Origin: Zygnema cylindricum
Taxonomy: Eukaryota > Streptophyta > Zygnematophyceae > Zygnematales > Zygnemataceae
Direction of reading: 5' to 3'
DNA length: 39,060 nt
NCBI GenBank assembly: GCA_037447655.1
Contig: JBBHKE010000933.1
Coordinates: forward strand, 1-39,060
Part shown: positions 1-39,060 of the stretch, in pieces
Layout of the letters: every line of letters begins with the position of its first letter
Position numbering within the stretch: position 1 is the first letter of the stretch
Notes under the pieces: model-generated
What the model saw: the letters and a program-made list of their open reading frames with translations, nothing else
Database searches by the model: none
Told to the model about the DNA's origin: nothing
Translations under genes and position numbers: made by a program

Positions 1-172
1 GCTTTTACTTTGTGAGTGAATTCTTTGTGGCTTCGGAAGATTCTTGAGTGACCTGTGAGAGAGTTTTTGCTTTGTGAAGCTAGATTGTTGCATGATGAGT
101 GAGGCCCTCAAAATTCAACAGCACTCAGATTTGGTTCCCAGTGTTAAAGACGGGGAAAAAGCACGCAAACCT
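1..172. other. left flank, unassigned
   Basis: No open frame, LTR boundary or inverted repeat is recognised in these bases. They are the sequence into which the L1 LTR fragment was inserted, or another decayed repeat. Confidence 0.4.
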
Positions 173-900
173 TCTTGAAAATCAATGATTTAGGGAGTAT
201 TTTCTAGGTCAGAGTAGACTAATAAAAAGGGCAAAAGTGTAGGTAGCCTGCCTCCACCTTCTCTCTCTATCCCCCATACTTGTTGTAGTCACTGAAGGAA
301 AGAAGGGTTGGTGGAGCCATGGCTACCTTAGCTCCACATGCAGGTCTAATTAGTGACATAAGTCACTCTTACCAATAGGTGACTCCGGTAGGACTCGAAC
401 CTCCGACCAGCAGAGCGAGGCGTAGCTGTCAGCTTTAACGGGTCTAACGTAAGACTTCGTAAGAGTACATAGGGTTTGACTTCTATTTAAACAATGTTTA
501 AAATCTCTAATTTGATTAACGGAACTACGGATGGAGAACGTATACGATAGGTAACATATAGTGCGAACATCAATCCGCACGAAACAAATATACCGAACAT
601 TTGTTTCGACAGCTAGTAGTAAAAGCTGGTTTTGATCCGACGGCTCGCATCATTGCCTAGATCCCTGAATGGCCGCTTTGGCGGTTTTTGGGTGTGACAT
701 GACTTAGCGCCACGTGGCAAGAAAGCATTAGGAAGAGGGAATCCCGGAGAGCATGAGGACAAGTTCGAAGGAGACAAACGTCCACTCCATGGCCTTTTCG
801 TACACAAGCCGTACAGAAAGGACATCGGCCATAGTACCTTTCTGTACTATACATTCTTTTGATTGGTTCGTACCTCACTATTTAGGGGTTCTAAGAGGGC
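173..900 (+). repeat. L1: 5' part of a copia LTR, interrupted by element C
   Basis: It aligns by eye with the L2, L3 and B LTRs in the same order of parts. These are a start like TGTTGAAATCA (here TCTTGAAAATCA), then TATTTTCTAGG, then a long imperfect hairpin at 241-329 with ATG at 319 in the context gccATGGct. An antisense tRNA-like T-arm follows with a perfect RNA polymerase III B-box (reverse complement of 391-401), then a dyad at about 580-610 and a CACGTG box at 711-716. The copy stops at 900, where another LTR begins with TGTTGAAATC. Its missing 3' third would lie beyond element C and is not seen in this window. Confidence 0.75.
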
Positions 901-1266
901 TGTTGAAATCAATAGATTTAGAAGGTATTTTCTAGGTCTTAAATAGGAAAAGAAAAGCATAGGCAGCCTGCCTCCACCTCCTCTCACTAGCCCCCATACT
1001 TATTGCACTCACTCAAGGAAAGTGAGAAAGGTGCAGCCATGGCTGCCTAGGTTATTTGATAGAGCTAGGAAGGAGAAGGTAGGAGTTTTACCAAAAAGAT
1101 TTCACGAAACCAGGATTTGATCTTGGTACCCGTCATCTGGGAAAGTAGTCGTTAGCGTAGTCCCATAGTCTAGGAAGTGTGTTGAGATATATAAGGTATG
1201 ATAACCATTTAAACATCTCTCAAAAACATTAATCTGATTAACGGAATTACAGTCAAAGGACATAGA
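901..1266 (+). repeat. C 5' LTR, piece 1
   Basis: Starts TGTTGAAATCA. It carries the LTR hairpin at 961-1049 with the gccATGGctgcc motif and the antisense tRNA-like arm at about 1109-1126. It breaks at ATAGA (1262-1266), the left target-site copy of solo LTR E. Confidence 0.8.
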
Positions 1267-1595
1267 TGTTGGTTTTTGGAAACCTTTAGTCCTCTCTATA
1301 TCTCATTGCTATGATGCCATGCTGCGCTGGTTACATCGCAGCCATAGCAGCATGTGTGAGAAAGATATCGTGCTACCATGCTGCGTTGGTCACACCGCAA
1401 CCATAGCAACTTGTGTACTAGGTGTTGTTTTGGAAACCTTGAGTCCTCTCTATATCTTGATGCTATACAGCCATGCTATGCTAAGTCTGACATCGCAGCT
1501 GGAAACCTTGAGTACTACGCATGCTGCTATGCTACTATGCTGCGGTGATCTGACATCGCAACTGCGTTGCTCTAATATCACAGCTGCGCTGACAG

Positions 1596-1660
1596 GTCAT
1601 AGCAGTCATAGCAGTCACAACAATCATAGCAGTCACAGCAGAGTCATCACAGCTATAGTA
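1596..1660 (+). repeat. short tandem repeat in the A LTR, unit about TCATAGCAG
   Basis: Several imperfect 9-base units (tcatagcag, tcacaacaa, tcacagcag). The 3' LTR has a shorter version at about 6797-6850, so the array changes length between copies. Confidence 0.7.
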
Positions 1661-2115
1661 GTCTGCGCAAGAAAGGTGTTTTGAACTTTAGTCAGTTTGT
1701 GTGAAGATAAATTGACGAGAACATGATTTGGTGAGTATGTAACTCCAAAGGGAGTACACAATTTCGGTGCACTTCTGACACACGTGTCGATCCGTAGGTA
1801 GTCAAGATTGATTGTTATAGAAGAAGAAGTACAGTTTCAATTGAGGACCGAACTTACACGAGGAGGTTCATCTTTGGTGATGCAAGAATACGTGGAAGGC
1901 AAACGAAGTCAGGCTTCATTTTTGGAAGAGAAATATTGACTGTACCGTCATTTCAGCGGACGAACTTTGACCACGAACTTTTTTCATTTTACCGGTTGTC
2001 TGATTGGTGATAACATTTATGTACATTCGACGCTGTGAGTTTGTTGATAAAGAGTAGTGTACTGATCGACCATAGTAGTTGTGGCACGGCGTGATCAGCT
2101 GCAAGCTCACTCGTC

Positions 2116-2123
2116 TATATAGG
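2116..2123 (+). promoter_or_regulatory. TATA box of the A LTR
   Basis: TATATAGG after a CTCGTC context. The second copy at about 12000 (tctatataggac) is conserved in the 3' LTR. Confidence 0.55.
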
Positions 2124-2379
2124 ACTTAGATTATTTTAGGAAAGTAGGATTTCTATGTATAAAAAATTGCGAAGCAGTTTTTGAGTGTTTTTGAATTGTA
2201 AGATCATTATGTTCTTTTGGCAGAACCTTGTGAAATTCTGCATGTTGTTTCCTTGGTGTATATTTTATTTTGTGGCAAATTTGCAGACCTAGTGTGTGTC
2301 TAGTTTACCTGGGGCTTCATTGTGAAGCGGGTCTTTTGTGGGAATCCGTGAGAGTTTCCTCTTTGCATATTTGATTGTC

Positions 2380-3190
2380 ATGACAACTGTTGGTGCTTTT
2401 TCATCTTCTTCAGTGGCCCCAGCTGTCTCAAATCAACAAGTCACGGCCCCTCTCTCATGGATCCCGATGTTTAATGGGCAGAAGTATCTTTATTGGGCGG
2501 ATTTGACTAAGTCTTACCTGAAACATGTGAAATTATATGATGTGATTTCCAGTATCTTTCCGGATACGGATCCGGATTTTGGAAAGAAAAATGAGGATGC
2601 ATTGCATGTTCTGAAGTTACTTTTGTCAAAAGATCTAAACATGACATATATCAATATCTTTACGGCATCTGAAATATGGACGGCTCTGAGTGAATCTTAT
2701 GTCTTAGCCAGTGAGCAAAATGAGGTTGTAACTGCTGGAAAAATTTGGTACTAAAAGTATACTGGGGGTGACATGAACTCATATTGTAATGGCTTCAAGA
2801 TTCTATTATCGGAAAATGCATGTTCCGGAGGGAGTTTTCCTCCTTATCGTCAAGCTATGATTCAAATGAGAGGTCTACCTACTGAATATAAAGGAGCAGC
2901 AGAAGAGTTAAAAAGTTACAGAAGAGTAAATGGAATATAATTGTAGCTAAAGCTTATATTTTAGACAAAGAGGCCACTCAGATAGCCTTAAATGGTGGAC
3001 AGACAGTGGTAGCTTACAATGCACAAACATATAAGCCGACGGGATTTTCTAGAAACATAAACTTTACCCCTAATCCTAATTAAAGGCAATATGATAGGTG
3101 TGTCTATTGTTTTGGTCAAAGTCATGTATTCCGGTTGTGTCTGGCATTTTAAAAAGCGTGTAAAACAGGAATTTATTGTGCGGGGTGGAG
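2380..3190 (+). pseudogene. gag: A gag, broken
   Basis: Gag is the capsid/nucleocapsid precursor of copia elements. The ATG at 2380 opens a frame to the TAA ending at 2754. Within it the usual copia Gag start is seen: P-M-F-N-G followed by Y-L-Y-W about seven residues later. Beyond the stop, Gag-like residues continue (FPPYRQAMIQMRGLPTEYKG) until further stops. A CCHC zinc knuckle, C-V-Y-C-x4-H-x4-C, is readable at 3099-3140 in another frame. Normal length would be near 350 residues, so at least two lesions separate the parts. The start lies within the LTR, upstream of the position where related elements start. Confidence 0.8.
2439..2451 (+). other. A primer-binding site, degenerate
   Basis: Directly after the LTR end CA the sequence is AGTCACGGCCCC. 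Related elements here have GGTTATGGGCCC at the same place. The two agree at about 8 of 12 positions and the following codons (P-x-F-N-G) align, so this is probably a mutated half-tRNA primer site. Confidence 0.45.
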
Positions 3191-3191
3191 G

Positions 3192-3584
3192 GTGCGGTCA
3201 GCGGATTCACCATCAAAAGGGTCGGCACCAAAACTGCCGGTTAAAAATGCGGCGTTCCTTGCATTTGACGAGCCGCCACAAGACGAATGTCTTGAGGAAA
3301 AGGAAGACGTCGTTAGATTTCCGCAATCGGATGATAATGAGTTCTTTGTTCTTGCAAAACATCTCATGGAAGAACCTCAAGAGAACAGGTGGATTATGGA
3401 CTCTGGATGCTCCTCCCACATGTGTGGCAACCGGGCTTACTTCAAGACACTCACTCCAATTCCAACTCGCCGAATTTATTATGCGGATGACAGCGGTGTT
3501 GAGGCTACAGCAAAGGGAAGCGTGGATTTAGCATGTGAAATCAATGGTCAAGTTGTAAAACGAACCTTACATGATGTTCTTTAA
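3192..3584 (+). pseudogene. A protease region
   Basis: Frame of 130 codons between gag and integrase. It holds W-I-M-D-S-G-C-S-S-H-M-C, the aspartic protease active site (D-S-G) of copia Pol, at about residues 66-78, followed by typical copia protease spacing to a D-D-S-G segment. The frame starts after the lesion that follows the zinc knuckle and ends at a stop (TAA) where a functional Pol would continue. The active-site triad is intact, but the frame is no longer joined to Gag or integrase. Confidence 0.8.
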
Positions 3585-3619
3585 ATCTAAAGTTTACAAA
3601 AAATCTTTTTTCTACTTCA

Positions 3620-4672
3620 GTGGCAGAAATGAAAGGTTTTGAAATTTTACAAAAGAATGGGAAAAAGGTAGTAAGCAAAGATGGGAGAGTAGCTTTGGTA
3701 GGAACTAGAGGCCCAAAATTGTTCTACCGGATGGACTTGACTAATGAAATTGACTTTGCATACTCTAGTGTTTTTAAGGAAAATATTTTGTGGCATAAAA
3801 GGCTCGGTCATATTCATCAAGAAAGGATAATTAATTTGGTAAAACAAAATATGATAGATGGTGTTAAACTAGGACAATAAGATTCTCATGTATGTTATGG
3901 ATGTGTCTTGGGATCGCTTCACAAGCTGCCTCTACCTCAGACAACAGATAACCGGGCCACAGATTTGCTGTAAATTATTCATATGGATGTGTGGGGACAG
4001 TCAAAAGTTCCCTCACTCAATGGCAACCGGTTTTCGGTTACTTTTACGGATGAATTTCTCAAGATTCAGCAAGGTTTATTTTATGAAACAAAAGAGTGAT
4101 GTGCTCACTCACTTCAAACATATTATGTTATGGGCAAAAAAGTTTTTTGGGAACCGATCCTTCCTCTTCGGTCCGACAACGGAGGGGAATATACTTCTCA
4201 TGCATTCTCTAACTACTTAAAAGAAAATGGGATCTCTTGGTAATTTACAGTTCCTTATACTCCGGAATAGAATGGAGTATCAGAAAGGCTCAACAGGACT
4301 CTAACGTAAAGTGCAAATCTATGTTGCTCGATAACGGAATAGATTTCAAATTCTGGGGTGAGGCTTTCTCGTGTGCGTCGTAAATTAGAAATAGAATCGA
4401 GACTAGAGAAGTAAAAGGAAAAACACCATATGAAGTATGGACAGGAAGAAAACCGAATGTTAGTCACTTCCGAGTTTTTGGGAGTAAATGTTTTATTTTG
4501 GATAATCTCCCCATTTCTAAGTTTAGCCCAAAATCAGTCTCCGAGATTTTTATGGGATCTGATGATGAATCCATAAGCTATAGAGTATTTAATACAGATA
4601 GAAATACTCTTCAGACGGCTAGAAATATTCAAGTTAAGGAAGAGAGTCGATCGATAGATGATTCTCGTATAT
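3620..4672 (+). pseudogene. A integrase, broken
   Basis: Opens with the GAG-pre-integrase segment and the H-H-C-C zinc finger: W-H-K-R-L-G-H near 3792, then after a stop at 3878 the pair C-Y-G-C near 3896. Core residues are scattered over frames: a D-V-W-G segment near 3985, R-S-D-N-G-G-E-Y near 4173, and S-E-R-L-N-R-T near 4279 carrying the catalytic glutamate. The C-terminal domain (TPYEVWTGRKPNVSH, then FRVFG) is readable at about 4424-4490. Stops at 3878, 4110, 4240, 4268 and elsewhere show long decay. Confidence 0.8.
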
Positions 4673-4861
4673 GACAGATTTTGAAAAAGATTCCAAAATC
4701 AATGAGTATGCTTTTTTTGAAAGTGTTCCTCTCACTTCTTCTAATCCCACTTTGGACCCTCTGGCTGGTCCACGTGTGGAGAAACCTCCTCCACCTCCTC
4801 CTTGGCGGCAACCTACATATCAAACAGTTCCAGCCTCAGATTTTCCGGGGGGAAGAAAGCA

Positions 4862-5032
4862 AAGCAGCAAGCTGCGAAACTGCGAAGCTGCTCTATTTTT
4901 TGTCGGTACGTTGGATCTGAATGAAAACTCCGAGGCTGCGAAATTGCAAAGCTGCAATGCTGCAAAGTTGCGATGCTGCAAAAAAGCGAAGGTGCAAAAT
5001 TGCGAAGCTGCGAAACTGCTCTATTATCTGCC
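4862..5032 (+). repeat. degenerate minisatellite of GCTGCRAARYTGC type within A pol
   Basis: Repeated blocks such as gctgcgaaactgcgaagctgc, interrupted by a short unrelated stretch (about 4893-4930), between the integrase tail and the reverse transcriptase. F has ordinary Pol linker sequence at the same place, so the array expanded in A. Confidence 0.7.
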
Positions 5033-5038
5033 AGCATG

Positions 5039-5859
5039 ATGGAACGGGTCACAATACAAGAAGCCTTTTCAGCTCCGGAAAAAGATCAATGGATCGCCGC
5101 GGCTAACGATGAAATGCGATCGATAATGGAAGCTCAAACTTGGGAGCTTGTGGAGCTTCCACCAGACTGAAAAGCCATCGGCTGTAAGTGGGTCTTTAAA
5201 GTAAAGTTGAATCCTGATAACTCTATTGAAAGATATAAGGCTAAGCTTGTTGCAAAAGGCTATAGTCAGAAGGAGGGAATTGATTATGAAAAGACTTTCT
5301 CTCTTGTTGTCCAGTTTCCATCTTTTAGAATTTTGTTATCCTTAGCGGCATTTGAGAATATGGAACTACATCAAATGGATGTTAAGACAACTTTCTTGCA
5401 TAGAGGTTTAGAGGAAGTAATTTATATGAAGCAGCCTGAAATGTATGAAGAGACTGGAATAGAAAATTTGGTCTGTAAGCTATTGAAATCCTTGTATAGT
5501 TTGAAGCAGGCTCCACGTCAGTGGAACGTACCACTAGATGAGTTTCTAGGATTAGCTCAGATCACTCAGTCTACGTTATAGAAGGGAAAGATGGGATTAT
5601 GTACATTGCGGTATATGTAGATGATTTGTTACTGTTAAGCAAGTCATTAAATGACATTAACAAAATAAAGGCGGCCTTGAATTCAAGATTTGAGATGAAA
5701 GACTTAGGTGAGGCAAAGTATATTTTTGGAATTCAAGGAGAAAGGGATAGAGATAGCAGAACAATCCATCTAACGCAACGTGAAGCGATAGGAAATGTGC
5801 TTGAAAAGTTTGGCATGGCAGAGGCAAAAGGAAGTGCCACTCCCATGGAATTTAAGTAG
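5039..5859 (+). pseudogene. A reverse transcriptase, broken
   Basis: Copia reverse transcriptase. Visible landmarks in order: W-E-L-V-E-L-P-P near 5142, an in-frame TGA at 5168, G-C-K-W-V-F, E-R-Y-K-A-K-L-V-A-K-G-Y near 5228, H-Q-M-D-V-K-T near 5367, S-L-K-Q-A-P-R-Q-W near 5500, and the catalytic Y-V-D-D near 5614. A frameshift near 5548-5590 separates the palm start from the YVDD box. A stop at 5857 ends the second piece. The order matches other copia Pol proteins, and F gives a less damaged parallel on the other strand. Confidence 0.9.
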
Positions 5860-5862
5860 AAA

Positions 5863-6600
5863 ATGGAAGGCATGGAGACCGACGGAGGAATCATTTATGA
5901 CGATACCTTAGAGTCAACGGAGGCAGATTTTATGGCCACCATTCCATACCGGCAGATTGTTAGCAACCTAATTTACTTTATGAACTGCACGAGGCCGGAT
6001 ATTGCGACAACAGTTGGCGCTTTGAGCCAGAGTTTGCAGAATTCGAGAAAAACAGATTGGGAGGCCGCAAAGAGGGTTATTCGGTACCTTGCAGGAACAC
6101 GGAATCTTCGAGTTGCTCTCGGTGGAGATGAAGTCAAAATTCAGACGTGGAGCGATGCTAGCTATGGAGACATGCCAAGCCGATGTTCCACCACTAGATT
6201 CATTTTGAAGATTGGAAGTGGAACATGTTGTTGGAGAAGCAAGCTTCAAAAGGTAACAGCTCAGTCTACAATGGAGGTTAAATATGTGGCAGCAAGCTCA
6301 GCTGTCAAGGAGTTACTATGGGTGAAGTCGCTCTTCCCAGAACTTCAATTTATGCAATCCGGACCTCAAATAGTGTGGTGTGACAACCAGGTAGCTATTG
6401 CGATTGCATCAAATCCAAGTCATCACTTCAAAAGCAAGCACATTGACATCAAGCTGCATTTTGTAAGAGAAAAGGTGATGAACAAAATTTTGAAACTCAA
6501 TTATCTTCAGGATGAGAAGATGGTAGCAGATATGATGACTAAGCCTTTACCAACTCCTAAGTTGAAGTTTTGTAGGGAGGAATGTGGACTTACTAGCTGA
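5863..6600 (+). pseudogene. A RNase H and Pol C-terminus
   Basis: Open frame of 245 codons covering the connection and RNase H domains. Seen: Y-F-M-N-C-T-R-P-D near residue 40, the RNase H start S-D-A-S-Y-G-D, the element-typical Q-S-T-M-E block, C-D-N-Q near residue 175, the H-I-D-I-K segment and the closing M-M-T-K-P-L-P. It ends 8 bases before the polypurine tract region, the usual place. It was joined to the reverse transcriptase frame before the stop at 5857. Confidence 0.85.
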
Positions 6601-6608
6601 GAGAATCT

Positions 6609-6623
6609 AAAGATTTAGGGGCG
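6609..6623 (+). other. A polypurine tract
   Basis: aaagatttaggggcg directly before the 3' LTR start TGTTG at 6624. It is the plus-strand primer site of the element. Confidence 0.75.
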
Positions 6624-7171
6624 TGTTGTTTTTGAAACCTTAAGTCCTCTCTATATCTTGCTGCTATACTGTCATGCTGCGATAACTCTGTCATCGTAGA
6701 TGGAAACCTTGAGTACTACGCATGCTACTATGTTGCTATGCTGAGGTTATCTGACATCGCAGCTGCGCTGCTCTAATATCACAGCTGCGCTGACAGGTCA
6801 TAGCAGTCACAACAATCATAGCAGTCACAACAGAGTCATAGCAGCTATAGCAGTCTACGTAAGAAAGGTGTTCTAAACTTTAGTCAGTTTGTGTGAAGAT
6901 AAATTGACGAGGACATGATTTAGTGAGTATGTAACTCCAAAGGGAGTACACAGTTTTGGTGCACTTCAGGCACACGTGTCGATCCATGAGGAAGTCAAGA
7001 TTGATTTTTCCAGAAGAAGAAGTACACTTTCAATTGAGGACCGAACTTACAAGTGGAGGTTCATCTTTGGTGATACAAGAATACGTGGAAGGCAGACGAA
7101 GTCCGGCGTCATTTTTGGAAGAGAAATATTGAGTGTACCGTCATTTCAGCGGACGAACTTTGACCGCGTAC
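6624..7171 (+). repeat. A 3' LTR, left part
   Basis: Matches 1423 onwards of the 5' LTR, with a shorter TCATAGCAG array. It is cut after CGTAC (7167-7171), the left target copy of element D. Confidence 0.85.
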
Positions 7172-8207
7172 TGTTGTCCATAGCTTATTTCAGCCATGGA
7201 TTACTCACGGAAACACCCACAGACTACCTCAAAAACAGCTCTGTTTCAGATGACACAGATTACTCCACACTAATCGAAATGGTCACAAACTCCTTCAATA
7301 TGCAGTATACCATATACACTTCAAACTCCCAAAGTTACAGCCAAATCCACCAAGGCATCTAGAAGATAAAGGCTCTAGAGTTTGCCAAAAATAGCTGACA
7401 GCTTCACAAACTAACCACTTAGACTGTTCACATAATCTTACAGAAATACTGAAATACAATGAAACTTCACACACATATAGATTCTATATCATAGAATAAC
7501 TCAACAAAGTTTCACATGAAATCACCAATCAGAATGATCACACCAACAGGTCAAAGATGCAGAAAACAGTTTGCCATTACTTTGATTAACTTGACTACGA
7601 TACATAAAGTAATCTAAGTCCTGCAAGTTATACTCAGAGTACGGAGGCATACCAGCCGTACTGTATCTACTCTAATAACCTAACTTGTCAAAAGGACAAA
7701 CCTCTATTGTACATAATATTTACACCGTACTCTTCGTATGTACTCTAACAACCTAACTAGTCAAAAGGACAAACCTTTGTTGTACATAATATTTACACCG
7801 TACTCTTTGTATGTCAAAAACTAAGCTACCACTAAGCAACCACTAAGCTACCACTATCGTTTAATCATCATTACTTGAAATCTATCCTATTCATATTATC
7901 CGTAGTTGCGCTAGCTGCGTTGGCTGCGCTTTCCGTACGGATCATAAAAATAGCCGCAACTGCGTTGACTTTAACTGCGTCGCAGCTGCTCTGTATCGGC
8001 GGCGCCTATTTCAACATTCCGTTTATTTTACATCGGATCGCTTCCCGATCCGCCGTCCATTTGTCATTGCTTGTTCACACCACTCAATGAGTCTTTTATG
8101 TAACTTTAATTATCAATCCGTTCGCTCCCCCAATCCGTGAATCTATTCAAACCTCCATATTAAATCCAATTAGCAGTTACGCACGAAACTGACTTTTCAA
8201 AACAACA
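7172..8207 (-). repeat. D 3' LTR
   Basis: Reads TGTTGTTTTGAAAAG ... ctatggacaaca on the minus strand. Near-identical to 10823-11857. The short open frame at 7875-8090 is repeated in the other LTR at 11526-11753 and is not taken as a gene. Confidence 0.92.
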
Positions 8208-8215
8208 CTCCCCCG
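8208..8215 (-). other. D polypurine tract
   Basis: cgggggag on the minus strand, directly before the 3' LTR start. Two further tract-like boxes with aaggggag or taggggag lie at about 8441-8455 and 8687-8695. Confidence 0.7.
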
Positions 8216-9738
8216 AAAATTTAGTTTCATGCACCCAGAAAAATATGCAGCGTGTAATGCTATGTTGCTACGCTGCGCTAGTTTGACATCGCAGCGCAGT
8301 ATGAATACAAAGTGCACCGTGTACTGCTATGTTGCTACGCTGCTCTAGTTTGACATCGCTGTCCAAACTGCTGTTCTTTTTCACCTTTAATTTCTTCCTT
8401 ATAGCCTCATCTACTGAGACTAAAACTTTCAAATTCTACACTCCCCTAAAGCTTTAGGCCCAGTAGTCCATGCTGTACACAAATGTTTCTACTCTAATGG
8501 ATAAACAAAATAATAATAAAATATTTAAATATTCAAAATTCTGTATCAACCTCCACTGTTCATCATACAATAAATTTAGCAAAAACAACACATCACCAGT
8601 GCTTTGCCGATGTCGCCATTGCTCCTGCTGCCCTCTGCCAATTCCCAGTCGCTTGCTGCCTTCTTGCAAAAAGTGTCATGTAATAGCTCCCCTTACGCCA
8701 TAAATACATAACCCCTGAATATTTAGTTGCGTGCACGTGGAATAGAAAAATCAGCGTGTAAGTGTCATACATCACCACTCTTTTCGCTGCGTCGCTATTT
8801 TGTGTCACTGTTCTCGACGCGAACTTCTTCTGATGATTCTCCACTGCTTTTGCTGCACTCTGCCATGTCTTTCGAAATTTTCCTTCCTGAACAAATCATT
8901 GCTTCCACTACCTCCTTCGTCTTAAAAAAAACACATAAATAAATCTTTTTGTTTCTTTTCAACTAACTCAACATGGAAGATTACAAATCTAAAATCCTTC
9001 CAAAAACAAATCAAATGCCAAACGAAGTTTTCTTTATAAGACATGCCTGTAATATAAGTTTTTTTTTTTTTTTTTCAAAATTAAGATTGCTCTAAATTCA
9101 CATTCTTCAAAAAATGTACTCCAAAAAATCATTTCTTCCGCTCTCTTATCTTGATCACTTTCTGAGCATGTTTTCTTCTACCCTTGATCCTTTGAACATT
9201 ACATCTTCTTTTTGTTCTCTTCATGATCTTTTGTCTTGTTTGAAGGTTTGCATTTCTGTCATAATTTTCTACTCGTTTAATGTCAAAAATACTAGTTTTC
9301 TGTTTCACCTTTATGTTTTTCTCCATAGATTTGCTACTTCCATCAACTTTATTCATCTGAGAAATTTTAATTGTGATTCTTCTTCTTTTCAGCTGCACTC
9401 TTTTAACTTTTGCATTTCTATTACATTTTTCACTCCCACAAACTTCTTTTCTCACTCCAATATTTTGAACAGTTTTTCTTTGTTTTTCTCCTAGATCACC
9501 AATTTTCACGGCCACCTTATTTCTAGTTTCTGCTTCTAAGTGTCCATCACTTCCTTCAACTCCTCTTACTATAGTTAACAACTTTCTTGTAAGCAATTTT
9601 AACTCACAGATTTTTCATCTGATAAGGTCACAAAAATCGTGTCTTTCTCTCTTTCGTCCTTCACCACACTATCTTTGGTGACATAACTCCTTCCACCAGT
9701 TTCCACATTATACACCTCATTCCTAATTCCAGTTTTCT
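8216..9738 (-). other. D tail between gag and the 3' LTR, purine-rich on the element strand
   Basis: A functional copia element would have pol here, but no pol motif is readable on either strand. The element strand is strongly purine-rich between about 9100 and 9740 (pyrimidine-rich on the plus strand). A lysine/arginine-rich frame of 155 codons lies at 9129-9596 (minus). Its start repeats part of the gag C-terminus (G-S-x-G-H-L-E), so part of the tail arose by internal duplication. A run of 17 thymines on the plus strand lies at about 9060-9076. Whether anything here is translated is unknown. Confidence 0.5.
8253..8361. repeat. two tandem copies, period 67, in the D tail
   Basis: A 42-base block at 8253-8294 recurs at 8320-8361 with a few changes. 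Each contains gctatgttgctacgctgc and a hairpin CTGCG...CGCAG (8273-8294), also found in the A and E LTRs. Confidence 0.8.
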
Positions 9739-10818
9739 TCATATCTTCGCCCGGTCTTCTAGAAAAACTGGGTTTAGTTTATTAGTCTTTATGTGTAAGT
9801 ATTTTTCGGCTTCCACTTCCAAGTGACCTTCACTTCCTCTAATTTCTCTTACTTCAAACAACTCTTCCTCCTGTAACTCTTTGTTACTCACCAATCTGAT
9901 GTCTGGAAAAGGGACAAACACTAAATCCTTTTCTGTCACCCCCTCCTTTACTCCATTCCAAACAACACAGAAGGTCGGTAAATACATAAATTCGTCAACA
10001 CACGGTGTATGCCTTTTGTCAGTTGTCGAGTCTTGTCTCTCACTCACGAAAGCACTTGATTCCTTTCTCGTTGGGGTTCGAACTAGGGTGTTGTCCCATC
10101 CATCTCTGAAATTCCTTGTAACACATGCACTTTTATACGATGGACATACCCTGAAGGTATGTCCTAAATCATTACAGTAAAAACAATTCTTTGGCCGATC
10201 TTCGACCTCACTATTACCTTTAAATTTCTGAAAATGAGACTTAGATTCCTTTATATTCCTTTCACTTGATAAAACCTTTCTATTAGCCTCTTCATCTACA
10301 ATGACTCGTCTAGCTACAGTTATGCTCCAATCATTTTTATCAATTAAAGTCAATCGATCTAGTGCACTCTTATATTCTTTAGGTAGACTTCTCATTAACA
10401 GGATAGCTTGTTGAGCATCTGTAAAGTTTCCTCCTACCAAATCATTTTCTGCAAATAATACTTGTAAGTCAATACAGTGTTTCTCCATACTACCTCCTAC
10501 ATATTTGTGCTCAACTATTTTGGTAACACTACTAACCCAATGATATAAAGACGTCTTTGCATACACACATTCTAAGCTCTTCCATAATTCAACTGCCGTT
10601 TTAAAACTTAGGTATGACATTACCAAATCCTCAGTCAAGGAGTTCTTGATAACCCTTAGACACTCATGATTTTTCCTTTTCCATTCATTTGATGTTTCGA
10701 CCAAGGTAAAGTCCACCACATCCATTAGCTCCATCATCTCGAATTAGCTCTCGAGCGCACACTTCCAGTAGTGATATTTTGATCCATCAAATATAGGTAG
10801 CCATGGGTGTGGGCCCAT
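9739..10818 (-). pseudogene. gag: D gag, one in-frame stop near the start
   Basis: From the ATG inside the primer-binding site (10818-10816) the frame reads the usual copia Gag start, P-I-F-D-G followed by Y-H-Y-W-K. It is stopped by TAA at 10746-10744, codon 25. The same frame reopens with M at 10737 and runs 332 residues. It carries Gag landmarks: a V-E-L-W segment, L-P-K-E-Y-K-S-A-L near residue 115, and a CCHC zinc knuckle C-F-Y-C-x4-H-x4-C near residues 187-200. About 130 residues without recognised domains follow the knuckle; there is no D-S-G protease. Translation from the downstream M is possible but would lose the Gag N-terminus. Confidence 0.85.
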
Positions 10819-10822
10819 AACC
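10810..10822 (-). other. D primer-binding site (half-tRNA iMet type)
   Basis: GGTTATGGGCCCA immediately after the 5' LTR end ACA on the minus strand. It is complementary to the anticodon arm and loop of eukaryotic initiator tRNA-Met, the arrangement known for Drosophila copia. Confidence 0.85.
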
Positions 10823-11857
10823 TGTTGTCCATAGCTTATTTCAGCCATGGATTACTCACGGAAACACCCACAGACTACCTCAAAAACAGCTCTGTTTCAG
10901 ATGACACAGATTACTCCACACTAATCGAAATGGTCACAAACTGCTTCAATATGCAGTATACCATATACACTTCAAACTCCCAAAGTTACAGCCAAATCCA
11001 CCAAGGCATCTAGAAGATAAAGGCTCTAGAGTTTGCCAAAAATAGCTGACAGCTTCACAAACTAACGATTTAGACTGTTCACAGAATCTTACAGAAATAC
11101 TGAAATACAATGAAACTTCACACACATATAGATTCTATATCATAGAATAACTCAACAAAGTTTCACATGAAATAACCAATCAGAGTGATCACACCAACAG
11201 GTCAAAGATGCAGAAAACAGTTTGCCATTACTTTGATTAACTTGACTACGATACATAAAATAATCTAAGTCCTGCAAGTTATACTCAGAGTACGGAGGCA
11301 TACCAGCCGTACTGTATCTACTCTAATAACCTAACTTGTCAAAAGGACAAACCTCTATTGTACATAATATTTACACCGTACTCTTCGTATGTACTCTAAC
11401 AACCTAACTAGTCAAAAGGGCAAACCTTTGTTGTACATAATATTTACACCGTACTCTTCGTATGTCAAAAACTAAGCTACCACTAAGCAACCACTAAGCT
11501 ACCACTATCGTTTAATCATCATTACTTGAAATCTATCCTATTCATATTATCCGTAGTTGCGCTAGCTGCGTTGGCTGCGCTTTCCGTACGGATCATAAAA
11601 ATAGCCGCAACTGCGTTGACTTTAACTGCGTCGCAGCTGCTCTGTACAGGCGGCGCCTATTTCAACATTCCGTTTATTTTACATCGGATCGCTTCGCGAT
11701 CCGCCGTCCATTTGTCATTGCTTGTTACACCACTCAATGAGTCTTTTACGTAACTTTAATTATCAATCCGTTCGCTCCCCCAATCCGTGAATCTATTCAA
11801 ACCTCCATATTAAATCCAATTAGCAGTTACGCACGAAACTGACTTTTCAAAACTTCA
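10823..11857 (-). repeat. D 5' LTR
   Basis: Pairs with 7172-8207. On the minus strand it starts TGAAGTTTTGAAAAG (TGTTG in the other copy) and ends GGACAACA next to the primer-binding site, which fixes the element's orientation. Confidence 0.92.
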
Positions 11858-11862
11858 CGTAC

Positions 11863-12321
11863 TATTTTCATTTTAGCGCTTCTCTGATTGGTGAAACATT
11901 TATGTACATTCAACGGTGTGAGTTTGTTGATGAAGAGTAGTGTACCGATCTACCACGGTAGTTGTGGTACGGTGTAATCAGCTGTGGGCTCACTTGTCTA
12001 TATAGGACATAGATAATTTTAGGAAAGTAGGATTTCTATGTATGAAAAACTGCGAAGTAGTTTTTTAGTGTTTTTGAATTGTAAGATCATTGTGATCTTT
12101 TGGCAGAACCTTGTGAAATTCTGCATGTTGTTTCCTTGGTCTATATTCTATATAAGTGGAAATTTGCAGACCTAGTGCGTGTCTGATTTGCTTGGGGCTT
12201 CATTGTGAAGCGGGTCTTTTGTGGGATTTCGTGAGAGTTTCCTTTTTTCATATTTGATTGTCATGGCAACTGTCGGTGCTTCTTCATCTTCTTCAGTGGC
12301 ACCAGCTGCCTCAAATCAACA
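11863..12321 (+). repeat. A 3' LTR, right part
   Basis: Resumes the A LTR at the base where D entered and runs to CAAATCAACA. It includes the TATA box near 12000 and a copy of the first gag codons (ATG at about 12264), as expected because the LTR overlaps the gag start. The TSD CTAGG follows. Confidence 0.85.
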
Positions 12322-12326
12322 CTAGG

Positions 12327-13228
12327 TACTAAGTGTATTGGAACGTACACAATTGGACTTCAAGTGACGCGATGAAACATAGACGAAAGTATGATTTGCG
12401 TAAATGGAAATGGACGGCGGATCGGGAAGCGATCCGACGTTAATCGACGCGGTCAGTATTGTATGTCGCACGTACGAAACGTAATGTGACGGGTGACATT
12501 TGATGAAGTGGACGTCGGTGGAGCTACGGACGGCGACGTCGTCAATTTGGTGAGGGACGCAAAATCGCGTTCATCACATTATATTTATTTTGGACGGTCT
12601 TGATTCGTTTGACGGAATTCGTAAGACTTGTAAATATTTCACATTGTTTTGTCCCATGTATTAATTATTAGTATTGATCTCATGTACACTCACATTAATA
12701 GAGGTAGTTGATTGATTACGTACAGCTGGTATGCCTCCGTACAATTAGTAATAAGCTATAGTGTATATTTGTAGGACTTGGTCATTTTGAGACTTAGGAA
12801 CTTTTTGGACAGAAACTGTTTTGCTTCTTTTTGGGAATTTCATCTGAGAATTTCTCTCAGTTCTATCGGCAGAATTATCTGAAATTTTGCATGTGTGTTC
12901 CTCCTTGAAGTGGAATTATTGTGGCAAATTTGCAGACCTATTGTGTTTGTGATTTTCTTGGGTCTTTATTGAGAAGTTGGTCATAATTATCAAAGTTATG
13001 GCAAGTTGTTTTTCTACAACTTTGACAGGGTGTTGTGATTACTCGGTTTGGTATTGTTATATAAAAATTGGTGGGAATAATTAGTGGCCTAGAAACTATC
13101 TGGTTGAGTAGTTTTAGCTTGGTTTGGTTAGTCTATAGAAATCTGAGTGGAATCAAAGGAGGTTGTTTTAGGGAAGACCGTGGTGCTTTCGAGGGTACAT
13201 TCATGGTTGAAAATGGCTATGAACAACA
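12327..13228 (+). repeat. solo LTR E, right part
   Basis: Continuation of E after A. It contains D-LTR-like blocks on the plus strand and ends CTATGAACAACA before the TSD ATAGA. No coding frame is supported. Confidence 0.75.
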
Positions 13229-13233
13229 ATAGA

Positions 13234-13427
13234 TACTAGTTGGAATACAGTGCACACAAAACAAATGTATCGGACATTTGTTTTTCAACGGCTAGTATTA
13301 AAAGTCGGTTTAGATCCAACGGCACATATCATCGTCGTGACCCCAGAATGGCCGCTTTTGCGGTTTTTGGGCATGACATGTCCCGGCGCCACGTGGCAAA
13401 AAAAGATTGGGAAGCAAGAATCTAAAT
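13234..13427 (+). repeat. C 5' LTR, piece 2
   Basis: Resumes at tactagttgg with the LTR dyad (about 13258-13285) and CACGTG at 13390-13395. It breaks before L3 at the point where L1 and L3 read on into a gagcatgaggac block. Confidence 0.8.
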
Positions 13428-14427
13428 TATTGAAATCACTCGATTTAGGGGAGGTATTTTCTAGGTATTAATTACTTAAATTAGCAAAAAGAAAAAACAC
13501 AGGCAGCCTGCCTCCACCTTCTCTCTCCAGCCCCCATACTTGTTGTAGTCACTAAAGAAGAGAGAGAGAGGTGGAGCCATGGCTGCCTTAGTTCCTAAGG
13601 CAGGGCTAAAGAGTGACCTAAGTCACTTTCAACCATAAAAGGTTGAGTCCGGTAGGAATCAAACCTCCGATCGGTAGGGCGAGGCATAGCAGTCAGCCCT
13701 TACCAGTCTGTCGTAGTAGTCTGTTAGGATCCATAGGGTGTGATTGCTATTTAAACATTAACTAGAGCATTAATCCGATTAACAAAATTACTATTAGACG
13801 ACATGGAAACCAGTTGGATTTTATAGTGCGCAAGAAACACATGTACCAGACATTTGTTTTGAACGGCGAGCATTAAAAGTTGGTTTGGATCACACGACCC
13901 CCATCATCGCCGAGATCCCGGAATAGCCACCTTGGAGGTTTTCGGATGTAACATGACATGGCGACTTGTAGCAAGATATATTTGGGAAGCATGAATCTCG
14001 GAGAGCATGAGGACGAGTCCGAAGGAGACAGGCGTCCACTCCATGGCCTTGTCGTACACAAGCCATACAGAAAGTACATAGGCCTTGGTACCTTTCTATA
14101 CTGTACAGTCTTCTGATAGGGTCGTACATCAGTAAATAGGGGTTTTGAGACAGGTTTAGGATTTAGAGGATTGAGGAGGTAGCCGCCTCTCTCCCAACAA
14201 GCTTGTATAAATATTGCCATCTTTGCCACTTAATAAATAATCGCATGGTTGGGCATTTTCAATGATTCTTTTTGCTTTGGACTCAAGAGAGTCTAGACTG
14301 CACAGGGTGTAGTCAGATTGTCTATTTGTCTGCTTGGGTGGCAGTTACTCTAGTTGAAAGTGGGTTAGTGTAAAAATACCTAGAGGCTTCCTCAATTTTG
14401 GTCCATAATGGGGGACATAAAATTGCA
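13428..14427 (+). repeat. L3: uninterrupted solo LTR inside the C 5' LTR
   Basis: 1000 bp from TATTGAAATC (TG mutated to TA) to AAAATTGCA. It is the only undivided plus-strand copy of this LTR type and is used here as the reference. It holds the hairpin at 13501-13589, antisense tRNA-like arm at about 13655-13665, dyad at about 13832-13860 and TATA box at 14206-14213. The flanking C LTR joins across it (gaatct before, agagcatgagg after). No clean target duplication remains (TAAAT versus AGAGC). Confidence 0.8.
14206..14213 (+). promoter_or_regulatory. TATA box of LTR L3
   Basis: TATAAATA in the context gcttg-TATAAATA-ttgcc, at the same LTR position as the TATAAAA boxes of element B. Confidence 0.6.
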
Positions 14428-14613
14428 AGAGCATGAGGACAAGTCCGGAGGAGACAAACATCCCCTCAATGGCCTTGTCGTACACAAGTCGTACAGAAAA
14501 GACATCGGCCATAATACCTTTTCTATACTAAACAGTCTTCTGATAAGGTCGTATATCAATAGATAGGGGTTGTGAGAGGGGTTTAGGACTTAAAGGATTA
14601 AAGAGGTAGCCGC
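14428..14613 (+). repeat. C 5' LTR, piece 3
   Basis: Carries the agagcatgaggac block and the cttgtcgtacacaag region. It breaks at ...gtagccgc where element B enters; L3 reads on as cctctctccc. Confidence 0.8.
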
Positions 14614-15751
14614 TGTTGATACTTCAGTATTTTCTACATCTGTATTAGAATAGAAAAGAGCAGAGGCATTCTGCCTCTAACTCCCTTCTCCCAGCCCCCA
14701 CACTTGTCGTAGTCACTGAAGGCTAGATAAGGAGCTAGAGCCATGGCTGCCTAAAGCTCACTAGAGAAGAAAGGGGGTGAATTAGGTAGATTTACCAAAA
14801 GGTACTTGACGGACCCAGGAATTGATCCTGGTAACTGGCGTCTGTCAAGTCAACCGCAGCCGGTAGCTTTGACCATTAAGTCTAGAACTAGTGTTATGGT
14901 ATATTGGTTTTCATATGTATTTAAAAATGTATACATAGGTTTTTCCATTTAACTAGATTACGGTTTACAGGGTATAGAAACAGTTGTACTATTAGTAGCG
15001 GACAAAACAAATAGTACAAACATTTGTTTCGACGGTCCATATTAAATACCGATATCAATACGACCATCGTGGTTAGCGTCGGCTTTGCGAAAAAGGACAA
15101 TTTGGCAGTTTGCGGACTGCGCCACTTTGGATGACACGTGGCAACATGATACGGGTTTAAGGAATCTCCGGAACGGAAGACAACAAATTGGGATATGACA
15201 AATGTCGCATAATGGCGAAGTTGTACAGTGTCCGTACAAAAAGTACACCGGCATCTGTACTTTATTCTACGTACAGTATTGTAATTGGTCAGTACCTCAG
15301 TATTAGAGGGTTTAGAGAGGGGTTTAAGACTTAGAATATTCTGGGTAGGTAGCCGTCTCTCCTAGAGAGCATCTTGTATAAAAGGCAAACTTTGGCCAGC
15401 CATAACTATCAACTCAGTTGACCGTTTTCAGTGATTCTTGTTGTTGCGCACTCACGAGAGTCTAGGCTACAAAGGAGTGTAGTCTGTCAGAGTGTTTACC
15501 TGCCTGGGTGGCTGCATTTCTAAGGGAAATTCAAAGTGGGGAATGTTATTTAAAACTCATATTCTAACTCTGCATTCTGTGGTGGAACTAAGCACACAGA
15601 AAGTCTTATTTCAAAAGGGTGAAGGTGAAATGGGGTTCTGATTGTCAAGGGGTCAATCAACTGGTTTTATATAAACTTGGAGTCGGCACTATCTAGATTA
15701 GCTTCTTTTGATGTGCGAATTCTATGTGGCAATGGAGCCCATAGAGTTTCA
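14614..15751 (+). repeat. B 5' LTR
   Basis: From TGTTGATACTTC to AGAGTTTCA. It contains the LTR hairpin at 14662-14752 with gccATGGctgcc, the antisense T-arm with perfect 5-bp stem at 14815-14831, dyad at about 15003-15031, CACGTG at 15135-15140 and TATAAAA at 15377-15383. It pairs with 17520-18646. Confidence 0.9.
15377..15383 (+). promoter_or_regulatory. TATA box of the B 5' LTR
   Basis: TATAAAA followed by ggcaaac; the same box lies at 18279-18285 in the 3' LTR. Confidence 0.6.
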
Positions 15752-15764
15752 GGTTATGGACCCA
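15752..15764 (+). other. B primer-binding site (half-tRNA iMet type)
   Basis: GGTTATGGACCCA directly after the LTR end TTTCA. One base differs from the GGTTATGGGCCCA of element D. Confidence 0.8.
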
Positions 15765-16046
15765 CCATCTAGGATGCATATGTTCAATGGAACAGACTTC
15801 ACTTATGGGGAGTTTACGATGGAGGGGCTTCTTTTCGAGAAGCACTTCAAAGGAATTGTTTTGGGACAAGTGAGATGTCCGCCACCGAGCTTTGGAGGAA
15901 CTCACTATGAAGAATCATCTAGGGCTTTCGAGAAAACCAACCGGAGTAAGGATGCAACGGAAGGTGAAGGGAAAATCATTACCATTGAAGGGGGAAAAAG
16001 GGAGAAGGATAAAGGGACATCGATGGTGATGGGAGCTAGGCTCTAG
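15756..16046 (+). pseudogene. gag: B gag, N-terminal piece
   Basis: The ATG at 15756 lies inside the primer-binding site and opens a 96-codon frame with the Gag start P-S-R-M, then M-F-N-G and F-T-Y near residues 9-16. The frame is also open upstream to 15708 within the LTR. It ends at TAG (16044-16046). The Gag match resumes after about 70 bases in another frame at 16114, so a frameshift or small deletion broke the gene. Confidence 0.75.
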
Positions 16047-16113
16047 ACTACGGTTCTACTTATGGGGTTATAAGTGATGGAAAAACTGAAGAAAATGATA
16101 TGTTCTTAGATAT

Positions 16114-16809
16114 GTGTCTAAGTCCATAGCTATCACTCTCTTAATTGTAACCAAGTCTTCGAAAATTTGGGAAACGCTAATTCAGATTTATAAGAGTGAG
16201 ACTATACAGAGGCAGCAGTTAGTAAAACAGGAAATTATGGCCTATGTTTATAAAGGCGGTAGCATGATAGAGTTTTGCAGTGATATTGTTGCGTTTTATG
16301 TTGAGCTTGCTAGTGCAAGTTATGTAGATTCTCAGGTAAGAAAGATTAACACACTTATCATGAAACTTCCAAATGAGTACGAAGACATCATTTACCGTAT
16401 GCAGGGAATGGATGTCTCCTCATGGACTTGGAGCATTACCATGGGGATAATTCTTGTGAGGGAAAGCACATTGGAGATTCGTAGGGGAAGTGAGAGGGTG
16501 ACTGCATTTACAGCTAGTGGTGACTGGCGGAAGCGGGTTGTGAGGAACGGCGGTGACAAGTGGAAGCGTGATGAGAGGAGGAAAGACAAAGGTAAACTTT
16601 ATCGGAACCATGGTGGAAAGAAAGGGAGAAGAAAAGAAAGGGGAGTTTTGAAAAAAAACGTTTGCTTCTTTTGTAGGAAACCGAGTCATTATATGGAGGA
16701 ATGCCCTTGTTTGGAAGAACTTAGAAGTTGGAATGTGAATGAGGAAGAAAGGGAAGAGGAGAGAGAGGATGCAGTAATTTTGGAGCTTCTTCACATCGGT
16801 AGAATGTAA
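16114..16809 (+). pseudogene. gag: B gag, C-terminal piece with zinc knuckle
   Basis: Frame of 231 codons continuing Gag. It shows I-W-E-T-L near residue 19, K-L-P-N-E-Y-E-D-I near residue 74, and a CCHC knuckle C-F-F-C-R-K-P-S-H-x4-C near residues 185-198, with serine where glycine usually precedes the histidine. A very basic stretch (residues 140-180) precedes the knuckle, fitting nucleic-acid binding. An acidic stretch follows, as in F before the protease. A stop (TAA) at 16807-16809 ends it, and the next codons still resemble the Gag-Pol junction of F. Confidence 0.8.
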
Positions 16810-16881
16810 AAGAGAGAAAAGCACACAGAAATTCCACGGAGGCAACAGTTTGCTTTTGGAGGTATAAGGGAAGTAAAAAGA

Positions 16882-17433
16882 ATGGAGGTATTTGATAGAG
16901 TTAGAAATAATGAGGATAATTTTATAGATATGTTGGAAACAAAAAACCGGTCGTATAGGGAGACTTCAACGCATTCCGAGGAAAAGGGAGAAGTAAAACT
17001 AGATGGGGTTTTAAAGGATAAGGGAGAAGGGAAATATTTTATGAAAGGTTTAGGGGAGGATAAATATTTTTTGGGAATAAAAATAGAAAGTGGTAGTGGA
17101 AAGAAATTGATGGGAGAGAGAGAGGAAAGTTCAATTTTTGGGGGTAATGGGTTTGACATCACTAAAGAGAGTGATGGCATTTATGAAGGTGTGCCAGTAA
17201 AAAGGTTAGCATTTGGGTGTGTGTTGGAGATTGGGGATAGGGCTGGCTGTGTGAATTACAAGAGGGAAATTGGATTTAGTGTGGATGGAAAAGAAATGTG
17301 GATTAAATCTTGGCTTGGATTTATGAAAAGTGGGATGGTAAATAAAATGTGTGATGCAATTATAATTTCGGTTCATCTAATGCACTGTTGTAAATACGAG
17401 AGTATTTTTCTTAAGTTTATGAAAGGTAAATGA
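16882..17433 (+). CDS. B internal ORF of unknown function in place of pol
   Basis: A 183-codon frame fills most of the interval between the Gag-Pol junction remnant and the polypurine tract. The first half is rich in Glu, Lys and Gly, the second half more hydrophobic with several Cys. I recognise no domain: no D-S-G, D-D-E or YVDD motif. The DNA is strongly purine-rich on this strand, like the equivalent part of element D, so the open frame may come from low-complexity sequence with few stops. The ATG at 16882 is the first in frame. Protein status is uncertain. Confidence 0.35.
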   Translation: MEVFDRVRNNEDNFIDMLETKNRSYRETSTHSEEKGEVKLDGVLKDKGEGKYFMKGLGEDKYFLGIKIESGSGKKLMGEREESSIFGGNGFDITKESDGIYEGVPVKRLAFGCVLEIGDRAGCVNYKREIGFSVDGKEMWIKSWLGFMKSGMVNKMCDAIIISVHLMHCCKYESIFLKFMKGK

Positions 17434-17506
17434 AAAAGAAAAAGAAAAAAAAAAGGAGGGGGTATTTGTTTATTTGTTTGTGGGTGTTGAAAGGAAAATA
17501 GCATAG

Positions 17507-17519
17507 AAAATAAGGGGAG
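17507..17519 (+). other. B polypurine tract
   Basis: aaaataaggggag immediately before TGTTGATA of the 3' LTR. F has the near-identical tract aaaataagggcag. Confidence 0.85.
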
Positions 17520-18646
17520 TGTTGATATTTGAGTATTTTCTAGGTCTCTATTAGGATAGAAAAGAGCAGAGGCAGTCTGCCTCTAACTCCTTTCTCCAAG
17601 CCCCCACACTTTTTGTAGTCAGTGAAGGCTGGATAAGGAGCTAGAGCCATGGCTGCCTAAAGCGCACTAGAGAAGAGTCGGGGTGAATTAGGTAGATTTA
17701 CCAAAAGGTACTTGACGGACCCAAGAATTGATCCTGGTAATTGCCGTCTGTCAAGTCAACCGTAGTCGGTAGCTTTGTCCGTTTAGTCTACGAGTGCTAT
17801 GATATATCGGGTCTGAAATGTGTTGAAACATGTATACGTAGGTTTTTCCATTTAACTAGATTACGGTTTATAGGGCATAGAAACAATTGTACTATTAGTA
17901 CTAGACGAAATAAATAGTAAAAACATTTGTTTCGACTGTCCGTACTAAATACCGATATCAATCAGACGGTCGTGGATAGCACCCGCTTCGCGGAAAGGAC
18001 AGTTTGGCGGTTTGCGGACTCCGCCAATCCAGATGACAATTGGCAACATCATACAGGCTTACGGAATCTCCGGAACAGAAGACAACAAATCCGAATATGA
18101 CAAATGTCGCATAATGGCGACGTCGTACACTGTCCGTACAGAAAGTACACCGGCATCTGTACTTTATTGTACGTACAGTTTTGTGATTGGTCAGTACCAT
18201 AGTACTAAAGGGTTTAGAGAGGGGTTTAGGACTAAGAATATTTTGGGTAGGTAGCCGCCTCTCCCAAAGAGCATCTTGTATAAAAGGCAAACTTTGGCTA
18301 GCCAAAACCATCAACTCAGTTGACTTTTTACAGTGATTCTTGTTGCTGCCGACTTAAGGGAGTCCAAGCTGGTCTAATCGGTCAGAGTGTTTACGTGCCT
18401 AGGTGGCTACATTTCTAAGGGAAATTCAAAGTGGGAAATGTTATCCAAAACTCATATTCTAACTTTGCATTTTGTGGTGGAACTAAGCATACAGAAAGTC
18501 TTATTTCATAAGGGTTAAGGTGTAATGGGGTTTTGATTGTCAAGGGGTCAATCATTTGGGTTTGTATAAACTTGGAGTCGGCACTATCTAGATTAGCTTC
18601 TTTTGATCTGCGGATTCTGTGTGGCAATGGAGCCCATAGAGTTTCA
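17520..18646 (+). repeat. B 3' LTR
   Basis: Matches the 5' LTR throughout. It holds the hairpin at 17569-17658, antisense T-arm at about 17720-17736 and a TATA box at 18279-18285. It ends AGAGTTTCA, after which the C LTR resumes. Confidence 0.9.
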
Positions 18647-18651
18647 AACGC

Positions 18652-18890
18652 CTCTCTACCTATAAGCTTGTATATAGATTGGCATCTTCGCCACTTCAAA
18701 ACTTATGTGGTTGGGCGTTTTCATTAATTATTTTTGTTGAGGACTCAAGGGAGTCCAGACTGCACAAGGATGCAGTCAGATTGTCTGTTTGCCTGCTTCA
18801 GTAGTAGTGGTTCTAATTGAAAAGGAGGTAAGTCAAAAACTACTAAGAGGCTTTCGAATTCTATAGTCCAATGAGGGACACAAAATTGCA
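18652..18890 (+). repeat. C 5' LTR, piece 4
   Basis: Resumes with ctctctacc, then a TATA-like gcttgtatatag near 18667, and ends AAAATTGCA like L3. The primer-binding site follows. Confidence 0.85.
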
Positions 18891-18903
18891 GGTTATGGGC
18901 CGA
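18891..18903 (+). other. C primer-binding site (half-tRNA iMet type)
   Basis: GGTTATGGGCCGA directly after the LTR end, one base from GGTTATGGGCCCA. It contains the in-frame ATG at 18895. Confidence 0.8.
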
Positions 18904-19476
18904 CCCTCTAGGATGCCGATCTTTAACCGTTATGGGTTTATTTATTGGGAAGTCATGATGATAAGGGCTTTGTGTGAAAAACGATACTGGGGTATTGTTA
19001 GTGGAGAAGTAAAACGTCCATATCAGGGAACCCCACTAGGGTATGGTGGAGTGAGCTTTTCTGGAGCAGTATCTGACCCAGCAATTGAGGCAGAACACGT
19101 GCATAGTAGTGTGTCCAAAAAGGGGAAAGGGATGGAGACACCTCTTACTCATATCACCACGGTACCCAAAGCGGAGGCCGTGAAGACCGAGGAAAACGAT
19201 ATTCAAACGTGGGAATACACAAACATGGTTGCCACACACTTCATTCTGAGGCATCTTACTCAAGCTTTGACAACCTCCCATCTTCACATTTTCAAATTCG
19301 AGGAGTTGTGGGAGACCTTAGTGGAGATCTATAGATCAAATACCATTCAGGAGCTCCAGTTGGCCGAGCAAAGGTTAGGGACGTATACTTACAAAAAGGG
19401 GAAAATGCTAGACTACTCTAATGATCTCACTTGTTTGTATATCGAGATGGAGAGTGGTGGTAAACCGGTACAATAA
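18895..19476 (+). pseudogene. gag: C gag, N-terminal piece
   Basis: The ATG in the primer-binding site starts a frame (also open back to an ATG at 18871 in the last LTR bases) with R-M-P-I-F-N and F-I-Y-W near residues 7-18, the Gag start of this family. It continues through F-I-L-R-H-L-T-Q, a segment also seen in F gag, and a W-E-T-L segment, then stops with TAA at 19474-19476. Gag goes on two bases out of frame at 19479, so one frameshift separates the halves. Which of the two ATGs is used cannot be told from sequence. Confidence 0.8.
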
Positions 19477-19478
19477 AG

Positions 19479-19952
19479 ATGAAAGTCAACACCCTCATCA
19501 TAGAGTTGCCTGATGAGTTTGAGAACATAGTGTACCGAGTGGAAGAAATGGATGACAGTTCTTGGAAGTGGAATACAGTGGTCCGGATGATACTTGTGCA
19601 GGAGAACACAATTGAGATTCGGAGAGGAGGAAAGAGCGTTCAAGTTCTATCTGCTGGAACAGACCGGTGGGGAAAGAATCCAAAGAAGTTGTACAACAAC
19701 TTCAAAAGAGAAAGAGATCAATGTGGAGGAACGAGGCCCCCAAAGGGTCTTTGTCATTTTTGCAAAAAGTCGGGACACTTGATAGGGGAGTGTACCAAGC
19801 TGGCAAAGCTGAGGCTCCAAGAGAATTGTGGAGGGGGTTCTTCCGGAGGGAAGAAAAAGACACTTGTGGTGGCACAAGTGAAAAGAGGGACCGAGGAGAA
19901 CGAGTCCTCTGAAGAGGAGGACAAAGAGCTACTTCTTGATGAGAATCTATAG
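19479..19952 (+). pseudogene. gag: C gag, C-terminal piece with zinc knuckle
   Basis: A 157-codon frame holding L-P-D-E-F-E-N-I-V near residue 8, a basic region, and the CCHC knuckle C-H-F-C-K-K-S-G-H-x4-C near residues 91-104. An acidic tail (E-E-E-D-K-E-L-L-L-D) follows, matching F. In F this frame runs on into the protease; here TAG at 19950-19952 interrupts it. Confidence 0.85.
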
Positions 19953-20626
19953 GAGAAGAGATCCCTCATAAACAAAAGTGTGCCTTTGGAGCCAATCAGG
20001 AGGCCCCACAAGGAGGATGGATTATCAACTCACGTGTATCCATGCATGTGTGTCGTGATCAAAACCTCTTTACCAAGCTAAGAAAGATACCTGCGTTAGA
20101 TATTGAGTATGGGGGTGGGAATATAGTTACTAGAGATCTAGTGGGCTTGGTAGATCTAAAAGTCTTAGAGGAGGGTAAGACTTCTATACTCACCTTCTCA
20201 AATATACTCTACATTCCTGAGATGAGCAAAAATCTTGTTTTTACATCTGTGTTAGATGATAAAGAATTTGATTCTTTCACTAGAAAGGGAGTCTTTCCAG
20301 CTAAGTATGGGGAAGAAGTTTACTTCACAGCAGATAAGGGTAGCCAAGGAATGTTTAGGCTTTACCTGAGTAATGAAAAAAATAGTGTTTACTATGTTGG
20401 AGACCCAAACTTGATGATTTGGCAAAAGCGGCTGGGGCATGTGCCTTTTGATAGGCTGAGGGAAATGAAGAGGCTTAGTGTAGTAGAAGGCATTCAGTTT
20501 GGAGATAATGAAATGGTGGATGATTGTACTGGCTATGCCCAATGTAAGGCTCACAGACTCCCCTTTCCCAAAATTACCACATATAGAGGTGAGAAAGTAC
20601 TAGATCTGGTCCACACACATGTCTAG
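19953..20626 (+). pseudogene. C protease and integrase start, mutated
   Basis: After the TAG the frame shifts, and the protease active-site region reads G-W-I-I-N-S-R-V-S-M-H near 20018-20050. F has D-S-G here, so both aspartate and glycine are changed and the protease should be inactive. The frame from 20042 continues 194 codons through the GAG-pre-integrase region. Its zinc finger is also damaged: W-Q-K-R-L-G-H instead of W-H-K-R-L-G-H, and C-T-G-Y for C-x2-C. It stops at TAG (20624-20626), and matching sequence continues only to the N gap. Confidence 0.8.
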
Positions 20627-20668
20627 GGACTAACAAAGGTACCTTCGGTAGGAGGTAAGAGGATTACG

Positions 20669-20678
20669 NNNNNNNNNN
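20669..20678. other. assembly gap, 10 N
   Basis: Ten undetermined bases. Element C reaches the gap on the left and is absent on the right. The true distance is unknown, and 10 N is probably a placeholder. Confidence 0.95.
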
Positions 20679-21367
20679 CCCTGTTATCTAGCTAGTTAAC
20701 GTAAAAAAGCCACAACACCCATGAAAGATACCGGTACTAGAGTTATTATAGCTTGCCCGTTACACTGGTTATAAAGCGCACCACTAACAATCTAACAATA
20801 TTAGCTATATAAACATATGTACAAAATAATATTTGATCACGAGGTGTGGTATGTAGTAATACAGCATACTATAGTTCACGAAAATCAGCGAATTTTATCA
20901 CTAAACATTTGTAACTTGGTACTTTATTTACCATTTTTCAAAAGTCAATAAATAGTACAAAACAAAAGAGAGGTACATTCAACGGCGCTCTTTTTTCAGT
21001 CGTGTTCTTCTCTCTGTACACTTTCACATGTCTCTCTTCTTGTGCTGACTTTTTTCTCGCGGCAACTTACATGGAGAGAAAACAAAACATGATAAATAAC
21101 TGAAAACTTTTTACCATTTATTTCATGGTTCAATGTTTACAAATCACTATTTTAAGCGACTAAAAGCACTTGATATCATACGACATAATGATGTATGGTG
21201 TGGAGCACTAGTTTATAATAAAACATGTATACAAATATATCGATTATAACAATCTAACAATCACCACGCGAAATATTGGTCACATTGCCCGTTCGATATT
21301 ATTGAGATCATGGCCATAGAAAGTACCCACAACACCGAAAAAATGCAATTGATCGATCTATTGTCCC
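20679..21367. repeat. perfect 689-bp mirror repeat (same-strand reversal)
   Basis: The plus strand reads identically from 20679 rightwards and from 21367 leftwards, with no complementing. It starts ccctgttatctag and ends gatctattgtccc. The centre is T21023 in gtacactttcacatg. I compared all 344 positions of each arm and saw no mismatch. This is not an inverted repeat: the right arm is the backward, uncomplemented copy of the left. The right arm joins smoothly to 21368 onwards and the left arm abuts the N gap, so the left arm is more likely the false copy. Confidence 0.97.
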
Positions 21368-23664
21368 AGTTTAAAGCCAAAGCAAAGTTGTTCACTGACC
21401 CAATACCCCATTTATTTAAACTTCAAAGCGGTGGCTGTTACTCTATACGGCCCGCGAACAAAAGTTTTTTTTTTATGTGTTTTGCTGCAAAGGTCCCTCG
21501 GACGTCAGAAAAGTAAACGAGCGACATAACACACACACACACAAAAAAAAAAAGCAGTCAAGACAGATGTACGCCGTACGTGACACCGCACCGGCACCAC
21601 TTCCACGTCTTCGAAGACTTTATTCTGAGGGGATTTTGTAGATTTGACATGTTCCCGTTATCAACGAATATATCGGCTTACATGCCGCTACCGGCCCGAT
21701 ATGTCAAAACAGTAATCACCAAATTAACTGTAGAGAGTCAGTCGCTCATTTTAAAGAATACGTACTCCTGATGCCTATTTAACGGTTTCATTTCCTACTT
21801 TACTGTACTAGTTTAGAACAGAGTAAATTAGGTCAACTGACGACTCTCCATTCCCGTATGTGCATCCGTCCGTTCAACTATTATTGACCTAGATCCGAAA
21901 TTTTCATATGGTCCAAAATAAAGAATGCCAAGTCGCAATTAAGTCAGATACGACGTAAATTGTGGCGACGATCGCGACGTAGTCCATGCGAGTTGTACGC
22001 CACGTCCGCCGGATCCGGACCGGGCCTAGCTCCAAACGTGAACCAGCGGATCTTCCGATCGCGAGGCTAAGTACCATGTGGAAGCTCTACATATTCTGAT
22101 CGAACGGTTGTAGATAGAATGACAATCAATGGATCACAAATGTAGTTCCGGACATTTGTTTCGTCAGCACGGACGCGCTATTGCCGGCATCTAATTCAAA
22201 ACTCCACCGACCAATAGGAAAATCATCTGGACCGCCCGAGACTGACAACGAATCTTTGCCATCTTTGCCGACGTCCGATCGGACAGATATTGCTAGAGGG
22301 TCCCACTAGCCGTCGATGTCGACCTTGCTGACAGGGTGGGTCGGATCCGACGGTTGATCTAACTGTTTCTAATAGGAAATGATCTTTATTGCAAAAATGA
22401 ATCAGAGAGATATGCTCCAGAACATCGTTTTTGGAGCCATTTGAGCGCCGGACATGAAGTGCCGTGCTTTACAGGATTCTATAAAAAATTGAGAGCCTCA
22501 AAAACGGTTTCCCTGACAGAGATCCCAGACATGTCCTTTGTCTTTTTGCCGTATCCTGGAAAGTTTTTGGTCAAAAGTGAAAACAAAACCAAAAGGATAA
22601 ATTTAAGTATGACGACGTCACACTATTTTGGAATATACTTAGTGGCGTTTACAGTCGCCGAATCCGGCCATTCAAAATTTTATATTTGAGAAGCAAATTC
22701 AAATTGCATTTCACAAAATGACAAAATCTAATAGTCCGAGGGTGTCTCGGCTACCGTACACTTCAGTCACGAATGTCATAAACAAAAATGTGACAAGTCA
22801 CCGCAATGCTTCAAAAAAAATTAAAAAAAACGACGTTGAGGGATACGGTATCTTTTATGGTCATTATTACGAAAGATTTCGTTAGACATGGCCGTACAGG
22901 TAAGAAATATATAGTGTAGATTCTCTTTCTCATGATCCAGAACGTGGTGGACGAATATCCGTACAAAGCACTCCATTTCGTGTCCGCAACTCTGTCACGT
23001 CACAAATCTACACATATCCACTTTAAACAGCGTATATGACGCGAATAATCCGTACGATTACAAAAACGATAAAAGAAAATGTTGTTGGACATATCGTGTT
23101 TTTGTCGTGGAGGACGAGGACATGTCTGTAATCATGAAGAAAATCTTTGACCCTCGAATCTTTGACCCGTTTTCCATTTTGAATAAAAACAGGATCTGCG
23201 TGTCCTATCTGCTAAAATACAAATAAAAAAACAATGAAAAACAATATGTCATAAAAAATGAGCGTAAAAACAAAAAAAACTTTCCTTCAAATTTGCAGAC
23301 GGTGATTTTGAGACCTTGACAGCCCTCGGGCCAATTGGCTTGACAGAGGATAAAGTAGGTGACAGCCTTACAATTTTATAGCCGTACACTGTTAGCCGTA
23401 CTATCGTAGGGAGATTCTTGTAGCGGCGGGATTCTGTAATTATATCGGTCGCTAGGAGATGCGGGTCTAGGCACCGCCGGCCACGCTGAGCCGTCCACGT
23501 GTCTAATATTCGCCTCTTAGCAGTCTCGCAAAATGAGTTTTCGAATTCCTGAAAAAGTACACATAATTTTTCTGCAAATAAAATAAAAAAAAAGATTTTA
23601 TTGTCGAAAACCATCAAAGTACAGAACATGATTGAAGCGAAGAATTGTTGACGGTCACCAAAGG
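21368..23664. other. lower-repeat region, probably host DNA
   Basis: No LTR or TIR boundary is recognised. A short CA run lies at about 21529-21541, followed by an A run. A dyad like that of the LTRs (acaaatgt ... acatttgt) lies at about 22136-22163 without the rest of an LTR. Plus-strand frames at 21310-21516, 21580-21771 and 22441-22689 have no recognised domain; the first crosses the right edge of the mirror repeat without disturbance. One better exon candidate is listed separately. Confidence 0.5.
23315..23571 (-). CDS. candidate internal exon of an unknown host gene
   Basis: On the minus strand a T-rich tract ending ttttatttgcag gives a good 3' splice site before 23571; a second, tttttcag, would start the exon at 23548. 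The reading frame stays open through residues such as R-R-I-L-D-T-W-T and T-I-V-R-L-T-V-Y-G-Y to a donor-like AAG|GTCTC at 23318-23313. The exon would be about 234-257 bases. Residue composition looks like ordinary protein, not low complexity, but I do not recognise a family. Neighbouring exons were not found. It lies 97 bases from the outer PIF-like element. Confidence 0.3.
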
Positions 23665-23754
23665 TAAGGGCGTGTTCCCATGTAACCGAAACTTTCAAAC
23701 GTTGATTTAGATTTTATCGCAGATTTTACGGTGTACTTTTCAAAGTGTTCCTAT

Positions 23755-24707
23755 GGGTACGTCCCCATGTAAGCGATACTTTGAAAAAGTATTTTGGACT
23801 GTAGTGACGTGTTCCGTACTACTTTGAAAAGGGTCCCTATGTGCGAAAATGAAATCTAAAATTTGAAATGTGACGGCTGTAGACGTAGGTACAACTTTGT
23901 GACGGTTGACGACGACTACGAAATTGGTGACGCCAACAAAAACAGCGACAGTTGTAGAAGTCTACATTTTTGTAATTTCGTGACATGGCAGATGTTCAGG
24001 GTTTTGTAACATTGTGACGTCACGCTCACTTGTGACGTCACAGATTCAAGAACTTTCGGCCATGGATACCCGATTTCGTTTTCTCTACTTTTTTCGCTCT
24101 ACTTGCCATAAAAATATACATAAAGGTAGTCAAAATAATTATTTTTCAAATATCTTTCATTTCATACCACTTTTGTCGTGCCTCATTCTAAAAATTGCGA
24201 GATAAAAGTGACAGTGTGAGAGGGAGAGGGGAGAGGCGACGACGATGCAAAATTCTACCGAGGACCCGTGAATGAAATTGGAGGTCCGAGACCCCTGCAG
24301 ATTTTTCCGTACATCCTCGTCTTTTCGGTACATGCACGTGACGGGCAGGGAGAAAAATAGCGAGTACTCTCCCTCGTCCTAAAATTTTCCCCCTCGTGTG
24401 GCGCGTGCGTGAGTCATTTTTCATTCGTTGTTTGTGTGGTACTTTCCCTGAAATCAGGTCGCGAGGTGATTTTTGATGAAATTTTTTGACGGTCTGGATT
24501 CTCTTGCCCTGGGGTCGAAAAAAGGAAAACGCCAAAATGCGTTCACATGACGACATACATGAAGTACATTCAAAGTATTAACTTGAAGTTTGTTGTAGTT
24601 TTAAAGAATTGATTTTTTTGTACAGCTAAAGTTTTTATCGTACGGAAATGTGTTTTCGGTGAAAACAAGAGATTAAAGTTGATACTTTAATACATGGGGA
24701 CGTACCC
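23755..24707. mobile_element. inner PIF/Harbinger-like element, related copy
   Basis: 953 bp with termini GGGTACGTCCCCATGT and the reverse complement acatggggacgtaccc, flanked by TAT at 23752-23754 and 24708-24710. It is homologous to the outer element along its length and is inserted near the outer element's left end. It is rich in gtagacg and tgacgtca motifs, and no transposase is present. Confidence 0.8.
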
Positions 24708-25188
24708 TATGCCAATCATTACTTGCGCCTTCGTTACTTCAAATATATGACAGTTGTAGACGTCTACAAAATACGCAACAGCCTACGAAAGTACGAAACG
24801 AAATGTAGACGACTACGAAACTTCCTAAAACTAGTGACGTCTACAAAAACGGTGACGGTTGTAGACGTCGTGTTTTTTGTGACATTGTAGATGTTTAGGG
24901 TTTGTGACATTGCGAACTCGTGCTACCTTTCGAAGTCATGCTACCTTATGACGTCATCAACACGTAAACTTTTCGCCATGGATTCCCGATTTCTTTTTCT
25001 TACCATTTATTAGTGTTGGGTATCGAGTAAATTCATATCGGGATAATTTCGATATTCAATATATCGAATATCGATCCAGCAGAATCCTTGATATATCGTA
25101 CCGAGACCAACATAACTTATCGCGATATATATCGCAAAAAATGGGTGTATGTACATCTAAAGTACGTAAATTCGTACGGAAACCCGGT

Positions 25189-25219
25189 CCCCCCCCCCCC
25201 CCCCCCCCAGAGCGGGCCC

Positions 25220-25253
<34 letters not shown>

Positions 25254-25259
25254 GGGGGG
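25189..25259. repeat. poly-C / poly-G tract in the hAT core
   Basis: Twenty C (25189-25208), a short agagcgggccccc spacer, about 31 G (25222-25252), A, then six G. A further 18 G lie on the far side of element F at 31740-31757. It could fold back or form quadruplex structures. Homopolymer length in an assembly is unreliable. Confidence 0.85.
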
Positions 25260-26323
25260 TGAAACTTTGAGACCTCCAAAGTCCTCAGAGTGGACAACTT
25301 CCAAGAAGCCTCTAGGATAACCCTAACCCCTTTGTGTTTCAGCAAAAATAACTGCCACCTTGGCCGACAATAAATCTGACCAACTTCACCCCTGAAGGCA
25401 AGACTCCCCTGAGTCGATAGCAAAAAAAATCTCTGAATTTGCTCCGTTGAGCAGTAAGTTATAGAGGGTCAAAGTTGACCTTTTGTACAGAAGCTCTCTG
25501 GGAGAGAGGGTCCTATCTCCTAATCTTTCTAAGTCCTATCTCTCTCACAGACTCTATCTACTGATGTACGGAGCCAATCAGATTACTCCTCCATACACAA
25601 AAGTACAGCTGCCGATGTACTTTCTGTACGAACATTGTACGACATGGCCTAAATGTCGACACGTGGTATATCCGGATTCGCTCCCTTAATCCTCGAAGAT
25701 GCCGCGATCCAATGCCATTCCGCCACGTGTCATCCGATGTGGCTATTATCAAAAACCGCCAAACTTCTCTTTCGCGATGTCGGCGTTTAATTTCGGCCGT
25801 CCGATTAAATTCACATTTAATCGTAGCCGTAATGAATACATGCGTGGTATTCGTTTCGGTAAAGAAATAAATGCGCGGTATTGGTTTCTTATCCGTACCG
25901 TAATCCGTACTTTTACATTACTAGATCTATGTCTCCCGTAAAACTATTTTAGTTAAATGAACTATCCTACGTACTAATGTTTAATTAATTATCAATCCCT
26001 ATAGTACGTAACACTATCTCTAGACATAACGATTAGAACTACCGGCTACTGGCTGATTAGCGGCCGGCTGGTTTCAGGATCAAATCCTGTAGGCGGCACA
26101 TATATTTTAGTAAATATATTCTAAATTATAAATAAACTAATATTTATATCCCATAAACCTCTGGATAGCCTAGGTAGCCATGGCTCTAGCTTCCTCTCCA
26201 ACTTCTCAGTGACTGCGACAAGTTTGAGAGTTGGAGAGAGAAGTTAGAGGTAGACTGCCTTGGCTTCTTTTTATATTTCTATTTAGACCTAGAAAATACT
26301 TAAAAAGACCATTAATTTCTACA
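25260..26323 (-). repeat. F 3' LTR
   Basis: Starts TGTAGAAATTAATGG (minus) at 26323 and ends AAAGTTTCA at 25260. It contains the LTR hairpin at 26171-26263, antisense T-arm (ggatcaaatcc on the plus strand, 26077-26087) and CACGTG at 25660-25665 and 25724-25729. Plus-strand short frames inside it are repeated in the other LTR and are not genes. Confidence 0.92.
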
Positions 26324-26336
26324 CTGCCCTTATTTT
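26324..26336 (-). other. F polypurine tract
   Basis: aaaataagggcag on the minus strand just before the 3' LTR start. Confidence 0.85.
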
Positions 26337-26942
26337 CTAGTCAATCTTTAATTTCAGACCGCACTTCTCCCTACAGAAAATTAGCTTAGGGGAAGGCACA
26401 GGTTTGGTCATCATATATGCTACCATCTCACTATCTGGTCGATACTCTAAACTGATTATTTTGTTTTCTACTTTCTCTCTAACAAAGCTGAGTCTAATGT
26501 CCATGTGTTTGGCTTTAAAATGATGTTTAGGATTGGCAGAAATAGCGATTGCTGCCTGATTATCACAAAACATTTTCTGCACACCAATCTTAAGGTGACC
26601 AAGCTCACCAAGCAAAGACTTGACCCACATCAATTCTTTTACAGCAGAGCAAGAGGCCATATACTCAGTCTTCATGGTGGACTGAGCAATAACTTTTTGT
26701 TGTTTGCTACTCCAACAGCAAGACCCATCACCCACATATAATACATATCCAGAAGTGCATCTCCTCATCAGAGCATCACCATAACTAGCATCACTCGAAG
26801 TAGTGATGTCAGTATTCTCCCCACCCAAATGCAACCATAGATCCCTAGTTCCTATCAAATATCTAAGGACTCTCTTAGCTGCTTCCCAATTCCTTTTAGT
26901 GGGAGCATTTAGACTTCTACTCAGCACTCCTACAGCTGCAGC
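26337..26942 (-). pseudogene. F RNase H and Pol C-terminus
   Basis: Follows a TAA codon at about 26943-26945 that replaces an isoleucine in the conserved P-D-I segment; otherwise it continues the reverse transcriptase frame. Landmarks: S-D-A-S-Y-G-D near residue 41, Q-S-T-M-K-T-E-Y, C-D-N-Q-A-A-I, H-M-D-I-R and M-M-T-K-P. It ends next to the polypurine tract. RNase H catalytic positions appear intact, so the stop is the main defect of this part. Confidence 0.9.
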
Positions 26943-27884
26943 TTAATCCGGTTGGGTACAATTCATAAAATAGATTAGACTTCCCACTACATGCTTGTAA
27001 GGAATAGTCTGCATGAACTTCTGTTCTTCAGGAGATAACTCCTCGTCTAAGACTATGACTCCTTCTTCCTCACTCCCCTCACTTTCCTTCTTCAACTCCA
27101 TTAGAGTTGTACAGCTATTAGCTTTATCCATTTGAAATTTTTCAAGCATGTTCCCTATTGCTTCCTTTTGAGTCATTCTTATAATTTTTCTTTTTCGGTC
27201 TCTCTCTACTTGAATTCCCAAAATATATTTTGCTTCCCCCATATCCTTCATTTCAAATCTCCCCTTAAGATCGGTTTTCTGTTTATTAATTTTTTCCATC
27301 GATTTACTTAAAACAAGCAAATCATCAACATAAATTGCAATAAATATAAAACCTTCCTCGTCTTCGAGAACATAGATTGAGTGATATGAGCTGATCCGGA
27401 TATATCCCAGACCGGTAAGAAACTCATCAAGCTTCTTATTCCACTGTCGAGGCGCCTGTTTCAAACCATAAAGAGATTTAATCAGCCGGCATACCTTACT
27501 CTCCTCTCCTTCCTCCACAAACCCTTCGGGTTGTCGCATGAAGATCTCCTCTTCCGATTCTCCATGCAAAAAGGCTGTCTTGATGTCCATCTGGTGCACT
27601 TCCATGTCTTCCGCTGCTGCCAGGCTGAGAAGTATACGGACGGAGGGAAATCTGACCACCGGGGCAAAGGTTTCCTCGTAGTCCATTCCCTCCTTTTGTG
27701 TAAATCCCTTTGCCACTAGTCGGGCCTTGTAGCGCTCAATTGTGTTATCTGGGTTCAGTTTTAATTTTAAAACCCACTTACAACCGATTGGTTTTCGGTT
27801 AGGTGGACAATCCACCAGCTCCCAAGTATCGGCTACCATAATTGAGGCCATCTCCTCATTGATGGCTGTCTTCCACCGGTTTCT
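26943..27884 (-). pseudogene. F reverse transcriptase
   Basis: Open for 302 codons (27851 to 26943). In order: W-E-L-V-D-C-P-P, G-C-K-W-V-L, E-R-Y-K-A-R-L-V-A-K-G-F, H-Q-M-D-I-K-T-A-F, S-L-Y-G-L-K-Q-A-P-R-Q-W, the catalytic Y-V-D-D near residue 178, and E-M-K-D-M-G-E-A. It is the best-preserved enzyme domain in the window. It is separated from the integrase frame by a stop and frame change near 27885 and from RNase H by one TAA. It makes element cDNA from RNA in the cytoplasmic particle if intact. Confidence 0.92.
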
Positions 27885-28940
27885 TTATGGACAAGTCATA
27901 GCCTCTCCATAAGTTTGAGGTTCATCTTGATGAGATAGTTTAGTTACCTTGTTATTAACCTGTTTTTCTTGCAGTCTTTTGCTACTTCTCCTCCCCCCCT
28001 CAAAATCTGAGGCCGAAATAGATGGTTCTCGTGGATTCTTTCGAACAAACTCGGCATCTCCCCTATCCCTTGATTCCGAATCAATTTCCACCACGTCTTC
28101 CGCTTCGGGTAGAGTTGTCACTGGAGTTTCCACAGCCGAGTCCATTTCGGTCTGATTTGTTCCTGCAAGAATATCATCTTCTCTAAAACCTGGATAGTTA
28201 GGAAGCTCAAAGTCATCGGAATTTTCTGACTCAAATCTGATTTTTACTAACTTTGTATATTTGAAGGGATCCACAGACTTTCCTTCATCCATAACTACTA
28301 GATGCTTTACTAGGATTATATCTTCCCTTTTTAGATCATAAACTCTATATCCTTTAACATCCTCATCATATCCTAATAAGTATCCCGGTTTTCCTTTAGG
28401 ATCTAGCTTCCAATTGGACCGATCAGTATCTAGACTGAATACTTGACTGCCGAAAACCTTTAAGTGAGATATGTATGGTTTTCGGCCTGTCCATCTCTCA
28501 TAAGATGTTTGATCTTTTATAGCTGAAGTAAGAACTCTATTTTTGAGGTAATTAGCACAGTTCACTGCTTCTGCCCAAAACCTTTTTCCTATCTTTTTAT
28601 CTGACAACATACTTCTAGCACTATCACTTAGTGTTCTATTTAACCTTTCAGCTACCCCATTCTGTTCCTAATTTTCTGGAACTGTCTTTTGGTGTTGGAC
28701 CCCATCTTCCCTCAAAAAATCCTCAAAATGGTTAGAAGTATACTCTCCACCATTGTCACTCCTTATTCTCTTGATTGGAGTTTCATGGAGTTTTTCGCTC
28801 CATGCTTTATATTGTCTTAAACAATCCCGAGCTTCGGACTTGTTTTTCAAAAAATACACTCGTGAATACCGAGACCAATCATCAGTGATAGTCATCATAA
28901 ATCTCTTCCCCCCCGGTGAGGGCACTTTAGCCGTCCCCAA
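27885..28940 (-). pseudogene. F integrase core and C-terminal domain
   Basis: Two pieces. The first (28940-28668) has T-D-D-W-S-R-Y and I-R-S-D-N-G-G-E-Y, two of the three catalytic acids, and ends at a TAG. The second resumes at once with the N-G-V-A-E-R-L-N-R-T-L segment holding the catalytic glutamate, then a 241-codon frame (28610-27885) with F-W-A-E-A-V, the copia C-terminal block Y-E-R-W-T-G-R-K-P and K-G-Y-R-V-Y-D. The acid spacing fits a copia DDE integrase. One stop and one frame change from the protease frame (near 28900-28940) break it. Confidence 0.88.
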
Positions 28941-29947
28941 ATATCTGTGTGTACTATATCTATAATTTTTTCTCCCTTAAAGGTGGTTGTTTTAGGAAAG
29001 GGTAATCTGTGTGTTTTACCTTGAGCACATCCACTACAATCACTTATATTATCATTCTCACTGAACTCAATCCCTTCCACCACTCCCATCCTTTTCATCT
29101 CTCTTAACTTGTCTAGATTCATATGCCCAAGCCTCTTATGCCACATCATAATATCATGAACACCAGCATAATAAAGTTTCTTCTTTTCATTACTTAAAAC
29201 CAGCCTAAACATCCCATGGCTACCTTTCTCAACAATGAAATAGACATCCTCCTCAAAACTAGCAGTAAAGACTCCTTCCCTAGTGCTAGTAAAAAAACCC
29301 TTATCATCTAATACGGATGTAGAGATGAGGTTTTTGTTCAGCTCCGGAATAAACAATACATCAGAGAATGTTACTATGGATGTCTTTCCTTCTACTAACA
29401 CTTTCAAATCTACCGATCCTACAAGAGTAGTGGTGACTATCCTCCCATCCCCGTACTCTATCTCTACGGTGGGAATATTTCTTATCTTAGTGAACAGGTG
29501 CCTATCCTTACACATGTGCATGGAGGCACCTGAATCTACAATCCAACCTGCTTCACCTTTCAATCCACCGTAAGCACATTTCTGCCTTCGTGGAATTTCG
29601 ACCTCGTTTTTCGCCTCCAACTCCTCATCTAAAAGGAGCTCAACGTCCTCGTCCTCGGATTCCGCCTGATGTACTTGTGTCACAAGGGCCTTTTTCTTTC
29701 CTCTCGGGGTACCACCGGTTTGCCCCTTCTTTAATCGAAACTCGGTTAACTTAGTGCACTCTGCCATATAGTGCCCAGGTTTCTTACAAAAATGACAAAC
29801 CTTTGGGAGCCATTGGTCCGAACTCGTCGGTCTGATTTTTCTGCTCCCTCCCCCCATAGTTTTCGACCGGTTTCCGGGAATCCTTGTTCCTCCAATCGGT
29901 CGGAGTTGCCAAGGCTTGGCCACTCTTTCCTCCCCTTCGGATCTCAA
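28895..29947 (-). pseudogene. F Gag C-terminus, protease and integrase zinc finger
   Basis: A 350-codon frame. The zinc knuckle C-H-F-C-K-K-P-G-H-x4-C lies near residues 51-64, followed by an acidic linker, the protease active site W-I-V-D-S-G-A-S-M-H near residue 134, and G-S-V-D-L-K-V. The pre-integrase block follows: W-H-K-R-L-G-H near residue 272 and C-S-G-C near residue 309, the integrase H-H-C-C finger. It shows that Gag and Pol were one reading frame in the ancestor. It ends by frameshift after the D-I-V-H-T-D-I-W-G segment. Confidence 0.9.
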
Positions 29948-30668
29948 TCGTATTCTCCCGAACGAGAATCATCCCTACCACTGAGTTCCATATCCACCTT
30001 GAGTCCGGCAAGTCCTGCACACGGTTGACTATGTTCTCGAACTCATCGGGTAACTTCATCAGTAAACAATTAACCTTTTCTTTTTCACTAAAATCTTTTC
30101 CCGCACTCTCTAGCTCCATGAAGAGTGTAGCAAGCTCATTGCAAAAAATCCAACATCTTCCCCCCTTTGAATATATACTTCTTAACTTTTTGATCAGCCA
30201 ACTGTTGTTGCTGAATCGTACCACTTCGGTACATCTTTAGGAGAGCCATCCATAGATCGGATGCCCTTTCTCCTGCAAATGAGGACATGCAAGTCCTTGA
30301 GTGAGATGGCGTAGGATGAAGTGTTTTGCCGCCATATTGTTGAAGTCCCAGGTTTCAGTATCATTCTCCTCGTTCCTCGGAATAGGTGACATGAATGCCG
30401 AACCACTTGCTATTGGTGTGGTCGCCTCCTTCTCCTTTCCTTTGTCCACCACCTCTCATTCTTTTGTTTCCTCCGTTGAAGGTGGATCCTCTTTCCTGGT
30501 GAATCTGCTTCCTTCAAACCCTAGAGGAATTCCAAGACTTGATGGACGCCCCAACCGTCGACTCACTATCCCCCAAAACCATTTTTCGCATAGAGCTCAT
30601 ATCATCATACTTTCCCAGTATATGAAGCCGGTTCCATTAATGATTGGTACCCTAGAGGGTGGGCCTAT
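29784..30668 (-). pseudogene. gag: F gag, N-terminal two thirds, broken
   Basis: The primer-site ATG is mutated to ATA, so the usual start is lost. The frame still reads P-I-I-N-G, then F-I-Y-W, followed by a TGA soon after. Later pieces lie at 30452-30237 (F-I-L-R-H-L-T-Q segment) and 30224-29784 (L-P-D-E-F-E-N-I-V near residue 55), in different frames. At least three lesions are present before the zinc knuckle. C gag on the plus strand aligns along the whole region. Confidence 0.82.
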
Positions 30669-30672
30669 AACC
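30660..30672 (-). other. F primer-binding site (half-tRNA iMet type)
   Basis: GGTTATAGGCCCA on the minus strand, after the LTR end CTTCA. One change from GGTTATGGGCCCA turns the ATG to ATA. Confidence 0.8.
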
Positions 30673-31739
30673 TGAAGCTCTGAGACCTCCATAAGTCCTC
30701 AGAGTGGATAGCTTCCAAGAAGCCTCTAGGATAACCCTGACCCCTTTGTGTTTCAGCAAAAATACCTGCCACCCTGGCCAACAATAACTCTGACCAGCTT
30801 CACCCCTGTGAAGGCAAGACTCCCCTGAGTCGATAGCAAAAAGAATCTCTAAATTTGCTCCCTTGAGCAGTAAGTTATGGAGGGTCAAAGTTGACCTTTT
30901 GTACAGAAGCTCTCTGGGAGAGAGGGTCCTATCTCCTAATCTTTCTAAGTCCTATCTCTCTCACAGACTCTATCTACTGATGTACGGAGCCAATCAGATT
31001 ACTCCTCCGTACACAAAAGTACAACTGCCGATGTACTTTCTGTACGAACATTGTACGACATGGCCTAAATGTCGACACGTGGTATATCCGGATTCGCTCC
31101 CTTAATCCTCGGAGATGCCGCGATCCAATGCCATTCCGCCACGTGTCATCCGATGTGGCTATTATCAAAAACCGCCGAACTTCTCTTCCGCGATGTCGGC
31201 GTTTAATTTCGGCCGTCCGATTAAATTCACATTTAATCGTAGCCGTAATAAATACATGCGTGGTATTCGTTTCGGTAAAGAAATAAATGCGCGGTATTGG
31301 TTTCTTATCCGTACCGTAATCCGTACTTTTACATTACTAGATCTATGTCTCCCGTAAAACTATTTCAGTTAAATGAAATATCCTACGTATTAATGTTTAA
31401 TTAATTATCAATCCCTATAGTACGTAACACTATCTCTAGACATAACGGTTAAAACTACCAGCTACTGGCTGATTAGCGGCCGGCTGGTTTCAGGATCAAA
31501 TCCTGTAGGCGGCACATATATTTTAGTAAATATATTCTAAATTATAAATAAACTAATATTTATATCCCGTAAACCTCTGGATAGCCTAGGTAGCCATGGC
31601 TCTAGCTTCCTCTCCAATTTCTCAGTGACTGCGACAAGTTTGAGAGTTGGAGAGAGAAGTTAGAGGTAGACTGCCTCGGCTTCTTTCTATATTTCTATTC
31701 AGACCTAGAAAATACTTAAAAAGACCATTAATTTCTACA
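30673..31739 (-). repeat. F 5' LTR
   Basis: Pairs with 25260-26323. It holds the hairpin at 31587-31679, antisense T-arm at 31493-31503 (plus), and CACGTG at 31076-31081 and 31140-31145. It ends next to the primer-binding site and starts against a run of 18 G. Confidence 0.92.
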
Positions 31740-32571
31740 GGGGGGGGGGGGGGGGTTGAAAATAAATCGGAAATTAAAATCGCATAAATATCTGGATATT
31801 TAGCTTCTAGGTACATGGATTCGATATATCGATTATCAGATGCCTAAAATTCGATATATATCGAATATCGACAATAGGTCTTCGATACCCAACACTACCA
31901 TTTATCATTCGAATGCCATCAAAATGAGACAAAAAATATGAAAAAAAAAGGAAAAAAATACATCTTTCATTTTATACTATTATTGCTGCATTTCATTTAG
32001 AGATGAGAGAAAGAGGAGCGGTCGAATGAAAAGGATAAGGAGAGACGAGGACGTTGTAAATTTTTGCAAAGGACCCATGAATGAAAGTGGAGGTCCGAGA
32101 CCCCAACGATTTTTTTTCCGTACATGCTTGTCATTTTTGTACGTACATGCGCGTGACGAGCATGGAAAAAAATAGCGTGTACTCTCCCTCGTTCAAAAAT
32201 TTCGAAGACGTTTCACGCGTGCAATTCATGCTTTCTATTCGTCGATAGGGTGTTATTTTGGTTAAAATCAGATGGTGATTTGGATCCATTACAAGTGTGA
32301 AGATGAGCTGGAAGTGGGTGGCGATGATAATAACGCCAAATTGTCGTACCTTCCAAGTTTCAAGATGACGCAAAATGTACTTGTGTTTTTGCCCAATTTT
32401 CTTACGGCGTAATGTTTTCTCGTTAGGAGTCCCATTTTATGTGAAAACGACGGAAAAAAACCCTTATTTTAACACATGGGAACACGCCCTAAGAGATGGA
32501 AATTCCCTAAGGACTAAAAACACTATAAACCCTAAGCAACACTAAAACATGAACTCGAAAGCACAAAAAAC

Positions 32572-33132
32572 CATAGTTTAAAAGTAGGTGAAAGTAGGCC
32601 TATACAATATGTCTATTGTACGCAAAACATACAATATGACCTTAAGACCCATATTGTATTCGTACTTATTCGGACCAATTAAAATATTCAGACCAAAAAA
32701 AATTATTTACACCGTCAGATTCGGACTATCGGACGGTCGTTGATCAAAGTAGCGATCTAAGAAGATCACATGAAAAGCCCATATCACAACTTACGATAAA
32801 GGCGCCCACCAAAGGCCTACCATAGAAACCATATTTCAAAAGTAGGTGAAAGTAGGCCCCATACAATATGCCTATTGTATGCAAAACATACAATATGACC
32901 TTAAGACCCATATTGTATTCGGACCTATTCGGACCAATTAAAACATTTGGACCAAAATATTATATTCACACCATCAGATTCGAACGATCGGACGGTCGCT
33001 GATCAAAGTAGCGATCTAAGAAGATCACATGAAAAACCCATAACACAACCTACGATAAAGGCGCCGACCAAAGGCCTACCATAAAAACGCCTACTTTTGA
33101 ACTATGATAAAAACACCTACTTTTGAACTATG
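32572..33132. mobile_element. TIR element with internal tandem duplication
   Basis: Ends CATAGTTTAAAAGTAGGTG (32572) and cacctacttttgaactatg (to 33132) are inverted repeats with one mismatch. Both flanks are CAAAAAAC (32564-32571, 33133-33140). Inside are two direct copies, period about 258, and a second copy of the right end at about 33091-33109. The 8-bp target suggests a hAT-like mechanism. No transposase is present. Confidence 0.8.
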
Positions 33133-33140
33133 CAAAAAAC

Positions 33141-33621
33141 CATAGTTGTTAAAGTCGCACGATTTTTTCCTTTTTTCCGACTAAAACGTATAATTTGTGA
33201 CTTTTGAATAAATCGGAAAAAACGCGATGTACTCTTTGTATGGAAAATTGAACGGCTAATTTACGTAAACTGTACGGCATTTTACGATTGTTGTACGGTT
33301 TTGTACGATAAATGTACGGAATTTGGCAAAAAGATACATTGCACTTCGTCGTACTTTCTGTCCGGTAAACTGAACATAAATTTTACGGAAATGTACGGAC
33401 TTTTTCCAAAAATGTGAGGACTAAATTGAAAAGATACATAAAATGTACGAAAAATGTACAAACTGCAGTATATGTGAAATTTATTTTTGTTTGCATGTAC
33501 GGAATAGTACGGATGCAAATTCATTAACGATTTTTACGATTTTTTAAAAAGGTTCAATGCGTTTGTTACGTATAATTCGCCGCGATTAAATCGTTCGCAC
33601 TAAACGTCGTGAACAACTATG
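33141..33621. mobile_element. second CATAGTT-type TIR element, sharing the target copy
   Basis: 481 bp from CATAGTTGTTAAAGTCG to cgtgaacaactatg, flanked by CAAAAAAC at 33133-33140 and 33622-33629. The left target copy is the right target copy of the previous element. The interior is rich in gtacgg words and has no coding frame. Confidence 0.72.
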
Positions 33622-33657
33622 CAAAAAACACATAGAAAAGCAAATACACAACAATAA

Positions 33658-34629
33658 AGGTGGCGTTCGATCAGACGAAAAGTGGGGTACTGTAGTTTAA
33701 AGAAATCGGCGCCTACCCGTACTAAGCCGTAGCGCTTATTTTGTTTTTATGTGCGAACAACATTACAGAGAATCTTGCCAATATTCTTCAAAGTTCTGGG
33801 AGGTAACAATGAGCGTTGGATTTATTTTTGCGAAGCATTCGCTTCGAAAGTTTCAGGAAATGGTTATGTACCTTGTCGAGTTACATCACCATTTACATAA
33901 AAATTTGAGCCGCGACACGCTAGATAATGAACATACGTGTCAAGACGGCGACCAACGGAAATCGCACATGATACATCCATTCAAAAATCTTAAACGACAT
34001 CACAAAAGTAATCTCGTAAGTCGTTCCATCAAGAAATCTTGTAATCGTACGACCAACATTACAGGATGCTACATTTTGAACGATGTTCTATCGTGCAGAG
34101 TCTGTAATCCACGTGCCCAAAAATGAGTGGTACCACGTATGATAAGATCGTGTATTGAAAATCGTCAAATATTTTTCTCACCGACCAACTTCAACTTTAA
34201 ATCTTCATATGCGTACCATGCACGTGTGGACTAGGTCATCGTACGAAATAATTGTTGTACTCTTTGCAGACGCCTTGTCAGAAACCAACTCAACTTTTTT
34301 TTAGGGTTTTTTACTTTTTTACTCTGTTTGTTCGCGTGACTTTTTTTTAGGGTTTCTTACTTTTTTACTCTATTTGTTCGCGTGACGTTGTTTGAGCGTT
34401 TTTCTGTAAAAGGTGATGTACCTGGTCGAGGTACATCACCACTTACAAAAACTTTCGAAGCGAAATGCTTCGCGAAAAAAAATCCAACGGCCATTGTTAC
34501 CTCCCGGAACTTTGGAGAATACATGCAAGATTCTCTGTAATGTTCTTCGCGCATAAAAACAACATAAGTTGTACGGCTTGGTACAATTTGTGTAAACTAC
34601 CTCACTTTTCGTCAAATGGAACGCCACCC
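33658..34629. mobile_element. foldback-like element with long TIRs, TSD TAA
   Basis: 972 bp. The left about 240 bases (from aggtggcgttcg) are the approximate reverse complement of the right end (to aacgccaccc), including a tgggaggtaacaatg block and a gtacatcacc block. TAA flanks both ends (33655-33657, 34630-34632). The TSD and GGG-like end fit PIF/Harbinger; the long TIR is less usual. A 125-codon frame at 33749-34126 begins in the TIR and has no recognised domain. Two copies of an actctrtttgttcgcgtgac block lie at about 34319-34385. Confidence 0.75.
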
Positions 34630-34632
34630 TAA

Positions 34633-35288
34633 ACTTGTTACGATTCATTGAAAGAATCGTACGCACGCGGAATCAGTTTGATTTCGCGAAAGAAAAGCTG
34701 TACTTTCTTGAATATACCGAATGTACAGTTAGGTGAAAGTTCTATAGGTTTCGCGAAATGAATTTGTCGTTTCGTTTCGCGTCTAGAATTGTGTTACGTC
34801 TAGTTTAGTACAATAGTACTTTTAGATTTGTCTAGTACTTTCGTCTTAGCTTGTCGTTTTGCTATGTTTCAGCCCTTAGTGAAATTTAGAGTATTATTGC
34901 TTAATCTGCGGACAGGTGGCAGATTTTTGGAGGCTTCTTGGCGGCGCACGCTCACACGTGTCACGCCATGGCTGGTATTGTATTTAAGGGACACCATGAC
35001 TGTGTGTTAATAAATCAATGAGGAATTGGAGGATTATATGGAGTAATAGAAGAGATAGAGAAGAAATTGTAATTTCAGTTTTATATTAATGTGAGAATTT
35101 TCTGAAATGTCTCTTCAATGTTGATTTAATGTTTTATAATCTGAATGCTTCTGCTGCTATAATTGTTTGTAAGTGAGCTCAGAGTTTTTTATCAATCCTT
35201 TCAAAACCTTGTTGTAAAGGAGAAAGTGAGCCTTCAGCATGAAGCCTAAGAGTATGCCACACTAAAGGTCATCATTATAAATATCCTC
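34633..35288. other. unassigned; possible decayed LTR
   Basis: Contains tatttaagggac near 34980 and an aataaa signal near 35010, spaced like an LTR promoter and polyadenylation site. There is no matching second LTR, primer site or coding frame. Otherwise nothing is recognised. Confidence 0.3.
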
Positions 35289-35296
35289 TATATAAG
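35289..35296 (+). promoter_or_regulatory. TATA-like box
   Basis: ctatataagc, about 145 bases before the ATG of the candidate exon below. A nearby tggcacagtgg also resembles a polymerase III A-box, so a tRNA-derived origin is an alternative. Confidence 0.35.
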
Positions 35297-35434
35297 CATG
35301 GTGGCACAGTGGCAAGTCTCGCAATCCTCGACCATCATTGACCACAACATTGTTGGATAAGAGCCAAATCCTGGGAACACAAGTGCGACAAAAATCAAAT
35401 AAAAATCGGAGAAAGAAAACACGAGAGCTACGAA

Positions 35435-35510
35435 ATGTCTGTCAAATCGTCTAACTTTGAAATATCGTCAAGTGCAACCACACAAGAAGTTGCCGAAGGA
35501 AGAGTTCAAG
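35435..35510 (+). CDS. candidate first exon of an unknown gene
   Basis: The ATG at 35435 opens 25 codons of mixed, Ser/Glu-containing sequence ending in a donor-like CAAG|GTATGA at 35510/35511. The TATA-like box upstream fits a polymerase II start. I found no following exon, and the frame is too short to assign a family. It could equally be chance. Confidence 0.2.
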
Positions 35511-38500
35511 GTATGAAATTTATCTAATGTAAATGGTATGAAGCATTCAACGTAGTCTTGATGTGTGTAGTCGTTTTTTTGGAGGTCGTTGCATCTCGAG
35601 CCGCAACACTGGTATGTAATGTGGCGAGTGAGGAAACTTCAAATTATGTAGGGCTTGCGACTTCATGGAGTGTTTTTTTTTTTTTTTTCGCTTAGTGCGA
35701 AATCACAAGATCCACGTGAGGGCCACGTTTACCCCTAAATTGAGATCGTCGGGGGAGAATAAACAACAATACACGTTTGATTGTGTACCCTACGTCGCTA
35801 CCCACTACAACAATTACATTATGAACCATGTTCGCTGTTGTTGTACACTCCCCACCGTGCGAGCAACAAAGCTAATGGACGCCTTGCTCCTCTACACGCT
35901 ACCCACAAATGCAACAAGTCTTCCCTAAAGCGAAGGGTGTGGTAAGCCGAATCACAATCGAAGCACATAAGGAGAAGAAAAGACAAGTGAAGCGAGGTAA
36001 AGGTTGAGGTCGCAACAAGCCAAGGTCTAGCCCCTACCATTGAACAAGATTGAAGACGACGCCACACTTTCCCCTTATGGAGCGCCGCACGTAGGTTTTT
36101 CAACTCGAGAGTGACTATTTTTTGGTGGACACGACGTTGCATTTGTGAGTCACTTCAGTCGTTGAGGAAAGAGAAAGTTATAACTTTATCCTGAGCTTTA
36201 ACAAGTAAAAGAGAACAACTAACGAAATAGGATGGCCTAAATAGACATAAAGCTACATCGATGTTAGGGACCACACGAGCTTCATTAAGAGTGTTGTATG
36301 TGTTGAATACCATAAACCTTGAAATGACTATAGACGCCACCAGAGCCTAATTCCAAACGCAAAGCATTGGCCCCATGGTGGTTGTAGGACGCAAACCGAG
36401 ACCCTCAAAAAAGACTTATAAAGTACCCTAAATACCAATGAGTATTGCTTTAGGCTCGTTAAATATACCATGTCCGACAAATCGGCGTAGAGTTAAAATA
36501 GGAGATTACGAAAATTTGAAAGAGAAGAAATGAAGTGCAAATTGGGAGGTAAAGTGGGTATTAAGTATAGTGGGCTTTGTGCAAAACAACTACTTAAGAT
36601 GGCAAACATTGCTTAGGAATCCGAAAATTTTCGAATGTCCTCGCAAGGAGAAAGGTCACCCAACACGGCCAAGTTAATAAAGTCGTTAACAAAATCAAGG
36701 GCCCCATTAGGGGAATTTAGAGCCTTTATACCCCTTTGGAGAGTTGACATATGAAATCTCAGAAGGAGAGAGAAATTTGGTGGCGCGCCCACAAAATACC
36801 ATGTGACACTTTTTACCGACTTTGACAAACTAGAGGTATATTTAAAGGTTGCTCCAAGAAATGGTAGACGACATTAACGACCAGGTTTGGTGGGCCAATG
36901 TTTGCGTCATCACCAACCGAAGGGAATAGGCAACTTCAAAAAATGATAGTTGGTCCTCTTTAATCTTGTATTGAGCTAAAGCAAATTAAAGGGCTCTTAG
37001 AGGGTCACCTTGACGATTACCGATTATGATTCGAAAGTGGAAATGTCCCCAAATGTGCCTCTTTTCAGATAAAATAGGAAGCTATTGTTGGAGTCAATAG
37101 CACGAACAAAAGGAGTTATCTGGTTGAAAAGAGGTGAGGTGCGTGGGAGTTCAGGAAAGTGGGCTTTTAGATCAACTCGTTGAAAGTATTGGCAATGTTC
37201 ACTTGGAGATCTAACCCAATTTGGGCACAAGTCAAGAATCGCCTTTAAACGGTGGACAATCGCCTCACAATCTACTTGCATTGCGACACCAAACTAATTG
37301 GGGGGTAATGATCATAGAAAGCCCCTTGAAGTTGTAAACACATTGACCTAGCAAAAAGACGACCCAAGAATTTCCCCACAACAATGGGACGAACGCCTTC
37401 AACAAGTTTTGAGGTAGTAAGAACACGGTGTTGTTGCAAAAAGTGGCACTATAGTTGGTGGCATGTGTCCGCGAGCCAATTGAGAAGCCGCCTTATATAA
37501 AAAATAAAAACTATACAATGGACTTTCCGAAGGAGAAAAATTGCGTAAATGCTCACATATTTTTCGTAAGAATTCCCCCGCTGACGCTGAGGGCATTTGA
37601 CGAAAGCTTCACCAAAGGTATCTTGACCAATATCAAAAGGTTAAAGAGGGTCATATGAGTCAGTGAACAAAAAAAAGTCATCGGATAAAGTGTTGGAGGG
37701 ATTCAACCATTGAGCGTGGCTGGTTATGGTGTAAAAGGTCGCAGTGCCCAAGCAACCGGAAAGGGTTTAGTACACCCCCCGTGGCGCATGGCACGTCGCA
37801 CACGGGGTGTGGTGGCAGGAGGTGTAACTTAGCCTCAAGGAGTGGTCACCAAAAGGGTAATAACCGACCTTTATGGTCTTAGCGGAGAGGTTTCCAATCC
37901 CTATGTCTCATGCCTCACCGACACCCCCACGAGGAGGTAAGACCAACACCCAAACGAGAACAAAAGGAAAAAAATCCAATCTGTCTGATTATTGATGTTG
38001 ACTGTCAAAAGCAACAGCGAGAATCGAATCGCAGCTTTTAACAGTTTTTCAGAGACCATACGAGAGTAGAGTCGTGGTTGAAAGTCAACATAAGTAGTAG
38101 CAATTCAACACGTAAATAATTAGTGGTTGCGAGCGAAGTCTCTATTGCTATAAGTGGGAAGTCGTCGGAGGGGGAGAATGTTTGTAGGATGCTCTTCTTG
38201 AGAAATCGAAAGAGCCGAAATGGTTGGGGACACTTCGTCACATGTTTTGATAAACCGGCACCTTCGCGCAACACAGACAAGGAACCCGAGATGCGGGCAC
38301 ACTAGGAAAATTGTTTTATTATCCGAGGTTAAAAATAAGAAGGGTTGATCGAAGTTTCAGGGGTTAAAGTAGGGACTAGAGAGGGAGGCGTTATGTGGGA
38401 CGCGACGTAACTGCCTTTTGGCGATAAAATTGGCCCATGTGGTGGAACCAAGGGTGAATGGGTTTTGGGAGGGATTGAATGGGTGATCAAATGGTGCTCG

Positions 38501-39060
38501 AGGAAGACGAGGGTTTGAGATAAGAGTCAAGGACAAATTTTGGGATTGCTCTCGATGATGCTTGGGCGAGGGTCAGACTGCGCTTGACCGAGGAGACTGC
38601 TCGAGCGGGTGGAAAGAAGCCTTTCCCAGTTTTATCCAATTTTGCCATAACTCATATATAAGAACGATTCTCTCTGTCATGACGTACATGGCTAGAATAC
38701 ACGATGACATAACGTAGTAAAACCAATCCGCATTATTATCCATACAATACAGAAACTCACGCAAAATCCACCAACATGAGTGGTGGCTGTTAACTTTTTA
38801 AAGGTGTTACAAACTAGATTATTAAGAATTGCGATGAATAAACACATAACTTATGAACAATAACTGCTGACGAGGACAAATTTAAGGATTACTATCAGAA
38901 GGACAACCAACTTTGACCTAAAAACTCAAAACAACTTACTTTTGAAATATTCTATCATTGAGAGGAGAATAATGTTCATACTAACATTTCACGGCTAATA
39001 TTCTGAAATTTCGTACAGAGCTTGAAGAAGCGAGAGCAGAAAATAAATCAATTTGATTAT
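35511..39060. other. 3.5 kb without a recognised gene
   Basis: A run of T lies at about 35671-35689. Short minus-strand frames (35819-36142, 36613-36828, 37024-37281) have protein-like composition and the same direction, so a heavily decayed gene or retroelement on the minus strand is possible, but no motif is diagnostic. No LTR, TIR or target duplication is seen. The last 1 kb is AT-rich and featureless. Confidence 0.4.

Follow-up and report, generated by a model that had tools for sequence, protein, structure and literature searches.

How does a single strand of DNA come to read the same from left to right as from right to left over 689 bases? The plus strand of the window analysed here, which is the entire scaffold G000:C700 of Zygnema cylindricum at 39,060 bases, does so between 20679 and 21367. 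Two arms of 344 bases each are exact reverses of one another around a single centre base, T21023, with no mismatch at any position, as the original prediction had described. The symmetry is broken on the right by A21368 and on the left by an assembly gap; it starts at 20679, directly after the N run at 20669-20678, a placement that had also been claimed and that is borne out exactly. The sequence argues that this mirror is an assembly artefact, absent from the organism's DNA, a reading to which a probability of about 97% can be attached. Homology, orientation statistics and a cut-off element across the gap agree that it is the left arm which is spurious. The parts of the region are collected in Table 1.

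Table 1. Coordinates of the mirror, the adjoining gap and their flanks in the 39,060-base window
Feature	Position	Strand	Basis or remark
Left flank, Ty1/copia-like element interior stopping at the gap	18654-20666	+	79% alignment to the C1960 (L022) copy
Assembly gap, ten N	20669-20678		Sole N run in the scaffold
Left arm, probably an artefactual reversed, uncomplemented copy of 21024-21367	20679-21022		Exact reverse; matches only itself; scores as backwards DNA
Mirror centre T21023 and right arm, probably the genuine end of the right-hand contig	21023-21367	+	87% homologue at G000:C1468:251210-251584; alignment starts at 21023
Right flank with paralogous or homeologous copy on C1468	21023-23666	+	blastn, 86.6% over 2704 columns

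Size and composition of the mirror

The mirror contains 242 A, 213 T, 134 C and 100 G. Purines make up 49.6% of its sequence, the longest purine and pyrimidine runs are 10 and 11 bases long, and 21023-21367 holds 319 distinct 6-mers out of 340, so the mixed composition attributed to it at the outset holds. The sequence is neither low-complexity nor homopurine, and a tandem-repeat search found no tandem array within it. One hundred first-order Markov simulations of the window produced longest mirrors of 17.2 bases on average and 21 at most, ruling out a chance origin for one of 689. The second-longest mirror in the window itself measures 31 bases and is a G run at 25222-25252.

A hidden ordinary inverted repeat was rejected as well. 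The arms are exact reverses, and none of the 25 longest of the 37 inverted pairs in 15000-27000 joins them as a reverse-complement pair. Searches of the window with finders of direct, tandem and reverse-complement repeats gave no report of the mirror. Foldback or inverted duplications, chimeric foldback reads included, place a reverse-complement second copy of a contig end beside a break. The structure seen here resembles them in having a second copy of the contig end that runs in the opposite direction beside a break, but it differs from them in that this copy is reversed and uncomplemented.

Natural mirror repeats of the H-DNA kind can be long. A study of the human T2T genome (PMC11879447) selected H-DNA motifs for at least 90% AG or CT; the longest mirror repeat there is one of these motifs, its 797-bp arms separated by a 1-bp spacer. 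The original prediction held that natural mirrors are short or homopurine; the human arms show that they can be long, but the human repeat is AG/CT-rich (PMC11879447). The mirror in the window shares with these repeats a same-strand symmetry and a 1-base centre. It departs from their AG/CT richness in its mixed composition, with a purine content far below 90% AG or CT on one strand, and it adjoins a gap. Composition already refutes a natural mirror of the H-DNA type. Extended to microsatellite-like repeats, this explanation also conflicts with the short purine runs, the variety of 6-mers and the lack of a detected tandem array described above, and it is the least probable of those weighed here.

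Elsewhere in the genome, mirrors of 28 to 133 bases occur in 14 of 24 sampled 10-kb stretches, and all of them are low-complexity. No other mirror of mixed composition was found in these 24 stretches, and a filter of more than 8 distinct 3-mers returned no mixed-composition mirror of at least 24 bases in any of 28 stretches.

Homology on the two sides of the gap

Both arms were searched against the genome (352.8 Mb in 2689 contigs). The right arm together with the centre base gives three matches, namely itself and two others: the homologue on C1468, which shows 87% identity and small insertions, and a partial relative on C787, 78% identical over 84 query bases. The original prediction had proposed searching the genome with the reversed, uncomplemented form of the right arm. 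This form, which is the left arm, found only itself, in a search that scores best candidates only and skips very common words, so that a single match is no proof of uniqueness. When 28 loci were compared (261 kb, the window's own locus left out), the right arm matched four at E 0.01, all of them overlapping pieces of the C1468 and C787 places, and the left arm matched none at the same threshold.

The homology with C1468 that begins in the right arm ends exactly on the centre base of the mirror, a stop that is based on this one paralogous locus. In the other direction it returns at 32490-32571 and 33622-34220, past inserted DNA. Beyond the equivalent of the centre base the C1468 locus carries other sequence, and none of the matches listed at E 1e-6 connects the window to that part of the locus (L004 5586-9901). 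A more sensitive comparison that included 600 bases past the centre in both sequences added to the main alignment only a pair of weak matches, one of 15 bases and one of 19, at non-corresponding places.

These comparisons bear on the possibility that the duplication is real, meaning that 344 bp were copied from the neighbouring DNA in the same chemical direction, uncomplemented, by an unknown process. Such an event would account for a perfect mirror far beyond chance. To our knowledge, however, no polymerase, enzyme or recombination route copies a strand without complementing it. The left arm, moreover, ends exactly at the gap, was matched in the genome search by nothing but itself and faces an unrelated, cut-off element across the gap. 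The arms differ from each other at 0 positions, although the right arm diverges by 13% from its C1468 relative. Together these points make a real mirror duplication extremely improbable, and the reading of the left arm as an assembly artefact is strongly preferred.

The left side of the gap tells where the genuine sequence probably breaks off. The alignment of the copia-like interior to the element copy on C1960 (L022) ends two bases short of the N run, and at E 1e-10 nothing in 20667-23909 matches the C1960 copy. Five of the 28 compared loci have matches, at 68-85%, to the last 345 bases ahead of the gap. The Pfam domain Pol_BBD is found within 19943-20623, with gag_pre-integrs barely below the cut-off (28.1 versus 28.4 bits). 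Copia elements usually carry the reverse transcriptase and the 3' LTR after these domains, so the element should continue past the gap. The gap appears instead to join the interior of a retroelement and a locus unrelated to it, with genuine sequence apparently stopping at about 20668 and restarting at 21023.

The window contains several Ty1/copia-type ORFs, and no RNA families or tRNA genes were found in it. One copia-type LTR element occupies 25260-31739, with its ORFs on the minus strand and LTRs at 25260-26323 and 30673-31739 that are 97% identical. G-rich runs flank this element (25222-25259 and 31740-31755), as if it had been inserted into a G tract, and a target duplication would be hidden in these borders. 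Just to its left, at 25189-25252, 20 C are followed by a 13-base spacer and 31 G, an arrangement that may be genuine or may reflect an error in the consensus. Two direct repeats, each roughly 1 kb long (7171-8203 and 10822-11853), share 98.6% identity and lie 3.65 kb apart; each carries the same 73-bp tandem array, and they are perhaps the LTRs of another element.

Orientation statistics

Reversing DNA without complementing it changes its word frequencies. Orientation was scored as the forward minus the reversed value under a strand-symmetric 5-mer model trained on twenty 10-kb stretches of this genome, any stretch being excluded from training when it was itself scored. When 560 genome pieces of 345 bases were scored, 81% were positive, as were 95% of 80 pieces of 2 kb. 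The right arm with the centre base scores +6.83, so that the left arm with the centre base scores −6.83. Among the 345-base pieces, 142 of the 560 score +6.83 or more, while only 6 score −6.83 or less. With 4-mers the score of the right arm is weak, at +1.93, under the genome-piece mean of 2.92.

The remainder of the window gives no sign of a larger reversed block, as 19 of its 20 segments of about 2 kb (two of which overlap) read forwards; the left arm alone is suspect. The sole negative segment, 1-2000 at −2.8, is distant from the gap. A larger reversed block beside the gap was rejected on two grounds: the segments on both sides score forwards, and ORFs to the left and right of the gap encode copia domains in native direction. 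Seven of the nine ORFs tested matched a Pfam domain at E ≤ 0.001, and stop-free stretches of at least 120 codons number 31 in the native window versus 5 in the reversed one. CpG is over-represented in 21368-26000 (odds ratio 1.28) and in 31000-35000 (1.49), and 1-20668 is CpG-poor (0.66). The high ratio in 21368-26000 was considered as a sign of a reversed block, but the orientation score speaks against this.

Origin of the reversed string and its meaning

The evidence is consistent with a model in which two unrelated contig ends were set side by side, the copia interior reaching to about 20668 and the other locus beginning at 21023. A later gap-opening, gap-filling or polishing step would then have written an extension of the right-hand end. 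This extension would consist of the first bases of the right-hand contig, reversed and uncomplemented, with the edge base T21023 common to both arms, and the ten N would stand ahead of the fabricated 344-base string. Gap opening, gap filling or polishing is the most likely source of the 344 bases, a software step that we infer from the form of the junction. The original prediction, which had suspected that software or gap filling reversed a contig end without complementing it, draws support from the homology, the orientation score and the truncated copia element alike. N runs are found in none of the 24 sampled 10-kb stretches (240 kb, <0.1% of the genome).

An origin at the level of the reads is the other explanation that places the error at a contig end. 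A strand can be ratcheted both ways through a nanopore, and one that slid backwards, was base-called in reversed order and lent its tail to the contig end would yield a reversal of order without complementing at just such a place. The arm, however, has not one wrong letter in its 344 positions. Reversed motion should cause errors in a base-caller that was trained on forward signal, and polishing would presumably be unable to correct sequence matched by no other read. A nanopore back-slide is accordingly judged very unlikely, and a string reversed by assembly software is the favoured origin.

Such an origin would suit a tool that reassembles locally, lengthens the flanks and leaves a small gap between them, any particular tool being named by inference. 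The default smallest gap of Pilon is 10 N. A default gap size for Pilon was not found in the available portions of PMC4237348, PMC5765664, PMC7202002, PMC5897528, PMC7238635, PMC9796300 and PMC13185349. Pilon resembles the proposed step in that flanks are given consensus extensions and a gap is left or created where there is no unique closure, and it also partly fills pre-existing gaps (PMC4237348). A correct extension of the Pilon type, in contrast, would be new sequence in its true orientation, whereas the right-hand extension here is the flank itself, reversed. Speaking further against Pilon in particular, the available text of its description states that new gaps are opened only with an optional argument and that default settings add no N (PMC4237348). 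Among the titles and abstract openings listed by a literature search, with most subscription papers outside its reach, none mentions reversed, uncomplemented assembly errors.

As biology the mirror would be of no importance, but it may matter for quality control. No natural process is known that produces its signature, a long mirror of mixed composition on one strand. Looking for such mirrors at contig ends and N runs, with a low-complexity filter, could therefore expose string-reversal errors in deposited assemblies.
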